From: Arenibacter sp. 6A1 | GTDB lineage: Bacteria > Bacteroidota > Bacteroidia > Flavobacteriales > Flavobacteriaceae | DNA: 64,000 nucleotides | Direction: 5' to 3' | Assembly (NCBI RefSeq): GCF_012272855.1 | Contig: NZ_JAAXCQ010000009.1 | Location: 1 to 64,000 of the forward strand | In this document: positions 1 through 64,000 of the stretch, piece after piece | Layout of the letters: each line of letters begins with the position of its first letter | Position numbering within the stretch: the stretch's first letter is position 1 | Program-made: the position numbers and the translations under genes | The notes under the pieces: model-generated | What the model saw: only the letters and a program-made list of their open reading frames with translations | Told to the model about the DNA's origin: nothing | The model's database searches: none

Positions 1-106
1 ACTACAAACGTTAAGTTTCATTATCGAACCGCCGTATACGAGACCCGTACGTACGGTGGTGTGAGGGGTGCACTCCGTCATTAGATGGCGGAGCCACCCA
101 CTCGAT
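1..106 (+). mobile_element. 3' end of a group II intron (domains V and VI); the rest lies left of the window
   Basis: Two RNA folds seen in the sequence identify this as the tail of a group II intron. Domain V: bases 28-36 pair with 52-60 (one G-U pair), bases 50-51 form the two-base bulge, and 37-40 pair with 46-49 below a short loop. The lower stem carries a CGC triad. Domain VI: 63-65 pair with 101-103 and 66-70 with 95-99, leaving A100 as a single bulged adenosine, with an upper stem of 73-80 with 86-93. A bulged A six or seven bases before the 3' end is the expected branch point, and the intron should end in AT at 105-106. The reverse transcriptase/maturase that normally sits in domain IV is not in the window. 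The class of intron cannot be decided from this tail. Confidence 0.82.
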
Positions 107-117
107 TGTACTACGTT

Positions 118-960
118 TTATTGCCTTTTAATTTCATCTAAAGTCCGACCATTTTTATCTTTCCATTTATTCCAGCCATTAGTCGATCTTCCTAATATAA
201 CTCCACCTGCTGTACTTGGCGAACCAAAAACATAATCCTGAACAAATTGATAGTTTCCATTATGTTCAATGATTATCTCGTTTTTAAACAATTTTTGACG
301 GAGGTTAATAAGATATTCATGACAGGAAGGAGTTGTTTCTTTCTTAGCTTGAGAACCTTTAAACACGACGAATCCATCATCTATTAAATCTCCCTCCGCA
401 GTAATTCCTCGTCCATTTAAAAACAAAAGCTCTTTGGAATCAATCTGTTCTTTACCAATCTTCTCATAAATCGGAAATCCTAAAGTGGATAGTAATATTT
501 TTATGGTATCAAAGCTATCAAGTAGATCCGCTTCCATTGATTCAGTTACGAAAGGTTTACTTGGTGAAGTAAGATTTTCAGTAAGATATGTACTAGATTC
601 CTTTGCTTCTTCAACTGCAATATGTTCTAGATATTTTGCATGTGATTTAGTGAATGCATTTATTTTTGAAACCATTACTACCGCATAGTTCCAAAACTCT
701 TTTGTTCTGTTATGTTGTTTTAATCTTTCTAAACAATCTTCTGCTTCTCCGATATATGCAATTGGTTTTGCTTTTTCAGCTAATTCTCCGAATAAGAAAT
801 ATATGCCTACATTCTTTAACTCATTTCTTGATGCGATATATTCCAACTTATTCCTAGGAACTAATATGGCTTTAACAACTCTATTGGTAATCTCCGCAAT
901 TTTCACGCTTCTTGGAGAGCCATCAGGTAAGAAAATCTGAATAGTTTGTGGTCGATTCAT
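118..960 (-). CDS. GIY-YIG nuclease family protein with C-terminal DUF4357
   Basis: The 280-residue product has the GIY-YIG nuclease signature: GIY at residues 52-54, YIG at 69-71, an acidic residue at E112 in the position of the metal-binding glutamate, and a short GIY-YIG core of about 75 residues. The C-terminal 65 residues (GNYQFVQDY, then GGVILGRSTNGWNKWKD) match the DUF4357 module that often follows GIY-YIG domains in bacterial accessory genes. No signal peptide or membrane helix is seen. The gene ends 11 bases from the 3' end of the group II intron and faces it. It is probably cargo of the mobile region. GIY-YIG proteins cut DNA, but whether this one is a restriction, repair or homing-type enzyme cannot be told. 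Confidence 0.8.
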   Translation of the reverse strand: MNRPQTIQIFLPDGSPRSVKIAEITNRVVKAILVPRNKLEYIASRNELKNVGIYFLFGELAEKAKPIAYIGEAEDCLERLKQHNRTKEFWNYAVVMVSKINAFTKSHAKYLEHIAVEEAKESSTYLTENLTSPSKPFVTESMEADLLDSFDTIKILLSTLGFPIYEKIGKEQIDSKELLFLNGRGITAEGDLIDDGFVVFKGSQAKKETTPSCHEYLINLRQKLFKNEIIIEHNGNYQFVQDYVFGSPSTAGGVILGRSTNGWNKWKDKNGRTLDEIKRQ

Positions 961-1357
961 TTTTATGTTTAAAATTCTGACTAACGCTTAAATTTAATAT
1001 AAATTTCTTACATAGAAATTAACTCGTTAGTTTAATAAATTAATAGAGTTTTTCTTTATGTGAAGAATGTAGTACAACTCGTTATATCAGTTTAATATAT
1101 ACTGTTTATCGGCTAATTACTTTGGATAACAGCAATAATACGGTACTGTTATCTATTTATAAATAGCTGTATCAATATTATAATATTGGTAGGTGAATAA
1201 CAAATTAAATAGAAAGAAAATACAACAATTTGATGCTGCTTGAGGGGAGGTATGGAGAATATGCTCTTGTATGTTTTTAGAAACCCTGTTTCTGGCACAA
1301 AACGAACCGATATTTTTCTTTTCTCCTAAAATCAACTTTTTAGTTTTTTGACCTTTT
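961..1357. other. AT-rich stretch without a supported gene
   Basis: No convincing coding frame. The only structure seen is a short direct repeat: AACTCGTTA followed shortly by AGTTTAATA occurs near 1020 and again near 1077. A 60-codon open frame on the minus strand (1153-1335) has no recognisable features and is not called. Confidence 0.5.
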
Positions 1358-1573
1358 TCAAGAGGGCTTAGGGACTAGTTTAGACTTTGAGACCGGCAAG
1401 GAATTAGCCTTCAGTAATGCAAGATTGTAAATGTTAAAATATTGAAGGAAATCTTTAAGTATTTCTGAGTTTTCCTTTAAACAATGACAAAATATCTCAG
1501 TAATATAATCTTCTGTAGGATCTTTATCAGTATTTAGTTATAGCTTGAAAACCTTTCTGAATATTCCTGCCAT
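1358..1573 (-). pseudogene. Broken 5' remnant of a PD-(D/E)XK nuclease-like gene
   Basis: Reading the minus strand from the ATG at 1573 gives a 71-residue frame interrupted by a TAA at codon 12 (1538-1540) and ending at a TGA at 1358-1360. After the nonsense codon the frame runs on as PTEDYITEIFCHCLKEN and then EILKDFLQYFNI. The P-x-E-D-(F/Y)-x-T-E-I-F start is, to my knowledge, typical of the N-terminus of PD-(D/E)XK nuclease family proteins found in defence and accessory islands. The catalytic core is absent, so this is a truncated and mutated relic. The family assignment rests on this short motif and is tentative; the fact that the frame is broken is seen directly. Confidence 0.42.
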
Positions 1574-1891
1574 AATTATAATTAAGCCCTACGAACGTGA
1601 ATAGAACCTAGTGATTATATCTCTATTGTACAATCCACCAATATAAGGTTTTATCTACTATTTCGGAAGTTGTTCAAAAGAGCAGTAGTCAACTTGTGCT
1701 GAATATGCGATGAAGAAATAGGATTAAACGTTATGCTATGGAAAAATGTAACTATGTTTATGGAAAAAGAGGAGAGTTTACAACAAAAGCTCTCATCGTT
1801 GTAGGTGTAGCAGGATAAAGGTAGGGGAGAAGGGCTCTCCCCTTTTAAATATTGTTGTCCAATGAAGTGACCGTAGGTTGGAGGATACTGT
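1574..1891. other. Stretch without a supported gene
   Basis: A 90-codon open frame exists on the minus strand (1651-1923), but its composition is poor and it overlaps the 3' end of the regulator gene. I see no RNA gene, repeat or clear promoter here. Confidence 0.4.
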
Positions 1892-2290
1892 TTAAATCTT
1901 CTTCTTAAACTCGGTAAGGGCATTTACAATGGCGGCTTCCATTTCCTTATATTCCTCTTGTACATCGGCTTGGTAGACCACGTTTTCACCAATATTGGTT
2001 TTTGGGATAAACTCGTTGTTTTCAGTAAGGATCCATGCTGGATTATATCCCAGGGAATAGTAGTATAATATCAATTTGATAGTAGTTAAGGAGATAGCCC
2101 CACGTTCTACGTTAACCAATGTATTGTAGTCCATTTCAAAACGCTCGGTAATGGCCTTTATGGAAAATGCGCTCGTGCGCCTGTTACCGGTATCTTTCGT
2201 AATCAGTTCTTCACGTATCAATTTTAACCGTTCACTGATGTATGCAAAATCCTCAGTAGGGGCTTTCATCAGCTCGTATATGTCTTTCAT
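1892..2290 (-). CDS. XRE-like helix-turn-helix regulator of the mobile element
   Basis: The 132-residue protein has a central XRE-like helix-turn-helix: SIKAITERFEMDYNTLVNVE followed by GAISLTTIKLILYYYSLGYNPAWIL, which ends in the 'P-x-W-(I/L)-L' pattern common after XRE helices in Bacteroidota regulators. The C-terminal 35 residues are acidic and probably helical. The gene lies 11 bases downstream of the coupling-protein gene on the same strand, so it is the last gene of the mobilisation operon. By position it may control the operon or excision; no operator was identified. The domain is clear, the role is inferred from context. Confidence 0.65.
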   Translation of the reverse strand: MKDIYELMKAPTEDFAYISERLKLIREELITKDTGNRRTSAFSIKAITERFEMDYNTLVNVERGAISLTTIKLILYYYSLGYNPAWILTENNEFIPKTNIGENVVYQADVQEEYKEMEAAIVNALTEFKKKI

Positions 2291-2301
2291 GTTTCGAATA
2301 A

Positions 2302-4830
2302 TTAATTTTCCAAATCCATTATTATAGGAAAGCTGGAGAATAAGCTTTCCAATTCTTTCTCTGCACCATTTCCAATCTCAAATTGATTGGCTTCGGTAAA
2401 CTTTCCAAAGTTAGGTAATTCATGCTGCTTACGGAATGAATCTGCCAATGCCTTTTTGGCTCTGGTATGAAAATCAGTAATAAAACCCCTGGCGATAAGA
2501 TCGTTTTTTTTCAAAGACGTACCTATTTCACCACCTATCTTAGTTTTATCAAATATCGGTAACTTGGGTTTTTTTCCTGTGCATCGAGAATACTCCCGTT
2601 CCACCAGGATATTGATATCCTGAATCACTTTCATAAAATTTTCCTCCAATACCCTGTTTTTCTCTTGCTCTTTGAACATTCGGTCCACCAGAGCGGTAAT
2701 ATACTCTTTTATAGAATTTATTGTATCGGTATCCTCTATTGTAAGGCTCTTTAATTTATGCAGGTGGTCAAATAGTTTTATTTCACGGGCTATTGGGATA
2801 AACTGCATCTGTTTTATAGGGTTATTGTACCGTTCCTTGGTAAATTTATTGAGGTACTTGCCATAGAACTCCCTGTGATCCCTCTGACCAAAGTCCAGAT
2901 GTTTCACTACCTCAAAAAAATTAAGATTTTGTAGAACGGTCATTTTGGAGGCTACCAACTCCTGATGGAGTTTATTTCTAAATTGGAAGGGTGAAGGTAG
3001 TTCGTATTTGCCCTGAATTTTCTTAGCTTCCATATTGGGCATTAACAGTCCACAACATAGCTTTTGCGCTATCGGCTGCTCAAAGGTATCGGCGACAATA
3101 CCTGCAAAATGACCAGTAGACATACTGCTTATCTTGCTCTTTGGAAGCAATGACGAAAGGATGGTACTAAAATTAAGCGTGGTATCCTGGCTGGAAACCG
3201 CTTTGCTTCTTTTTTCCTGATGGATACGTCCAAAAATTTCGCTGATTCGACGGGCTGTTTCTCCTTTTGCAGCGCCAGTAAAGACATTGGAGCAGTTGTC
3301 AAAAATGACCTCTGCCAGTTCCCGGCCGTAATCGGCTATAAGCTGTGTAATACTTTGTACTCCTAGTATCGTGGCTACGTAATGAGACCTGCCAGTATCA
3401 ATAATCTTTCGAAGTCCCATAATGAAAACGGTCGGGAGTTCATCCAAGATCAGACCCATTGGCCTACACCCTGGTTTGTTCACCACCTGTAGCACCTTGT
3501 TAATGAACAGACCAATGGGAGCAGCGTATATTTCTGAACGATCGGGATTGTTTTGAATGCAGACTATTTTTGGACTTTGTGGGTTGTTGATGTCCAACTG
3601 AAAATCGTTTCCAGTCATAATATAATAGATTTCCTTACTGGCCAGCATCGAGAGGGAGATTTGAGCACTAGCGGTCTGACCTGCCAATTGCTGACCTGCT
3701 TTTCGATCCATGGCGTCTTTGAAAGGAATCATTAGACTACGAACTTCTACTTCCTGCATCATAATTTCCAATAAGTATTCTATGTTAATGGTAGATAAGG
3801 TGATCACATGGGGCAGCGTACAGATATATTCACCTGTTTCCTCGGATTTCTTTTTTAGGTACCATATCAGCCCAGCAACAAAACTAATGGCGCTTCTGGA
3901 GAAGAAATCACCGCGTTTGATCCACTCCTTGTTTAGGTTCTTCATTATAATGGTAGCTGCATCCGAAGCGTCCGTCTGGTTTTGCATTAAGTAGGGATCA
4001 ATAGGATTGCAACGGTGCGATTTCTCTATGTTATCAAAGCTCAAGGTATAAAATTCAGGTATTTTGAAAGGTTGGTCCGTTTCGTTGGTAAGTTCCTTTT
4101 TTTGACGCCAATAGTTGTAGGCGATTTTACTAAGGGTATCCAACTTAAAATCGTAAATCAGCAACGTAAAGTTTTTTGCTATCATCTGTTCTATGATCTC
4201 TTCGATCAAAGCAAAGGATTTTCCACTACCTGGGGTGCCTATGACCAACAAACCCCGAAACAGGTTTACGAAATTCACCCACCCTTTGCGGAGTATCCCG
4301 CGATAACGGTATTCATAGGGGATGTTTACGGAATATTTGGTATCAATCTTTTCTTCCATTTGCCGGAAGGATTCGTTCTGTTCGTTAAATGGATCTTCCT
4401 CGGCCTCGTTGGCAAAGTCCATAACTTGGAATAAGTGAACGACCCCTGTAACCGATAATAAAAACCCAATGCAGTACAAGAAAAGGGAGTAGCCTAGTGA
4501 AGGAATTTGGAAAGCTTTAAAATAAGCCGTAATAAACAGTAGTAGGGCGCCGAATGAAAAATATACAAATCCGGTGACAAGAGAGCTTCCTTCTTTTTTT
4601 CTGGGGTTATAGAGCATAACGCTCCCCAAAATAATCAGTAGCAATAAAGACCTGCTGAGAAAAGGCTTTTGTAAAGTCTTGAACCGTCCTAAAAATTCAT
4701 GAACCATTCCGAAAAGGGCCGAATCCAGTTCTAGGTATTGCAGCAGTGGGTAATATGGGATAAACCCCAATATTACAAAGAAACTTACCGAAAGTAGCAT
4801 GGCCGAAAAGGCCAAGTTCTGGTTGTTCAT
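2302..4830 (-). CDS. VirD4/TraG-type conjugative coupling ATPase (MobC-like)
   Basis: The 842-residue protein begins with about four hydrophobic helices (residues 8-30, 60-75, 83-103, 110-133). A cytoplasmic ATPase follows, with Walker A GTPGSGKS at 198-205 and a Walker B-like LILDELP further on. Length and order fit type IV coupling proteins of the TraG/TraD/VirD4 family, especially the MobC/TraG proteins of Bacteroidota conjugative and mobilisable elements. Such proteins bring relaxase-bound DNA to the transfer channel at the inner membrane. The downstream XRE gene is 11 bases away and the Toprim gene lies 106 bases upstream. No relaxase or mating-pore gene is in the window, so mobilisation depends on genes further left or supplied by another element. 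Confidence 0.88.
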   Translation of the reverse strand: MNNQNLAFSAMLLSVSFFVILGFIPYYPLLQYLELDSALFGMVHEFLGRFKTLQKPFLSRSLLLLIILGSVMLYNPRKKEGSSLVTGFVYFSFGALLLFITAYFKAFQIPSLGYSLFLYCIGFLLSVTGVVHLFQVMDFANEAEEDPFNEQNESFRQMEEKIDTKYSVNIPYEYRYRGILRKGWVNFVNLFRGLLVIGTPGSGKSFALIEEIIEQMIAKNFTLLIYDFKLDTLSKIAYNYWRQKKELTNETDQPFKIPEFYTLSFDNIEKSHRCNPIDPYLMQNQTDASDAATIIMKNLNKEWIKRGDFFSRSAISFVAGLIWYLKKKSEETGEYICTLPHVITLSTINIEYLLEIMMQEVEVRSLMIPFKDAMDRKAGQQLAGQTASAQISLSMLASKEIYYIMTGNDFQLDINNPQSPKIVCIQNNPDRSEIYAAPIGLFINKVLQVVNKPGCRPMGLILDELPTVFIMGLRKIIDTGRSHYVATILGVQSITQLIADYGRELAEVIFDNCSNVFTGAAKGETARRISEIFGRIHQEKRSKAVSSQDTTLNFSTILSSLLPKSKISSMSTGHFAGIVADTFEQPIAQKLCCGLLMPNMEAKKIQGKYELPSPFQFRNKLHQELVASKMTVLQNLNFFEVVKHLDFGQRDHREFYGKYLNKFTKERYNNPIKQMQFIPIAREIKLFDHLHKLKSLTIEDTDTINSIKEYITALVDRMFKEQEKNRVLEENFMKVIQDINILVEREYSRCTGKKPKLPIFDKTKIGGEIGTSLKKNDLIARGFITDFHTRAKKALADSFRKQHELPNFGKFTEANQFEIGNGAEKELESLFSSFPIIMDLEN

Positions 4831-4936
4831 AATAGTATCGTTTTGTTAAATATGCCTTCCTTTAAAGGTTCTATAAGCGGAATATCAAGCTGGTAAAAAG
4901 AAGCATTACATCATTCGATGTAATTCAATGAGCGTC

Positions 4937-6484
4937 CTAGGGGCCCATTTTAAGGTATGGCGCCTGATGGTCCTTTATTGAGTCCTTAATCCAAGTGATC
5001 GGGACAAGGGATGTTCGTTTAGTAAAATGCGTCTTGATGTGATTAAAGGGAACCGTTTCGCTATCCCCTGGGCCAAATTCGCATCTAACACAGTCATCGG
5101 AAAGGGCTTTTATAATTCCTATACTGCCAGGGCGATGGTTTCCTAACCAGAATTTTATAGTTACCTTATCTCCAATGGCCATGATATTGGGGGCAACGGT
5201 TTCCAACTTATGAAAAATTTCCCTTTTGGAATCCATGAGGTCTTCGTTCCAGTCTTTTCCAATCGATTTATGGACGGTGATGTGAAAGGGTAAATAAACA
5301 GTGCTAATGGTTTCTATAAGTGCCTTGAAAGGATGTTTTTTCTCCTCCTTTTTGGGGATGTCCATCATCTCCTTTAAGGAGAATTGCAATGCTATTTTGT
5401 CATGGGATTTTATCCATTGGACCAAACTCCTTTGTACCATGGAAGTTATTGTTTTCGCTAAAACCTGTGCATGAATTCTTAATTTACTTCTGCTATCTTT
5501 AGGGTAATTTATGCAAAAACTAACGCTTTCTCGACGGAACAATGCTTCTACTCCAAGATCCTGATTATAAAAATTTAGGAGGCTTGCCAACAACTTTAGA
5601 TCGAACTCGAATCCTTTACTATCGTTGTCCATGATGGATTTAATGATCGTCTTGTTGGTGTCGAGGTACGCTGCGGTGAGAAGATTAAAAAAAGTGAGTT
5701 TTTTTGAGTAGACGTTTCCGCTGAAAGAGACATAAAAATATTGAGGGCTACCATGGAGTTGGTGGTAGGAGAGGAGGTCTACGGCGCTTTCCCCTACAAC
5801 AATCGCAGAGGGAGCTTTTATAGGAGTGGAATAAAACAGGAAGTGGTCTTTGCGGTTGAGCACAAGACGAAACTTTTTTATTTTATCCTCCTTTTTGCTT
5901 CTATAGGACTTGTTGAACAATATGTAATTTTGTGGGCTGCCCGCCAAATCGTATTTGGGAAAGGCGATGTTAGCGATTTTACGACCATTTTTATTGTTTG
6001 GGTAGGCATTATAGATACGACCGCAAAAGTTTACGCTCTTTAGGGTAGCCATAGAAATACCTCTTTGATTCAGTAGGTAACCGGGATTTTCCAAGGGGGC
6101 AATAGTAAAACTTAGCTCCAAGGGTTTGTTTTTGGAAGTAGCCTGTCTTTTCTTTAAAGGGATACAGACCGATTGCTCGCTGATATTCGCAATTTTTAGT
6201 CCTTCCCGAACGGCCACGTAAAAGTTGTCGCTCCGCTTTAAAAGGAATTTGAAAAAAAGCCCCTTATCCTGGGAATCATTGCGGTTGAAAAAGGTTACTG
6301 GATCTCGGCCGATATTCAGTACAATGCGATCCCTAGAATTTTTAAACTCCATGGAGCTCGCACTTTTCTTTATTAAACTATAGTCATTTCGATGGAGGAA
6401 CAAAGGAAAGTTAACCTCAGAGTTGATTTTTGAGATTAATCTTTTATAGTGTTGCGGATCATCTATGTAATTGGGCCCATTCAT
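4937..6484 (-). CDS. Toprim domain protein of the mobile element (DUF3991/Toprim-like primase or nickase)
   Basis: The 515-residue protein has a region resembling the DUF3991 lead-in (GYLLNQRGISMATLKSVNF at 135-153, then a GRIYNAY and an IAFPKYDLAG segment). A Toprim fold follows, with the catalytic glutamate in VVGESAVDLL (E232) and the paired aspartates in IMDNDSKG (D286, D288). These are the metal-binding residues of Toprim primases and topoisomerases. The last 80 residues contain a small KOW/SH3-like stretch (IGDKVTIKFWLGNHRPGSIG). In Bacteroidota mobile elements such proteins sit beside mobilisation genes and are thought to act in replication or priming of transferred DNA. The Toprim residues are seen; the exact reaction is inferred. 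A degenerate relative lies at 7498-8721. Confidence 0.75.
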   Translation of the reverse strand: MNGPNYIDDPQHYKRLISKINSEVNFPLFLHRNDYSLIKKSASSMEFKNSRDRIVLNIGRDPVTFFNRNDSQDKGLFFKFLLKRSDNFYVAVREGLKIANISEQSVCIPLKKRQATSKNKPLELSFTIAPLENPGYLLNQRGISMATLKSVNFCGRIYNAYPNNKNGRKIANIAFPKYDLAGSPQNYILFNKSYRSKKEDKIKKFRLVLNRKDHFLFYSTPIKAPSAIVVGESAVDLLSYHQLHGSPQYFYVSFSGNVYSKKLTFFNLLTAAYLDTNKTIIKSIMDNDSKGFEFDLKLLASLLNFYNQDLGVEALFRRESVSFCINYPKDSRSKLRIHAQVLAKTITSMVQRSLVQWIKSHDKIALQFSLKEMMDIPKKEEKKHPFKALIETISTVYLPFHITVHKSIGKDWNEDLMDSKREIFHKLETVAPNIMAIGDKVTIKFWLGNHRPGSIGIIKALSDDCVRCEFGPGDSETVPFNHIKTHFTKRTSLVPITWIKDSIKDHQAPYLKMGP

Positions 6485-6544
6485 GGTGAAGAAATAAAAG
6501 CCGACCTAATCTGTAGACCGGCCATTGGTTATTTGCAAAAAAAA

Positions 6545-7375
6545 CTACCCGTTTAAGGTATTGTTAAGCTGATTCTTTTTTGTTTCAGCGGGTGTCGACA
6601 TATTTGTCCTTTGTTGTTCCATTGGTTCGCAATTTCTATAAAGAAAACGTTGGCTCTTTGCACTCCATCTTACCTTATAAGTCAATGGTCCTTTTTGCGT
6701 TTTTCGAATCGTAATTTTAACCTCTTCGCCTTGATTTAGTTTTTCCGCCTGGGATGCGGTTAGTATTTGGCCCAAAACATACATATTGGCCGAGACGGCA
6801 GATTTCGTACGAATGTCGTGTAGTTTAGGCTCATAATAGGCTATCTTTTTAAAGGTTTCACCATTCACAGACGATCCTGTAAACAGGATGGTTTTACCCT
6901 CTTGCACCATGGCATGGAATTCTTCCTTGGAAAACTGGTACCGATAGGCATTCGCTTCTTTCCATTTAACAGGCTCGGTACGTTTTATCTGCACGTCCAA
7001 TTTGGAACCATAGATAGGGTGGTAGAGCATTTGAACCATCTTTACGGTTTCTTTTAATGTTCCGTCTTTTATATAAGTGGTCGTTATTAACGCTTCCTTG
7101 CCCTCCAAGATATTCTCTTGAATATTGGGCTCTAACTTTTCAAAACTTATATAGGCCCCTTCCAAGCGTCTTTTGGCATCGGCCGTAGCAAATTGTTGAT
7201 CCTTGGTTTTTCGGACTTCTACATGAATGCTGTCCATTAGCATTTCAAATGGAGGATGGTTAATTGTCTTTATTTTAAAGATGGTATCATCTGTGGATAC
7301 GGCTTCGCCTTTGTGCCATACTTGGTTGACAAAGACGAATACTTTTTGAACTGTATTTTCTACTTGATTTTCCAT
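6545..7375 (-). CDS. Mobile-element protein with DUF3945/DUF4099-like segment
   Basis: The 276-residue protein lacks signal peptide and membrane segments. Near the C-terminus, LGQILTASQAEKLNQGEEVK resembles the repeated 'L-T-x-x-Q-x-x-x-L-x-x-G-x-x-V' unit of DUF3945/DUF4099 proteins carried by Bacteroidota conjugative elements. A second, weaker copy may be present near residue 165 (FSKEEFHAMVQEGKTILFTG), followed in both cases by a beta-rich stretch. It sits 60 bases upstream of the Toprim gene and is probably cotranscribed. The function is unknown; it travels with mobilisation and Toprim genes and may bind or protect DNA. The family assignment is tentative. Confidence 0.5.
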   Translation of the reverse strand: MENQVENTVQKVFVFVNQVWHKGEAVSTDDTIFKIKTINHPPFEMLMDSIHVEVRKTKDQQFATADAKRRLEGAYISFEKLEPNIQENILEGKEALITTTYIKDGTLKETVKMVQMLYHPIYGSKLDVQIKRTEPVKWKEANAYRYQFSKEEFHAMVQEGKTILFTGSSVNGETFKKIAYYEPKLHDIRTKSAVSANMYVLGQILTASQAEKLNQGEEVKITIRKTQKGPLTYKVRWSAKSQRFLYRNCEPMEQQRTNMSTPAETKKNQLNNTLNG

Positions 7376-7497
7376 TTTTGAGTGATTTAAATTGTTACGG
7401 AATTTGAAATTGTTACCTTTGAATAACTTTCAGATCAGGAGTGATTTGTGAGTTTCGGAATTTGAAGAAAAGAGGACGGGAGCGTCCTCTTTTCATT

Positions 7498-8721
7498 TTA
7501 CAGGGCTATCCTATATTCTTTCAATGGCACCTCCTTCCCTTCATTGATTTGATTTTGAGTGTTTACCCATTCAGTGTACCAATTGTCTGATTTTGGTTTT
7601 AGTATATCTATCGTTTTGTTCAGATAGTTTTTGTAATAAGACCAGACCAATAATTTGATGGCGTTGGATTCTATGGGCAACCGGACCTTAATGTCTTCAT
7701 TGTCTTTTGAAACCAGAATACTGTATTTGTTAAGTCTGTTTTGGTCGATGATTTTATTAAATTTTAAAAAACTTTTGGTCAACTCTTTATTATATCGTCT
7801 TGTATGGTCGTAAAAGCGGGAGAAAGATTTTTCATTTTCCATGGGGAAGCGTAACAACATATCCCTATCGGTCAAGATTAAATTGAAATCAGAATCGCTT
7901 GTGTACGATATAAAGTGGAGATCATGTAAATAGCCTTCTATTTTTTTATTTCCCGTAAAGCTTAAAAAGAGTTTGTCCACTTTTGTTAGCCTTTGGATCT
8001 GGAAAAGGATATCGGTGGTTTGGGAATTTATTGCTCCCAACGCCATATATACTACATTTTCTAATTGAAATTTTTTGTGAAAGGCCAATGCCTCCTTGGG
8101 ATTGTTGAAAAGAAAAAGGCCTTCTATTTTTTTGGGGATATTGGAATACCAAAGGGAGTGCCCTATTGCCGACTCCCTATAAGGGACTACCTCCTTGCTT
8201 ATATCTTGGAAATATCCGCAGATCTCGTTCTGCAAGTTGAATAAGGGAAATAGGGGGGCGCCTTCATCGCTTAAGAACACACGCCCCGAAAAGGGAATAT
8301 CGTTTTCCAAATCAAAATATAGATTTCCCGAAGTTTCTTCCAGGGGTGACTGGTAAGATAAAAAATGATTAAAATCTTTTTGAACTACTTTAAGGGTCTC
8401 TTCCGAGTAATTTGCTCTTAATAGAGATTTGGTTTCCAATACTTTATTGTAGTAGTTGTACACCTTATCCCATATAAAATCTTCTCCCGATCCTTCCATT
8501 TTTGAAACATGGACCGTTATTAGTTCTGATGCCGAAAATTTTTCCTGTGGACGTTGTACCGTATAATAGAAATATCCCTTTTCCGTTTTAATGACTATAT
8601 AATGCTCATCGTATTTTTTAAATAGAAGGTAAGTGTCCTCAGAACGTAGGAGTCCGAAACCCAAATATTCGAAAAGTTTGGGAAGGTGTATTAGGTGGTC
8701 TTTTGTAAGCCAGTTGTCCAT
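7498..8721 (-). CDS. Toprim-like protein with lost catalytic residues, paralogue of the neighbouring Toprim protein
   Basis: This 407-residue protein parallels the Toprim protein at 4937-6484 segment by segment. GRVFLSDEGAPLFPLFNLQN (residues 146-165) corresponds to the GRIY...FPKYDLAG region, LWYSNIPKKIEGLFLFNNPK (190-209) to LFYSTP...VVGES, and KVDKLFLSFTGNK (247-259) to IIKSIMDND. At the Toprim positions the glutamate is replaced by Asn/Pro (FNNPKEAL) and the DxD pair by FTGNK, so metal-dependent catalysis looks lost. It is the first gene of the minus-strand operon, starting 22 bases from the first base of a divergent open frame that contains the M23 gene. It may be a structural partner or regulator of the active Toprim protein. 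The homology is my own reading and needs a structure-based check. Confidence 0.55.
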   Translation of the reverse strand: MDNWLTKDHLIHLPKLFEYLGFGLLRSEDTYLLFKKYDEHYIVIKTEKGYFYYTVQRPQEKFSASELITVHVSKMEGSGEDFIWDKVYNYYNKVLETKSLLRANYSEETLKVVQKDFNHFLSYQSPLEETSGNLYFDLENDIPFSGRVFLSDEGAPLFPLFNLQNEICGYFQDISKEVVPYRESAIGHSLWYSNIPKKIEGLFLFNNPKEALAFHKKFQLENVVYMALGAINSQTTDILFQIQRLTKVDKLFLSFTGNKKIEGYLHDLHFISYTSDSDFNLILTDRDMLLRFPMENEKSFSRFYDHTRRYNKELTKSFLKFNKIIDQNRLNKYSILVSKDNEDIKVRLPIESNAIKLLVWSYYKNYLNKTIDILKPKSDNWYTEWVNTQNQINEGKEVPLKEYRIAL

Positions 8722-8848
8722 AGAATATTAACCTCTTATTAATATGTATATAATTATTAAATTTGTATATAAATACAAATATATGATTTTTTTTGTACTT
8801 TTTAGCCGTTGGAATAAAAAAGTAGATTGTAATAAGTTGAAAACCAGT

Positions 8849-9622
8849 ATGATTTTTGGAAGAAAGAAAGTGTGCTACTTTGTCGTATTAGTTACGATGG
8901 GTCTTTTCTATATTATTCAGAATAGTCCGGGTAAATCGGCTCAACGGCTGGAGGATGCCGTGAAAACTATGGATTTGTATGAGGAGCGATTAAACATGAA
9001 CTTGAATGATACTATGACTACAGGGCTGGAGGTAGCAAGGGAGCGGGAGCGATTGTTGATGGCCATCGAAGAGCGTATAATAGGTTTTCTATATCGAATA
9101 CCTGATTACTCATACATAGGTTCACTGGAGACCTACCTAAAGTACCGCCCAAATTTGTTAGCCCAATTTCCCGCTGCCGTTCCGTTGGGAAAAGGCGATT
9201 ATTCCATTTCAAGTAACTACGGAACACGTATTCACCCCATTTCAGAAAAAGAGAAAAAACATTATGGGATCGATTTGGCCGCCCCATCCGGGACAAAGGT
9301 ACATGCAACAGCATCCGGTACCATTAAGGAGCTGGGGTATTCGCCAAAGGGATATGGTATCTATATTGTCATGCGGCATCGCTTTGGTTTTGAAACCATA
9401 TATGGGCACTTGGAGAAGGTGCTGGTCCATAAAGGAGAGACGATAGCTCAGCACCAAATTATAGGCACATTGGGGAATACGGGAAATTCAACGGGATATC
9501 ATCTTCACTACGAAATACTGAAAAATAAGGAAAAAATTGACCCAAGACCTTCTTTCGATCTTAAAAAGAAGATATATGCTAGATTGTTCAAGGGTAACCC
9601 GGAAATGGAAGAAGAAAATTAG
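8849..9622 (+). CDS. M23 family metallopeptidase, membrane-anchored
   Basis: The catalytic domain carries the full M23 (LytM/lysostaphin) set: HYGIDLAAP supplies the HxxxD ligands, YGHL the middle motif, and GYHLHYEI the HxH pair. SSNYGTRIHPIS is the usual entry strand. I start the gene at the ATG at 8849 (MIFGRKKVCYFVVLVTMG), which puts a single N-terminal membrane helix right after a positive patch; the longer frame from 8744 adds a poor leader. A short helical linker separates the anchor from the peptidase. The enzyme would cut peptidoglycan cross-bridges in the periplasm. Divergent from the mobilisation operon, it probably opens the wall locally for DNA transfer, as similar peptidases do in other conjugative elements. 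Confidence 0.85.
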   Translation: MIFGRKKVCYFVVLVTMGLFYIIQNSPGKSAQRLEDAVKTMDLYEERLNMNLNDTMTTGLEVARERERLLMAIEERIIGFLYRIPDYSYIGSLETYLKYRPNLLAQFPAAVPLGKGDYSISSNYGTRIHPISEKEKKHYGIDLAAPSGTKVHATASGTIKELGYSPKGYGIYIVMRHRFGFETIYGHLEKVLVHKGETIAQHQIIGTLGNTGNSTGYHLHYEILKNKEKIDPRPSFDLKKKIYARLFKGNPEMEEEN

Positions 9623-10309
9623 GTGTTTTTTATTGATTCTTCCTGCTTTAACACTTCCTAGCCTTCAAAGGAATCAATCTAACCTTCCAATCTACTGCTT
9701 TTTAGTTTCAAATATGGTCCGTTTGTTTAATGGGCTCAATTTTAAACTACCATTTCTTTTTGGTATACATACTTCCATCTTTTTTTATTGGTTCGATATC
9801 TAAATAGGACGAATGAATTGTTGAGACCTAATAAGTCAATTTTCATGAACATGCTGCAAGTTAATCAAGCCGCCTATGCCGGATCCATCTTGTTGTTGAA
9901 AAAATAGGCTATCCCTGCTGTCGGGGGAACCCACCGCAATTTTTTTAAATCTCCACATGGACTTACCCGCACCGCTGCGCTGCTGTTGATTGTTGGGGTT
10001 GCATAATATTAAAATAAAATATCATGGAAAATAATAAAAAGAGGATCCTTTTGTTGTTTAGAAAAGGGAAAATAGACGCGACGGGACAAAGTGAAATTAT
10101 TCAAATTATATAGAATTTTAAAAGAGGTGTTATTCTAAATGCGAATATTGAATTATAAAATCAGGGATCAATAGCCAATTGCAAAACCCTTAAAAGCACA
10201 AACGGAGACAGTTTAATGGCAAAATAAAAAGACGTTTAGGAAATGTATAAGTTGTTGGGTAATAGTTAATCATCCTAATAAAGGGACAAAATGTTGTACA
10301 TATGTTGTA
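9623..10309. other. Gene-free end of the mobile region
   Basis: No gene is supported between the peptidase and the tRNA terminator. A GC-richer patch (about 9880-10000) stands out from the AT-rich surroundings. On the minus strand there is a frame of roughly 58 codons open from about 10015 to a TGA at 9836-9838, containing AGKSMWRFKKIAVGS, but it has no start codon at its beginning and no family I recognise. A 29-codon frame at 10024-10113 is also too short to call. If the element integrated at the tRNA, its right attachment site should lie in or near this stretch. Confidence 0.5.
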
Positions 10310-10346
10310 CAGAAGAAAAAAACCCAGAAGAAAAATCTCCTGGGTT
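10310..10346 (-). terminator. Rho-independent terminator of tRNA-Met
   Basis: AACCCAG at 10321-10327 pairs with CTGGGTT at 10340-10346. On the minus strand the stem is followed directly by a run of T. It lies 14 bases past the tRNA 3' end. Confidence 0.75.
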
Positions 10347-10360
10347 CCTGTATTTACTAG

Positions 10361-10434
10361 TAGCGAGAACGAGAGTTGAACTCGTGACCTCCGGGTTATG
10401 AATCCGACGCTCTAACCAACTGAGCTACCTCGCC
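10361..10434 (-). tRNA. tRNA-Met (CAU), elongator type
   Basis: On the minus strand the cloverleaf is complete: acceptor GGCGAGG paired with TCTCGCT (G-U at both ends), D arm GCTC/GAGC, anticodon loop TTCATAA with anticodon CAT, T arm ACGAG-TTCAACT-CTCGT, discriminator A. The first pair is G-U, not the C-A mismatch of initiator tRNA, so this is the elongator tRNA; tRNA-Ile2 with lysidine is less likely. No CCA is encoded. The mobile region begins right past its 3' end. Confidence 0.95.
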
Positions 10435-10460
10435 GTGCTACTGCTATTGCTTAGCGGGTG

Positions 10461-10489
10461 CAAAGATAGTTCTATTTTTCAATTGTCAA
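10461..10489 (-). promoter_or_regulatory. Promoter of tRNA-Met
   Basis: On the minus strand TTG (10487-10489) is followed after 18 bases by TATCTTTG (10461-10468), matching the Bacteroidota -33/-7 consensus TTG...TAnnTTTG. The leader to the tRNA would be about 20 bases. Confidence 0.75.
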
Positions 10490-10576
10490 AATTTTTTTTA
10501 AAAAAAATATTCTACCCCCATAAATTTTTTAATCATGTAGAAATATATATATTGTCCGACGTAAATAAGATCAAGG

Positions 10577-10960
10577 ATGAACGATAAAATTAAATTTGAA
10601 GTTGAGTTTGTAATACACGCTTCTCCACAACTACTATATCAATATATTTCAACTCCATCGGGCTTGTCCGAGTGGTTTGCAGACAATGTAAATTCGAGAG
10701 GAGAAATGTTCAGTTTTATATGGGACGGTTCCGAAGAAGAAGCTAAGTTGTTAAAAAGAAAAAGTGACGAGTTTGTAAAATTCACATGGCTTGCCGAAGA
10801 AGATGATAGTTTTTTCGAAATGCGGATCATTGTCGATGAAATTACCAAGGATGTGTCTTTGTTTATCACCGATTTTGCCGAAGAAGGCGAGGAGGATGAA
10901 GCTAAGATGCTATGGCAGAACCAGGTATCGAGTTTAAAGCAGGTTTTAGGATCGGCCTAG
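10577..10960 (+). CDS. START-like (SRPBCC) domain protein
   Basis: The 127-residue protein is a single START-like/AHSA1 fold of the kind annotated 'START-like domain-containing protein' across Flavobacteriia. It has the opening beta strand FEVEFVIHASPQLLYQYIST, the helix containing PSGLSEWFADNV, and a C-terminal helix ending in WQNQVSSLKQVL. Its middle and C-terminal parts are strongly acidic (EEEA, EEGEEDEA). It is soluble, with no signal peptide. It starts 55 bases upstream of the aminotransferase class IV gene on the same strand, so the two may share a transcript. The fold binds hydrophobic ligands or partner proteins, but no function is known for this subgroup. Confidence 0.8.
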   Translation: MNDKIKFEVEFVIHASPQLLYQYISTPSGLSEWFADNVNSRGEMFSFIWDGSEEEAKLLKRKSDEFVKFTWLAEEDDSFFEMRIIVDEITKDVSLFITDFAEEGEEDEAKMLWQNQVSSLKQVLGSA

Positions 10961-11014
10961 TCTCTTTTATTGAATAAAATGTATCTTTGGCCTTGAAAAA
11001 TCAAGGCTTTTCTT

Positions 11015-11860
11015 ATGATTAATTTTAATGGCAACTTACATTCAAAAGACTCCTATTTTTTAAATCAAGAAAATAGGGGGCTTCGTTATGGAGACGCATT
11101 GTTCGAAGCGATTAGGGTAGTGAACAACAAGGTGTTCTTTTTGGAAGACCACTACCTAAGGCTAATGGCCTCTATGCGAATTCTTAGGATGGAGATTCCC
11201 ATGAGTTTTACCATGGAGTTTCTAGAAGAACAAATATTGGCTACCGTTAACGCTAATGACCTGCAGAGCAAACCGGCCAGAATCCGCTTTACCGTGTTTA
11301 GGAACAACGGGGGCTTATACCTTCCAGAAAGCAATGACATCTCTTATATCGTAGAGGCTAATGCCTTAAATACGCCGTTTTTTATATTAAATGAAGGTGC
11401 TTACGAGGTGGAATTGTTTAAAGATTTTTATGTCAATGCAGACATGCTGTCTACCCTAAAGACCAATAATAAGATCATAAATGTTGTTGGGAGTGTTTTT
11501 GCCAGCGAAAACGGATACCAGAACTGCTTATTGCTCAATCAGGAAAAAAGAGTGGTAGAGGCTCTTAATGGCAATGTGTTTTTGGTAAAGGGAAATCTAA
11601 TCAAAACCCCATCGGTAAAAGATGGCTGCCTAAATGGTATCATCAGGAAAAAATTGATAGGTATCCTTGGAGCTTTGGAAGGGTATGAATTTGAAGAATC
11701 GCCTATTTCCCCATTTGAGTTGCAAAAGGCCGATGAATTGTTTATTACCAATGCCATTGTAGGAATACAGCCGATAACAAAATATAGGAAAAAGAAATAC
11801 GGTAGTAGGGTGGCAGCAGATTTGTTAGGAAAGCTTAACGCTGCAGCTAGGTTGAATTAA
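11015..11860 (+). CDS. Aminotransferase class IV (aminodeoxychorismate lyase or branched-chain aminotransferase-like)
   Basis: The 281-residue PLP enzyme belongs to fold type IV. Seen landmarks are NRGLRYGDALFEAIRV near the N-terminus, ARIRFTVFRN, the lysine-bearing strand DMLSTLKTNNKIINVVGSVF (Schiff-base lysine), the EALNGNVFLVKG strand, and a C-terminal DELFITNAIVGIQPI. In Flavobacteriia this protein is usually annotated as aminotransferase IV; it could make p-aminobenzoate for folate (PabC) or act on branched-chain amino acids, and sequence alone does not decide. Its stop codon overlaps that of the convergent YqgE gene by four bases. Confidence 0.82.
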   Translation: MINFNGNLHSKDSYFLNQENRGLRYGDALFEAIRVVNNKVFFLEDHYLRLMASMRILRMEIPMSFTMEFLEEQILATVNANDLQSKPARIRFTVFRNNGGLYLPESNDISYIVEANALNTPFFILNEGAYEVELFKDFYVNADMLSTLKTNNKIINVVGSVFASENGYQNCLLLNQEKRVVEALNGNVFLVKGNLIKTPSVKDGCLNGIIRKKLIGILGALEGYEFEESPISPFELQKADELFITNAIVGIQPITKYRKKKYGSRVAADLLGKLNAAARLN

Positions 11861-12420
11861 TTTAAATTTGGATTTTCCGGGGCATTCGACCAGATAAGGT
11901 AATTGCCCCCAAGTTCTACCATTTTTTCTTTCCAAAAGGCATTGGGCGACTTTTGAATGATATTACTTTCATATACGTTCTCTACGACTATCCAAGATTT
12001 TGAGCTTAGTTCTTCATTCAGTTGAAGGGAAGACCAGCCAGAGTACCCTAAAAAGAAACGGATGTCATCTTCGCCAATAATATTTTGATTGATGAGGTCG
12101 ACTATGGACCCGAAATCTCCGCCCCAAAAAATACCGTCCGATATTTCGATGCTATTTTCAATTAGATGAGGGACCTTGTGTATGAAATACAGATTGTCTT
12201 GTTCTACAGGTCCACCGTTATAGACTTTAAACGGAATGTCAATTTCCTTTACTAGATCGTTGATGGTGTAATCTAAGGGTTTGTTAAGGATGAACCCGAT
12301 AGAGCCTTCTTCTCCGTGTTCTGCCAATAAAACAATAGACCTGTTAAAGGACACGTCTCCGTAAAGAGTCGGTTCAGCAATCAAAAGGGTTCCTTTTTTG
12401 GGCTTTACTTCAACCATCAT
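11857..12420 (-). CDS. YqgE/AlgH family protein (DUF179)
   Basis: The 187-residue product is a full-length YqgE/AlgH protein: GTLLIAEPTLYGDVSFNRSI at the start, the LLAEHGEEGSIGFILNKP core, VYNGGPVEQDNLYFIH, and FFLGYSGWSSLQLNEEL near the C-terminus. These are the conserved blocks of the family. The protein is cytoplasmic and its biochemical function is not settled. It is transcribed toward the aminotransferase gene, with the two stop codons overlapping, so antisense interference between the two transcripts is possible. Confidence 0.92.
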   Translation of the reverse strand: MMVEVKPKKGTLLIAEPTLYGDVSFNRSIVLLAEHGEEGSIGFILNKPLDYTINDLVKEIDIPFKVYNGGPVEQDNLYFIHKVPHLIENSIEISDGIFWGGDFGSIVDLINQNIIGEDDIRFFLGYSGWSSLQLNEELSSKSWIVVENVYESNIIQKSPNAFWKEKMVELGGNYLIWSNAPENPNLN

Positions 12421-12477
12421 TTAGTAGTTCTAGTCTCTAAAATAAAACATTTCTTTTTAAGTCTAAAGATTTTTTTC

Positions 12478-12511
12478 AAAAAAAAAGCACCTCTTGGAAG
12501 AAGTGCTTTTA
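12478..12511 (-). terminator. Terminator downstream of the HU gene
   Basis: AAAAGCAC at 12483-12490 pairs with GTGCTTTT at 12503-12510, with an additional TCTT/AAGA inner pairing. A-runs on the left give a T-run on the minus strand. Confidence 0.75.
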
Positions 12512-12530
12512 AATTATCGGGTAATTATGA

Positions 12531-12803
12531 CTAGTTTACAGCGTTGCTTAAATCAGCTCCTGCTTTAAACTTAACAACATTTTTAGCTTCAATTTGGATT
12601 GTCTTACCAGTAGATGGGTTTCTTCCTTCTCTAGCATTTCTTTGAGAAACTGACCAAGATCCGAATCCTACTAGAGAAACTCTATCGCCTTTTTTCAATG
12701 AACCTTCAACATTTCCTAAAAAAGATTCTAATGCTTTTTTTGCCGCAGCTTTTGTAATGCCAGCATCAGCTGCCATTGCATCGATTAATTCTGTTTTGTT
12801 CAT
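12531..12803 (-). CDS. HU family DNA-binding protein
   Basis: The 90-residue protein is a standard-length HU: N-terminal MNKTELIDAMAADAGITKAA helices, the GDRVSLVGFGSWSVSQRNAR beta strand, the arm GRNPSTGKTIQIEAKNVVKF with the conserved RNP at its tip, and a C-terminal KAGADLSNAVN. It is a dimeric nucleoid protein that bends DNA. It stands alone between its own consensus promoter and a strong terminator. Confidence 0.97.
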   Translation of the reverse strand: MNKTELIDAMAADAGITKAAAKKALESFLGNVEGSLKKGDRVSLVGFGSWSVSQRNAREGRNPSTGKTIQIEAKNVVKFKAGADLSNAVN

Positions 12804-12848
12804 AATTTTGTTAAATTAATTGTTATTGTTTAAACTTTAATACTTCAA

Positions 12849-12878
12849 CAAATTTATACGGATTTGTCAGTAACGCAA
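12849..12878 (-). promoter_or_regulatory. Promoter of the HU gene
   Basis: Minus strand: TTG (12876-12878), 19-base spacer, TAAATTTG (12849-12856). This is an exact match to the TTG...TAnnTTTG pattern of Bacteroidota. The leader would be about 40 bases. Confidence 0.78.
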
Positions 12879-12981
12879 GTAAAATAGGGGGAAATCCATT
12901 ATTTTGTTAATAACTTTGGCTGTTTGTTAATAACGTAAGAGGTTTTTTACTTTCTTCGCTACCCTCAGTGTACATGGGGGT

Positions 12982-13929
12982 TTAGGCTACATAGGCCTCA
13001 TTTTTTAGTTTTAAACCGTTTAAAACATCTTTAGTAGCCATTTTTCGTTTCCCTGGTAGTTGTATCTCCAATAGGGATATAAACCCGCCATTGACCGCTA
13101 CTTTTATCTGTGATTTGTCAAAAAATAGCGAACCTATTTTTAAATTATGCTCCGCTACTTCCATGGTAGCGGTGTAGATTTTTAAAAACAATTCGTCCTC
13201 TCCATTATATAAGGTAGTCCAAGAAGTGGGGTAGGGGCTTAGGCCTCTTATTTTATCGTAAATATTTTTTAAAGGTTGCGACCAATCAATTTCACAAGTG
13301 TCCTTATGTATTTTATAGGCTTCCTTTAAGGTGTTGTCGTCCTGTTGTTTGCTAGGGGCTATGTCTTTACTTTCTATTCGTTTTACGGTTTCAACAACTA
13401 AATCGGCGCCCAAATACATCAATTTATCATGGAGGACTCCTGCTGTATCGTCCTTATCTATAGTTGTTTTTTCCTGGAGTAGAATTTCTCCGGTATCAAT
13501 TTTATCATCTATAAAAAAGGTCGTCACCCCGGTTTCTGTCTCTCCATTGATAATGGCCCAGTTAATAGGGGCCGCACCCCGGTACTGCGGCAGTAAAGAC
13601 GCGTGTAGGTTAAAGGTGCCAAGGGCAGGCATTTGCCATACTTCCCGTGGCAACATTCTAAAAGCAACCACAATCTGAAGATCGGCCTTAAGAGCGCTGA
13701 GCTGGTTTAAAAACTCCTCTTGTTTTAAATTGGTGGGTTGCAAAAGAGTAAGTCCCTTTTTCTTGGCGTATACCTTTACAGCCGATTCGTGAAGCTTTCG
13801 GCCTCTTCCCGCTGGTTTGTCGGGCGCGGTTATGACTCCGACAACCTCATAATTGTTCGTAATAAGGGAATCTAAAATTGCTACGGCAAAATCGGGGGTA
13901 CCCATAAATACTATTCTTAGCTTGCTCAT
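12982..13929 (-). CDS. fmt: Methionyl-tRNA formyltransferase
   Basis: The 315-residue protein has the N-terminal Rossmann part (RIVFMGTPDFAVAILDSL, PDKPAGRGRKL), the formyltransferase active site with N107, H109 (FNLHASLLPQYRGAAPINWA) and D145 (DDKIDTGEIL), and the C-terminal tRNA-binding domain from about residue 205. It formylates the initiator methionyl-tRNA using 10-formyltetrahydrofolate. Its ATG overlaps the end of recQ by four bases, so the two are translationally coupled in an operon with the upstream ATPase gene. Confidence 0.96.
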   Translation of the reverse strand: MSKLRIVFMGTPDFAVAILDSLITNNYEVVGVITAPDKPAGRGRKLHESAVKVYAKKKGLTLLQPTNLKQEEFLNQLSALKADLQIVVAFRMLPREVWQMPALGTFNLHASLLPQYRGAAPINWAIINGETETGVTTFFIDDKIDTGEILLQEKTTIDKDDTAGVLHDKLMYLGADLVVETVKRIESKDIAPSKQQDDNTLKEAYKIHKDTCEIDWSQPLKNIYDKIRGLSPYPTSWTTLYNGEDELFLKIYTATMEVAEHNLKIGSLFFDKSQIKVAVNGGFISLLEIQLPGKRKMATKDVLNGLKLKNEAYVA

Positions 13930-15830
13930 ACTTTGTTTATTTCGTATTGGTTTACCGCATTTATCTTTATGGTGCCCTCTTCCAATAATTCTTGAAGTGC
14001 CAAAATAATATTGACTTCCTTATATATAAGGGTCTCTATGATGGCTCTGGAATTTTGAGGGCCTGATTTTAAAAGTGGTATAATTTCTTGTTTAATGATT
14101 CGGATAATATCTCCGTTTACATTTTTAGGACGAAGGCATACATCGCATTTTCCGCATTTTTCGCTTCCTTTTTCTCCAAAATAAGCCAATAATTGCTTGT
14201 TTCTACAAATGGAATCGTTTTTAATAAAGGATATGATGCTTTCTATGTTGTCTGTTTTTATCTTTTGTAACTGTGTTATTTTTTTAGCAAATATATTAAT
14301 GGTCCTATCGTCTTCTCTGGGAACCAAAAAACTAATTTCCAAATCGCTATGTTGTGCGTGGTAATCGATTAAGTCGTCTTTTTTTAATTGTTCCAAAATT
14401 GATATCACGTACTTTTCCGAAGTATTGGTTTTTTTTGAAATTAACAAGGTGTTTATTTTGGTGTCAAAATCAAAAATTCCCCCATAGGTTCTTAGAATGG
14501 TCTGGATGACAGGAGCTTGCTTTGGGTGTAGTTCCAAATAATTAAAGATGCTATTTTTAGTACATATAAAACGGATACTTGTTCTTCTAGAAAAAGATTC
14601 GGACAAGGCGATGACCGAATTTTGGTCTAAAATCCGCAAACCGTTATAGGTGGTAATGGGATTTAACTTATAGGTACTACAAAAAGCATTAAAAGGCAAT
14701 TGAAATGTTTCTTCGGTGCCTTCACCAAAGGAGATTTGAAAATAGTTGTTGAGTTTATTGTACAGTAATTTAACAAAAGCAATATCTGGTAACACACTTA
14801 AAAACTGATTTCTAACCTGAATCTCATCTGCTTTATTAGTGATTAATACTGCTTTTGCCGGGCTGCCGTCCCTACCTGCCCTTCCGGCTTCCTGAAAGTA
14901 GTTTTCCATACTGTCGGGAATTTGGTAGTGTACTACCAGGCCTACATCTGGTTTGTCTATTCCCATTCCAAAGGCATTGGTGGCTACCATAACCTGAATC
15001 TTGTTCTGCAGCCAATTGTTTAAGCGGTCTTTTTTTTCCTTTTTGGTGATGCCGCCATGAAATAAAGTAACCTTAAACCCTTGTTGGTGAAGAAAGTTGG
15101 CAACTTCCTGTGTCATGCGCCTGCTGCGAACATATATGATGATACTTGTTTTTGTTTCGCCGCACAGTTGTTTTAGACGATATCTTTTATCTTCTTCCCA
15201 ACAGACAGAAAAGGAAATATTGTCTCTAGAAAAGGAATCTTTAATAAGAAGGGGGGCTTCAAATTTTAAATTGCTCATCATATCTTGGACCACCACTTCT
15301 GTCGCTGTAGCCGTAAGGGCTATCATAGGTGCGTTCGGTGCAAGTTCGCGTAAAATGATACAGTCTAAGTAGGCCGGCCTAAAATCATTGCCCCATTGCG
15401 AGATACAATGCGCTTCATCTATGGCGATAAGGTTAACATCCATTTGGCGTATCCTATTCTGTACCAATTCTTGTTGAAGCCTTTCCGGTGACAGGTATAA
15501 GAACTTATACTTGCCGTAGAGGCAATTGTCCAATAAGTTGTTTACTTCCTCAAAAGAAATTCCGCCTGTTAGGGCAAGTGCCTTGATCCCTCGTTTTTTT
15601 AAGGCATCTACTTGGTTGTTGATCAGGGCAATCAAAGGCGAAACGACGATGCAAATACCGTCTTTTGCCAGGGCCGGAACCTGATAACAAAGTGATTTTC
15701 CCCCACCGGTGGGCAGCAATGCCATCACATCCCTACCGTCAAGAACAGCATTGATAATCTCTTCCTGAGAGTTTCGGAATTCTGGATACCCCCAGAATTC
15801 TTGTAAAATTTCTTTTGGGTGCTGGGGCAC
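13926..15830 (-). CDS. recQ: RecQ family ATP-dependent DNA helicase
   Basis: The 634-residue protein has all superfamily 2 helicase motifs of RecQ: motif 0/I FRNSQEEIINAVL and LLPTGGGKSLCYQVPAL, motif II DEAH, motif III ALTATAT, motif V VATNAFGMGIDKPDVG, and motif VI QEAGRAGRDG. Unlike the E. coli enzyme, the zinc-binding cysteines (CRNKQLLAYFGEKG...CGKCDVC) come near residues 540-570, after a long winged-helix-like insertion. No HRDC domain is visible. This layout is usual for the shorter RecQ of Bacteroidota. It unwinds DNA during recombination and fork repair. The gene overlaps fmt by four bases and the ATPase gene by one. Confidence 0.93.
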   Translation of the reverse strand: MPQHPKEILQEFWGYPEFRNSQEEIINAVLDGRDVMALLPTGGGKSLCYQVPALAKDGICIVVSPLIALINNQVDALKKRGIKALALTGGISFEEVNNLLDNCLYGKYKFLYLSPERLQQELVQNRIRQMDVNLIAIDEAHCISQWGNDFRPAYLDCIILRELAPNAPMIALTATATEVVVQDMMSNLKFEAPLLIKDSFSRDNISFSVCWEEDKRYRLKQLCGETKTSIIIYVRSRRMTQEVANFLHQQGFKVTLFHGGITKKEKKDRLNNWLQNKIQVMVATNAFGMGIDKPDVGLVVHYQIPDSMENYFQEAGRAGRDGSPAKAVLITNKADEIQVRNQFLSVLPDIAFVKLLYNKLNNYFQISFGEGTEETFQLPFNAFCSTYKLNPITTYNGLRILDQNSVIALSESFSRRTSIRFICTKNSIFNYLELHPKQAPVIQTILRTYGGIFDFDTKINTLLISKKTNTSEKYVISILEQLKKDDLIDYHAQHSDLEISFLVPREDDRTINIFAKKITQLQKIKTDNIESIISFIKNDSICRNKQLLAYFGEKGSEKCGKCDVCLRPKNVNGDIIRIIKQEIIPLLKSGPQNSRAIIETLIYKEVNIILALQELLEEGTIKINAVNQYEINKV

Positions 15831-16372
15831 TATGTGTTTTTTATATGGTTAAGGATAAAGTTAACCCTTTGGTCTACGGTATCCTTTGGCACCGTGATGA
15901 TGTTATAACCGTAATGCCTATAGGTTTTTTCTAAAAAGGTGTGTATGCGCAAGGCTTCTTCAAAATTTTCGTATCGTTCGTTGTCCGAAGCATGAATCTC
16001 TTGCCAAGGCGGTAATAAAAATACTTGATCATAGACAAAAGAGGTGGTAGCGGTAATAAACTTTTTTTCATAAGGTTGTCCAAAACAATCCATATAAGCC
16101 AAGACGTCGGGAATGCCACGGTCTAGGAAAACGAATGGTTGTGCTGTTTTCTCGGCCTCTTGGTATTGCTTTATCCTTCCCTCCATAATCCGTTCGCTAA
16201 ACAATAAGGGGTCTGAAACGAATAATTGGGGAATACCTTGTTTTCTCGCTTCCAAGGTGATTTCCCTAGATATTTCCTCGAAGCAAAAAAAACCCTTTTC
16301 AGCAATTGTATCTATAATAGATGTTTTCCCGGTACTGGGACCTCCTGTGATGACAATTTTTTTGGTCTTCAA
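15830..16372 (-). CDS. AAA_28-type P-loop ATPase
   Basis: The 180-residue protein starts with a P-loop (IVITGGPSTGKTSIIDTIAE), has ISREITLEARKQGIP, and a kinase-like QPFVFLDRGIPDVLAYMDCF Walker B region. This pattern fits the NadR/Ttd14-like AAA_28 family of small NTPases, some of which phosphorylate nucleosides or sense nucleotides; the substrate is unknown here. Its stop codon shares the A of the recQ start (one-base overlap), and it is the first gene of the ATPase-recQ-fmt operon. Confidence 0.75.
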   Translation of the reverse strand: MKTKKIVITGGPSTGKTSIIDTIAEKGFFCFEEISREITLEARKQGIPQLFVSDPLLFSERIMEGRIKQYQEAEKTAQPFVFLDRGIPDVLAYMDCFGQPYEKKFITATTSFVYDQVFLLPPWQEIHASDNERYENFEEALRIHTFLEKTYRHYGYNIITVPKDTVDQRVNFILNHIKNT

Positions 16373-16488
16373 TTGTTGTGAATTTGTATTTCCCTATTTT
16401 AGGGATAAAATGCTACTGCAAAGTAATGAAATACCCCTAAGACTAAAAAATTGCCAAGGATACTTTATATATTTGCAAAAACATTGCT

Positions 16489-16776
16489 ATGGATCAAGAT
16501 AAATCAGACGAGTTTTATATTAGGTTAAAAGAACAATTAGCCCAAGGAACAAAGTGGCCATCAGATTACCTATATAAATTTATAGTGCCCACCGATGCTG
16601 GAAAAATTAGCCAGATCGAAGAAATTTTTAATAATACAGGAGCTGTCATAGAAACAAAGCAATCTAAGAACGCCAAGTATACCAGTCTTTCGATTACTGT
16701 AAACCTTAAGAGTCCGGACGAAGTCATCAATAAATATAAAGAGGTAGGAGCTGTAAAAGGGGTAATCTCACTTTAA
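16489..16776 (+). CDS. DUF493 (YbeD-like) family protein
   Basis: The 95-residue protein has the alpha-beta DUF493 fold: WPSDYLYKFIVPTDAGKISQ, then SKNAKYTSLSITVNLKSPDE, then INKYKEVGAVKGVISL. Family members resemble ACT-like regulatory domains; E. coli YbeD is of unknown function. A TATATTTG box lies 18-11 bases upstream of the ATG (16471-16478), suggesting a short leader. It is the first of three plus-strand genes leading to murA. Confidence 0.88.
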   Translation: MDQDKSDEFYIRLKEQLAQGTKWPSDYLYKFIVPTDAGKISQIEEIFNNTGAVIETKQSKNAKYTSLSITVNLKSPDEVINKYKEVGAVKGVISL

Positions 16777-16862
16777 AATAGTTTTTGTGGCATATTTTTG
16801 TTATTTTGCATGCGTACAAGAATACTTCCTTGTCTTAAATTTTTAAGTAAAAATATTTCAAT

Positions 16863-17516
16863 TTGAATTTAGTAGAAAACTTAGAATACAATACTGAGCG
16901 TACAAAGCTCATTATACCCGAATATGGCCGTCATTTTCAGAAAATGGTCGATCATGCCATTACTATAGAAGACGATGAAGAGCGTAATCGGGTAGCGCAA
17001 GCTATAATAAGTGTAATGGGGAATATACAGCCTCATTTGAGGGATGTGCCCGATTTTCATCATAAACTTTGGGATCAACTATTCATAATGTCCGATTTTA
17101 AGTTGAATGTAGATTCTCCTTTTCCTGTAACTTCAAAAGAAACCCTACAGAAACGGCCCGAACCCTTAAAATACCCACAGAACTTTCCGAAATATCGCTT
17201 TTATGGTAATAACATAAAAAGAATGATCGATGTGGCAGTCAATTGGGAAAAAGGGGATATGAGAGACGGCTTGGAATATGCCATAGCCAATCATATGAAA
17301 AAGTGTTATTTAAATTGGAACAAGGATACCGTAGAGGATAAGGCCATATTTAAACACTTATACGAGTTGAGCGATGGCCAAATAGACCTAGCTAAGGAAG
17401 GTGAAAACCTAACCGATAGCGGACAGTTTCTTAAGAATAGGGTCGCTAAAACTCCAAAAACCACTTCTGGTAAAAAAACACAAAGAACTCACACTCGCAG
17501 TAAAAAGCGATACTAA
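16863..17516 (+). CDS. DUF4290 domain protein
   Basis: The 217-residue protein matches DUF4290, a Bacteroidota-specific family: LEYNTERTKLIIPEYGRH, NIQPHLRDVPDFHHKLWDQL, FPVTSKETLQKRPEPLKYP, and YGNNIKRMIDVAVNWEKGD. The C-terminal 30 residues are basic and probably disordered (KKTQRTHTRSKKRY), which hints at nucleic-acid contact. I start it at the TTG at 16863 because the conserved N-terminus (NLVENLEYN) begins there and no in-frame ATG lies just upstream. It ends 15 bases before murA, so it is likely cotranscribed. The function is unknown. Confidence 0.88.
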   Translation: MNLVENLEYNTERTKLIIPEYGRHFQKMVDHAITIEDDEERNRVAQAIISVMGNIQPHLRDVPDFHHKLWDQLFIMSDFKLNVDSPFPVTSKETLQKRPEPLKYPQNFPKYRFYGNNIKRMIDVAVNWEKGDMRDGLEYAIANHMKKCYLNWNKDTVEDKAIFKHLYELSDGQIDLAKEGENLTDSGQFLKNRVAKTPKTTSGKKTQRTHTRSKKRY

Positions 17517-17531
17517 TTTTCTCAACGCTTA

Positions 17532-18839
17532 ATGGGAACATTTATAATTGAAGGTGGCCATCAATTGCATGGTGAAATTACACCACAAGGGGCAAAAAAT
17601 GAGGCATTACAAATTCTGTGTGCCGTTTTACTCACATCCGAAGAAGTAACCATTAGCAATATCCCAGATATTGTCGATGTAAATAAGCTTATTTCCTTGT
17701 TGGAGGACCTGGGGGTGAAAACTCAAAAGAAGGCCAAGGGCACCTATACCTTTAAAGCTGATAACCTTAACTTAGACTATCTCCAATCTGCCCAGTTCAA
17801 AGAGGACGGAAGAGGATTGCGAGGCTCTATAATGCTGGTTGGACCATTATTGGCGCGATTTGGAAAAGGATATATTCCAAAACCGGGCGGTGACAAAATT
17901 GGCCGACGAAGGTTAGATACCCATTTTGAAGGCTTTATAAAGTTAGGAGCTACTTTTAGGTACAACAAAGAAGAGCATTTTTATGGGGTAGAAGCTAAAA
18001 AGCTTACAGGTACCTATATGTTGTTAGATGAAGCTTCGGTAACCGGAACGGCCAATATTGTTATGGCTGCGGTTTTGGCAGAAGGAAAAACAACCATATA
18101 CAATGCCGCTTGCGAACCTTATTTGCAGCAACTATGTAAAATGCTCAATAGAATGGGGGCCAAAATCAATGGTATAGGCTCTAATCTATTGGAAATAGAG
18201 GGCGTAGATTCGCTCGGGGGTACAGAACATAGAATGCTTCCCGATATGATAGAAATCGGGAGCTGGATTGGACTGGCTGCCATGACCAGAAGTCACCTGA
18301 CCATAAAAAACGTTAGTTGGGACGACCTTGGACAGATACCTACCGTATTTAGAAAATTGGGAATACAGTTAGAGCGCAAGGGCGACGATATTGTTATTCC
18401 TGAACATAAGGACGGTTATGAAATTCAAAACTATATCGATGGATCTATATTGACCATAGCCGATGCGCCATGGCCAGGGTTAACGCCAGATTTGTTGAGT
18501 ATAATTTTAGTAATGGCTACCCAGGCAAAAGGAGAAGTGCTTATTCATCAGAAAATGTTTGAAAGCCGCTTGTTTTTTGTCGATAAATTAATTGATATGG
18601 GAGCAAAGATTATTCTTTGCGATCCGCATAGAGCTACTGTCATAGGGCACAATTTTGAATCGACCCTAAAAGCGACTACGATGGTTTCTCCAGATATAAG
18701 AGCTGGAGTTTCCCTGCTTATTGCGGCGCTCTCGGCAAAAGGAACATCGACCATTCATAATATTGAACAGATAGACCGTGGATATGAAAATATCGATACA
18801 CGCTTACGTGCTATAGGGGCGAAAATAACCCGACTCTAG
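17532..18839 (+). CDS. murA: UDP-N-acetylglucosamine 1-carboxyvinyltransferase
   Basis: The 435-residue protein shows the EPSP-synthase-like double fold of MurA: HGEITPQGAKNEALQILCA at the start, GRGLRGSIMLVGPLLARFG, PGGDKIGRRRLDTH, and DIRAGVSLLIAAL near the C-terminus. It catalyses the first committed step of peptidoglycan synthesis, joining phosphoenolpyruvate to UDP-GlcNAc in the cytoplasm. The residue at the position of the E. coli active-site Cys115 is aspartate (D121 in PGGDKIG). Such a Cys-to-Asp change keeps activity but prevents alkylation by fosfomycin in other bacteria. The gene is followed by a strong terminator. Confidence 0.96.
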   Translation: MGTFIIEGGHQLHGEITPQGAKNEALQILCAVLLTSEEVTISNIPDIVDVNKLISLLEDLGVKTQKKAKGTYTFKADNLNLDYLQSAQFKEDGRGLRGSIMLVGPLLARFGKGYIPKPGGDKIGRRRLDTHFEGFIKLGATFRYNKEEHFYGVEAKKLTGTYMLLDEASVTGTANIVMAAVLAEGKTTIYNAACEPYLQQLCKMLNRMGAKINGIGSNLLEIEGVDSLGGTEHRMLPDMIEIGSWIGLAAMTRSHLTIKNVSWDDLGQIPTVFRKLGIQLERKGDDIVIPEHKDGYEIQNYIDGSILTIADAPWPGLTPDLLSIILVMATQAKGEVLIHQKMFESRLFFVDKLIDMGAKIILCDPHRATVIGHNFESTLKATTMVSPDIRAGVSLLIAALSAKGTSTIHNIEQIDRGYENIDTRLRAIGAKITRL

Positions 18840-18863
18840 TAGAAAACGAATTTCTGTTATAAT

Positions 18864-18907
18864 AAAAAAAGGCTTCTTGGACACCCCGTCAAAGAAGCCT
18901 TTTTTAT
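18864..18907. terminator. Bidirectional terminator between murA and the VOC gene
   Basis: AAAAAAAGGCTTCTT (18864-18878) pairs with AAGAAGCCTTTTTT (18892-18905). A-run and T-run flank both sides, so it can serve murA (+) and the convergent VOC-fold gene (-). Confidence 0.88.
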
Positions 18908-18922
18908 TTTCCCAAGTAAAAG

Positions 18923-19369
18923 TTAGGGATGTTTTGCGGTATTGATTTCAATCCAATAGCCTTCGGGATCCTGAAGGTAAATTTGTTGCACCCCATCGGT
19001 CCGCAGGGTAATGGCATTTTTCTTTCCGGGCCAATCCTCATAAGGGATTTTGTGGTTCTCCAAGTGGTCGATAAAAGCTTTTAGTTTTTGCGTCGACAGG
19101 CATAGGTGCATGGATTTGTGTTTTTTTATGGGGACGGTATCTTTCTGAATTAGATGTAATTGAGTATTTCCGTGAATTAGAAACCATCTAAAACCAGGCG
19201 AATTATCGGGATGCGGAATTTCTTCCAACTGTAAGACGTCCGCATAAAAATCGCCCGTAGCTTTTAAATCTGTTACAATTAGGGAAGAATGATCTATACT
19301 AAAATCAAATGTCTGTCCATAAGCAATATAACATTGAGCGATAAAAAATAAAAAGAGAAATTGTTTCAT
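18923..19369 (-). CDS. Secreted VOC family (glyoxalase-like) protein
   Basis: The 148-residue protein starts with a cleavable signal peptide (MKQFLFLFFIAQCYIAYGQ) and then one vicinal-oxygen-chelate unit pair: FSIDHSSLIVTDLKATGDFY, HGNTQLHLIQ, SMHLCLSTQKLKAFIDHLE, and QQIYLQDPEGYWIEIN. The histidine in IDHSS, that in MHLCL and the glutamate in WIEIN are in the usual metal-ligand places. An exported VOC protein is uncommon for a glyoxalase I, so it may be another metal-dependent lyase, dioxygenase or binding protein. It faces murA across a shared terminator. Confidence 0.82.
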   Translation of the reverse strand: MKQFLFLFFIAQCYIAYGQTFDFSIDHSSLIVTDLKATGDFYADVLQLEEIPHPDNSPGFRWFLIHGNTQLHLIQKDTVPIKKHKSMHLCLSTQKLKAFIDHLENHKIPYEDWPGKKNAITLRTDGVQQIYLQDPEGYWIEINTAKHP

Positions 19370-19591
19370 AAAAAATAAGGTTGGTAGCCTACAAGTTAGG
19401 AAAAAGAAAAGTCCAAATAAAATGGGCGGTTACAAAAAGTAGTTTGTATAAAGGTAGGGGGCATAATATGTGGTAATCTTTAACCATCTTTTTTCATTAT
19501 TGAATATGTCTAATTCTTATTTGAGTTGTACTATTTCGTTCATTTAAAATTGTCAACTTATCACTTCTTCAATGAACTTCCTTGATTAATG
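19370..19591. other. Gene-free left part of the 19370-19902 spacer
   Basis: AT-rich spacer without coding signal; its right neighbour is the repeat at 19592. From 19715 to 19902 there is also no gene apart from the leader of the ferredoxin-like gene. Confidence 0.5.
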
Positions 19592-19714
19592 GTAACTGTT
19601 ACTAGTTGCTTTAAGGCCGCGTTAGCTATTGCAGCGGCATCCTTTTTTAGCGGGCTGGGCCCGCTAAAAAAGATACAGCGGAAAGAGCGACCCGACAGGG
19701 TAACGCCCAAAATA
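19592..19714 (+). repeat. Dispersed palindromic repeat, subtype A, copy 1
   Basis: This copy runs from about GTAACTG (19592) through GCGTTAGC (19619) to TAACGCCCAAAA (ending 19714). The outer borders GCGTTA and TAACGC are inverted. The core is a 13-base stem (TTTTTTAGCGGGC at 19643-19655, GCCCGCTAAAAAA at 19659-19671) with loop TGG. The reverse complement of the same element lies at 22057-22178, almost unchanged. The core hairpin could also act as a bidirectional terminator. Confidence 0.85.
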
Positions 19715-19902
19715 AAATTAGCATAAAAAAGACTTGCATTTCTTGTAAGGGCCCTATTACCAATACTTTAAATAGCGTTCAAACCTGCTTTTTCCATAAA
19801 TTTAAGTACCTTTATATTAGTGACTATTACCTTGTAAAATCGTTTCAAAGACATTTTAAGGCCCGAAAAAAGGACTATTAATTGGACTAAAATCTTAAAA
19901 TC

Positions 19903-20148
19903 ATGGCTAGTAATGAGATTAAAAAAGAATATACCAATGGTGAGATTACCGTGGTATGGAAACCGAAAAAATGCATACACTCTGGGATTTGCGTAAAAAC
20001 CTTGCCAGAGGTGTACAACCCAAAAGAAAATCCTTGGGTAAAACCCCATAACGCGACTACGAATGCCCTGAAAGCCCAGATAGGCAATTGTCCTTCGGGC
20101 GCCTTGTCCTTTTATATCAACGAAGAAAAAAACAGGCCACACGCCTAA
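19903..20148 (+). CDS. (4Fe-4S)-binding ferredoxin-like protein (divergent Fer4_19 type)
   Basis: The 81-residue protein has a single-cluster pattern: CIHSGICVKTLPEVYNPKEN with two cysteines, then IGNCPSGALSF with a third. This is the divergent 4Fe-4S mono-cluster family, in which one usual ligand is replaced by another residue. It is cytoplasmic, small and acidic-neutral. Members often sit next to N-acetyltransferase genes; here no such partner is adjacent. It is presumably an electron carrier. It is the first gene of the block enclosed by the two subtype A repeats. Confidence 0.85.
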   Translation: MASNEIKKEYTNGEITVVWKPKKCIHSGICVKTLPEVYNPKENPWVKPHNATTNALKAQIGNCPSGALSFYINEEKNRPHA

Positions 20149-20291
20149 ATTGTGCTTCTAAACAAAGTGAGATATGGCCCCTTTAAAAAAATGATGATGG
20201 CTATTTAGATATATATCATGGAATATTGACCTTTAACAGTTTGCTTTTTGTAAATTACTTTTACAAAACAAAAAGCCTAGAATTTTATTCC

Positions 20292-20801
20292 ATGAAAAAA
20301 CTCTTATCCATTGGTTATAGCCTAATTTTAGGGGTAATAGGTTGCAATGACAACAAAGAGGCCATTCCTTTAGACCCTGTAAATTGGGACAGCAAATATA
20401 TTTCTATACAGGAAAAAGATTCTTTGATCATGGGCAGTTCGTACCTGTCCGTCTATTCTTCTATTTACGACGGCACGGAAAAGGTGCTGCACCACTTAAC
20501 CGCTACCACGAGCATTCGCAATATAAATCCTACCGATTCCATTTATATTTTAAAAGCGGCATACTACAATACCGAGGGTACTTTGCTACGGACTTATTTT
20601 AAGAAACCTATATTCCTAAAACCTTTAGAAACGATAGAGATTGTCATAGACCAAGACGATAAACACGGTGGAACCGGAGCCAATTTTATTTTTGATTGGG
20701 CGGTAAAGCCCAAAGATCGTGAGCCCATTTTCGAAGCTGTTATGATATCAACAACGGGGCAACAAGGTATTTCCTTTACGACACAAGGATTAAAATTATA
20801 A
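20292..20801 (+). CDS. DUF3124 lipoprotein
   Basis: I start the gene at the ATG at 20292, which gives a lipoprotein signal (MKKLLSIGYSLILGVIGC, cysteine 18); a longer frame from 20226 starts with TTG and adds a poor leader. The mature part matches DUF3124: GSSYLSVYSSIYDG, TATTSIRNINPTDSIYILKA, TYFKKPIFLKPLETIEIVID, DDKHGGTGANFIFDW and EAVMISTTGQQGISF. Family members are secreted or lipid-anchored beta-rich proteins of unknown function. No close operon partner is evident: the next gene starts 214 bases downstream. Confidence 0.88.
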   Translation: MKKLLSIGYSLILGVIGCNDNKEAIPLDPVNWDSKYISIQEKDSLIMGSSYLSVYSSIYDGTEKVLHHLTATTSIRNINPTDSIYILKAAYYNTEGTLLRTYFKKPIFLKPLETIEIVIDQDDKHGGTGANFIFDWAVKPKDREPIFEAVMISTTGQQGISFTTQGLKL

Positions 20802-21015
20802 GTACTTCTTAATAACTTCCTTATAATAGATTTTTTATAGGTACGATTATAGGGATTTTGGTGTTCAAGGCATGCTAAAATCATGTATATTTAAAACTAT
20901 GAACTGTTTTTCAAAAAAGCGCTACAAATCGTAGGCAATTTTTAAGAGGAACTAATTCAGCCAAATAAATCAACCCTTATAACATTTGTCCAACCCCTTT
21001 TTTAATGATATTACG

Positions 21016-21309
21016 ATGAGTTTTTTACACAGTATCCCAGAAAGTATTTTCGAAACTATAGGTATTACAGCCGGTTTGGGCGCTTGTTTTGTCATTGCCA
21101 TTCAGGTATACAAAGAGTTTAAATTTAAAGGTCTAAGCAGCCTTTCATACGGATTTGTTTTTGGGTGGGTATTTATATACCTCTTCTGGTGTTTTTACGG
21201 AATTCGATTCAATACAGTGGCCCTATGGCTTACCAATGGTATTGCCGTGGTGCTACAAACAACCCTATGTTTTATAGTGGTCAGAAAAAGAAAACTTTAC
21301 GCAAACTAG
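21016..21309 (+). CDS. SemiSWEET/PQ-loop-like small membrane transporter
   Basis: From the ATG at 21016 the product has 97 residues and three membrane helices (about 12-30, 40-62, 67-86). IGITAGLGACFVIAIQVYKE is followed by GLSSLSYGFVFGWVFIYLFW and YGIRFNTVALWLTNGIAVVL. This is the triple-helix layout of SemiSWEET proteins, which dimerise to carry sugars, though the PQ motif is reduced to IQ. A longer frame begins at a TTG at 20986, but the ATG fits better. It is followed after 28 bases by the YhhN gene and may be cotranscribed with it. The substrate is unknown. Confidence 0.72.
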   Translation: MSFLHSIPESIFETIGITAGLGACFVIAIQVYKEFKFKGLSSLSYGFVFGWVFIYLFWCFYGIRFNTVALWLTNGIAVVLQTTLCFIVVRKRKLYAN

Positions 21310-21337
21310 CAAGTAGCTTCTACTATAACTACCGTCT

Positions 21338-22039
21338 ATGAAATTAAAACCAATACCCTTTTTATGGTTTTTTCTGTTGCTTGTTTTTTTGGATCTATGG
21401 ATAGGCATGTCCGATGTTAGCGGTTTTCGCCAGCTAACAAAACCATTAATTCTTATAGCCTTACTCCTTTATTTTGGTCGTTTAGGAAAAACTCTTCCAA
21501 AATCTATCTATAAACCTACCCTATTGGCCCTTTTATTTTCTTTATTGGGTGATATCTTTTTGCTTTATGACACCCAATATGAGCTGTTTTTTATTTTGGG
21601 CCTGGGATCTTTTTTCATGGCCCATCTTTGTTACGCCCTGGTGTTTTTAAAACAACGAAGCCCACAATTCCCATATGGTTTTTGGTATGTTCTTAGCCTC
21701 CTAATTGCTTACGGAAGCACCTTATATCTATTATTGGCAGAAAAATTAGGTCCCTTAAAAATCCCGGTGATACTTTATATCCTAGGAATATTGACCATGG
21801 CCATCACCGCTTTTGCAAGAAAAAAAGAGGCCTCTACAAGACCTTATACCCTTGTTTTTACTGGGGCAGTATTCTTTATAATCTCCGATAGTATTTTGGC
21901 GGTCAACAAATTTTTAACGGCCGTACCCTGGTCACACCTTTTGGTCATGGGCACCTATGCCATGGCACAATACCTTATTGTGATGGGGTTGTTGGGAAGC
22001 AAGGCAGCACCCTCAGCAACCTCTAAAGTAACCATCTAG
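21338..22039 (+). CDS. YhhN family protein (lysoplasmalogenase-like)
   Basis: The 233-residue protein has about eight membrane helices and the YhhN/TMEM86 signature residues: LTKPLILIALLLYFGR near the start, LLFSLLGDIFLLYD (the conserved GD in helix 3), GLGSFFMAHLCYALVF, and FFIISDSILAVNKF near the end. The family includes eukaryotic and Legionella lysoplasmalogenases that split the vinyl-ether bond of lysoplasmalogens; activity of this one is inferred. The subtype A repeat (copy 2) starts 18 bases past its stop codon. Confidence 0.87.
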   Translation: MKLKPIPFLWFFLLLVFLDLWIGMSDVSGFRQLTKPLILIALLLYFGRLGKTLPKSIYKPTLLALLFSLLGDIFLLYDTQYELFFILGLGSFFMAHLCYALVFLKQRSPQFPYGFWYVLSLLIAYGSTLYLLLAEKLGPLKIPVILYILGILTMAITAFARKKEASTRPYTLVFTGAVFFIISDSILAVNKFLTAVPWSHLLVMGTYAMAQYLIVMGLLGSKAAPSATSKVTI

Positions 22040-22056
22040 CTGTTTATAGCATCCTG

Positions 22057-22178
22057 TTTTGGGCGTTACCCTATCGGGTCGCTCTTTCCGCTGTATCTTT
22101 TTTAGCGGGCTGGGCCCGCTAAAAAAGGATGCCGCTGCAATAGCTAACGCGGCATTCAAAGAACTAGTGGCAGTTAAC
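22057..22178 (-). repeat. Dispersed palindromic repeat, subtype A, copy 2 (inverted relative to copy 1)
   Basis: The reverse complement matches copy 1 over its whole length, from GTTAACTG at the right edge through GCGTTAGCTATTGCAGCGGC to TAACGCCCAAAA. The core hairpin arms are 22098-22110 and 22114-22126. The loop reads TGG on the plus strand, as in copy 1, although the flanks are inverted. It sits right after the YhhN gene and may end its transcript. Confidence 0.85.
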
Positions 22179-22695
22179 AATAATGTACGTCCCTGATATA
22201 GGTTGACCACTTAAAAGAAAACGCACTGCACAAAGTCACTTTATGATGTTTAAAAGAAAGGAGCTTTTAAAATTATTGCTGTCACCCTATTCTTTCCTGT
22301 ACGGGCAGGGGCGTGACGCTGAGGATAGAGGTCGAAAACAATATCTACCAGAAACTAAAAACAGACCTCTTAGAAGTCAGGTATAACTGTTTTTTGGGTA
22401 GTAGTTATGAATATTCTTTTTGAGTAGTGAGTCATTAAATAATAATTATTAAAAGCTGTTCTTTAATACTGATATTAATGTCTAATAACGGACTATGCTG
22501 CTTAGGGAAGTATATGTAAAAAAAAGAAAACAGCTTTCTGTACCTCCCCGAGAAACTGCTGTGCCACCTGGATATATTACTTTTTATTAGTCATACATAT
22601 ATGCATGTTTAGTTATATGAAGGGAAAGTTCAAAAGCAATTTTTTGAAGCTAGCAGTTGCATTTATGAAGGTCAGTAGGCTTCTCTTAAAAGAAG
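22179..22695. other. Mostly gene-free spacer
   Basis: Apart from the small frame at 22243-22386, I see no coding signal, RNA gene or repeat in this stretch. Confidence 0.45.
22243..22386 (+). CDS. Possible 47-residue small protein or gene remnant
   Basis: An ATG at 22243 opens 47 codons: a basic start (MMFKRKELLKLLLSPYSFLY) that could pass for a weak export signal, then a polar tail rich in D, R and Q. No family is recognised, there is no clear promoter, and the surroundings are non-coding. It may equally be chance or the 5' relic of a lost gene. Confidence 0.2.
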   Translation: MMFKRKELLKLLLSPYSFLYGQGRDAEDRGRKQYLPETKNRPLRSQV

Positions 22696-22718
22696 AAAAC
22701 CGGGTGTTTCCGGTTTTC
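22694..22718 (-). terminator. Terminator of the pirin gene
   Basis: AAAACCGG (22696-22703) pairs with CCGGTTTT (22710-22717); downstream on the minus strand the sequence is T-rich. Confidence 0.65.
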
Positions 22719-22747
22719 CTAGCTGGTCATCGCTATAAATGGCACGT

Positions 22748-23626
22748 TTATTCTTCTAAATGGCCAAACTTTCCCAAATTATAATCCTCTATGGCCTGCA
22801 CCAATTCACTTTTCGTATTCATCACAAATGGGCCTTGGGCTGCAATAGGTTCGTTGATGGGTGCTCCACTGAGAACAAGGAAAATGGCATTTTCCATGGC
22901 TTCTACCACAAAATCTTCTCCCTTGTTTTCGAATAAAACGAAATGATCTGTCGGTACAACTTCTGTATCGTTTACCTTTATTTCACCCTCTAGTACTAAA
23001 AGGGCAGTGTTATAGGTACTAGGGAAGTTAAAGTCGGTTTTTACGTTTTTGTTTAATCGGGTGTTTAATAAATTTACAGGCGTAAAGGTTGTGGCGGTTC
23101 CTTTTACTCCCTTGTATTCCCCTGCAATAACTTCAACGATACCTTTATTGTTCTCCAGTTCATATTTGTGTATTTGCTCATGGGTAATACCTTGGTATTT
23201 TGGTGCCGACATTTTATCCTTTGCAGGAAGATTTACCCACAATTGAACCATTTGAAATTCGCCCCCAGCTTTGCTAAATTCGGTTTCATGATATTCTTTA
23301 TGTAATATTCCGGCGGCAGCTGTCATCCATTGTACATCACCTTCCTTAATAACCCCGCTATTTCCGGCACTGTCATGGTGGGCAATCCTACCCTTATAGG
23401 CAATGGTGACCGTTTCAAAACCGCGGTGGGGGTGTACACTTACGCCACGTGGTTTATCGGTAGGGGGAAAATAGAACGGAGCATTATAATCCATTAAAAT
23501 AAAAGGACTCATCCTTTCCATATCCAAACGATACCCACTAGGGATAAAATTGTGTACTCTAAATCCATCCCCAACATAATGCGGCGTTTTTGGGGCCACT
23601 ACTATTTCTATATTTTTTGTGCTCAT
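22748..23626 (-). CDS. Pirin family protein
   Basis: The 292-residue protein is a two-domain cupin of the pirin family. Metal ligands are in VSVHPHRGFETVTI and AGILHKEYHE, and the N-terminal block is GDGFRVHNFIPSGYRLDMER. Bacterial pirins bind iron and some act as quercetinases or modulate enzymes; the substrate is not evident here. The adjacent Crp-type gene ends 80 bases upstream on the same strand; a TAACTTTG box between them suggests pirin has its own promoter. Confidence 0.93.
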   Translation of the reverse strand: MSTKNIEIVVAPKTPHYVGDGFRVHNFIPSGYRLDMERMSPFILMDYNAPFYFPPTDKPRGVSVHPHRGFETVTIAYKGRIAHHDSAGNSGVIKEGDVQWMTAAAGILHKEYHETEFSKAGGEFQMVQLWVNLPAKDKMSAPKYQGITHEQIHKYELENNKGIVEVIAGEYKGVKGTATTFTPVNLLNTRLNKNVKTDFNFPSTYNTALLVLEGEIKVNDTEVVPTDHFVLFENKGEDFVVEAMENAIFLVLSGAPINEPIAAQGPFVMNTKSELVQAIEDYNLGKFGHLEE

Positions 23627-23648
23627 GACTTTTTTTTTAATCTATATC

Positions 23649-23656
23649 CAAAGTTA
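23649..23656 (-). promoter_or_regulatory. Candidate -7 box of the pirin gene
   Basis: TAACTTTG on the minus strand, 23 bases upstream of the pirin ATG, fits TAnnTTTG. No TTG is seen at the expected -33 distance, so the call is weak. Confidence 0.35.
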
Positions 23657-23706
23657 AGAAGTATTTAAAGCCTGGGCATTGATCTATGATAAGAAAGGTT
23701 CTAGTC

Positions 23707-24291
23707 CTATTTCAAAGGCTTATTTGCCAGTTCTTTGCGTACCCTGCTTAAACTTTCGGGGGTTATTCCTAGGTAGGAGGCTATCATCCATTGGGGGACC
23801 CTGCTGATTAGGTCGGGATAAAGTTGTATAAAATTCATATACCTGGTTTCTGCCGAAGCACTCAACAAAAGATTGATTCTTTTCTGTTGGTGGCGAATAT
23901 GGTTTTGTAGGGCTATTTGGTTATATTTTCGGAAATACGGACTGATCTCATTGGCCTTTTCTATAAAGTCCGATCCTATGAGGATCACTTCGGTATCTTC
24001 TATAGCGTCTATAAACAGTTCCGATGGTTCGTTAAAAAAGGCACTGCTGCGATCGGCTACAATCCAATTTTCGGAGCCAAACTGAAGGATGTGTTCTTTC
24101 CCAGAGGTATTCATGGTATACGATCTTAAAAGACCTTTTTCTACAAAAAAGGAATGCTTACAGACTTCTCCTGGCCGTAAAATAACCGTGCCTTTGGCTA
24201 TTTTTTTTACAGCCAATTGTTTAATAAGTAGCTCAAAGTTTTCTTCGGATACTTGCGCTTTGGTCTTTAAATATTTGGTAAAGTTCTTCAA
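23707..24291 (-). CDS. Crp/Fnr family transcriptional regulator
   Basis: The 194-residue protein has an N-terminal cyclic-nucleotide-binding-type beta barrel (IAKGTVILRPGEVCKHSFFVEKGLLRSY) and a C-terminal helix-turn-helix ending in MIASYLGITPESLSRVRKEL. It lacks the FNR iron-sulfur cysteines. The short form without a full winged helix is very common in Flavobacteriia. It lies 50 bases downstream of the DUF1801 gene, at the end of the photolyase cluster, and upstream of pirin. The effector and targets are not known. Confidence 0.9.
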   Translation of the reverse strand: MKNFTKYLKTKAQVSEENFELLIKQLAVKKIAKGTVILRPGEVCKHSFFVEKGLLRSYTMNTSGKEHILQFGSENWIVADRSSAFFNEPSELFIDAIEDTEVILIGSDFIEKANEISPYFRKYNQIALQNHIRHQQKRINLLLSASAETRYMNFIQLYPDLISRVPQWMIASYLGITPESLSRVRKELANKPLK

Positions 24292-24341
24292 GGTTTTGGT
24301 TTTTTAGGGATCTATTATTTGGATATGCTCAAGGAATGGCT

Positions 24342-24761
24342 TTAGGGACATTTTTTATCTTTGAAGGTTTCAAAGGAGGTCTTTATCAGCTCGCCGAGGA
24401 CATTTAGATCAATATCGGAAAGACGTTTTATGTACAAGCATGATTTTCCGGTTTTATGGGGCCCTAATTTTTCGAGCAAATCTTGATACTTAGGAAATCC
24501 GGCCATGATGTATATGGAGAAGTTTTGCTTGCGGGGAGAGAATCCGGTCAATAGCATATCACCCTCCCTACCAGTTTTGTATTTATAGTGATACTTCCCA
24601 AAGCCCACAATACTTTCGCCCCACAAAACGGGGGGTTCGCCTGTAATTTTTTGGAACAATGCTGCCAATTCCCAGGCTTCTAAACGTTTTTGCTCGGGTT
24701 CGCAAGCATTTAAAAAAGTACTTACGGAATTGGAGGTAGGTTTTGTTTTGTTCTCGGCCAT
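24342..24761 (-). CDS. DUF1801 domain protein
   Basis: The 139-residue protein matches DUF1801: the ELAALFQKITGEPPVLWGES segment, IVGFGKYHYKYKTGREGDML, FSPRKQNFSIYIMAGF, and the closing CLYIKRLSDIDLNVLGELIK. Such proteins are small, cytoplasmic and of unknown function; they recur near photolyase-type genes in Flavobacteriia. It lies 63 bases downstream of the photolyase gene and is probably read from the same transcript. Confidence 0.9.
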   Translation of the reverse strand: MAENKTKPTSNSVSTFLNACEPEQKRLEAWELAALFQKITGEPPVLWGESIVGFGKYHYKYKTGREGDMLLTGFSPRKQNFSIYIMAGFPKYQDLLEKLGPHKTGKSCLYIKRLSDIDLNVLGELIKTSFETFKDKKCP

Positions 24762-24824
24762 GTCGGATTGTGTTGCTTTAGTCCATTTTCTAGGGGTGTA
24801 TAGGATTAAAGTTACTAAAAAAAC

Positions 24825-26132
24825 TTATGTCAGTGCCGCTTTGTACACTTTTAAGCAGCGTTCGCGGGCTTCTTTATGATCTACCATTTTTTGGGGATAG
24901 GTATGTTCTTGCCATTCCGGAACCCATTTCTTTATATAATCCCTTTGTTTATCGAACTTTTCTATTTGGGTCATGGGATTAAATATCCGAAAGTAAGGGG
25001 CGGCATCTACACCACAACCGGCGGCCCATTGCCAATTTCCCACGTTGGCACTCAAGTCATAATCCAACAATTTTTCTGCAAAATAGGCTTCTCCCCAACG
25101 CCAATCGATCAGTAAATGTTTGCATAAAAAACTTGCTACCAACATACGTACCCTATTGTGCATATAGCCTGTGGCATTCAACTCTCGCATTCCGGCATCT
25201 ACCAAGGCATAACCCGTAACTCCGTTTTTCCATTTTTCAAATTCCCCTTCCTGGTTCCGCCATACAATGCGATCGTATTTTGGCTTAAAGGATTTATGAA
25301 CGGTATGGGGAAAATGCCAGAGGACCTGCATAAAAAATTCGCGCCAAATAAGTTCGTTCCAAAATACCTCGTTTTGTTCCGCAATGGCTTTTTTTACCAC
25401 TGTACGTATCGATACGGTTCCAAAGCGTATATGTGGCCCTAGTCTGGAGGTGCCGTGCTCTATAGAAGGGTAATTTCGCCTAGCCTCGTAATTTTGGATT
25501 AGTGGTGGACTCAAATCGTAATCGGGAACCTGAATGGGGGAAACGGAAAAGCCCATATCCGAAAGGGAAAGAAAGGGCAGGGCTGTGTTTTTTAACATAT
25601 TTCCCAGATGCTTAAGGCTGTCCTGGAGCATGAGGTCTTTTTCTAGATTGAATTTTTGTTTCCAGCGATTTTTATAGGGAGTATATACCAAATAAGGGTT
25701 GCCGTCTTTTTTTACAACTTCCGACTTTTCAAATACTACCTGATCCTTGTAAGTGTTAAAGGGAACGCGATGTGCTTGCAGCAGGGTACAGATCTCTTTG
25801 TCTCTCTTTCTCGCGTAGGGCTCATAATCCCCATTAACAAATACTTGTTGAAGCTCATAATCTTCTAAAAGTTGTTGAAACACGGCTGTAGGGGTTCCGT
25901 AATAAGTGGCTAATGAAGCATTTTGCTGCTGAAGTTGCCGCTGCATTTTTTGAAGGGAACTATATATAAAGCTTACCCGAGCATCGTCTTTAGGGAGTTG
26001 TTCTATAATTTCTTGGTCAAATATAAAAATAGGTAATACCGGCACTCCTGCTTTTAAAGCAGCAAGAAAACCAGTATTATCGTCTAGGCGTAGGTCCCGT
26101 CTGAACCAAAAAATAGAAACTTTTTTTTGCAT
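24825..26132 (-). CDS. Deoxyribodipyrimidine photolyase / cryptochrome family
   Basis: From the ATG at 26132 the product starts MQKKVSIFWFRRDLRLDDN, the standard N-terminus; an upstream ATG at 26165 would add 11 residues and is not preferred. The FAD-binding C-terminal half is intact: HGTSRLGPHIRFGTVSIR, ELIWREFFMQVLWHFPH, GYALVDAGMRELNATGYMHN, RVRMLVASFLCKHLLIDWRW and DYDLSANVGNWQWAAGCGVD. These are the conserved blocks of class I CPD photolyases. The enzyme uses light to split pyrimidine dimers. It stands in a cluster with SDR, SRPBCC and DUF1801 genes. Confidence 0.93.
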   Translation of the reverse strand: MQKKVSIFWFRRDLRLDDNTGFLAALKAGVPVLPIFIFDQEIIEQLPKDDARVSFIYSSLQKMQRQLQQQNASLATYYGTPTAVFQQLLEDYELQQVFVNGDYEPYARKRDKEICTLLQAHRVPFNTYKDQVVFEKSEVVKKDGNPYLVYTPYKNRWKQKFNLEKDLMLQDSLKHLGNMLKNTALPFLSLSDMGFSVSPIQVPDYDLSPPLIQNYEARRNYPSIEHGTSRLGPHIRFGTVSIRTVVKKAIAEQNEVFWNELIWREFFMQVLWHFPHTVHKSFKPKYDRIVWRNQEGEFEKWKNGVTGYALVDAGMRELNATGYMHNRVRMLVASFLCKHLLIDWRWGEAYFAEKLLDYDLSANVGNWQWAAGCGVDAAPYFRIFNPMTQIEKFDKQRDYIKKWVPEWQEHTYPQKMVDHKEARERCLKVYKAALT

Positions 26133-26237
26133 GTCTAAGTTTAGTGAGTCCTTGCAAGGGAGCAAGGCAGGGTTATTATTGTGGGTGGTTGGTTTCTGAT
26201 TAAGATAAAGAATCTTAAAGAATAGGCACGTATTTGA

Positions 26238-26930
26238 TTAGGTAACATTTAAGGTCGATAGGCCTCCGTCGACACCAATAACTTGCCCGCTCATCCATGC
26301 GTTCTCATCGCTCAATAGGAATACTGCAATATTGGCCATATCCAAGGGAGATCCAATTTTCTTTAAGGGATGGCGATTGGCCATCAGTTCACGTTTTTTA
26401 TCATTGCTCAATAATCGGGAAGCTAATGGGGTGTCTGTTAGAGAAGGCGCAATGACATTAACCCGTATTTTTGGGGCATATTCTGCGGCTAAGGATTTGG
26501 CAAAACCTTCAATAGCCCCTTTGGAAGCGGCAACACTGGTATGAAAGGGCATCCCTATTTTTACGGCAACACTGCTAAAAAATACCATACTAGCTCCTTC
26601 GGCCATTTTGTGGATGATGTTCTTAATAACCTTTACCAAGCCGAAAAAATTAAGCTCCATATCCTTATAAAAGGTATCGGTGTCTAACATTTTAAAAGGC
26701 TTTAAGCTAATGCTCCCTGGTAAATATACAAACCCATGTAATTCATCGGGAAGGAGAGTAGGGGCTAGGTCGTCCTTGGTAACATCGAAAGGGATATGAT
26801 GAACCCTTAATTCATCTAAATCTCCCAGGTCCCTTGAGGCGATGTAAAGGGTATGCTCCTGTGATAATTGTTTCGCAATAGCAAGTCCGATCCCTTTAGA
26901 ACCGCCAATCATTAGTATGTTTTTCTTCAT
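26238..26930 (-). CDS. SDR family protein without the catalytic tyrosine
   Basis: The 230-residue protein has the SDR cofactor motif (MIGGSKGIGLAIAKQL), the serine S120 in MVFFSSVAVK and the lysine K137 in SVAASKGAIEGF. The tyrosine expected four residues before the lysine is valine (V133), so the YxxxK motif reads VAASK. The rest of the fold, including the closing MSGQVIGVDGG, is normal. It may be a binding or regulatory SDR, or use another residue. Its start codon lies one base past the SRPBCC stop, so the two are translationally coupled upstream of the photolyase. Confidence 0.85.
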   Translation of the reverse strand: MKKNILMIGGSKGIGLAIAKQLSQEHTLYIASRDLGDLDELRVHHIPFDVTKDDLAPTLLPDELHGFVYLPGSISLKPFKMLDTDTFYKDMELNFFGLVKVIKNIIHKMAEGASMVFFSSVAVKIGMPFHTSVAASKGAIEGFAKSLAAEYAPKIRVNVIAPSLTDTPLASRLLSNDKKRELMANRHPLKKIGSPLDMANIAVFLLSDENAWMSGQVIGVDGGLSTLNVT

Positions 26931-26931
26931 G

Positions 26932-27429
26932 TCAGAACGATTTTAAGTGAAATTCCGTTGGTTTTCCTGTAATGCTTCCAAATAGCTCGGTAAGTTTTTG
27001 TTCTCTATAGCTAAATATTTGCTGAAGTTGTTTTTTAACAATAATCGGGTGGACAAGTTGGCCCAAGATTCCGAAGGGAACTTTATAGTCGATGATATCT
27101 TCCAATGCTACCCCTTCCGAAATAGGACGTATAAAATGCTTATGGTGCCACAGGGAGTAAGGCCCAAAACGCTGTTCGTCTACAAAGTATTCTCCTTCCT
27201 TGACATGGGTTATTTCTGTTACCCATTTAGTCGTATATCCTTTAAAAGGAGAAACTTTATACTGGATAATCTGCCCGGGATACATTTTTTTGCCGTTTCC
27301 AGAGAGAATATGGAACCCCATATGTGGTGGGGTTATTATTTTAAGATTTTCAGGTTTGGACAAAAACTCCCAAGCCTCCTCAGTGGAAATGGGAAGTGAT
27401 TGTTTGGCGTGAAGTTGATATAATTTCAT
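26932..27429 (-). CDS. SRPBCC family protein of the photolyase cluster
   Basis: The 165-residue protein is an SRPBCC/START-like fold: SLPISTEEAWEFLSKPENLK, ITPPHMGFHILSGNG, GYTTKWVTEITHVKEGEYFV, and ALEDIIDYKVPFGILGQL. This subgroup is often annotated 'cell division inhibitor' by similarity to the C-terminal part of SulA-like fusion proteins, without good evidence. It is the first gene of the SRPBCC-SDR-photolyase operon, with one base between it and the SDR gene. Its promoter carries a palindrome that may make the operon light-responsive. Confidence 0.86.
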   Translation of the reverse strand: MKLYQLHAKQSLPISTEEAWEFLSKPENLKIITPPHMGFHILSGNGKKMYPGQIIQYKVSPFKGYTTKWVTEITHVKEGEYFVDEQRFGPYSLWHHKHFIRPISEGVALEDIIDYKVPFGILGQLVHPIIVKKQLQQIFSYREQKLTELFGSITGKPTEFHLKSF

Positions 27430-27442
27430 AGCTGCATTTACA

Positions 27443-27467
27443 CAAATATAATTATTTTGTTTAACAA
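27443..27467 (-). promoter_or_regulatory. Promoter of the photolyase cluster with embedded palindrome
   Basis: On the minus strand TATATTTG (27443-27450) fits the -7 box. A perfect palindrome TTGTT-T-AACAA lies at 27457-27467, inside the region between -7 and -33. A regulator bound there would compete with RNA polymerase. MerR/LitR-type light regulators of photolyase genes are a plausible but unproven match. Confidence 0.5.
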
Positions 27468-27676
27468 TAAATAAAAAAGAATAAACAAAACTTAATTAAG
27501 TACTCAGGCTTGGATACTAAACCCGTGCTAGTATCTTATTATTATGACATCGGATCATAGCTAGCTGTATCGCTTTAATTTATGAAAATAAATTAAAGGA
27601 TGGATGTTTAATTATTGCGATAAGAGGTATCTTTTTAATTCGTAAATTAGTGAAAATCTTAAAAATCTTAGGAAAA

Positions 27677-28522
27677 ATGAAAAAATTAGCACTTTTGGTC
27701 GTATCTGTATTAGCTTCTGCCGGGATGCAGGCCCAGATAATGACACCACAACCAAGTCCGGCTGCCAAGTTGAGTCAGACTGTTGGATTAACCGAAGTTA
27801 CGGTAGAATACTCTAGGCCTTCTATGCGTGGGAGAACTATATTTGGAGACTTGGTCCCTTTTGACAAAATTTGGCGTACGGGTGCCAATGCAAGGACTAC
27901 CATTAGTTTTAGCGAGAATGTAATGATAGATGGGCAGGAACTTACTGCGGGTTCTTACGCTATTTTTACCAAACCTACAGCAACTTCTTGGGATGTCTAT
28001 TTTTATACCGATACCGACGGGGGAGGAACCCCAGCACAATGGGATGAAAGTAAAGTAGCGGCTAAGACTACTGCTGCCGTACACACCATGGAAATGCCCA
28101 TAGAGACTTTTACCATTTCTATTGACGATCTTTCGGATACTTCGGCGACTTTGGGGATGCTTTGGGAAAATACCTATGTTGGTGTAAAGTTTGAGGTGCC
28201 AACTGACAAGGCGGTTATGAAAGGCATAGAAAAAGCCATGGCAGGACCAGGTGCTGGAGATTATTATGCGGCAGCTATATATTATATGAATGCCGGTAAG
28301 GACATTAACAAGGCCAAAGAATGGATGGATAAGGCTATGAGTATGACTCCTAAGCCTGCTTTTTGGCAATTAAGGCAAAAATCTTTGATCTATGCCAAAG
28401 CTGGTGATAAAAAAGGCGCTATCGCTGCTGCAAAAGAATCTTTGGCTGCTGCGCAAGCCGCCGGGAATGACGATTATATTAAGATGAATAAAGATTCCCT
28501 GAAAGAGTGGGGGGCCAAGTAA
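27677..28522 (+). CDS. DUF2911 domain protein, secreted
   Basis: I use the ATG at 27677 (MKKLALLVVSVLASAGMQAQ), preceded by AGGAAAA; the longer frame from 27650 starts with GTG and would bury the signal peptide. The mature protein carries DUF2911: VGLTEVTVEYSRPSMRGRTI, WRTGANARTTISFSEN, GQELTAGSYAIFTKP, and FTISIDDLSDTSATLGMLWE. A C-terminal TPR-like helical part (residues about 190-280) includes AKEWMDKAMSM and GDKKGAIAAAKESL. The protein is periplasmic or surface-exposed and of unknown function. It stands alone and ends at a strong terminator. Confidence 0.9.
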   Translation: MKKLALLVVSVLASAGMQAQIMTPQPSPAAKLSQTVGLTEVTVEYSRPSMRGRTIFGDLVPFDKIWRTGANARTTISFSENVMIDGQELTAGSYAIFTKPTATSWDVYFYTDTDGGGTPAQWDESKVAAKTTAAVHTMEMPIETFTISIDDLSDTSATLGMLWENTYVGVKFEVPTDKAVMKGIEKAMAGPGAGDYYAAAIYYMNAGKDINKAKEWMDKAMSMTPKPAFWQLRQKSLIYAKAGDKKGAIAAAKESLAAAQAAGNDDYIKMNKDSLKEWGAK

Positions 28523-28542
28523 AAGGATACTTTCAAAATTAT

Positions 28543-28571
28543 AAAGCTCGCCAAAACGGCGAGCTTTTTTT
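28543..28571 (+). terminator. Terminator of the DUF2911 gene
   Basis: AAAGCTCGCC (28543-28552) pairs with GGCGAGCTTT (28558-28567) across AAAAC, followed by a T-run. Confidence 0.9.
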
Positions 28572-28968
28572 ATGGTAATCATTGTATTTACTCAAAGATT
28601 TATCAATTAGATGGAGCTTCTTCGAAGGCGTCTTATTACTTAGGACCTAGTACAATGCTAGATTGTTTTATCTTAATGGTATATTAGATTCATGTTACAT
28701 TGTTTAATCTCCTTATTTCCAAATTCTCTATTTGCCTTGGTAACCGATAGGGATATTCCTGGGTTGTTATATTATGGCCGTTCTCTGCGTTAGGGACCGC
28801 GGCGGCATCCCCGCAGCGGAGCAAGGGATATAGCCAAGGGCCCGCCCACCGAAGGGGGGAACGCCCAAAACAATACGCTAAAAAGCCATCAGAATTAAAA
28901 TTAACACTGAACTAATTACATAATTCTACAATCCCTTATGCTATTTAAGAACCATAATCCCGATACTA
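28572..28968. other. Spacer holding repeat B1, otherwise without a gene
   Basis: No coding frame is supported. The only structure is the subtype B repeat at 28787-28870. It separates the DUF2911 gene from the convergent symporter gene. Confidence 0.5.
28787..28870 (+). repeat. Dispersed palindromic repeat, subtype B, copy 1
   Basis: The copy runs from GCGTTAGGG (28787) to GGGAACGCCCAAAA (ending 28870). It shares the borders GCGTTAG and AACGCCC and the GCGGCATCC segment with subtype A. In place of the A hairpin it has a GC-rich core (CCGCAGCGGAGCAAGGGATA). The reverse complement lies at 45164-45243. Confidence 0.82.
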
Positions 28969-30672
28969 TTATGGGGTAGAAGTGGTTGATCTTAATCGAT
29001 TAAATCCTTCAAGAATAGTTGCTATAGAAATAACAAGGCCACAGCCAAAGGCATTTAACCATAAATAAGACATCCAGTCATCGCTAAATCCCCAAATAAT
29101 AATTACTTGGGTGATCAGGGCAGCTACAAATACCGCATTGCCTTTTATAAATTTAAAGAAGAAGGCGATTAGGAAAATGCCAAGGACATTGCCATAAAAG
29201 ATAGAACCGATGATATTGACCAATTGTATTAGGTTGTCAAAAAGGTTGGCAATATTGGCGATCATAATGGCTATTATTCCCCACAATAAGGTAAAGATTT
29301 TCGACACTTTTACGTAATGCGTTTGGGTTAAGGCGCCCTTGGTATTGCGCTGATAAAGGTCTAAGGCGGTAATAGTACCCAATGCATTTAATTCCGATGC
29401 CGTAGAGGACATGGCTGCCGATAGAATTACCGCCAACAATAAACCAATGAGCCCTTTAGGGAGATAGTTTAATATAAAATGGATAAAAACATAGTCCTTG
29501 TCATTGGTTTCTACCGTCTCATCGGCTTTTTTGATCAGTGCTTTTGCCGATTCCCTATTCGTACGTTCTATTTTATTGATATGGACGATTTTCTTTTTGG
29601 CTTCTTCCGTGGCCCCGTATTCTTTAAGGTCTAGGGCAGTAGAAAATTTGTTCTGAGCCATTCTTTTTTCGGCTTCCAAACGTAAGTGCTCATCTTCTAG
29701 GAGTTGGTATTCCTTGGCGTAAGGAGAATTGGTAATAGCATTGGTAGCGGCCGGATTGAAATTTAATGGCGAATGGTTGTACTGGAAAAATACAAAGACC
29801 ATAACCCCTACCAATAGAATGAAAAACTGCATGGGGATTTTTAATAGGCCGTTAAAAATAAGTCCAAGCTGACTTTCGCGTACTGTTTTCCCGGACAGAT
29901 AACGTTGTACCTGGCTCTGATCGGTGCCAAAATAGGCCAAGGCTAGGAATAGTCCACCGGTAATTCCACTCCAAAAAGTATAGCGGCTAGTGGTATTAAA
30001 ACTAAAATCCAAGATGTTTAATTTATCACTGGCACCAGCAATTTTAAGGGCTTTGTTAAAGGTGATATCATCTGGTAGGTACTTCATGATAAAAAAGAAG
30101 GCCATGAACATTCCGCACATGATCACAAACATCTGTTGCTTTTGGGTAACGCTCACCGCTTTCGTTCCTCCAGATACCGTATAGATAATAACTAAAATAC
30201 CTATAATGATATTAAGGGTCTTTAAATCCCATCCCAATACTGCCGATAAAATAATAGAGGGGGCAAAAATGGTTATCCCGGCCGAGAGTCCGCGTTGGAT
30301 TAAAAAGAGCAGGGCTGCGAGGGTTCTTGTCTTTACATCGAATCGATTTTCCAAAAATTCGTAGGCCGTATATACTTTGAGCCTATGGTAGATGGGAACA
30401 AATACGATGGAAATGATAATCATGGCTATGGGCAGTCCAAAATAGAATTGAACAAAGCCCATTCCGTCATGAAACGCTTGCCCTGGGGTAGATAAAAAGG
30501 TAATTGCACTGGCCTGGGTAGCCATAACAGACAAGCCTATAGTGCCCCATTTAGCATCGCTTCCTCCTAAAACATAATCTTTAACATCTTTACTTCCTTT
30601 AGTCTTCCAAACGCCAAAAGCAACAATAAAAAGCAGGGTTCCGCAAAGTATAATCCAATCTAAACTTGCCAT
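28969..30672 (-). CDS. Sodium:solute symporter family transporter
   Basis: The 567-residue protein is a member of the sodium/solute symporter (SSS) family with about 13 membrane helices. It shows the helix-1 region LFIVAFGVWKTKG, then MATQASAITFLSTPGQAF, TVSGGTKAVSVTQKQQMFVI, and YFGTDQSQVQRYLSGKT. A loop of about 95 residues after AATNAITNSP contains a charged, probably helical insertion. It follows the PIG-L deacetylase and the 33-residue membrane protein in one operon, which suggests uptake of the product released by the deacetylase. The substrate is unknown. Confidence 0.92.
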   Translation of the reverse strand: MASLDWIILCGTLLFIVAFGVWKTKGSKDVKDYVLGGSDAKWGTIGLSVMATQASAITFLSTPGQAFHDGMGFVQFYFGLPIAMIIISIVFVPIYHRLKVYTAYEFLENRFDVKTRTLAALLFLIQRGLSAGITIFAPSIILSAVLGWDLKTLNIIIGILVIIYTVSGGTKAVSVTQKQQMFVIMCGMFMAFFFIMKYLPDDITFNKALKIAGASDKLNILDFSFNTTSRYTFWSGITGGLFLALAYFGTDQSQVQRYLSGKTVRESQLGLIFNGLLKIPMQFFILLVGVMVFVFFQYNHSPLNFNPAATNAITNSPYAKEYQLLEDEHLRLEAEKRMAQNKFSTALDLKEYGATEEAKKKIVHINKIERTNRESAKALIKKADETVETNDKDYVFIHFILNYLPKGLIGLLLAVILSAAMSSTASELNALGTITALDLYQRNTKGALTQTHYVKVSKIFTLLWGIIAIMIANIANLFDNLIQLVNIIGSIFYGNVLGIFLIAFFFKFIKGNAVFVAALITQVIIIWGFSDDWMSYLWLNAFGCGLVISIATILEGFNRLRSTTSTP

Positions 30673-30673
30673 A

Positions 30674-30775
30674 TTATGAATTTCCGGTCATTATAAAATA
30701 AAAAACAACGATGTAAATTATATTCATGGCAATAACCAAGGTATATTCTTTTTTCCATTCAAACTTATTGAGCAT
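30674..30775 (-). CDS. 33-residue single-pass membrane protein between PIG-L and the symporter
   Basis: A short frame with ATG at 30775 and TAA at 30674-30676 encodes a charged N-terminus (NKFEWKKEYT) followed by one hydrophobic helix (LVIAMNIIYIVVFYFIM) and a short tail. It ends one base before the symporter start codon (30672) and begins 23 bases past the PIG-L stop, so the spacing is that of a real operon gene. From memory, similar very short proteins with FEWKKEYT occur in front of sodium symporters in related genomes; I cannot check that here. It may be an accessory subunit of the symporter. Confidence 0.65.
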   Translation of the reverse strand: MLNKFEWKKEYTLVIAMNIIYIVVFYFIMTGNS

Positions 30776-30798
30776 AGGGAAGTATTTATGGTTTTTTA

Positions 30799-33309
30799 TT
30801 ATTGTTTTTCTCTTTTATCAAGGGAAAGCATATTCGCAAATAGCTTAAAGGCACCTGGGACCCCGGCAGGTAATTCTCTAAAGAAACTTAAGCCGGTATA
30901 CATATAATACCCTTTACCATATGGCGCTACTAAAAGGCTGCCTTTTAAGGCTTCTTCTCCTTGGTCGTGCATGGATAGAATAGGGGTAAATTCCTTGGAC
31001 CATTGGTCGGGAAAATACAGGCCTCTTTCTTGGACCCATCCGTCAAAGTCCTTCGCAGTAATTATATTGGGAGTGGTCACCACCGGATGGTTTTTAGCAA
31101 GTATTTCTACGGCAGAGTTTTCTTCCGTCACTCTATCACGTGACAAGGAAAGAGGGTAGGGGGCCAAGTTCTCCATGCCTTTACCACTTCTGTCGACCGT
31201 ATTGTATTGAATTATGAGATTACCGCCTTCTTTTACATAATCCATTAAAAAAGGTTGTTTAAATTTTAGATCGGCATTCACATTATACGCCCTGATCCCA
31301 ACAACGACAGCATCGAATTGGGATAAGGTTCCGCTTTTGATGGTCATGGGGTCAATTTTATGAACCTTATATCCTATTTGTTCCAAGCTTTCTGGAATAT
31401 CATCTCCAGCCCCTACAATATACCCGATATGTTCACCAGCCTTATCAATGTTTATTCTGACCACTTTGGTTTCAGTCGGAAGAAGCACCGTTTGCTTGGG
31501 AATATGGTCATAAGAAATTTCTATCAACTCCTTGGAGATCTCTTCCCCGTTGACTTTAATTATTGGAGAAACATAGCTCTCGTCTTCTTCGGTAGGAGGG
31601 GACAATTGAAAGCTAATAGTTGTTTGATCGCCCTTCTTTTCAATATTAAAAAATTGCACTTCTTTATCTACTTCCCAGCCTTTGCCATAATGGAGTTGAA
31701 TTTCGCCCTTTAGGTTGTCTTTATGTGCCCTTATAGTAATGGGAATAAGTTTTGGCTGATCATTTGGGAAAATTAGGACTTTATCCTTAATACTGGCCGA
31801 AGCTTTAGGCAACACAACGAAGTCTTGGTATAATTCTCCTTTATCGGGTTTGGAATACCGGTACACTACGGGTTTTTTAATACGCATTGGGTAACCGTTC
31901 AGTGTCAATTCAAAAGTAACTTCAAAAGCCGCAGGTGATTCTGGTCTGCCAATCAATTCTTGATCCTTCACGGTATACATGCCAATACTTCCTTTTTCGA
32001 TCAACCAATAAGGCGTGGTATAAGGCGTGTTTTTTGGAATGTCCAAATTCATCTGAAAAGATTCCTTATCGTTTTCTTTTAAGACGATGTTTTTATGTTC
32101 TTCCTGCCCATTTGCAATGGAGACCGATTTTAGCGTTATGGCATTGCTGCTTCTATTGAGCACTTCGATATTAATAGGGAGGTTACCGCCAGGATACATA
32201 TGAGGGGCTGTGGCTGAGGCCTCTAGGTACAAGCCGTTTATGTCTAGGATGATATTTTCTAAGGCTTTTGTTTTTAAGGATCTCCAATAGGCGTCTTTCA
32301 GTTGTTGTATGGCCTTATGGGCTTTCAATAAGGCCGGTAAGTGTTTGGCGGGATTGGTAAAATCGAATTCCTTTTCCAAGGCGTACAAAATTTTACCTAC
32401 GGCCTCACCGCCTTCTACACGAGACCAACTAGTGTCTATTCCCTCGAATACATTGGTAGGGTCCTTGGGAGTATTGCCTTTTAATAATTCTAGATATTCC
32501 TTTTCACTACCCCTGTTACTTAGTCTACCGAAGCCTTGGCATAGGTGTTGGCTACTGGCCAATGCGGCAATTTCGTTATTCGATAGGCCTTTTAAGGGAT
32601 AATAGACCCCTACGTCTAACGAAAGCATATTGGATTTATTGGCTTTTAAAAATTTATCTTCGCTGCCGTAAAACCACCAAGAGGTATTAAAAAACAGTCG
32701 TTTGGGCTGCCATACTTCTGTAGACTCTAATTGGTTGGGGAATACGGATGGATCGTTGGCCAAATCAAAAGCTTCGACACTTAACATGGCCGATGAGGTA
32801 TGATGGCCATGGGTAGATCCCGGGCTTCTATGATCGAATCTATTGATAATGACATCTGGTTTAAAATTCCGTATAATCCATACGACGTCATTTAAAACAG
32901 CTTCCTTATCCCATATTTTTAAAGTTTCATTAGGATGTTTTGAATAGCCAAAATCATTGGCTCTGGTAAAGAACTGTTCTCCCCCGTCGATCCTTCTTGC
33001 CGCCAATAATTCCTGTGTCCTTAGGGTCCCCAATAACTCTCGTAATTCTGGACCTATCAAATTCTGCCCGCCATCGCCACGGGTTAAGGATAAGTAGCCC
33101 GTTTGAGCCTTGACTTCGTTTGAAAGATAGGAAATTAACCGAGTGTTTTCATCGTCGGGGTGGGCGGCAATGTATAAGGCGGTACCTAAAAAATTTAATT
33201 TCTGTAGGGAATGGTATATATCGGTAGCGCTACTTTTTATAGGGGCTTGAGAGATAAGAGCGTTATGAAAAAAAAGTAGTCCTATAATTGAAGCCAAAAA
33301 AGTGCGCAT
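30799..33309 (-). CDS. Secreted PIG-L family deacetylase with C-terminal ThuA/GATase-like domain
   Basis: The 836-residue protein has an N-terminal signal peptide (LLFFHNALISQA), then a PIG-L/LmbE domain with the zinc motif AHPDDE at residues 49-54 and the second ligand group in GSTHGHHTSS. A beta-rich middle part (about 360-620) looks like immunoglobulin-type repeats. The C-terminal part (about 625-830) resembles a class I glutamine amidotransferase/ThuA-like fold: IDKAGEHIGYIVGAGDDIPE, FDAVVVGIRAYN and GNLIIQYNT. PIG-L enzymes remove acetyl groups from N-acetylated sugars. The downstream symporter suggests that it supplies a transported product. Confidence 0.88.
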   Translation of the reverse strand: MRTFLASIIGLLFFHNALISQAPIKSSATDIYHSLQKLNFLGTALYIAAHPDDENTRLISYLSNEVKAQTGYLSLTRGDGGQNLIGPELRELLGTLRTQELLAARRIDGGEQFFTRANDFGYSKHPNETLKIWDKEAVLNDVVWIIRNFKPDVIINRFDHRSPGSTHGHHTSSAMLSVEAFDLANDPSVFPNQLESTEVWQPKRLFFNTSWWFYGSEDKFLKANKSNMLSLDVGVYYPLKGLSNNEIAALASSQHLCQGFGRLSNRGSEKEYLELLKGNTPKDPTNVFEGIDTSWSRVEGGEAVGKILYALEKEFDFTNPAKHLPALLKAHKAIQQLKDAYWRSLKTKALENIILDINGLYLEASATAPHMYPGGNLPINIEVLNRSSNAITLKSVSIANGQEEHKNIVLKENDKESFQMNLDIPKNTPYTTPYWLIEKGSIGMYTVKDQELIGRPESPAAFEVTFELTLNGYPMRIKKPVVYRYSKPDKGELYQDFVVLPKASASIKDKVLIFPNDQPKLIPITIRAHKDNLKGEIQLHYGKGWEVDKEVQFFNIEKKGDQTTISFQLSPPTEEDESYVSPIIKVNGEEISKELIEISYDHIPKQTVLLPTETKVVRINIDKAGEHIGYIVGAGDDIPESLEQIGYKVHKIDPMTIKSGTLSQFDAVVVGIRAYNVNADLKFKQPFLMDYVKEGGNLIIQYNTVDRSGKGMENLAPYPLSLSRDRVTEENSAVEILAKNHPVVTTPNIITAKDFDGWVQERGLYFPDQWSKEFTPILSMHDQGEEALKGSLLVAPYGKGYYMYTGLSFFRELPAGVPGAFKLFANMLSLDKREKQ

Positions 33310-33339
33310 ATCGTTTATTTAAAAGATGTGAAAAAAATA

Positions 33340-33370
33340 GAAAGATATAAATGATAGTTATTTAAAACAA
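33340..33370 (-). promoter_or_regulatory. Promoter of the PIG-L/symporter operon
   Basis: Minus strand: TTG (33368-33370), 20-base spacer, TATCTTTC (33340-33347), one base off the -7 consensus. It lies about 30 bases from the ATG. Confidence 0.5.
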
Positions 33371-33380
33371 CGCTAAATGC

Positions 33381-33929
33381 TTATAAATCATCAGTACTGT
33401 CTTTTGAATCCTCATAAGTCTGAATTAATACTACTGCTTTTTGTAACATTAGGTTATTGGGATAGGTCATCAGTTCTCCATTGGTTCTTCGAAGATGAAC
33501 ATGAAAACCACGAATATCGTCTATAAAGAAAATTTCATCGTTGAGATCTATTTCCTTGTCCATTATTTTAATCCGGTCGCCAATTTTAAAAGGAAAGGAA
33601 AAGAATAAGATAATACCCGAGGTGATATTACTTAGAATTGACCATTGGGCAAATAGGGCCACACCAATAACGGCAAAGACCGAGGAAAAAATCAACCCTA
33701 ATTTTTGGAAATCCACACCCCAAATGAAGGTGAGGGCTACAATACCGACAAAAGTAATGGTAATATTAGAAAATTTAATAATAAGCCTGGTTCTCACCTC
33801 GTGGATATCACTTAGTTTTCCGACTTTTTTAATTGCTTTTGCTCCTAAAAACTTTAGAACAAGTAATATTACAACTAAAATGAGGGTCCCTAAGATTTGC
33901 TCGTCGTAGTTAATCAAAAATGTTTCCAT
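33381..33929 (-). CDS. Mechanosensitive ion channel family protein (MscS-like)
   Basis: The 182-residue protein has three membrane helices: LGTLILVVILLVLKFLGA, FSNITITFVGIVALTFIWG, and a pore-lining helix with FAVIGVALFAQWSILSNITS. A short beta domain follows (FPFKIGDRIKIM, FFIDDIRGFHVHLRRTNGEL and YPNNLMLQKAV). It is shorter than E. coli MscS, lacking most of the C-terminal cage. It releases solutes under osmotic downshock. It is the last gene of the minus-strand operon with the Maf and KdsC-like genes, three bases after the lipoprotein gene. Confidence 0.9.
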   Translation of the reverse strand: METFLINYDEQILGTLILVVILLVLKFLGAKAIKKVGKLSDIHEVRTRLIIKFSNITITFVGIVALTFIWGVDFQKLGLIFSSVFAVIGVALFAQWSILSNITSGIILFFSFPFKIGDRIKIMDKEIDLNDEIFFIDDIRGFHVHLRRTNGELMTYPNNLMLQKAVVLIQTYEDSKDSTDDL

Positions 33930-33932
33930 AAA

Positions 33933-34880
33933 TTATAATCCTAAACTATCACGCAAAAATACATGCCTATTTTGATTTTCTTTCCAATATGCACGGTTTA
34001 AAGTTTTAATTTTTGAAGCCTTGGAGGTAAGTATTTGAGCATTAGGGCCGAAGCCGCTTTTGTAGCTTTCTGTCCAGCCTTCAATATAATACGGGAAGGC
34101 GGTATTGAAGGTAATGCGCAATGTTCTTTCGAGTTTGGGATAGTGTAAGGTATAGGTTTTTTGGCCAATATCGTCATTTATGGAGGCGGTAGCTTCGTAG
34201 GCTTTTAATTCCTGATGTGAAAAACGCAGGTATTCCATAGATGGAATCATGGTGATTGTTCCCAGGGGCAAGTTGTTGGGGTCGATCCGTATTTTATTCC
34301 AGATTTCATTTTCCAAATGAGTTTTCGCCAACTGTATTTTTTGATCCCCTTCGGAAGCAAAATAAGAGAAAGACGCCACATCAAAATGCTCCCTATTATT
34401 TAATTGTACATACACATGGCCACACCATTCCTGTACTGTGGTCGATAATTTTATGGCGTGTTGTTGGTCGGAAACCGGATAAAAACTGCTATTCATGACA
34501 GAGTAGGGGTAAATGCCGGTTAGGAAGTTTTTGGTGCTATTGAGTTTTAATACTGGAATATTATCGGGGTGGTGCTCATCGGCCTTCACTTGTTGATCGG
34601 CAAAAAAGGGTTCGGTTACATAAACAAGGACGGCGCTTCCTTCCCTTATTTCTCCGTAGCGGGCTTGTTCTAGCGTATAGGAGGTGATTTCTGCCGTACC
34701 GCCATACCAGTACTTTTTAAACTCTTCAGAGCGTTGGGCGATGGGCTTGGTAGGGGCCTTTTCTCTTTTGGCCGTTGCTTCTATATTTTTATCCTCTTTT
34801 TTAGAGGTTTGATTACAGGAAGTCAGCAAAACAGAAAAGACCAACAATGGTATCACTTGAGCTATTTTAAATATTTTCAT
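33933..34880 (-). CDS. Conserved lipoprotein of unknown function
   Basis: The 315-residue product has a lipoprotein signal (VIPLLVFSVLLTSC, cysteine 22) and then a charged linker (KKEDKNIEATAKREKAPTKP). The globular part includes YWYGGTAEITSYTLEQARYG, VLVYVTEPFFADQQVKAD, and STTVQEWCGHVYVQLNN. This family occurs next to maf in Flavobacteriia and for that reason is often mislabelled 'septum formation inhibitor Maf'; it has no Maf motif. The function is unknown. It lies 34 bases downstream of maf and three bases upstream of the MscS-like gene. Confidence 0.8.
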   Translation of the reverse strand: MKIFKIAQVIPLLVFSVLLTSCNQTSKKEDKNIEATAKREKAPTKPIAQRSEEFKKYWYGGTAEITSYTLEQARYGEIREGSAVLVYVTEPFFADQQVKADEHHPDNIPVLKLNSTKNFLTGIYPYSVMNSSFYPVSDQQHAIKLSTTVQEWCGHVYVQLNNREHFDVASFSYFASEGDQKIQLAKTHLENEIWNKIRIDPNNLPLGTITMIPSMEYLRFSHQELKAYEATASINDDIGQKTYTLHYPKLERTLRITFNTAFPYYIEGWTESYKSGFGPNAQILTSKASKIKTLNRAYWKENQNRHVFLRDSLGL

Positions 34881-34914
34881 GAAGTATGGTTTCCATAAAA
34901 ATATTTAAAATAAT

Positions 34915-35505
34915 TTACCCCACCATGCGCATTAACGTTTTGTACACCAAATGGGTCGGTAAACCTACTACATTGGCGTAGGAACCTTGGATTTCCTCAA
35001 TACCGATCAGTCCTATCCACTCTTGTATTCCATAGCCTCCGGCTTTGTCAAATGGCTTGTAGTTTTTTATGTAATACCAGATTTCATCCTCACTGAGTTC
35101 CTTAAATTTTACCTTGGTGGTATGGTTGACGGTTTCTTGTTTTTTAAGGGTCGTAAAACATACCGATGTAATCACCTCGTGCCAGTCATTGGACAAGGTT
35201 TTTAGCATTTGAAAAGCCTCTTGCTCATTGGCAGGTTTTGCCAAGGATTTGTTTTGGTGCCATACCACGGTGTCGGAGGTCACTAGGATATCCATTTCCT
35301 CTAAGCTGTCGTCAAAGGCGGCTGCTTTTAGTTCCGACAAATAATCCGATATTTGTGCTCCCTGTAATTCTAAGGGGTATACTTCGTCTACCGGTTTGGC
35401 CTGAACCCAAAAATCAATGCCCAATTCCCTAAAAAACTGTTGCCTTCTTGGGGAACCAGAAGCTAAGATGACCTGATAGCCGGCAAGTTTTTCCTGTAGC
35501 ATCAT
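34915..35505 (-). CDS. maf: Maf family nucleoside triphosphate pyrophosphatase
   Basis: I take the ATG at 35505 as start (MMLQEKLAGYQVILASGSPRR...), which avoids the 17-base overlap given by an ATG at 35523. The P-loop-like LASGSPRRQQFFRELGI, VTSDTVVWHQNKSLAKPAN, SNDWHEVITSVCF, and DKAGGYGIQEWIG blocks are those of Maf pyrophosphatases, which remove modified or non-canonical nucleotides. The gene follows the KdsC-like gene almost without a gap and is probably translationally coupled to it. Confidence 0.93.
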   Translation of the reverse strand: MMLQEKLAGYQVILASGSPRRQQFFRELGIDFWVQAKPVDEVYPLELQGAQISDYLSELKAAAFDDSLEEMDILVTSDTVVWHQNKSLAKPANEQEAFQMLKTLSNDWHEVITSVCFTTLKKQETVNHTTKVKFKELSEDEIWYYIKNYKPFDKAGGYGIQEWIGLIGIEEIQGSYANVVGLPTHLVYKTLMRMVG

Positions 35506-35506
35506 T

Positions 35507-36034
35507 TTAATCGTTTTTAGCACTAAAATTTTCCATCCAATCTCCTCTTACCTTTAAGACTTGTTCGATAACATCGCGAACACAGCCATCGCCACCGTTC
35601 TTGTGCGAAATATATTTGGCAACCCCTTTCACTTCCGGTACCGCATTTTGTGGACACGTAGGTAGTCCTGCCAATTCCATAGGGGGAATGTCGGGGATAT
35701 CATCGCCCATATAAAGGACGTTTTTAGGATCTATATTGTATATGTCCAGGTATTCGTCAAAAGGATCTATTTTATGATGGGCCCCCATATGGATATCGGT
35801 AACGCCCAAGCCACGTAACCGTACTCTGACCCCTTCATTGGTACCACCAGAGATGATACAAACATTGTAGCCTTTTTGAATTGCGACCTTTACGGCATAA
35901 CCGTCTTTAACACTCATCGTTCTTAATAACTCACCTTCCGAGGTAACCATTACTGAGCCATCGGTAAAAACTCCGTCCACATCAAATACGAAGGTGGTAA
36001 TATTTTCTAATAGTTCTTTATAACTTTTGTCCAT
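35507..36034 (-). CDS. KdsC-like HAD phosphatase (3-deoxy-D-manno-octulosonate 8-phosphate phosphatase family)
   Basis: The 175-residue protein is a C0-type HAD phosphatase: nucleophile motif TFVFDVDGVFTDGS, motif II CIISGGTNEGVRVR, and motif IV VLYMGDDIPDIPPMELAG. Without a cap domain it would act as a tetramer. KdsC makes free Kdo for lipopolysaccharide core synthesis. In Flavobacteriia this gene regularly stands in the order Rossmann-DUF2520 / KdsC / Maf, as here. Its start overlaps the end of the upstream gene by 17 bases. Confidence 0.9.
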   Translation of the reverse strand: MDKSYKELLENITTFVFDVDGVFTDGSVMVTSEGELLRTMSVKDGYAVKVAIQKGYNVCIISGGTNEGVRVRLRGLGVTDIHMGAHHKIDPFDEYLDIYNIDPKNVLYMGDDIPDIPPMELAGLPTCPQNAVPEVKGVAKYISHKNGGDGCVRDVIEQVLKVRGDWMENFSAKND

Positions 36035-36788
36035 AGGTTTCTTTAATCGATTTACTTAACAAGCTGTAAATATCTTTATAAATTTTCTTATCGAGTTGAT
36101 TTTGGTGTCTTTCTAGTGTCATGCTATCGTTTCGCTTTGCGGGCCCCGTTTGGGCATCATAGGGAGACAACTGATCTAGTTTTTGAACCGTTTCTTTAAT
36201 TAAGGGCAGCAACACCTCAAACGGCACTTTATTTTCCTGGCATACTTCCCGACCAATGTGAAAGAGGTGATTGGTGAAATTATTGACGAAAACTGCTGCC
36301 AAATGAATGCTTTTTCGCTGTTCACTAGAAATTTCAAATACCTTATCCGAGATAACGGCGGCCAATTGTTGTAATAACTTTAGGTCTTTTTGGTTTTCTG
36401 CTTCTATACAGAGCGGCACGCTTTTGAAATCTATTTTCTTTCCCGGGCTAAAAGTCTGTAAGGGGTAAAAAACGCCTCTTCTATTTTTAGTGAGCAATGC
36501 CTGCATGGGCACACTACCGGAAGTGTGTACTACGAGGCCTTGTTTATGGGCAAGTTTTTTGGCCACTTCGGCTATAGCATCGTCACTAACAGCTATAATA
36601 TATACGTCTGCTTCTTCAATGGCATGATATCCTATACTGGTTAATGTTTTATTGGTAAAGGAAGATATCGAGGCTTCACTGCGACCAATGAGTTGTTTGA
36701 CCACTATCGCATCATACTGCAAAAAAGTATCCAACAAATGTTCGGCAACAGTACCGCTGCCTAAAATTACAATCGAAATCATGCCCAA
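36018..36788 (-). CDS. Rossmann-like and DUF2520 domain protein
   Basis: The 256-residue protein starts with a Rossmann nucleotide-binding motif (ISIVILGSGTVAEHLLDTFL) and continues into DUF2520: DVYIIAVSDDAIAEVAKKL, VHTSGSVPMQAL, GVFYPLQTFSPGKKIDF, and SIHLAAVFVNNFTNHLFHIG. The build is like ketopantoate reductase or prephenate dehydrogenase, but the substrate is unknown. It is the first gene of the operon that continues with the KdsC-like gene, maf, the lipoprotein and the MscS-like channel. Confidence 0.87.
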   Translation of the reverse strand: MGMISIVILGSGTVAEHLLDTFLQYDAIVVKQLIGRSEASISSFTNKTLTSIGYHAIEEADVYIIAVSDDAIAEVAKKLAHKQGLVVHTSGSVPMQALLTKNRRGVFYPLQTFSPGKKIDFKSVPLCIEAENQKDLKLLQQLAAVISDKVFEISSEQRKSIHLAAVFVNNFTNHLFHIGREVCQENKVPFEVLLPLIKETVQKLDQLSPYDAQTGPAKRNDSMTLERHQNQLDKKIYKDIYSLLSKSIKETYGQKL

Positions 36789-37095
36789 AAGTAAATATTA
36801 AATCAAAAACGCAATGGTTCTTTTCAAGAAGTTTTTTATTCGGGTATTCATAATAAGATGTAGCAACAACCGACTGAAGGTGTCCCATACTTTTCTGCTG
36901 AATTTAGCGGTGAGTTTTTAAGGAATACAAAAAGCTTAATTCTTGTGGTGTGCCTGTCAATTATTGGGGATGACGTTTTTGTGTAACATATTTAATTAAA
37001 AGTGAAAAATACTCGTCAATTAACAAAAGATTTGATATTTAAACCTATAGAAAGACGTATTTTCGCAATTTTAAATTTAACCTTTTTCTTGTAAG
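36789..37095. other. Divergent intergenic region
   Basis: This 307-base spacer separates the divergent DUF2520 and ccsBA genes. Apart from a weak promoter at 37032-37065 I see nothing distinct. Confidence 0.4.
37032..37065 (+). promoter_or_regulatory. Candidate promoter of ccsBA
   Basis: TTG (37032-37034) and TATTTTCG (37058-37065) resemble the -33 and -7 boxes, but the 23-base spacer is long and the -7 box has one mismatch. Confidence 0.3.
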
Positions 37096-40000
37096 ATGAC
37101 CGAACTCTTTAAAAAGTTTTTCTTTTCTACCCGTTTAATGGCAGTATTGTACGTAGTATTTGCAACTGCAATGGCCTTTGGAACCTTTATTGAAAGCTGG
37201 TATAGCACAGATACCGCCAGAATTTGGATTTATAACACCACATGGTTCGAAGCTATCATGGTGTTCTTTGTAATTAATTTTATAGGCAATATTGCGCGTT
37301 ATAAATTATTGCGTTTAGAGAAATGGGCCGTTTTACTGCTACACCTTTCTTGGATCCTGATTATTATAGGAGCCTTTGTTACTAGATATATAAGTTTTGA
37401 AGGAGTAATGCCGATACGAGAAGGGGAAACGGAGAATGTGTTTTACTCTGACAAAACGTTTTTGACGGTTTATGTTGATGGAGAAATTGACGGAGAACCT
37501 AGACGAAAGATTTTGGAAGATGCTATTTTGGTAACGCCCGAAGCACTAAGATCTAATTTACCTTGGAATTCTGATTATAACGGTCAAGACTTTAAGGTTT
37601 CTTATGTAGACTTTATTGGAGGTGCCAAAGAAGGGCTTATAGAAGATGCCAATGGAAAAGAATATTTAAAAATTGTCGAAGCCGGGGATGGCGACAGACA
37701 TGATCACTATTTAGAAAACGGACAAGTTTCTAGTATTCATAATGTGCTTTTCGCGCTGAATAAAATGACGGAAGGTGCTATTAATATTATCGGTAAGGAC
37801 GGGGAGTTCCAAATAACGTCGCCCTTCGAAGGGGATTTTATGAGGATGGCCGACCAATTTCAGGGAACGGTAACTAAGGATAGCTTGCAAACCTTACAAT
37901 TACGCTCTTTATATAATATGGCAGGAATGCAATTCGTAATTCCAGATCCTATGGTAAAAGGTTCCTATGGTGTGGTAGCCATTCCTGAAGATGAAAAAAC
38001 AGAAAATGACCTTAATGCACTGGTGTTGGATGTTACTAGTAATGGTGAAACGGTGCGAAAAAAATTATTAGGTGCCAGAGGGACGTCCAATTTTTCGGGG
38101 AATTTTGAGGTAGGCGGATTAAAGTTTAATATGAGTTATGGTTCCAAGGTATATCAGTTGCCCTTTGGCGTTAAATTGAACGATTTCATTGCGGAAAGAC
38201 ATCCAGGAACAGAAAACAGTTACTCTTCCTTTATGAGTAAGGTAACCATTGAGGACGAGCGTCCATTTGACTACGATATTTATATGAACCATATTTTAGA
38301 CCATAAGGGGTACCGCTTCTTTCAGGCAAGTTTTCACCCTGATGAAAAAGGGACTGTACTTTCTGTGAACCACGATTTTTGGGGAACATGGATCACTTAT
38401 ATTGGTTATTTTTTACTGTATGCAGGCTTAATGGGAATAATGTTTTTTGGTAAGACAAGATTTAAGGATTTAGGAGAATCTTTAGAAAAATTAAAAAAGA
38501 AAAGAACGAAGATAGTAGCCGTTCTGGCCTTAGGACTAGGGTTAAATGTTATGGCGCAGGAAAAACCTGCAGGTGAGCATGAGCATGGCAACATGCCTAC
38601 GGCACAAGAGATCGATTCTTTGTTGCACGCTATCACCCCGTCCAAGGCACATGCTGCCGAGTTTGCCAAATTGGTCATCCAGGATGAAGGGGGTAGAATG
38701 AAGCCTATAAATACTTTTTCTTCAGAGCTCTTAAGGAAATTGAGCCTAAAGGATAAGTTTATGGATTTCAATTCTGATCAGGTATTTCTTTCTATGATGC
38801 TGAATCCGGCCGTATGGTACAATACCGAATTTATTGCCTTGGACAAAAAAGGTCAGAACGATAGTCTTAGAAAAATTATTGGCGTTGAGGAAGGAAAACG
38901 ATATGTGAAGGCTACCGATTTCTTTGATAGTAAGGGACAATACAAACTAGCACCTTATTTAAAGGATGCGTATAGTACAAATCATCCTAATAAATTTGAG
39001 CAGGATTTTAAAGATATAGACGGACGTTTGGTATTGTTGAACAGGGCGTTAAGTGGTGAGATTATAAAAATATTTCCACTGTTGAACCACGAAAACAATA
39101 AATGGATTTCTGCGATTGAATATCGTGGCGGACAATTTGAAGTTCAAGACTCGCTTTACGGTAACTTTATCAAGAACTCCGTGCCATTCTACTTAATGAG
39201 CTTGCAAAAAGCCAAGAAGAGCGGAGATTATTCGGAAGCCGATAAATTATTGGCTGCTTTTAAAAAGAATCAGGAAAATCACGGTAGTGAGGTGTTGCCT
39301 TCGGAAAACAAGATAAAGGCCGAAATTTTTTATAATAAAGCCGATGTTTTTAACAAGCTTTATAAATATTATGCCTTGGTAGGGTTTCTGATGTTTACAA
39401 TATTGGTATTCCAAATTATTAAAGAAAGAAAGATATATAGTGTTAGTGTAAGCGCTTTAAAAGTAATTATATACGTGTTTTTTGCAGCTCACACGGCAGG
39501 TCTTATTATGAGATGGTATATTTCTGGACACGCTCCTTGGAGTGATGCTTATGAAAGTATACTATATGTGTCATGGGCAACCTTGGGAATGGGATTATTA
39601 TTCACAACCAAGAGTAATATGACCGTAGCGGCATCTACTTTTGTGACCGCTATGTTGTTATGGATAGCGCATCAGAGTTGGGTAGATCCTGCTATAGCCA
39701 ATCTACAACCTGTTTTGGATAGTTATTGGTTAATGATCCATGTTGCTGTGATCGTAGGTAGCTATGGTCCGCTTACGGTAGGGATGATATTAGGGGTTGT
39801 TTGTTTAATTTTGATGGTGATTACCAATGAAGAGAACAAAAAGAGAATGGCTATAAACATTCAGGAACTTACTATCATTAATGAATTGTCTTTGACGACA
39901 GGTTTGGTGATGTTGACCATAGGAAACTTCTTGGGAGGACAATGGGCCAATGAGAGTTGGGGCCGCTATTGGGGATGGGATCCTAAGGAAACTTGGGCCC

Positions 40001-40269
40001 TGATTTCTATTATGGTGTATGCCTTTGTGATACATACCAGATTGGTTCCTGGTTTAAGAGGCCGTTGGACGTTTAATTTCATGAGTATTGTAGCTTTTGC
40101 TAGTATTATGATGACCTATTTTGGTGTGAATTTCTATTTAGTCGGGTTGCATAGTTATGCTAGTGGGTCACAAGTGATTACCCCTACCTTTATTTACTAT
40201 ACAGTATTTGGCGTAGTAGTCCTTGGGGCGGTGAGCTATTGGAGGTATAAAATATTTTATTCTAAATAA
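37096..40269 (+). CDS. ccsBA: Fused cytochrome c biogenesis protein (ResB-CcsA/CcsBA)
   Basis: The 1057-residue protein joins ResB (N-terminal half: membrane helices at about 12-28, 48-66, 76-98, a large periplasmic loop, and another helix near 440) to a CcsA/CcmC-type half from about residue 755. The haem-handling WWD motif WGRYWGWDPKETW is near residue 956, and histidines lie in AAHTAGLIMRWYISGHAPW, HQSWVDPAI and MIHVAVIV. This is system II c-type cytochrome maturation: haem export and attachment to apocytochromes in the periplasm. The fused form is usual in Bacteroidota. The gene stands alone with a strong terminator. Confidence 0.95.
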   Translation: MTELFKKFFFSTRLMAVLYVVFATAMAFGTFIESWYSTDTARIWIYNTTWFEAIMVFFVINFIGNIARYKLLRLEKWAVLLLHLSWILIIIGAFVTRYISFEGVMPIREGETENVFYSDKTFLTVYVDGEIDGEPRRKILEDAILVTPEALRSNLPWNSDYNGQDFKVSYVDFIGGAKEGLIEDANGKEYLKIVEAGDGDRHDHYLENGQVSSIHNVLFALNKMTEGAINIIGKDGEFQITSPFEGDFMRMADQFQGTVTKDSLQTLQLRSLYNMAGMQFVIPDPMVKGSYGVVAIPEDEKTENDLNALVLDVTSNGETVRKKLLGARGTSNFSGNFEVGGLKFNMSYGSKVYQLPFGVKLNDFIAERHPGTENSYSSFMSKVTIEDERPFDYDIYMNHILDHKGYRFFQASFHPDEKGTVLSVNHDFWGTWITYIGYFLLYAGLMGIMFFGKTRFKDLGESLEKLKKKRTKIVAVLALGLGLNVMAQEKPAGEHEHGNMPTAQEIDSLLHAITPSKAHAAEFAKLVIQDEGGRMKPINTFSSELLRKLSLKDKFMDFNSDQVFLSMMLNPAVWYNTEFIALDKKGQNDSLRKIIGVEEGKRYVKATDFFDSKGQYKLAPYLKDAYSTNHPNKFEQDFKDIDGRLVLLNRALSGEIIKIFPLLNHENNKWISAIEYRGGQFEVQDSLYGNFIKNSVPFYLMSLQKAKKSGDYSEADKLLAAFKKNQENHGSEVLPSENKIKAEIFYNKADVFNKLYKYYALVGFLMFTILVFQIIKERKIYSVSVSALKVIIYVFFAAHTAGLIMRWYISGHAPWSDAYESILYVSWATLGMGLLFTTKSNMTVAASTFVTAMLLWIAHQSWVDPAIANLQPVLDSYWLMIHVAVIVGSYGPLTVGMILGVVCLILMVITNEENKKRMAINIQELTIINELSLTTGLVMLTIGNFLGGQWANESWGRYWGWDPKETWALISIMVYAFVIHTRLVPGLRGRWTFNFMSIVAFASIMMTYFGVNFYLVGLHSYASGSQVITPTFIYYTVFGVVVLGAVSYWRYKIFYSK

Positions 40270-40302
40270 GTTCTATTTTCCAATTTCTTTAAGAAAAAAT
40301 CT

Positions 40303-40341
40303 AAAATGTCCTAGCGGTACCCGCTAGGACATTTTTTTTTA
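40303..40341 (+). terminator. Terminator of ccsBA
   Basis: A perfect 15-base stem (40303-40317 with 40321-40335), loop TAC, then a long T-run. Confidence 0.94.
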
Positions 40342-40478
40342 TTTTTTTGCGATCAACCTTAGGGTTGGGCTGAAAACTTACTGGCCGTAGTCGTGGCCAA
40401 ATAACTGGGGTGTGTAAAAAACATTTCCGATGATTTTTTTTGTAATTTTAAATTGTAAAATCAATCTCATTCATAGTT

Positions 40479-41654
40479 ATGGCAGAACGAAAAGAAGGAA
40501 TCAACACTATATGTACACATTTTGGTGAATTAGAAGATACCGTTTATAAAGGGGCGGTATCGCCATTATATATGAGCACGTCCTATGCCTTTGAAGAGGT
40601 AGCAGTAAAGCGTTATCCGCGGTATTTTAATACCCCTAACCAGGTAGCTTTGGCTCAAAAAATTGCAGCATTGGAACATGCCGAAGCAGCTTTGATTTTT
40701 GGTAGCGGAATGGCGGCAATTAGTACTTCCTTATTGGCTTTTTTACAAGCAGGCGACCACGTGGTATTGCAGAAAACCCTATACGGGGGCACCTACAATT
40801 TAGTGACGGAGGAATTTGGGAAATTTGGTATTTCCTATTCTTTTACCGATGGTCTGAAGGCGGAAGATTTTGAAGCTAAAATTCAGGAGAATACAAAGGT
40901 GGTTTATATCGAAACACCATCGAATCCCTTACTGACCATTACCGATTTAAAAGCAGTAGCTGCTCTGTGTAAAAAACACAATATCATATCCATGATCGAT
41001 AATACCTTTGCCAGTCCTGTGAACCAAAACCCTATAGACTTTGGGATCGATGTGGTTCTCCACAGTGCAACGAAGTATATGGGAGGGCATTCGGATATAT
41101 TGGCAGGGGCAGTGGCCACAACGGACGACTATATTCACCGTATCTTTCATTTGGCCAAGAATCTGGGCGGTAGTTTAAGTGATTATACGGTATGGCTCCT
41201 AGAAAGAAGTATAAAAACGATGGGCATAAGGGTCCGGGCCCAAAATGAAAATGCCCAACAAATGGCAGCGTATTTGGCACAGCATAAGGATATAAAAACT
41301 GTGTATTATCCAGGGCTGCCGTCTCATCCCGATCATGAAATAGCCAAGGCTCAAATGAAAGGGTTTGGCGGAATGCTGTCTTTTGAACTACAAGAGGGAA
41401 TCGATGCTTCGGAATTTCAAAAATCCCTACAGCTTATAAAATCATCGATGAGTTTGGCAGGAGTAGAGAGTACTATGCTTTCTCCGACAAAAACCTCTCA
41501 CGCCCTATTGAGTGCCGAAGAGAGAAAACGTCAGGGAATAGCCGATGGGTTAATACGGTTTTCCGTGGGCATCGAAGAAGTACAGGATTTGATGGCAGAT
41601 ATCGACCAAGCCTTGGAAAATGTAAAATCAAATTCAACGATAAAATTGCCTTAG
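40479..41654 (+). CDS. Cys/Met metabolism PLP-dependent enzyme (cystathionine gamma-synthase or methionine gamma-lyase family)
   Basis: The 391-residue protein is a trans-sulfuration enzyme of PLP fold type I: ALIFGSGMAAISTSLLAFLQ, KTLYGGTYNLV, YIETPSNPLLTI, SMIDNTFASPV, the PLP lysine K199 in LHSATKYMGGHSDILAG, and SLAGVESTMLSPTKTSHALL. Family members make cystathionine, cleave it, or split methionine; the active-site residues I can see do not settle which. The start at 40479 follows a T-rich leader. It is monocistronic, with a 225-base spacer before bshB1. Confidence 0.92.
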   Translation: MAERKEGINTICTHFGELEDTVYKGAVSPLYMSTSYAFEEVAVKRYPRYFNTPNQVALAQKIAALEHAEAALIFGSGMAAISTSLLAFLQAGDHVVLQKTLYGGTYNLVTEEFGKFGISYSFTDGLKAEDFEAKIQENTKVVYIETPSNPLLTITDLKAVAALCKKHNIISMIDNTFASPVNQNPIDFGIDVVLHSATKYMGGHSDILAGAVATTDDYIHRIFHLAKNLGGSLSDYTVWLLERSIKTMGIRVRAQNENAQQMAAYLAQHKDIKTVYYPGLPSHPDHEIAKAQMKGFGGMLSFELQEGIDASEFQKSLQLIKSSMSLAGVESTMLSPTKTSHALLSAEERKRQGIADGLIRFSVGIEEVQDLMADIDQALENVKSNSTIKLP

Positions 41655-41879
41655 ACCTTAGAAGGTGCCGGGAATGCGAAAGCTGCCATAAAATATCTCC
41701 CAAGTGCTCCTACAGAATACTTAAAAAAAGGATCAGCTTGTAAAGCATTACTCTTTTTAAGCAATATCTTTGCCTGGATCCAAAAAGACGGAAAAAGTTT
41801 TATCAAATAATTAGGATGGTCTTGGTTACAGCTGCTCTTAATTATAGTATTGATGTAACCCTTTATTAAATGTAAACTT

Positions 41880-42602
41880 GTGAAATTAGATATATTGGTA
41901 TTTGGCGCCCACCCCGACGATGCAGAATTGGGAGCAGGGGCTACCATAGCAAAAGAAGTGGCCAGCGGGAAAAAAGTAGGGATCATCGATTTGACCAGAG
42001 GCGAGTTGGGAACTCGTGGATCTGCCGAAATTAGAGATCGTGAAGCGGCAAAAGCAGCTGAAATTTTAGGGGTAGTGGTCCGAGAAAATTTGGAATTTGC
42101 CGATGGCTTTTTTGTGAATGATGCCCAGCATCAGCTAAAAGTTATTGAAATGATCAGGAAATATCGGCCGGAAATCGTTTTGTGCAATGCCGTGGACGAC
42201 CGCCATATAGACCATGCCAAAGGCAGTAAACTGGTCAGTGATGCTTGTTTTTTAAGCGGTTTAAAGAAAATAGATACCAAATTATATGGCGAAGAGCAGT
42301 GGCAAGAGCCATGGCGTCCCAAACAGGTATACCACTATATTCAATGGAAGAATTTGGAACCTGATTTTGTTGTGGAGGTATCCGATTTTATAAGTGTAAA
42401 AGAAAAGGCTATTATGGCGTATTCATCACAGTTTTTTGACCCAAATAGCAAAGAACCAGAAACACCTATCAGTAGTAGGAATTTTACGGATAGCGTCAAC
42501 TATAGGGCTCGTGATTTAGGAAGGCTTATCGGTGTCGAATATGGCGAAGGGTTTACTGCCGAAAGATATGTGGCCGTAAAAAGTTTGGACAGCCTTATTT
42601 AG
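41880..42602 (+). CDS. bshB1: Bacillithiol biosynthesis deacetylase BshB1
   Basis: The 240-residue protein starts at a GTG and has the PIG-L zinc motif in FGAHPDDAELGAGATIA, followed by TRGELGTRGSAEIRDREA, DDRHIDHAKGSKLVSDACFL, SSQFFDPNSKEPETPISS and DLGRLIGVEYGEGFTAERYV. These blocks define BshB1, which removes acetate from N-acetylglucosaminyl-malate to give the glucosaminyl-malate precursor of bacillithiol. BshA and BshC are not in the window. Its stop overlaps that of the convergent TPR histidine kinase gene by four bases. Confidence 0.95.
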   Translation: MKLDILVFGAHPDDAELGAGATIAKEVASGKKVGIIDLTRGELGTRGSAEIRDREAAKAAEILGVVVRENLEFADGFFVNDAQHQLKVIEMIRKYRPEIVLCNAVDDRHIDHAKGSKLVSDACFLSGLKKIDTKLYGEEQWQEPWRPKQVYHYIQWKNLEPDFVVEVSDFISVKEKAIMAYSSQFFDPNSKEPETPISSRNFTDSVNYRARDLGRLIGVEYGEGFTAERYVAVKSLDSLI

Positions 42603-44689
42603 GCTGTCTTTTTCAATGCTTTCTTGCCTTTGGGGATGGTGAAATAAAAAGTAGAACCTTCCCCTGGCTTGCTTTGTATTTGGAGGGAGCCCCCGTTTCT
42701 AGCAAGCATCTCCTTGCACAGGGACAATCCTAGGCCGGTGCCCTTTTCATGGTTAGTACCATAGGTAGTAAAATGCGAATCTTTTAATAGTATTTTTTTC
42801 TGAATGTCCTTGGTCATGCCTACGCCAGAATCCCTGATAAATACCTCTAAAAACCCATTTATGTCTTTGGCGCCTACCGTGATTTTTCCGTTGTTAGGGG
42901 TGAATTTAATAGCGTTGCTCAACAGATTCCTAATCACAATATCTAATTGATCTTTATCTGACCAAAGCATGGTCTTTTTGGGAAGTGTATTTTCGATTGT
43001 AATGGATTTTGAATCCGAAAGTTTGTGTAGTAAGACAATATTGTCATTCACTAATCGATGTAAATTGGTGTTGGTTCTGGTAGTAGTGGTACCGTTTAAT
43101 TGCGTCTTCCCCCAACTGAGTAAGTTGTTAAGGGTAAAAGAAAGGTTATTAACGTCGGCTTTTAGTTTTGGCAGCAATGCCTTAAATTCAGAATTCTTCA
43201 AATCTCCGCTCATAAAAAGCGCTAAGAGTCCATCGAGTGCCCCCATAGGACCGCGTAGGTCATGGGCAATTATAGAAAACAGTTTGTTCTTGGTGTCGTT
43301 GGCAGATTGAAGCTCTTCTTTTCGTAGTTCTAAATTCTTTTTTTGCTTGTTTAATTCCTCTATTAAATTTTTCTGTATTTTTTTACCTCTAGCAATTAAA
43401 AAGGAAACCACTACCATAATGAACAAAAAGGCCAAGGCTATATAAATGTATAAGCGCTGTTGGGCAAGGGCTTTTTCGTTTTCTTTAATTAAAGCCTCTC
43501 TTTGCTGCTGAAATGATTTTTGCGTTTTAAATATGCTTAATGCCTTTTGGTTCTCTTCCCTAGAAATAGAATCTGAAAGTTGCATATATTGTTCGTGGAA
43601 ATATAAGGAAGCTTCGAAGTTTTGTTCCAATTTGTTTAGTTGATACAGCAGTTTTGAACTTTGCCGTATCCCTTCCATAAAATTAATTTGTTTAGATATT
43701 GTCAAAGCTTGGGTGGCATATTGCTCTGCTGATTTTGTGTCATAGAGACCTAAATAAGATTTGGCCATTCCGTTAAAAATAGAAATCTGATCTTTTTTAT
43801 CTTCAAAACGATCATGTAATTGCGCTCCTTTTTTAAACCAATACAAGGCGGAGTTAAATAATTTTTTTGCGAGGTAAATTTCTCCCTTTGTTTCATAGCA
43901 AAAGGATAACCATCCTATTTTATAAGTATTTTTAAAGGTTTCAATACTGCGGTCTACATAGGTAAGGGCTTCCTCTAATCTTCCTGCTTTGACGAGGGCA
44001 GCTGCTAAATTGCTTTGGGTTTCTGCGGAGATCAACTCGTTTCCTAACGATTCTTGTACCTGTAGTGAATTTTTATAGTATTCTATCCCTTGGTCGTAAT
44101 CTTTGAGGGATGAATACAGAGAACCGATATTGTCCATGGCAATCGACATCCAGTATTTTTGATCTTCTTCTATAGCAAAATCCAAGGCAATCATTAGGGT
44201 TTCCAGAGCTTTCGCAAGGTTTCCTTGGTGATTTTGTGTTGAGGCAAGTTCGTTTAGGATCCGGAATTTTAACAAGGGAAAGTGGAAACCCTCAATAGTC
44301 GAAAGAGCTTCTTCAAAGTTCGATATGGCAGTTAACAATTGACCTTTACTAGCGTAATATTGTCCTATCCCCAACAAGGATTTACTGTTACCATACTCGT
44401 AGTTGGCTTTTTTACTCAGCGTTAAGGCCTTTTTGCTTAATAAGTAAAGGCTGTCATTATTTTTAAAATAATTCTCCTGTGCAAGCGTATTAAGCAAATT
44501 AATATAAGTGGTATCTATTGCAGAAAAATTTTTCGAAGCCTCAAGGGCCAAAACCTTATTTTTGGTGTTGTTCTGAATTGGGGTTTGTGCCATGCTCTCT
44601 TGGGAAAGACAGCATATGCATAATAGGAAGAAATAGTATTTTATGAATCTCGGTCTTAGGGGAAGACAGATTCTAGTTAGCGTATACAT
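42599..44689 (-). CDS. TPR-repeat sensor histidine kinase
   Basis: The 696-residue protein has a signal sequence, a periplasmic TPR solenoid (residues about 60-380), one membrane helix (LYIYIALAFLFIMVVVSFLI), a coiled coil, and a kinase core. In the core the phospho-accepting histidine is H476 in SIIAHDLRGPMGAL; N-box NLLSNAIKFTP, G1 DSGVGM and G2 GTGLGLSLCKEML follow. No receiver domain is fused and no response regulator gene is adjacent. The signal is unknown; TPRs suggest a protein partner. It is convergent with bshB1. Confidence 0.93.
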   Translation of the reverse strand: MYTLTRICLPLRPRFIKYYFFLLCICCLSQESMAQTPIQNNTKNKVLALEASKNFSAIDTTYINLLNTLAQENYFKNNDSLYLLSKKALTLSKKANYEYGNSKSLLGIGQYYASKGQLLTAISNFEEALSTIEGFHFPLLKFRILNELASTQNHQGNLAKALETLMIALDFAIEEDQKYWMSIAMDNIGSLYSSLKDYDQGIEYYKNSLQVQESLGNELISAETQSNLAAALVKAGRLEEALTYVDRSIETFKNTYKIGWLSFCYETKGEIYLAKKLFNSALYWFKKGAQLHDRFEDKKDQISIFNGMAKSYLGLYDTKSAEQYATQALTISKQINFMEGIRQSSKLLYQLNKLEQNFEASLYFHEQYMQLSDSISREENQKALSIFKTQKSFQQQREALIKENEKALAQQRLYIYIALAFLFIMVVVSFLIARGKKIQKNLIEELNKQKKNLELRKEELQSANDTKNKLFSIIAHDLRGPMGALDGLLALFMSGDLKNSEFKALLPKLKADVNNLSFTLNNLLSWGKTQLNGTTTTRTNTNLHRLVNDNIVLLHKLSDSKSITIENTLPKKTMLWSDKDQLDIVIRNLLSNAIKFTPNNGKITVGAKDINGFLEVFIRDSGVGMTKDIQKKILLKDSHFTTYGTNHEKGTGLGLSLCKEMLARNGGSLQIQSKPGEGSTFYFTIPKGKKALKKTA

Positions 44690-44889
44690 TTCATAAATAG
44701 ATTAATCGCTTAAAGATATAGAATTGTAAGAATACAGCTCGAGATTTTGTTGTGTAAACCCTTTTTTTTGGGGTTTAAACAGTAAAAGTATGCATTTTGT
44801 CGATAAAATTGAGTTATTATGGAAAATATTCCCGGAAAAATTTATGGGAAGTGGTGGGTATTTTTTTTTAAAAAAAAATCGATTATTTC

Positions 44890-44919
44890 TTGGAAGATTA
44901 AGTAAAAGAACTATCTTTG
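44890..44919 (+). promoter_or_regulatory. Promoter of tRNA-His copy 1
   Basis: TTG (44890-44892), exactly 19 bases, then TATCTTTG (44912-44919): a full match to the Bacteroidota consensus, 16 bases before the tRNA. Confidence 0.85.
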
Positions 44920-44935
44920 CCACCGCTTACAAATG

Positions 44936-45009
44936 GTGGTTGTAGCTCAGCTGGTTAGAGCGCTGGATTGTGGTTCCAGAGGTCGCCGGTTCGAACCCGG
45001 TCTTCCACC
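44936..45009 (+). tRNA. tRNA-His (GUG), copy 1
   Basis: The cloverleaf has acceptor GTGGTTG against CTTCCAC, D arm GCTC/GAGC, anticodon arm CTGGA-TTGTGGT-TCCAG with anticodon GTG, T arm GCCGG-TTCGAAC-CCGGT, discriminator C. The base before G1 is G (44935), as expected for the extra G-1 of tRNA-His. Two adjacent pairs in the acceptor stem (5-68 and 6-67) are U-U. An identical copy lies at 45534. Confidence 0.95.
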
Positions 45010-45018
45010 CAGAAATGC

Positions 45019-45049
45019 AAAGCCTTGTCTTTTAGACAGGGCTTTTTTT
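45019..45049 (+). terminator. Terminator of tRNA-His copy 1
   Basis: AAAGCCTTGTCT (45020-45031) pairs with AGACAGGGCTTT (one G-U), followed by a T-run. Confidence 0.88.
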
Positions 45050-45163
45050 GTGCCTCATTTTTAACGAATTATGAGGAATCCGGGATCTGGTCAATATGTT
45101 TTGGGAATTTGTAATACTAACCATTTTTTATTAAAATCCTTAAGGCTATATCAAAAATAATTA

Positions 45164-45243
45164 GGGCGTTCCCTCCTGTGTCGGGCGGGCTCTTGGCTAT
45201 ATCCCTCGCTCCGCTACGGGGATGCCGCCGCGCTCCCTAACGC
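45164..45243 (-). repeat. Dispersed palindromic repeat, subtype B, copy 2
   Basis: The reverse complement runs GCGTTAGGGA to GGGAACGCCC and follows copy 1 (28787-28870) closely, with a few substitutions. It lies between the two tRNA-His genes. Confidence 0.82.
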
Positions 45244-45486
45244 GGAATATTGAAAAAATCACCCCTAATTATTGATATTTTGCCGTACTTGACAATTTTT
45301 TTTCCAATGTATAACAATTATTGGGTTTGTTCCCGGGTAGGCTAGTAAGGTGTATATTGAATCGTAAGAATATGGTTTTAAAAACATTAGAAATTTATTT
45401 CTAAAACTCCTTATAGGAAATATAAACTCCTCCTAGGAAGTCGCCAAAAAAACATTGATTTTTTACTCTAATAATCCCCATAGGTA

Positions 45487-45517
45487 TTGGTATATATAAT
45501 AAAAAGTGTTAACTTTG
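45487..45517 (+). promoter_or_regulatory. Promoter of tRNA-His copy 2
   Basis: TTG (45487-45489), 20 bases, TAACTTTG (45510-45517). The leader CCGCTTACAAAT before the tRNA is the same as for copy 1. Confidence 0.82.
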
Positions 45518-45533
45518 CAACCGCTTACAAATG

Positions 45534-45607
45534 GTGGTTGTAGCTCAGCTGGTTAGAGCGCTGGATTGTGGTTCCAGAGGTCGCCGGTTCGAACCCGGTC
45601 TTCCACC
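45534..45607 (+). tRNA. tRNA-His (GUG), copy 2
   Basis: Identical to the copy at 44936-45009, including the U-U mismatches and the 12-base leader. The downstream terminator is nearly identical as well. Confidence 0.95.
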
Positions 45608-45616
45608 CAAAAATGC

Positions 45617-45647
45617 AAAGCCTTGTCTTTTAGACAAGGCTTTTTTT
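45617..45647 (+). terminator. Terminator of tRNA-His copy 2
   Basis: AAAGCCTTGTCT pairs perfectly with AGACAAGGCTTT, followed by a T-run. It may also stop the convergent Lrp-type gene. Confidence 0.88.
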
Positions 45648-45680
45648 GTGGCTTATTTTTAGCTTGCTGCTCTTAATGAT

Positions 45681-46142
45681 CTAAATGGGTACGGCGTAGG
45701 TGTTCTTAATGTCTCCCATTACAAAAGTGCTGTGGGCACTGCCGATATTTTTTACCGATCCCAAGCTGTTTAGAACAAAATCTTGGTAATGTTTCATATC
45801 CTTGACCATCACCTTTAATAAAAAATCGTAATCGCCAGAAATATTGTAGCATTCCGTAACCTCTTTTATGGCGGCTATGTCCCTAACAAACTTATTTCCT
45901 ATTTCTTTGGTGTGTTGTTTTAAGGTAATGTTGCAAAAAACCGTGAGGCCTTTGTCTAGTTTTTCAGCATCCAAAATGGCTACATATTTTTTTATGTAAC
46001 CGTTTTTTTCCAAACGCTTTACCCGTTCAAAAACTGGGGTAGTAGATAGGTTTACCTTATTGGACAGCTCTTTGGTAGTGAGGTTTGAATTATGTTGTAA
46101 TAATTTTAAAATCTGGAGGTCTATCTTGTCTAATTCTGACAT
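45681..46142 (-). CDS. Lrp/AsnC family transcriptional regulator
   Basis: The 153-residue protein has the N-terminal helix-turn-helix (LDKIDLQILKLLQHNSNLTT, then LSNKVNLSTTPVFERVKRLE) and a C-terminal RAM/ACT-like ligand domain (VTECYNISGDYDFLLKVMVK, SAHSTFVMGDIKN). Such proteins bind amino acids and form octamers. It is divergent from metE, and a palindromic site lies between them; it probably controls metE and itself, with methionine or another amino acid as effector. That role is inferred from gene order. Confidence 0.93.
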   Translation of the reverse strand: MSELDKIDLQILKLLQHNSNLTTKELSNKVNLSTTPVFERVKRLEKNGYIKKYVAILDAEKLDKGLTVFCNITLKQHTKEIGNKFVRDIAAIKEVTECYNISGDYDFLLKVMVKDMKHYQDFVLNSLGSVKNIGSAHSTFVMGDIKNTYAVPI

Positions 46143-46190
46143 GGAATATTATTCTGTTTCGTGTTCTGTTACTTCCTTAAAAAGAACAAA

Positions 46191-46218
46191 CAACTATAAT
46201 ATAGTTCATATATAGTTG
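46191..46218. promoter_or_regulatory. Candidate operator between Lrp-type gene and metE
   Basis: CAACTATA (46191-46198) and TATAGTTG (46211-46218) form an inverted repeat; an overlapping perfect palindrome AACTATA-A-TATAGTT lies at 46192-46206. Three ATAGTT half-sites fit cooperative Lrp-type binding. Confidence 0.45.
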
Positions 46219-46295
46219 AATACTCTAAAAAAATACAATTATAAGGATATTGCCTATTAAAATACAAGATTTGCAGGAGAAAATATAATACTGTA

Positions 46296-48620
46296 ATGAT
46301 GAAAACAAACCTTTTAGGTTTTCCAAGAATTGGTGGCAATAGAGAACTAAAAAAAGCTTCCGAAAAATATTGGAAAGACCAAATCACCGCAAATGAATTA
46401 ATACAAGTAGGGGATGATCTTCGTAAAGAGAATTGGCTATTGCAACAAAGTGCCGGGATAGATCTGATTCCCTCCAATGATTTTTCCTTTTATGATCAAG
46501 TACTCGATGCTAGCTTGACTTTTGGCTGTGTTCCCTCTCGATTTCATGGGGTAAAAAGCAGTAAAACAGATTTAGAGCTATATTTTGCGATGGCAAGAGG
46601 GATCCAAAAAGATGGCTTTGATATCACCGCCATGGAAATGACAAAATGGTTCGATACTAATTATCATTATATCGTACCGGAGTTTACCAAAGATCAGTCC
46701 TTTGAGTTATTGTCCGTAAAGGCAGTAGATGAGTTTAAACAGGCCTTGGCTTTGGGAATCACAACTAAACCGGTCCTTATTTCTCCTGTTACCTATCTTT
46801 ACCTAGGAAAGGAAAAAGAAGAAGGGTTTCACAGGATCGAGTTGTTAGATAAATTGCTGCCAGTGTTTTTTGAATTGTTAGAGCAATTAGCCTTGGCTGG
46901 GGCAGAATACATTCAGGTAGATGAGCCTTGCTTGGCACTAGATTTGGGGGATAGGGAAAGAAAGGCTATTGTACGTTTATATGCCCAATTAGAAGAAAGA
47001 TTTCCCAAGCTAAAAATAATCTTAACAAATTATTTTGATTGTTATGGCGAAAACTTGGAGACAGCATTACAACTTCCGGTGCATGCCTTGCATTTAGATT
47101 TAATTAGGTGTCCCTTGCAATTAGACGATATCTTGGATTCACCTGGTTTTACAAGGAAGCAAATATTGTCCTTGGGAGTGGTTGATGGAAGGAATATCTG
47201 GAAGAACAATTATGAGGCCTCTTTGAAACTTATAAAGAAGGCGGCACAAAACCTTGGTACGGATAAACTGTGGGTAGGATCTTCCTGTTCTTTATTACAT
47301 TCTCCTTACGATCTAGAGCTTGAAAATAAGGAAGATAATTTACCCTCGGAAGTAAAGCAATGGATGGCATTTGCCAAACAGAAACTGGCAGAGTTGGTAG
47401 ATTTAAAAGTTTTGGCATCAGGATCCTATACGGAAGAAATTGGAAAAAAGTTAGACTTAAACCAACGGGTGTTTTTAAGCAGAAAATCTTCAACTACCAT
47501 GCATCACCTCCCTACCCAAGAAAGGGTAAACAAGCTTGCCCTTGAGGATAGTTCCAGGAATGCTGCTTTTTCCGACCGTAGGGTAGCACAGCAAATGGAA
47601 TTGCAGTTGCCGCTGTTTCCTACGACGACTATAGGTTCTTTTCCGCAGACCAATGAGGTAAGAAAATGGCGGGCGCAATATAAAAAGGGAGCCATAAGCC
47701 AGGGTACTTACGACGAGCTGCTTAAAAAAGAAACTGAAGAAACCATTCGTTTTCAGGAAGAAATAGGGTTAGATGTCCTGGTTCACGGGGAATTTGAACG
47801 AAATGATATGGTAGAATATTTCGGCGAAAAACTTCATGGTTTTGCGTTTTCAAGTAATGGATGGGTGCAGAGCTATGGAAGTCGCTGTGTAAAGCCTCCG
47901 ATTATTTATGGGGATGTCTTTAGGGATAATCCTATGACCGTAAAATGGACTTCGTATGCGCAATCCTTGACCCCAATTCCTGTAAAGGGAATGCTGACTG
48001 GTCCAGTGACTATTTTGCAATGGTCCTTTGTCCGCAACGATCAGCCTCGTTCACTTACATGTAAGCAAATAGCCTTGGCTATAAGGGACGAAGTAGTAGA
48101 CTTGGAAAGCGCCGGGATAAAGGTTATACAAATAGACGAGCCTGCTATAAGAGAAGGCTTGCCTTTGAGAAAGGAGTATTGGAAAGCGTACTTGGATTGG
48201 GCTGTGGAGAGCTTCCGTATTTCAGCCAGTGGCGTAGCCGACAAAACCCAGATTCATACCCATATGTGCTATTCTGAGTTTAACGATATTATTGATAGTA
48301 TCGCCGCCTTGGATGCCGATGTTATTACTATAGAAACCTCGCGCTCAGAAATGGAACTGCTCGATGCTTTTGTGAATTTTAAATACCCTAATGAAATAGG
48401 ACCGGGAGTTTATGACATACACTCGGCCAGAGTTCCTAATGAAGAGGAGATGGAAATTCTGATAAACAAGGCTGCTAGCTTATTGCCTAAGGAAAATATT
48501 TGGGTGAACCCAGATTGCGGTTTAAAGACCAGGGATTGGCCCGAAACAAAATCGGCTTTGATTAATTTGGTAAAAGTGGCCAAAAAATTAAGAAAAGAAG
48601 CTCTTGTTGCTACAGCTTAA
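46296..48620 (+). CDS. metE: Cobalamin-independent methionine synthase
   Basis: The 774-residue protein has both halves of MetE. The N-terminal barrel includes LLGFPRIGGNRELKKASEKY and YIQVDEPCLALDLG. The catalytic C-terminal barrel includes TTTIGSFPQTNEVRKWRAQ, LVHGEFERNDMVEYFGEKL, the zinc ligands in HTHMCYSEFND and NPDCGLKTRDW, and EIGPGVYDIHSARVP. It transfers a methyl group from 5-methyltetrahydrofolate (polyglutamate) to homocysteine. I see no cobalamin riboswitch in the 153-base leader; regulation probably runs through the divergent Lrp-type gene. Confidence 0.97.
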   Translation: MMKTNLLGFPRIGGNRELKKASEKYWKDQITANELIQVGDDLRKENWLLQQSAGIDLIPSNDFSFYDQVLDASLTFGCVPSRFHGVKSSKTDLELYFAMARGIQKDGFDITAMEMTKWFDTNYHYIVPEFTKDQSFELLSVKAVDEFKQALALGITTKPVLISPVTYLYLGKEKEEGFHRIELLDKLLPVFFELLEQLALAGAEYIQVDEPCLALDLGDRERKAIVRLYAQLEERFPKLKIILTNYFDCYGENLETALQLPVHALHLDLIRCPLQLDDILDSPGFTRKQILSLGVVDGRNIWKNNYEASLKLIKKAAQNLGTDKLWVGSSCSLLHSPYDLELENKEDNLPSEVKQWMAFAKQKLAELVDLKVLASGSYTEEIGKKLDLNQRVFLSRKSSTTMHHLPTQERVNKLALEDSSRNAAFSDRRVAQQMELQLPLFPTTTIGSFPQTNEVRKWRAQYKKGAISQGTYDELLKKETEETIRFQEEIGLDVLVHGEFERNDMVEYFGEKLHGFAFSSNGWVQSYGSRCVKPPIIYGDVFRDNPMTVKWTSYAQSLTPIPVKGMLTGPVTILQWSFVRNDQPRSLTCKQIALAIRDEVVDLESAGIKVIQIDEPAIREGLPLRKEYWKAYLDWAVESFRISASGVADKTQIHTHMCYSEFNDIIDSIAALDADVITIETSRSEMELLDAFVNFKYPNEIGPGVYDIHSARVPNEEEMEILINKAASLLPKENIWVNPDCGLKTRDWPETKSALINLVKVAKKLRKEALVATA

Positions 48621-48630
48621 GAACCTAGCT

Positions 48631-48667
48631 GTAAATCCCCCGATTTCATAGTCGGGGGATTTTTACA
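48631..48667 (+). terminator. Terminator of metE
   Basis: AAATCCCCCGA pairs with TCGGGGGATTT, followed by TT; strong GC stem. Confidence 0.9.
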
Positions 48668-48789
48668 GTACTTATGCTTCTGTGTAAAACGACTTATTCT
48701 ATGGTAATGCCGCTTTCTATTTCTTTGGTTTTTATTTTGGGTTTCCAAAATAGGTTTTTGTTCAACGCCATCGCAAAAAGTCTAAGCTA

Positions 48790-51780
48790 TCAATTTAAAT
48801 TTTCAAAAAAGTCTTCAAAACTCTGATTTTCAGATATGTTTAGTTTTTTTCGAAGTCTATGGCGTGCCACTTTTACGGAGCTTAGAGAAATACCGAAAAG
48901 GGTAGCGATATGCTGGGAATTGAAATTTAATTTGATCAGTGCGCATAGCCTAACCTCGCGATCGCTGAGTTTGGGGCAGTAGCTTTTTAGATTCTTAATA
49001 AAGGTGGTGTGGATCTGATTGAACAAGTTATAGAAGTTTTCCCAATCTGTGTCCAGCATCAAACTATCGTCAATTAAATTGACGATCTTTTTTAGGTTTT
49101 TCTTTTTTGGAACATCTTCCTTAGTTTCTACTATAAGATTGTCCTTTATTTCGGTGAGCAAATGGTTTTTATGGATGGTGCGCAACGTGTAATTAGTGAG
49201 CTCCTCGGTTTTAAAATTCAGTTCGTTTCGTAACTTTTTTTGACTTAATTTTTGGTTTTCCTTTTCGGCGTTTAACAAGGCAATACGGCTCTGGTACACT
49301 TGGTCTTGTTGTTTTTTTACTTCCTCGGTTTTTGTAGTGACCAATTCCTGTAATTTTTGTCGTTGTTTTGAAATAGAAGAAATTCTCCATTTTAAAAATA
49401 ACAACACCAAGCCAAGGATGCTTAATATGCATAGAATTTTTACCCATGTTTTTTGCCAAAAAGAAGGAAGAACGGTGATATTGATCGCGGAAATGGATCC
49501 GTGGTCACTAGTCATATTTTTAGCAGCACTGACTTTTAAGGTGTATTCTCCGGGTTTTAAATTAGAAAATGTTAATACTTGTTGATTCCCAATTGTTTGC
49601 CAGTCTTTGTTGAGTCCTTCTAGTTTATACCTATATATGTTCTTTTTTGGGCTCCAATAGTTAGAGCTGGAAAAGTTTACCGAAAAAAGCTGGTCCTCGG
49701 GCCTTATAATCAACTGTTCTTGTGGCTTGGTACCAAAGGAAATTTCTTGAGGTCCGTTTTTGCTCAATACCGATATGGAAGTAAAAAATACCTTTGGTAC
49801 AACGCTGTTGTCCGGTTTTAAATCTGAAGCTTTAAAATAGGACAGCCCGTGGGGGCCTCCCATAAAAATAGTGCCTTCCTTATTAATGGTAGCACTCCCC
49901 CCTTGGAAGGCTTGTATGCCATCCATAAACCCATAATTTTCTATGGAATTATCTGGTTTTATTTTACTTAGCCCTAAGTTGGTACTGCACCAAATATTTT
50001 TATCATCATCTAAAAAAAGGCCGCTAATAATGGTAGCATTCAACCCCTGATTTTTTCCAATTCTTTCAAAACTGTCGGTATTTCTACGATATCGATTTAA
50101 ACCAAAACCATAGGTGCCTATAAGTAAGGAAAGGTCCTCGTCTTCGGCAATGGAAAGGATTCTGTTTCCACTAAGGGTAGTAGCATCATTCTTAATAGAG
50201 TTATATTTTTTCAGGCCGTTTTTAGTAAATACATTTAGCCCTAAGGAGGTGCCCACCCACATATCACCTTTGACATCTTTATAAAGACAAGTAATGACAT
50301 CGGAGTTTAAATTTGGCTCCGTGGTTACGGAACGAGTTTTTAAGACTTGTAAATTGGTATTGTATATTTTAATCCCTGCGTTGCTACCTACCCAAATATT
50401 GTCATGGTCATCTTTTTCGATTCCGAAAATCGCTTTACTATTGTAACGTTGCTCGGCCTGTAAAAACTTTTCTTGCCTTGTGTCATAAACATTTAGTCCA
50501 CCAACTAGGGTGCCAATCCAAATCCGGTTTTGGCCGTCTTCAAAAAGAGACAAAACATTGTTGCCGCTTAAATCACTATCGTCCTTTGGATTATCAATGA
50601 AAACAAAAACTTCTCCTGTTTTTGGACGGTATCTTCGCAAGCCATTCCTTCCAGCTGTAAACCAAATGTCGCCATTAGAGGCCTCTAAAACCTGAGAACC
50701 TTGCGTGTCCTTTTGGTTAAAATGCACCTCGGAAGGAGGTATATTGAGAATGGTACTGTTGTTTTTGAAAAAATTGACACCACCATGTACCGTCCCAATC
50801 CATATTATATTGTCATTCCCTTGGTGAATAGAAAGTACGGAGTTGTCGGAAATAGGCAAGCGGCTATAGTTATTTTGTTGAAAAGATGTAAAACCATCGG
50901 TTTCCGAAAGGTATAAATTTAAGCCGCCACCATCGGTCCCTGCCCAAAGATTGTTGTCTTTGTCTACACACAAGGATAGTATAATATTGTTGGTAATGCT
51001 TTTTGAATTTATGTTTTCTGAAGCGGTGTAATGTCTGGTCGCATCATTATGGACATTATACTTAAATAAGCCATTACCATTGGTGGCGATCCATAGGTTG
51101 TTGTCTTGGTCCATGGCAATAGTTGTAATTGGTGAATTGTTTTTGGTTTGGTTAAATTTTGTTGGGGAGAATTTCGAATCTTTATATTTTATAATCCTTC
51201 CCCAGCTGGTGCTTATCCAAATAGTACCACCCTTATCTTGAATAATATCAGTGGCAAAACCGTTATTGTTGGTTTCGTTCCCCGAAGTTAATAGGTGCTC
51301 AATCTGGGCTTTGTTGTTTTCATAGGACAAGGAGATAATGGTTCCAGAGACTGAACTGCACCAGAGCTTGTTGTTTACTTCTGTGACACTTAAAACATTT
51401 GAGGCCAAAGCTTTGTTGATGTTGGTGTTGTTGGATTGCCAGATTTCAAAGTCGTCTTTTTCTGAATTAAAAATATAGAGACCCCCTGTTGTAGCAGCCC
51501 ATATCCTACCATGGGAATCTTGGAAAATATCGTTTGTCTCAAAATGTTCTTTTAACAAATGGTAGGTCTTTGTTGTTTGTCCATTGTATCGGTAGATACC
51601 TAGTCTTGTGCCAAACCATAAATAGCCATCCTTGTCCTGGAGGATGTTGTTAATGCGGTAATCTGTGACGCCATTTTCGTAGGCTATATTTTGAAACTGT
51701 AAAATCCTATTTTGGGAGAAGGATAAAAAGCTCAAAAAAAACAATATAAGGGTGGTGGTTGGTAACTTAGAATTGGTCAT
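48790..51780 (-). CDS. Membrane-bound beta-propeller regulator with LuxR-type helix-turn-helix
   Basis: The 996-residue protein has a signal sequence and two-component-regulator propeller repeats through about residue 660 (typical units: DKDGYLWFGTRLGIYRYNG, DSHGRIWAATTGGLYIF, DKDNNLWAGTDGGGLNLY). A Y_Y_Y domain (about 680-770), one membrane helix (KILCILSILGLVLLFLKW) and a long coiled coil follow. A C-terminal LuxR/GerE-type DNA-binding domain ends the protein (LSDREVRLCALIKLNFNSQH, then IATLFGISLSSVKVARHRLR). There is no histidine kinase or receiver domain. It would sense a sugar in the periplasm and bind DNA at the membrane. It is divergent from susC and is the obvious local regulator of the locus. 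Confidence 0.92.
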   Translation of the reverse strand: MTNSKLPTTTLILFFLSFLSFSQNRILQFQNIAYENGVTDYRINNILQDKDGYLWFGTRLGIYRYNGQTTKTYHLLKEHFETNDIFQDSHGRIWAATTGGLYIFNSEKDDFEIWQSNNTNINKALASNVLSVTEVNNKLWCSSVSGTIISLSYENNKAQIEHLLTSGNETNNNGFATDIIQDKGGTIWISTSWGRIIKYKDSKFSPTKFNQTKNNSPITTIAMDQDNNLWIATNGNGLFKYNVHNDATRHYTASENINSKSITNNIILSLCVDKDNNLWAGTDGGGLNLYLSETDGFTSFQQNNYSRLPISDNSVLSIHQGNDNIIWIGTVHGGVNFFKNNSTILNIPPSEVHFNQKDTQGSQVLEASNGDIWFTAGRNGLRRYRPKTGEVFVFIDNPKDDSDLSGNNVLSLFEDGQNRIWIGTLVGGLNVYDTRQEKFLQAEQRYNSKAIFGIEKDDHDNIWVGSNAGIKIYNTNLQVLKTRSVTTEPNLNSDVITCLYKDVKGDMWVGTSLGLNVFTKNGLKKYNSIKNDATTLSGNRILSIAEDEDLSLLIGTYGFGLNRYRRNTDSFERIGKNQGLNATIISGLFLDDDKNIWCSTNLGLSKIKPDNSIENYGFMDGIQAFQGGSATINKEGTIFMGGPHGLSYFKASDLKPDNSVVPKVFFTSISVLSKNGPQEISFGTKPQEQLIIRPEDQLFSVNFSSSNYWSPKKNIYRYKLEGLNKDWQTIGNQQVLTFSNLKPGEYTLKVSAAKNMTSDHGSISAINITVLPSFWQKTWVKILCILSILGLVLLFLKWRISSISKQRQKLQELVTTKTEEVKKQQDQVYQSRIALLNAEKENQKLSQKKLRNELNFKTEELTNYTLRTIHKNHLLTEIKDNLIVETKEDVPKKKNLKKIVNLIDDSLMLDTDWENFYNLFNQIHTTFIKNLKSYCPKLSDREVRLCALIKLNFNSQHIATLFGISLSSVKVARHRLRKKLNISENQSFEDFFENLN

Positions 51781-51883
51781 TTGTTAACTTAAAATTAATG
51801 CTAGCTAATATAGTATAAAATGGCTACTAATGCTATTATTGTTGTGTTTTGTAAGTATTTAAATAATATCTTTTAATAACTAA

Positions 51884-51951
51884 TGTAACCATCTTATGAA
51901 GTTTAATAAAACAAGATGTAACCTAAATGTAGTCTTGTGTAACCTAGATTT
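51884..51951 (+). promoter_or_regulatory. Candidate operator upstream of the first susC: three TGTAACC units
   Basis: TGTAACC occurs at 51884-51890, 51917-51923 and 51938-51944. The last two are extended (TGTAACCTAAATGT and TGTAACCTAGATTT) and start 21 bases apart, two helical turns. The motif lies between the divergent regulator and susC, upstream of an imperfect -7 box (TAAAATTTG near 51998-52006). The same paired motif occurs at 57666-57702. Confidence 0.55.
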
Positions 51952-52067
51952 ATACCCTGAGCATTATTAATATTTAAGGCATTATGTTAATTTTCGTTAA
52001 AATTTGAAGGCTGTGGAATAAATTTTATTACAGCCAACAAATAGTAAATTAACCTAAACCATTTTTT

Positions 52068-55000
52068 ATGAAAAGAATTGTGATTTTTTGCTGTTTATTT
52101 ATGATGCAACTGCATCTGAGTGCTCAGCAGCCGACTATTACCGTAAGCGGTAAAGTCATGGATGCGGAAACTGGGGATCCCATACCTGGTGCCAGTGTTG
52201 TTGAAAAAGGAACTGCCAAAGGGGTAGTCACCGATTTTGATGGTGATTTTGAATTTAAGGTTCCTAGTAATGCTACTTTAGAAGTAAGTTATTTGGGATA
52301 CGCTAATACTTCTGTGAATGTAAATGGCCGCACCCAAATAAATATTAGTCTAGAGCCGCAAGCTCAGGAGCTAGGAGAAGTTGTTCTTATTGGTTATGGA
52401 AGCCAGAAAAAAGAAAACCTTACTGGGTCTGTTAGTACTATTGCTGCTGAGCAAATAGAAAGTCGCCCTGTAAACAACGTAATGCAAGCTTTGCAAGGTG
52501 CAGCTCCTGGATTATTGTTAACAGTAGGGAATTCTGGTGGTGAGCCTGGTGCCAATATGAATATGAGTATTCGTGGTGTTGGGAACCTTCAGGGTACCGG
52601 TTCTCCATTGGTAATTGTTGATGATATTCCATTAGACAACCCATCGGACTTAAATAATATTAATCCAAATGATATTGAAACCGTTTCTGTTCTTAAAGAT
52701 GCTGCTTCTTCTGCTATTTACGGATCGCGCGCTGCTTTTGGGGTGATTATCGTGAAAACAAAAAGCGGTGAAGCCTTGGACGGTAATAAGTTAACGTATT
52801 CTAATAATTTTATCTATTCTTCCCCGTTGAATACGCCAGATATGATGAACTCTTTAGAATTTGCCAACTATTTTAATCTTGCGGCTACCAATGGTGGTAG
52901 TGGAGCTGTATTCTCGGATGAGGTTATGGAGCGTATAAAAGCTTACTTGGCAGATCCTGTGAACACTCCGGTAACCGTTCCAAATTCGGATGGTACTCGT
53001 TGGCAACAATATACTGGCTCTAATGCTAATACGAATTGGTTCAAAGAAATGTACAAAAGTGTTGTAATGCGCCAGCAGCATAACCTTAGTTTTTCTGGAA
53101 AACAAAAAGGAGTGAATTATAATGTATCCGGATCTATTTTAGATGCTCCAGGTATTATGAATTATGGTGATGATTCTTATAAGCGTTATACTTTTAATTC
53201 TAAAGTTTCTAGCAAAATGAACGATTGGCTTACTTTTGAGGCCAATTTGAGGTTGTCTCGTGCCGAGACTGACCGTCCTAGCTACGACAGAGGTCTTTAT
53301 CTACACAACATAGCCAGAAGATGGCCAGTGAACGGTGTGGTTATGCCGAATGGTACTTATAGTGATGGTTCCGAAATTCCATTCCTTTTGCAGGGAGGAC
53401 GTTACAAAGAAACAGACCAAAGTTTAGATGGGTCGGTGAATTTTGTCATAGAGCCTATTAAGGACTTAAAAATTAAGCCTAGTCTACTGTATCGGACCAA
53501 TAACTTCAACTATGGGAATCACAATGCCAAGGTATCGGTTATAGAGCCTGATGGGGTGGAGAGATTTGTAAGAAGCAACAACAGTTTCTCTAGATATGCT
53601 AGTGAGCGAACGTATTTGTCGCCTAACTTGGTAGTTTCTTATGAAAAGTCGGTTAACGAAGCACATAACTTTGCAGGTTTAGTTGGATACCAGCAAGAAG
53701 AGACTAATTATACCAGTTTGTGGGGTGCGAAAAATGATCTTATCACCGACGGTGTTCCTTCTATTTCTACTGGAGTAGGTGAGGACAACGTTAATGATTC
53801 TGCTGGGTCATTCGCTACACAAGGGTATTTCGGTAGGTTTACTTATAACTACAAGGAAAAGTATCTTTTTGAAGTAAACGGCCGTTATGACGCTTCTTCG
53901 CGTTTTGCAGCAGATAGTCGTTGGGACTTCTTCCCTTCGGTTTCGGCAGGTTATAATATTGCCAAGGAAAATTTTTGGACAATAGATCAGATCGAAATGT
54001 TTAAGCTGCGTTATTCAACAGGTGGTATTGGAAACCAAAACGTACCTAATTATCTATATGTAGGCCGTATGCCTATTAGAACCAACTTATGGTGGTTGGG
54101 TAACAACGGGAGACCTAATTATACTTTGACTCCTGGTATTATTAGTCCAGATATTACATGGGAAACAGTGTCTACAGACAACTATGGTTTGGATATAGCT
54201 GCTCTTAACAATCGTTTGCAGTTCTCGTTCGAATATTTTATCAGAACAACAAAAAATATGTTTGGTCCGGCAGAACGCCTACCAGCAGTGTTAGGTACCA
54301 ATGCTCCACAGTCGAACAATGCTAATTTAGAGACCAAAGGTTTTGATTTCAACGTGTCATGGAAAGATATGGTTGGAGATCTAGGGTATAATGTAGGACT
54401 AGTACTTTCCGATGCGGTTACAACCGTAACTGAGTATTCTAACCCTAACAATTTATTGAACACTTACAGAGCTGGTCAGAAATTAGGAGAAATCTGGGGC
54501 TTCGAAACCGTAGGTTTATACCAGAACCAGGCAGAAATAGATAATGGTGCCGATCAAACTCCAATATATGGAGGTGTATGGTATCCTGGAGATGTACAAT
54601 ACAAGGATCAAAACGGAGATGGAAAAGTAGATTATGGAGATTCTACTTCAGACAACCCTGGAGATAGAAAGGTTATAGGAAACTCAACTCCTAGATATTC
54701 TTTTGGATTTAATGCTGGATTGGATTATAAAGGGTTCGATTTTGCCATGCTTTGGCAAGGAGTTGCTAAAAGAGAAGTATGGGCCGGTGGCGCATATACT
54801 TTTGGAGCAGTGGGTAACCTTTGGCAATCTGCAGGAATGAAAGAACATTTAAATTATTGGTCAGAAGAGAATCCAAATGGATTTTTCCCAAGACCTACAT
54901 TTAGATCAACTTGGAGAAACCAGCAGACTCAAACTAGATATTTACAGGACGCTGCTTATATACGTTTAAAAAATATAAGCTTAGGATATAATTTCCAATC

Positions 55001-55181
55001 TAATGTGCTTGAGTCTTTGGGGTTAAAAAAGCTTAGATTGTTTGTGACTGGAGAGAACTTGGTTACTATCTCTGATATATCTGGAATTTTTGATCCTGAA
55101 GCAACCGGAGGGTATTGGGGTAACGGAAAAATCTATCCGCTACAAAAATCATACTCAATGGGATTGAACGTACAATTTTAA
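52068..55181 (+). CDS. SusC/RagA family TonB-linked outer membrane protein
   Basis: The 1037-residue protein has a signal peptide (MKRIVIFCCLFMMQLHLSAQ), a carboxypeptidase-regulatory-like domain (ITVSGKVMDAETGDPIPGAS to about residue 105), a TonB plug (EVVLIGYGSQKKENLTGSVS, through ETVSVLKDAASSAIYGSRAA) and a 22-strand barrel ending in FNVQF-type aromatic residues (SYSMGLNVQF). It imports glycans across the outer membrane with the SusD lipoprotein encoded 12 bases downstream. The TonB-dependent fold is certain; the substrate is unknown. Confidence 0.96.
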   Translation: MKRIVIFCCLFMMQLHLSAQQPTITVSGKVMDAETGDPIPGASVVEKGTAKGVVTDFDGDFEFKVPSNATLEVSYLGYANTSVNVNGRTQINISLEPQAQELGEVVLIGYGSQKKENLTGSVSTIAAEQIESRPVNNVMQALQGAAPGLLLTVGNSGGEPGANMNMSIRGVGNLQGTGSPLVIVDDIPLDNPSDLNNINPNDIETVSVLKDAASSAIYGSRAAFGVIIVKTKSGEALDGNKLTYSNNFIYSSPLNTPDMMNSLEFANYFNLAATNGGSGAVFSDEVMERIKAYLADPVNTPVTVPNSDGTRWQQYTGSNANTNWFKEMYKSVVMRQQHNLSFSGKQKGVNYNVSGSILDAPGIMNYGDDSYKRYTFNSKVSSKMNDWLTFEANLRLSRAETDRPSYDRGLYLHNIARRWPVNGVVMPNGTYSDGSEIPFLLQGGRYKETDQSLDGSVNFVIEPIKDLKIKPSLLYRTNNFNYGNHNAKVSVIEPDGVERFVRSNNSFSRYASERTYLSPNLVVSYEKSVNEAHNFAGLVGYQQEETNYTSLWGAKNDLITDGVPSISTGVGEDNVNDSAGSFATQGYFGRFTYNYKEKYLFEVNGRYDASSRFAADSRWDFFPSVSAGYNIAKENFWTIDQIEMFKLRYSTGGIGNQNVPNYLYVGRMPIRTNLWWLGNNGRPNYTLTPGIISPDITWETVSTDNYGLDIAALNNRLQFSFEYFIRTTKNMFGPAERLPAVLGTNAPQSNNANLETKGFDFNVSWKDMVGDLGYNVGLVLSDAVTTVTEYSNPNNLLNTYRAGQKLGEIWGFETVGLYQNQAEIDNGADQTPIYGGVWYPGDVQYKDQNGDGKVDYGDSTSDNPGDRKVIGNSTPRYSFGFNAGLDYKGFDFAMLWQGVAKREVWAGGAYTFGAVGNLWQSAGMKEHLNYWSEENPNGFFPRPTFRSTWRNQQTQTRYLQDAAYIRLKNISLGYNFQSNVLESLGLKKLRLFVTGENLVTISDISGIFDPEATGGYWGNGKIYPLQKSYSMGLNVQF

Positions 55182-55193
55182 ATTATAAACAAC

Positions 55194-56933
55194 ATGAAAA
55201 AAATAAAATACATTGCATTTTTGTTACTAGGGGTCTTTGCTATCTCTTGTAGTGATGATATGCTGAACAAACTTCCTGAAGATGAAATTTCTCCGGAACA
55301 ATATTGGAAAACTCCCAATGACCTTGCCTTGTTCTTGAATCAATTCTATACCACATTCCCTGTCCATAGCGGCTGGAATGGCGGAATATTCGAATTTGAT
55401 AACAACAGTGATAACTTGGCCGATGTTAGTATCAATACAAGGTTTGTTGGTAGTAATACCACTGCGCCAACTTCCGATGGTAACTGGAATGGAAATTACA
55501 GTAATATTAGGAATGTAAACTATTACTTGGAAAATAGTGCCACTGCAGAAGGTCCTACTGATCTAATAGAGGCTTATAATGGGGAGGCTTACTTTTTTAG
55601 AGCAATGTTTTACTTTGAATTATTGCAAAGATTTGGTGGTGTACCGTATATCGATAAAGTCCTAAATACCGATTCTCCAGAATTGATGTCGGCTAGAATG
55701 CCAAGAAATGAATTGGCGACAAAAATTATAGAAGACTTGGATAGAGCAATAGCTATGCTACAACCAAAAGCATCTACCGAAGCCTTTAGAGTACATAGAG
55801 GAATGGCATTGGCTTTAAAATCGAATGTAGCGCTTTACGAAGGTACTTGGGAAAAATACCACGAAGGGTCTGCATTTGCAGCTCCTGTGAACGAAAGTGC
55901 CAAGTTTTTACAATTGGCTGCAGATGCCGCCGAAACTTTGATAAATGAAGGGAATTATGCCCTTTACAACAACGGTGAGGATAATACTTATTGGGATTTG
56001 TTCACGAAGGTGGATTATTCTAATATTTCAGAAGTTATGTTTTGGAAAAAGTATGACGTTAATGAAGGGGTAGAACATAAAGTTGGTCATTATATTCCTC
56101 AAAATGGTGCAGGTACTGGGGTAACAAAATCCTTAGTAGATTCTTATTTGAGTATTGACGGACAGCCTATTGGTGTAAGTCCATTATATAATCCAAGTCA
56201 GGAAAGCAGCCTTTCGGATATTGTAGTGAATAGAGATCCACGATTGGCCCAGACGATTTGTACTCCTGGAGATCTTATTACCGAAAGAGCTGGTAATGAT
56301 GATATATTCTTCGAATACCCAACATTTAGAGAAAATAACGAAGTAGTTTCTACTACTGGATATCAGATTTATAAAGGTGGTAGTACTGATGAGGAACAAA
56401 GATACAACAGTTTTATTGGCGCTATCATTTACCGTTACGCAGAGGTTCTTTTGAATTATGCCGAGGCTAAAGCTGAGTTAGGGACTTTGACACAGGGAGA
56501 TTTAGATAAATCTATTAATTTATTGAGAGCCCGTGTTGGAATGCCTTCACTTACAATTGCCCCAGTGGCAGATCCAAACAAAGCTTTTCCTGGTGTAAGC
56601 GATCTTATTAATGAGATAAGAAGAGAGCGCAGAGTGGAATTAGCATTGGAAGGCAAGCGTTTTGATGACCTTATGCGTTGGAAAGCCGATCATCTTATCA
56701 TTGGTAAAAGACATCAAGGATTCAAAATTATCGGTAGTGATATGGAAGCTGAATTTCAAGATTTAATAGGAAATTCTATCCTTGTTAATGACGAAGGTTA
56801 CATGGATCCATACATCAATGCTGTACCTGCCGGATTTGGGTTTAATCCTAGCAGAGACTATTTGTCGGCTATTCCATCCGAGCAAATCGTATTGACAAAT
56901 GGTGCTGTTACGCAAAACCCAGGTTGGGAATAA
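55194..56933 (+). CDS. SusD/RagB family nutrient-binding outer membrane lipoprotein
   Basis: The 579-residue protein has a lipoprotein signal (IKYIAFLLLGVFAISC, cysteine 19) followed by SDDMLNKLPEDEISPEQYWK, the typical SusD start. The helical TPR-like scaffold includes YNGEAYFFRAMFYFELLQRF, ALALKSNVALYEGTWEKY, and AEVLLNYAEAKAELG. The C-terminal motif INEIRRERRVELALEGKRFDDLMRW is characteristic. It sits on the cell surface as the lid of the SusC partner and binds the polysaccharide. It is followed by a terminator, so the pair may be a separate transcript from the hydrolase. Confidence 0.96.
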   Translation: MKKIKYIAFLLLGVFAISCSDDMLNKLPEDEISPEQYWKTPNDLALFLNQFYTTFPVHSGWNGGIFEFDNNSDNLADVSINTRFVGSNTTAPTSDGNWNGNYSNIRNVNYYLENSATAEGPTDLIEAYNGEAYFFRAMFYFELLQRFGGVPYIDKVLNTDSPELMSARMPRNELATKIIEDLDRAIAMLQPKASTEAFRVHRGMALALKSNVALYEGTWEKYHEGSAFAAPVNESAKFLQLAADAAETLINEGNYALYNNGEDNTYWDLFTKVDYSNISEVMFWKKYDVNEGVEHKVGHYIPQNGAGTGVTKSLVDSYLSIDGQPIGVSPLYNPSQESSLSDIVVNRDPRLAQTICTPGDLITERAGNDDIFFEYPTFRENNEVVSTTGYQIYKGGSTDEEQRYNSFIGAIIYRYAEVLLNYAEAKAELGTLTQGDLDKSINLLRARVGMPSLTIAPVADPNKAFPGVSDLINEIRRERRVELALEGKRFDDLMRWKADHLIIGKRHQGFKIIGSDMEAEFQDLIGNSILVNDEGYMDPYINAVPAGFGFNPSRDYLSAIPSEQIVLTNGAVTQNPGWE

Positions 56934-57011
56934 TAATAAAGTGAAACTCATTTTTATGAAATATAAAAACATGAGATTTCAAATTATTAGTTAGTTTATT
57001 TTTTTAGTTTT

Positions 57012-57055
57012 AAAAATCCTGTTCAGTCTATCATGGCTGGGCAGGATTTTTTTTA
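57012..57055 (+). terminator. Terminator of the first susC-susD pair
   Basis: AAAATCCTG (57013-57021) pairs with CAGGATTTT (57042-57050), with a second CAG/CTG pairing inside, followed by a T-run. Confidence 0.82.
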
Positions 57056-57932
57056 TCTAATAGTGTTAATAATGTAGTTTTCTTGATAAAATGAAGATTG
57101 TAATGCGTGTGTTAACGGCGGGTTTATGCCTCTCTATGCCTAAGCGTTATAATGTTATTGTAAGTTACAAGAACCGCGTTGAAAAGCTTGTACCCGTAAC
57201 CGTGGTAGTGTCTCTCTGAAGCTGCTTTTCTTTCCGTACAACCTCAGCCTCTCTTCTTTGTAAATGGTTGTATAATTGTCTGAATTTTAAGTTTTTGCTC
57301 CTTATGCAACTCTAAAGGTGTTGGGGTTGTACGGGATAATAGGGTTTTGATTGCAGGTAGAACTTTAAATATTTATATGGTTTGGAGTAGCTAAATGAAC
57401 TAGATGTGGTTTAGGTGCTCAAAGTTGGGTGGGTTCTATTGGGGGTTGTGGATTGATAACGACATTTTTGGAACAGTATAGTGTAATAATTCTTAGGTGA
57501 TTGGACAAGTTATAGACTAAGCGGTTTTTGTAACTAAATGAAACGACTAAGATGTATGCTCTATAAGTAACCCTTATGGTGGAGTAATTGAACTGTGAGT
57601 ATGTTTTTTATGATGTATGTAAAATACTGAAAACCAGTATGGAGGGTTCTTTTTCGAGGGGTTTGTGTAACCTTTATGTATGTGTTATGTAACCTAAATG
57701 TTTCCTGGAAATTATATGGAAAAAGCAGTATAAGTTTTAGATTGCCCCTGTTAAATAAGTTTAGCGTTAATACTCATGATGGATTTAAATCATCTGAACT
57801 TCTAGATTCAATTTAATGGAGTTAGATGAGACACCATAGGCTCTATGAAGATTAATTGTGCTTTAAAAAACAAAAGGGACTTCTTTAATCGAAGCTCCAT
57901 CTTAATATAATAACCAATTAAACCATTTAAAA
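57056..57932. other. 877-base spacer inside the locus; no supported gene
   Basis: This long gap between susD and the GH16 gene is unusual for a compact utilisation locus. I see no gene. On the minus strand a frame of about 45 codons is open down to a TAA at 57165-57167; it contains REAEVVRKEKQLQRDTT and looks helical, but it lacks a start codon and may be a relic or chance. The paired TGTAACCT motif lies at 57666-57702, and the GH16 gene probably has its own promoter downstream of it. Confidence 0.5.
57666..57702 (+). promoter_or_regulatory. Candidate operator upstream of the GH16 gene: paired TGTAACCT motif
   Basis: TGTAACCTTTATGT starts at 57666 and TGTAACCTAAATGT at 57688, 22 bases apart, in the same direction. 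The second unit is identical over 14 bases to the unit at 51917 upstream of susC. The distance to the GH16 start is about 230 bases. Confidence 0.55.
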
Positions 57933-60605
57933 ATGAAAAAACAATTATTCAAGTTTTGCTTTGGAATAAGCTTTATTGGAGCTTTCTTCTGGGCCTGTAA
58001 TAATGATGATGGATCGGCTGAAATTTCAAGAGAGCCCTTTTTTGAAATTTCAGCCTTGTTTTCTTCGGAGAATGAATTATTAGGCATTCAGGAAGATTCC
58101 TTAAAAGTTGCCATTAAAACCAATTCTTATTGGGAGGTTAAAAAAGGAGAAAATTCTTCTTGGTTATCTGTGACTCCAAATAAGGGAACAGGAGATAATA
58201 CGGTAAAAATTAGTAGCACCAAAAATATTGGCGTTGGAGAACGGTCGGCATGGTTATTTTTTAATGCTTATTCTTTAAAAGATAGTCTTAAGGTGAGTCA
58301 AAAAGGAACTGATTTACTTTTGTCCAAAACAACCTTTGAAGAAGTTTCAGCCGTAGGAGCAACATTGAGCTTTACTGTAGAATCTGACAAAGAATGGAAT
58401 TCTGAAAAATCAGAGACGGCTTCTTGGATAAGTTTAAATACAGATAAAGGAAGCAAGGGTATCTCGGAAATAGAGATGGTTGTAGCAGCCAATGAACAAC
58501 CGGTAAGCCGCAAAGACTCAATTATGTTTACAACTACCGAAGCCGGAACTACCTCTAAGATTTGGTTAAGTGTTATCCAAGCAGAAGGAAAAAGGGTTTT
58601 AGTAGCGAGTACGGAAGCCGCTAATGTTGCGGTTGAAGGCGGTACTTTTAAGGTGAATGTGGAAAGTAATATTTCTTGGGAAGCCAACAGTAATATAGAA
58701 GGAGTTGTTTTTGATCCTAATACAGGGGAGGGGACTAAAGAAACGACCGTCACTTATCCAGAAAACAATCAAAAGGATGCAAGGATAATAGCTCTATTAT
58801 TTACAGGGAAAGCACCAAATGACACGGTTTCTAGAAAATTGGAGATCGTTCAAAAAGGAACTTCTAGTTTAACAGATGTAATAAGTATTACACCAACTAG
58901 CTTTAAAGATGTAACTGTAGATGGAACCGTGCTGAACCTTAGTCTTAGTGCTAAAAAGCCATGGAAGACCTCAAAAACTGCAACAGCTACCTGGTTGTCG
59001 GTTGCCCCGGCTACCGGGGAGATCGGCGATGCTGAAGTTAAAATTACAGTTGCCAAAAATACCGCTACAGAAATAAGAAAAGATTCTATCCTATTTGTCT
59101 CTAAAGACGATTTGCCAAATTCGGAGGTATGGGTCAAGGTGTCTCAAAAAGCATTTGTACCCGTTATCAGTTCTTCTAGTGAAGTAACTGAAGTAAAGTC
59201 AGGAACAGGAAGCTTTAATGTTGCGTTGAATAGTAATGTTGCCTGGAACGCAAGTTCAACATTGAGTGGGGTGATTATTGAACCTAAATCAGGATCGGCC
59301 TCAGATAAAGCTCAGTTGATAAGTATTACTTACCCCGAAAATAGTAGTGAAGAAGCTCGAAAAATAGATCTTGCTTTTACCGGAAAAGCACCCTACGATT
59401 CCTTTGACAATAAACTTTCAATAAATCAGAAAGGAACAACTCCTTCTGCTATTGTAGTACGTGAAGAAAACATCAACATAGATGGTAGAAATCAGATTTT
59501 TACGATAGAATTATCATCTTCCAATGTAGATTGGCAAGTGGTTTCTAAAGATTCACGCTTTGTAATTACAGAAAATGCTTCAGGAGTGGCTACTCAAAGT
59601 CCGGTTTTAATAAAAGTGAATTCTCAGGAAAATGCTACTCTTAATTCCGTTGCGGGAACCATAGAAATCCAAAAGGCCGATGATGCTAGTGTTAATACTA
59701 TTGTTACCGTAGACCAAGGCTTACACCCTCAAAATGATGAAAGTAGCGTCTATGCAGATCCTACTAAAACTGCGGCAGAAATTGGGTTGGATAAGGGAGT
59801 TCCACATCCTTCTGTAGATGGGTGGAATTTTTGGAGCGCCCATGAATTTACTAGTAATGCAATAGGTTTTTGGAATTTTAATACAAAACTAGGGATTAAG
59901 AATGCCAAATATAATGAGGATATGAAGGTTTTTGAGAACGGGACCTTTAAGATCAAAACCAGAAAATTGGCATCCCCTACGGTAAATCAACATGGGGATC
60001 CTGCGGAATATGAAACTGCTCCGGTGTATAGTAAGAGACACCATCAAGGGGGTGCCAAGTTTGTAAAATTCACTACCAATATGAGGGTAGAAGTACGGTA
60101 CAGGCACTCAGGGCATACTGGCTTTAATGAAGCGGTTTGGTTTATGGGACAAAGTAATTATGATGGACAGGCAATACCTTGGCCAGACTGTGGGGAGATA
60201 GATCTTATGGAAGCTCCGTTTGCTAAGGAATCGCATTTTTCCCTACACAGTAAGAATTTTTCGGCGACTACAGGGAATGCGGAAACTGCTCATGTAAAAC
60301 TGCCAGATGAAACCCGTTGGAATATCTACTGGGTAGAAATATTGGAAGATAGAATCATCGGAGGGATAAACGGACATCAGTTTTTTGAGCATATAAAAGG
60401 AGAAGGTGGAAACAATGACTGGCCCTGGGACAATCCAGCTGGGATGATGATGATTATTACACCCGGAATTGGTGGTTGGACAGGAGTGATGCCTAACATG
60501 GCCGCAGGCGAAGAAGCCTTTATGGAACTCGATTGGGTACGAGTTTATGCCAATGGTAATTTTGACCAATCGTCTCAAACTGGGCACGACGGAAAATTCT
60601 ATTAA
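57933..60605 (+). CDS. BACON-repeat lipoprotein with C-terminal GH16 glycoside hydrolase
   Basis: The 890-residue protein has a lipoprotein signal (FCFGISFIGAFFWAC, cysteine 22) and then about six BACON/Ig-like units of roughly 90 residues (about 40-595). Recurrent marks are SSWLSVTPNKGTGDNTVKIS, ATWLSVAPATGEIGDAEVKI and closing V-x-Q-K-G. The GH16 domain (about 605-885) has the catalytic GEIDLME motif with nucleophile E755, D757 and acid/base E760, the beta-bulge ExDxxE form found in laminarinases, agarases, porphyranases and carrageenases. Substrate cannot be assigned. It is probably surface-anchored and cuts the polysaccharide before SusCD uptake. Confidence 0.9.
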   Translation: MKKQLFKFCFGISFIGAFFWACNNDDGSAEISREPFFEISALFSSENELLGIQEDSLKVAIKTNSYWEVKKGENSSWLSVTPNKGTGDNTVKISSTKNIGVGERSAWLFFNAYSLKDSLKVSQKGTDLLLSKTTFEEVSAVGATLSFTVESDKEWNSEKSETASWISLNTDKGSKGISEIEMVVAANEQPVSRKDSIMFTTTEAGTTSKIWLSVIQAEGKRVLVASTEAANVAVEGGTFKVNVESNISWEANSNIEGVVFDPNTGEGTKETTVTYPENNQKDARIIALLFTGKAPNDTVSRKLEIVQKGTSSLTDVISITPTSFKDVTVDGTVLNLSLSAKKPWKTSKTATATWLSVAPATGEIGDAEVKITVAKNTATEIRKDSILFVSKDDLPNSEVWVKVSQKAFVPVISSSSEVTEVKSGTGSFNVALNSNVAWNASSTLSGVIIEPKSGSASDKAQLISITYPENSSEEARKIDLAFTGKAPYDSFDNKLSINQKGTTPSAIVVREENINIDGRNQIFTIELSSSNVDWQVVSKDSRFVITENASGVATQSPVLIKVNSQENATLNSVAGTIEIQKADDASVNTIVTVDQGLHPQNDESSVYADPTKTAAEIGLDKGVPHPSVDGWNFWSAHEFTSNAIGFWNFNTKLGIKNAKYNEDMKVFENGTFKIKTRKLASPTVNQHGDPAEYETAPVYSKRHHQGGAKFVKFTTNMRVEVRYRHSGHTGFNEAVWFMGQSNYDGQAIPWPDCGEIDLMEAPFAKESHFSLHSKNFSATTGNAETAHVKLPDETRWNIYWVEILEDRIIGGINGHQFFEHIKGEGGNNDWPWDNPAGMMMIITPGIGGWTGVMPNMAAGEEAFMELDWVRVYANGNFDQSSQTGHDGKFY

Positions 60606-60619
60606 TAGATATTCTAATA

Positions 60620-60646
60620 GGGAAAGGTTTAAAAAAAAACTTTCCC
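60620..60646 (+). terminator. Hairpin between the GH16 gene and the second susC
   Basis: GGGAAAG (60620-60626) pairs with CTTTCCC (60640-60646). The tail after it is mixed (TTCTCTAAAATTT), so it is a weak terminator or an attenuator that would lower expression of the downstream pair. Confidence 0.45.
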
Positions 60647-60668
60647 TTCTCTAAAATTTAAAACGATT

Positions 60669-63600
60669 ATGTTTAGAATAAAGTTAGTCTTATTAACCAC
60701 AATGGCCTTTATGCTTCTGGGGTTTTTTGGTCAGGCACAAGATAAAACAATAACGGTTACTGGGGTGGTCACAGACCAGTCTGGACTTCCACTCCCTGGT
60801 GCTTCAATACTATTAAAAGGATCCGCAATTGGAACAAGTTGTGATTTTGACGGGAATTATGAAATTACATTTACAGCTACAAAAAACAATGTTCTGGAGT
60901 ATAGTTATGTTTCTTTTGAAACAAAACGAGTTGTTATTACCGGAGAAGGTATAATAACACAAAATGTTGTGCTAAAAGAGTCCGAGAACATGCTCGAGGA
61001 GGTGGTTGTTGTAGGCTTTGGTACTAAAAAGAAAGAAAATCTTACCGGTGCCGTTAGTCAAGTAGGTTCTGAAGTTCTAGAGTCTAGGCCTGTCACCAGA
61101 GTAGACCAAGCATTACAAGGAGCAATATCCGGATTGAATATAGGTACCGATTCGGGAGGAGAGCTTGATGGCGCCTTAAATATTAATATTAGGGGAGTAG
61201 GAACCATAGGGGAAGGGTCTTCGGGAAGTCCCTTGGTACTTATCGATGGTATCGAAGGTAATCTTGGCTCAGTAAACCCAAACGATATCGAAAATATATC
61301 GGTTTTGAAAGATGCGGCAGCTGCCTCCATATATGGTTCTAGAGCGCCTTTTGGGGTTGTTTTGGTTACAACCAAAAGAGGTAAGGGTGGTAAAACCTCA
61401 GTAACCTATTCCAATAATTATCGTTTTTCCAAGCCCGTTAATATTCCTGAAAGAATGGACGCTTTGGAATATGCGTATTTATTAAACGATCTGTATGTTA
61501 ATACCGGAGGAAATCCTATTTATAATTCTTCTAGAATTCAACGTATAAAAGATTATAAAAACGGAGATTTAGCTTTTGGTACAGAGCCGAACTCTAGTGG
61601 CACCCAATGGGAAATGAATAGAGCTGCATATGGCGATACGGACTGGTACGATGTGCATATAAAAGATATGAGCCTAGGCCAAGAGCACAATATTAGTGTA
61701 AGTGGTGGTGGAGAAAAAGTAACCTATTATGCTTCGGGTAATTATTTGGGACAAGAAGGTATATTTTACTATTCGGACGAAAAATTTAATCGCTTTTCTT
61801 TTAGTACTAAAATAAATGCCGAACTGAATGATAAAATCGATTTGAGCCTTAATACACGTTTTTTAAGGAAAATGCACGATTCGCCAACGGCCCAGGATTC
61901 TCGTTTTTACCATAATTTATCAAGAGCAGTGCCCACATCACCATTGTTGACGCCTTATGGAGATTATATGGAAAATTCTATGGTGGAGCAGCTTAAAAAT
62001 GGTGGACGTTTGGAAGAACAAACAGATTATCTCTATAATAAATTGCAATTGGTATATGAACCTATCAAAGATTGGAAAATTTACGGGGAATTGAATGCAA
62101 GAATAGAAAACACCCACAATACCAAACATATTGCGAAAATATCGGTGATTCAGCCTAATCAAAACAGTGAGTTTATTCCAGTGTTTTCTGGTTATGTGCC
62201 TAGAATAGAAATTAAACCATGGGGAATCACTGCAATCACCGCTCCAGGCCAAAATTACTATCAACGTGGTTCAGGACAGGTGAACTATATGGCCATGAAT
62301 TTGTATTCCGATTACGAGAAATCTTTTGGGGATCATAACTTTAAGTTTCTCTTAGGGGTTCAAAATGAACTGTATACTGTGCAACGGTCTGAATTAGGTA
62401 CGGATAATATCGATTCTGATGAGCGTCCTTTTATTTCTCAGAACGGTGAGAAATATATGTTCGAATCTAAAGGGGAATGGAGTAATGTAGGAGTGTTTTC
62501 ACGTATAAATTATGACTATCGACAACGTTACTTATTAGAGTTGAACTTTAGAGCCGATGGTGCTTCTAGATTCCCGAAGGACCAACGGTGGGGCTTTTTT
62601 CCATCGGTATCAGGAGGATGGAATATTGGTAGGGAAGATTTTTGGAAAGGATTGATCCCGGCCATTAATAGTTTTAAGCTAAGGGGGTCTTGGGGCGTTT
62701 TAGGAAACCAAAACACCAATAGTTTTTATCCCTATTTTCAAAATATGGGTATCGACAACGGTAGTTGGATAGTGAACGGCGACGTACCGTCAGAGCTGGG
62801 AATGCCGGCACCCTATAGTACTTCTATTACTTGGGAAAAAATTAGAAGTTTTAACTACGGCTTTAATATGGGGCTTTTTGATAACCGCCTAACGGCAACA
62901 GCCGATATTTTTGAGCGGAAAACTATTGATATGATCGGTCCAGCCCCCTTGAAACCAGGAACATTTGGTGCTACGGTTCCTAAAACCAACAATGCCGCGC
63001 TAGTTTCTAGAGGATGGGAGTTGGAAATTGGATGGAGAGATCGTCTTGGGGAAGATTTTTCATACAACACCAGTTTGGTTTTGAGTGATGTAGTAAGTGA
63101 AGTGACCCAATACAGCAATCCCGAAAAAATATTATTCGTAAATGGTGTGGACCAGTATTATGAAGGGAAAACCCTAGGGGAAATCTGGGGGTATACCTCT
63201 GCAGGTATCGCGCGGTCAGATCAAGAAATGATCGACTGGCTACCAGGCAATAGACCAAGTTTTGGAGCCGATTGGGCAGGTGGAGATATAAAATACAAAG
63301 ACCTTAACGGCGATGGAGTTATAGATTCGGGAGCACAACAGCTGGGAGATAGCGGAGATATGGTGGTTATAGGAAACAGTACCCCTAGATATAACTATGG
63401 ATTAAACGTAGGGATGAATTATAAATCGGTAGATTTTAGTGTATTTGTGCAAGGTGTAGGAAAGCGCGATGTACTGCTTTCCGGAGGTGCTTTTTATCCA
63501 GGAATCAACCAATGGCAAATATCACCCTATTCAGCCCATTTAGATTACTTCAGAGCCTATGGCGCGGAATTGGGGCCGAACTTTGATGCTTATTACCCAA

Positions 63601-63884
63601 GACCGTATATAGGAGATAAAAATTATAAACCACAGACCCATTTTTTACAAGATGCATCATACCTAAGACTGAAAAACGTACAGCTAGGATTTAATTTTCC
63701 ACATAAAATGCTGGAAAAAATAGGAATATCGACGATGCGAATTTATGTGTCTGGTGAAAATTTGGCTACTTATACTAAGTTAAAAATGTTCGATCCTGAA
63801 GGGATTCAAGATTTAATCAACGGTAGCGGAAAAACATATCCAATGTCGGCCACTTATTCTACTGGCTTGTCAATAACTTTTTAA
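60669..63884 (+). CDS. Second SusC/RagA family TonB-linked outer membrane protein
   Basis: The 1071-residue protein has a signal peptide (LLTTMAFMLLGFFGQAQ), the carboxypeptidase-like domain (ITVTGVVTDQSGLPLPGASI), the plug (EVVVVGFGTKKKENLTGAVS, then ENISVLKDAAAASIYGSRAP) and the barrel ending in SYSTGLSITF-like residues (ATYSTGLSITF). It is related to, but clearly different from, the first SusC and therefore probably takes up another size or form of the glycan. It lies 63 bases past the GH16 gene; the partial susD starts 20 bases after it. Confidence 0.95.
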   Translation: MFRIKLVLLTTMAFMLLGFFGQAQDKTITVTGVVTDQSGLPLPGASILLKGSAIGTSCDFDGNYEITFTATKNNVLEYSYVSFETKRVVITGEGIITQNVVLKESENMLEEVVVVGFGTKKKENLTGAVSQVGSEVLESRPVTRVDQALQGAISGLNIGTDSGGELDGALNINIRGVGTIGEGSSGSPLVLIDGIEGNLGSVNPNDIENISVLKDAAAASIYGSRAPFGVVLVTTKRGKGGKTSVTYSNNYRFSKPVNIPERMDALEYAYLLNDLYVNTGGNPIYNSSRIQRIKDYKNGDLAFGTEPNSSGTQWEMNRAAYGDTDWYDVHIKDMSLGQEHNISVSGGGEKVTYYASGNYLGQEGIFYYSDEKFNRFSFSTKINAELNDKIDLSLNTRFLRKMHDSPTAQDSRFYHNLSRAVPTSPLLTPYGDYMENSMVEQLKNGGRLEEQTDYLYNKLQLVYEPIKDWKIYGELNARIENTHNTKHIAKISVIQPNQNSEFIPVFSGYVPRIEIKPWGITAITAPGQNYYQRGSGQVNYMAMNLYSDYEKSFGDHNFKFLLGVQNELYTVQRSELGTDNIDSDERPFISQNGEKYMFESKGEWSNVGVFSRINYDYRQRYLLELNFRADGASRFPKDQRWGFFPSVSGGWNIGREDFWKGLIPAINSFKLRGSWGVLGNQNTNSFYPYFQNMGIDNGSWIVNGDVPSELGMPAPYSTSITWEKIRSFNYGFNMGLFDNRLTATADIFERKTIDMIGPAPLKPGTFGATVPKTNNAALVSRGWELEIGWRDRLGEDFSYNTSLVLSDVVSEVTQYSNPEKILFVNGVDQYYEGKTLGEIWGYTSAGIARSDQEMIDWLPGNRPSFGADWAGGDIKYKDLNGDGVIDSGAQQLGDSGDMVVIGNSTPRYNYGLNVGMNYKSVDFSVFVQGVGKRDVLLSGGAFYPGINQWQISPYSAHLDYFRAYGAELGPNFDAYYPRPYIGDKNYKPQTHFLQDASYLRLKNVQLGFNFPHKMLEKIGISTMRIYVSGENLATYTKLKMFDPEGIQDLINGSGKTYPMSATYSTGLSITF

Positions 63885-63904
63885 TGGAATTAAAATCAAG
63901 AGAA

Positions 63905-64000
63905 ATGAAAAAAACAGTGTATTATTCCATCCTAATATCCTTTTGCTTTTTAGCTGTAGGATGCCAAGATTATTTGGAACGTGAACCCTTGGATTTTCTT
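63905..64000 (+). CDS. Second SusD-like lipoprotein, 5' end only
   Basis: The first 32 codons are in the window: a lipoprotein signal (YSILISFCFLAVGC, cysteine 20) and QDYLEREPLDFL, the usual SusD start. The gene runs off the right edge. Its position right after the second susC gives the pairing. Confidence 0.88.
   Translation, partial: MKKTVYYSILISFCFLAVGCQDYLEREPLDFL

Follow-up and report, generated by a model that had tools for sequence, protein, structure and literature searches.

A Toprim-primase paralogue without its catalytic residues is kept beside an intact copy in a flavobacterial coupling-protein operon

In Arenibacter sp. 6A1, two homologous genes for Toprim-type proteins lie close together in an operon with a type IV coupling protein; one product, protein C, keeps every catalytic residue of the family, while the other, protein A, has lost them. 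Both genes occur together in every sampled family genome in which C was found, and among six Arenibacter both are under purifying selection. The preservation of a copy so altered (called dead below, for its lost residues) in putative DNA-transfer modules of marine flavobacteria suggests a non-enzymatic job in the movement of DNA between cells. The explanation that we favor overall, to which we give about an even chance, is that an ancient duplication left C to prime and A to serve as a non-catalytic subunit at the coupling protein.

The module and its genes

The window, that is, the whole stretch of 64,000 nucleotides that was analyzed, carries the module near its left end. The initial annotation had placed A and C correctly, and the analysis puts both on the minus strand:

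1892..2290, minus strand: protein E, 132 aa, conserved, in 32/34 loci
2302..4830, minus strand: protein D, 842-aa type IV coupling protein (MobC/VirD4-like; T4SS-DNA_transf, 9.4e-22)
4937..6484, minus strand: protein C, 515-aa Toprim primase by its family (Toprim_2, 5.1e-6), all catalytic residues present; KOW/S1-like domain at the C-terminus (about residues 434-488)
6545..7375, minus strand: protein B, 276 aa, conserved, no family assigned and no Pfam match, between A and C, in 34/34 loci
7498..8721, minus strand: protein A, 407-aa putatively inactive Toprim-primase paralogue (pseudo-primase), assigned by homology to the C family
8744..9622, plus strand: divergent M23 peptidase gene (Peptidase_M23, 3.1e-30), module companion, in 34/34 loci

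Protein D also matches Bacteroid_MobC (1.2e-176, 589 bits, under that model's 900-bit cut-off). Protein E, for which there is no Pfam match, is probably a helix-turn-helix protein, judging from the annotation of one relative; the two loci that lack it are contigs ending inside D, and of 24 loci from plasmids and genomes that were searched with its profile, 9 encode a matching protein, including all four plasmids with the pair described below. Neither relaxase nor secretion genes were found adjoining the module in the window or in six Arenibacter loci, so that a transfer function is attributed here from relatives.

Homology of A and C and loss of the active site

BLASTP detects no similarity between A and C (E 0.26). 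Family profiles, however, are co-linear over 365-376 columns, which bears out the shared segment order reported in the initial annotation and makes the two proteins homologous along most of their length. The profile-profile alignment reached E 1.1e-5 with 9 + 9 sequences and 9.7e-7 with 23 + 24, and the hhalign score was 57.1, versus 17.8 ± 2.7 (maximum 25.1) in 100 column-shuffled controls, 22.5 with reversed C, 19.0 with reversed A and 15.5 with the neighboring family B. By region, the Toprim core scored 24.8 (maximum 17.0 in 60 shuffles) and the N domain 21.8 (shuffle maximum 17.5); the DUF3991-like region, at 21.6, falls slightly under its shuffle maximum of 22.2, and the C-terminal parts compared alone are not significant (14.7 versus 19.2). 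The dead-family profile also matches active C genes in two whole genomes (1.6e-9 and 5.1e-9), a direct tblastn search with the dead protein of plasmid pGSB-24 reaches active Toprim proteins of Hymenobacter (7e-14), and in a tree all dead proteins fall on one side of a branch (80/85). Protein A belongs to no Pfam, NCBIfam or PHROGs family. Two further candidates were ruled out: B as a third Toprim copy (hhalign probability 0.1%), and a viral origin, as no relative of A or C was confirmed in viral contigs.

The initial annotation had reported that A lost the catalytic glutamate and the DxD pair, and the alignment agrees: FNNPKEAL of A stands against VGESAVDLL of C (N206 for E232), and FTGNKK against IMDNDS (N258 for D286, K260 for D288). 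Beyond this, a third motif is altered, with N380 for D411 in the DaN- motif of mobile-element Toprim primases described by Iyer et al. 2017 (PMC5512222). Codons and conservation are as follows:

8104..8106, minus strand: N206 of A, catalytic Glu position; N, K or R in 32/32 distinct orthologues, a count that is partly ascertained, the residue being non-acidic in 9/9 loci found without the motif pattern
7948..7950, minus strand: N258 of A, first Asp of DxD; variable, D or E in 6/32 distinct orthologues
7942..7944, minus strand: K260 of A, second Asp of DxD; Lys in 32/32 distinct orthologues
7582..7584, minus strand: N380 of A, Asp of the DaN- motif; Asn in 32/32 distinct orthologues
5789..5791, minus strand: E232 of C, catalytic Glu; 32/32 distinct orthologues
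5621..5629, minus strand: DxD of C (D286-N-D288); both Asp in 32/32 distinct orthologues
5252..5254, minus strand: D411 of C, Asp of the DaN- motif (D-W-N-E); 32/32 distinct orthologues

In A, neutral or basic residues stand in place of the metal-binding acidic ones, and catalysis by the Toprim metal mechanism is not to be expected of this protein.

The model of C places it among the DnaG/T7-type Toprim primases, whose primer synthesis it would share: Foldseek matches DnaG (2au3) with E 2.7e-5, and VIA gives Z 13.2 to T7 primase 1nui_B (185 residues, rmsd 4.5) and Z 11.2 to 2au3. By sequence, C has one weak match among solved structures, a ribosomal protein S1 domain, and A has none. Structure prediction had been proposed as the check on a Toprim fold in A, and the separately built models of A and C, compared as secondary-structure strings, have the same order of elements, agreeing at 73% of 370 aligned residues (at most 44% in the null) and at 85% of 79 core residues, where the pLDDT of A is 46-63. 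The A model, built from a 9-row alignment, is of low confidence (pLDDT 59 overall, 46-63 over residues 201-280). Foldseek gave it nothing below E 0.001, and DnaG-type primases are absent from the best 50 matches listed by Foldseek and from the best 50 listed by VIA. Its resemblance to the RecR Toprim domain has prob 0.99 and E 0.17 over 60 columns, and Z 5.5 over 70 residues; the best VIA match is topoisomerase IV (Z 6.5), aligned to residues 277-367, which do not belong to the Toprim core. The DCoH entries 3hxa and 1ru0 match both models in the segment around and after the third Toprim strand (Z 5.6-5.7 for A, 7.3 for C), which may reflect only a common arrangement.

Co-occurrence and selection

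In a survey of 299 genomes of the family, A and C occur in the same nine, A being present wherever C was found (9/9); wider profiles found A with C in 5/5 genomes, all five among these nine. Neither of the two outcomes that would have spoken against the initial annotation, a prediction showing no Toprim fold in A or the usual absence of A where C is present, was observed. The pair extends beyond this element: on 4/4 Flavobacteriaceae plasmids examined, divergent dead/active pairs lie beside a coupling-protein gene, whereas 16/16 plasmids examined from outside the Flavobacteriaceae carry a lone active Toprim protein without a dead partner, as do four further genome loci in the stretches examined. 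The A profile (A3, 23 rows) detected only the window's own genome in samples of the order (1/196) and the class (1/247), and the C profile detected 5/247 in the class sample, namely this genome plus four others whose Toprim is distant and stands alone. PF13154 gave no match in 149 genomes of the class, the dead protein of L077 gave none in 149 genomes of the family, and the Aquimarina dead protein matches itself alone. By tblastn, A has no match in plasmids; as divergent dead partners are nevertheless present there, a negative BLAST result means little. Many Bacteroidota Toprim proteins encountered here are annotated by domain only or as hypothetical.

The suggestion that the dead paralogue is retained beside the active one is upheld by purifying selection: among six Arenibacter, the median dN/dS is 0.14 for A (9/15 pairs used) and 0.24 for C (15/15 pairs used). 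Conservation is crossed between the two proteins, the Toprim core scoring 0.635 in A versus 0.461 in C and the N domain 0.400 versus 0.610, a contrast reached by 0/10000 column permutations. The best conserved domain of A is thus its dead Toprim core, and the opposite holds in C. Over the whole family, A evolves hardly more slowly than C (mean distance 0.87 versus 0.92). In locus L026 (genome G227), a frameshift or stop interrupts A, and the accompanying C is intact.

The possible role of A and the relation to known primases

In the explanation that we favor, A and C would derive from a mobile-element primase of the Toprim (DnaG-like) kind that was duplicated long ago. With its primase active site, C would lay RNA primers on the single strand moved in conjugation or mobilization; A would most likely be a structural, nucleic-acid- or partner-binding subunit of a DNA-processing complex at the coupling protein, holding the transferred strand or D and positioning C as the catalytic subunit. 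The work done by one Toprim protein elsewhere would here be split between two. The computations establish the homology, the lost residues, the selection, the co-occurrence and the gene order of the operon, and from these the priming by C, the inactivity of A and a physical association are inferred. A sharper form of this proposal, possible but doubtful in our judgment, is a two-subunit conjugative primase whose catalysis would come from one gene and whose binding of the strand or a partner would fall to an obligate dead paralogue; the conserved parts would then be crossed, the N domain in C and the pseudo-active site and C-terminal half in A, and this would be the first bacterial DnaG-type primase so divided in the literature searched.

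The initial annotation had gone further and proposed a heteromeric complex of the two proteins. Direct support for this did not emerge: the partial correlation of distance matrices between A and C is 0.26 (5-95%, -0.08 to 0.56), and -0.12 in a second analysis. As neither exceeds background, the heteromer step gains no support of its own. Between A and D the partial correlation is 0.56, although this signal may only reflect D as the best clock. Such values would suit a coupling-protein adaptor or strand coat that acts apart from C, binds the strand or the D ATPase and shares with C only ancestry and operon; in comparisons between proteins, the pseudo-Toprim half of A pairs best with D alignment columns about 180-420 (0.34), and SogL and SogS of R64, both transferred, have been speculated to coat the strand (PMC6112013). 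Tree-distance correlations are nonetheless weak evidence, and A accompanies the active Toprim protein in every sampled family element having the latter; we hold an independent adaptor to be unlikely, if still a serious contender. That A is a brake, a dominant-negative partner keeping C inactive until transfer, would fit a dead paralogue under selection beside an active enzyme, but a brake should show co-variation with C, which does not rise above background, and we regard this role as quite improbable.

The dead site itself is well kept among orthologues, with the patterns FTGxxKxxG and [ND]PxEA and with K260, T256, G257 and G263 each in 32/32 distinct orthologues. This, together with the pseudo-Toprim core being the best conserved domain of A, could mean that the old site has gained another kind of catalysis, in which the invariant Lys260 is involved. 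In the four plasmid dead proteins, however, the K260 column holds S, S, N and N, so that there is no common new catalytic set, and a new activity appears very improbable. Least credible of all are two readings that the blank BLASTP comparison and the split L026 copy might suggest, namely that A is a pseudogene in decay or that its likeness to C is a coincidence of Rossmann-like motifs: the former is ruled out by the dN/dS of 0.14 and the invariant residues, the latter by the 100 column shuffles, reversed alignments and neighbor family, and the cross matches in whole genomes argue likewise.

In our judgment, the priming of transferred DNA has received little attention among the steps of conjugation, and the least in Bacteroidota. 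As the pair is present in every sampled flavobacterial element having the active gene, and each gene can be removed alone, this step becomes accessible to genetics. Within mobile DNA, the pair would also exemplify an enzyme divided between a catalytic and a non-catalytic paralogue. A search of open-access PubMed Central, mostly by title or the start of the abstract, found no description of a dead/active Toprim primase pair, and we read this form of conjugative primase as new.

The closest known relatives are the Toprim_2/DUF3991-type primases of conjugative elements (PMC5512222; the DUF3991 label used here comes from Pfam, the word being absent from that paper). C has their Glu, DxD and DaN- motifs and lies, like them, in a transfer module; in its homologue A, all three motifs are broken, and section 18 of PMC5512222 describes no dead partner gene. 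T7 gp4 and DnaG share the fold of C, but A and C of the window have no helicase domain and no zinc-ribbon cysteines in the N domain (A has 1 Cys in 407 residues; C has 5 in 515, just one within the first 110). For primases of the T7 gp4/DnaG type, action between subunits in trans has been reported (PMC9198812; PMC6163395). SogL and SogS of IncI1 plasmids likewise combine a conjugative primase with a shorter protein produced alongside it; SogS is, however, a reinitiation product within one reading frame (PMC6112013), whereas A is a separate ancient paralogue with an ORF of its own, and B lies between it and the ORF of C. In the mitochondrial helicase TWINKLE, a T7-type primase domain was retained after priming was lost, a loss ascribed mainly to missing zinc cysteines, plus other motif changes; that dead domain is fused to the helicase, and the available text of these sources mentions no active copy alongside (PMC7231222, PMC3610141). 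A, in contrast, is a separate protein of 407 residues with no Pfam match and no fused RecA-type helicase, has lost the Toprim acids and adjoins an active copy. The pair would offer, in bacteria, a parallel to the inactive primase domain of TWINKLE.

The M23-A-B-C-D-E module and its chromosomal setting

The two Toprim-like proteins A and C are encoded in a module whose genes in the window are:

7498-8721, minus strand: A, 407 aa, catalytically dead Toprim-primase paralogue; no Pfam family match
6545-7375, minus strand: B, 276 aa, conserved protein encoded between the two Toprim genes; no Pfam family match
4937-6484, minus strand: C, 515 aa, Toprim primase with catalytic residues intact; Toprim_2 match at 5.1e-6, DUF3991 match below its cut-off
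minus strand: D, 842 aa, coupling protein; match to VirD4/TraG-type coupling proteins
minus strand: E, 132 aa, conserved protein
divergent from A-E: M23 peptidase gene

A has no match in NCBIfam or PHROGs either. In the 34 loci retrieved through A, B is always present and the order M23, A, B, C, D is uniform (34/34); E is found in 32, and the other two contigs end inside D.

A BLASTP survey of neighbours (covering 13.5-17 kb per Arenibacter locus and positions 1-20000 of the window, which is truncated on the left) found no relaxase, ParA, TraG, SNF2, 420-aa or 121-aa gene beside the module in the window or in 6/6 Arenibacter loci, while in the rest of the 34-locus set an SNF2-type gene accompanies 28/28 loci and the 420-aa gene 24/28. 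In the window the M23 gene is 0.7 kb away from a tRNA-Met gene; in four of the six Arenibacter loci this distance is 0.6-5.5 kb, and the chromosomal DNA beside the tRNA-Met gene there matches that of the window at 74-76%. Between the window (1892-10434) and these four Arenibacter loci (L030, L031, L032 and L038) the module shares its tRNA-Met gene and nearby chromosomal genes. Its genes are intact, and it may be the remnant of a mobile element, stranded and vertically kept (or domesticated). Four relaxase genes, with 42-44% identity to the relaxase of a related element, are located elsewhere in the same genome (on C9, at two places on C23, and on C58), and mobilisation of the module in trans is therefore possible. 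To the left of E, 118-960 encodes a protein that matches DUF4357 and, below threshold, GIY-YIG; BLASTP found no homologue of it in loci L020-L061.

Homology of A and C and loss of the catalytic residues

The initial annotation held that A and C follow the same segment order. BLASTP gave no informative similarity between them; a comparison of profiles from 23 A and 24 C orthologues, however, gave a single co-linear match over 376 columns (E 9.7e-7) and bore out the paralogy. The score was 57.1, against 17.8 ± 2.7 (maximum 25.1) for 100 column-shuffled C alignments, 22.5 for reversed C, 19.0 for reversed A and 15.5 for the neighbouring family B. When regions were compared separately, the N domain and Toprim core each scored above all 60 shuffles and the DUF3991-like region just below its shuffle maximum; the C-terminal part on its own was not significant. 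Searched against 111 ORFs from distant genome loci, the A profile picked the Toprim protein in 4/4 loci, with E between 3e-7 and 5e-5; with an E limit of 0.01 it also matched the lone Toprim protein, one without a dead partner, in 11/16 plasmid loci (best 1.2e-12). In two whole genomes the active C gene was matched by a profile built from 13 dead proteins (1.6e-9 and 5.1e-9), and in the window's genome a profile of 13 active proteins matched the dead A gene (3.7e-4). Plain tblastn linked the dead protein of pGSB-24 to active Hymenobacter proteins at 7e-14. At the level of sequence, these independent search routes agree on the homology of A and C.

In C, E232, D286, D288 and D411 are each present in 32/32 distinct sequences. 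The 34 loci were retrieved with a peptide pattern that required one of N, K and R where the Glu would stand, along with the surrounding PxEA, so that the finding of these residues there in all 32 distinct A sequences is partly built in. Two substitutions that the pattern did not specify, Lys for the second Asp of DxD and Asn for the DaN- Asp, each occur in 32/32 distinct A sequences, and the first Asp place is variable (D or E in 6/32). In nine loci from a whole-protein search, free of the pattern bias, the Glu place of A is non-acidic in 9/9, as it is in four plasmid dead proteins located as neighbours of active genes. The absence of the catalytic Glu and DxD from A, read earlier from the window alone, is thereby upheld.

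An alignment of 51 proteins gave the same picture. Among active and lone proteins, Glu, first Asp and DaN- Asp are kept in 35/35 and the second Asp in 32/35 (Asn in the other three); among dead proteins, Glu and second Asp are missing in 16/16, D or E stands at the first Asp place in 3/16, and the DaN- Asp is kept in one, that of pGSB-24. The surrounding motif is kept in A, whose consensus LVVLKNPKEALAFH aligns to LVLTENPIDALSYC of a lone protein.

The C model (24 sequences, pLDDT 76.5) has DnaG and T7 primases as its best matches. The A model, built from 9 sequences, is weak (pLDDT 59 overall, 46-63 over residues 201-280) and gave no significant Foldseek match to known structures; a local RecR Toprim match had a probability of 0.99 but an E of 0.17, with Z 5.5 in a second structure comparison. 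With models from separate alignments, secondary-structure states over 370 aligned residues agree at 73% (shifted controls: mean 34%, maximum 44%), with 85% in both the N part and the core, and 64% over residues 276-395 against a shifted maximum of 58%. A Toprim fold of A would thus rest on its homology to C; the A model is consistent with it but is no proof. Both models also match DCoH-like folds (A 251-370, Z up to 6.2; C 284-399, Z up to 7.7), and this modelled stretch, which surrounds and follows the third Toprim strand, is possibly an insertion typical of the A/C Toprim family. The window's C carries a KOW/S1-like C-terminal domain (residues 434-488) that is absent from C proteins of about 430-440 aa.

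Co-occurrence, origin and selection

The retrieval of the 34 loci ran through A, and the C-to-A direction was tested solely by two genome surveys. A and C occur in the same 9/299 family genomes; a survey with broader profiles again found the two in one set of genomes, 5/189, all five among the nine. A was thus present in every sampled family genome with C (9/9 and 5/5). Among the matches listed, 20 plasmid records were sampled (one contributing search listed 20 of 47). In 4/4 fetched Flavobacteriaceae plasmids, namely Flavobacterium pGSB-24, two Tenacibaculum finnmarkense plasmids and Aquimarina TRL1, a dead protein lies beside a coupling-protein gene with an active Toprim nearby; in each of the other 16 records the dead profile finds a single place, the lone Toprim.

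With the motif columns excluded, a tree of the 51 proteins has a branch that separates the 16 dead proteins from all others (support 80/85; recovered in 82% of 200 bootstrap trees); the 16 active partners are not separated in this way (2 changes). Dead proteins and their partners show similar branching orders, apart from a few weak branches and from Aquimarina, for whose active protein the tree gives no placement. Given the long branches in this tree, a single origin of the dead proteins is likely but not certain.

For A the median dN/dS across six Arenibacter genomes is 0.14 (9/15 pairs, dS above 0.05), for C it is 0.24 (15/15 pairs). Between the window and Arenibacter, A has a dN of 0.11 and C one of 0.35-0.39; mean distances over the whole family are near equal (0.87 and 0.92). 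Mean synonymous distances in the six Arenibacter loci are 0.09 for A and 0.16 for B, against 0.38, 0.30 and 0.46 for C, D and E; the low values at the A side perhaps reflect recombination at the A end. Conservation over 12 loci is crossed between the two proteins, a contrast reached by 0/10000 column permutations: in A the Toprim core ranks first of the four domains (0.635; N domain 0.400) and is exceeded only by the last 12 residues (0.80), while in C the N domain is best conserved (0.610; Toprim core 0.461). The only split A copy seen (L026:6417-7695; frameshift or stop) lies with an intact C.

Role of A and comparison with known primases

We infer a non-catalytic role for A. The initial annotation had suggested a heteromer of A and C, which the distance correlations do not favour over a pairing of A with D. 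With equal column numbers (22 loci, drawn from 40 having all five genes), the partial correlations are 0.56 for A-D, 0.36 for C-D and 0.26 for A-C; at full length (27 loci) they are 0.79, 0.55 and -0.12. The high A-D value may simply result from D carrying the cleanest tree, and binding of A to C is possible. A would be placed, together with C, in a complex around the coupling protein D.

Searches of the open-access literature turned up no description of a dead/active Toprim pair. Dead T7-type primase domains, as in TWINKLE, and conjugative primases are already known; A resembles the former in being dead, and what is new relative to both is the pairing of a dead with an active primase.
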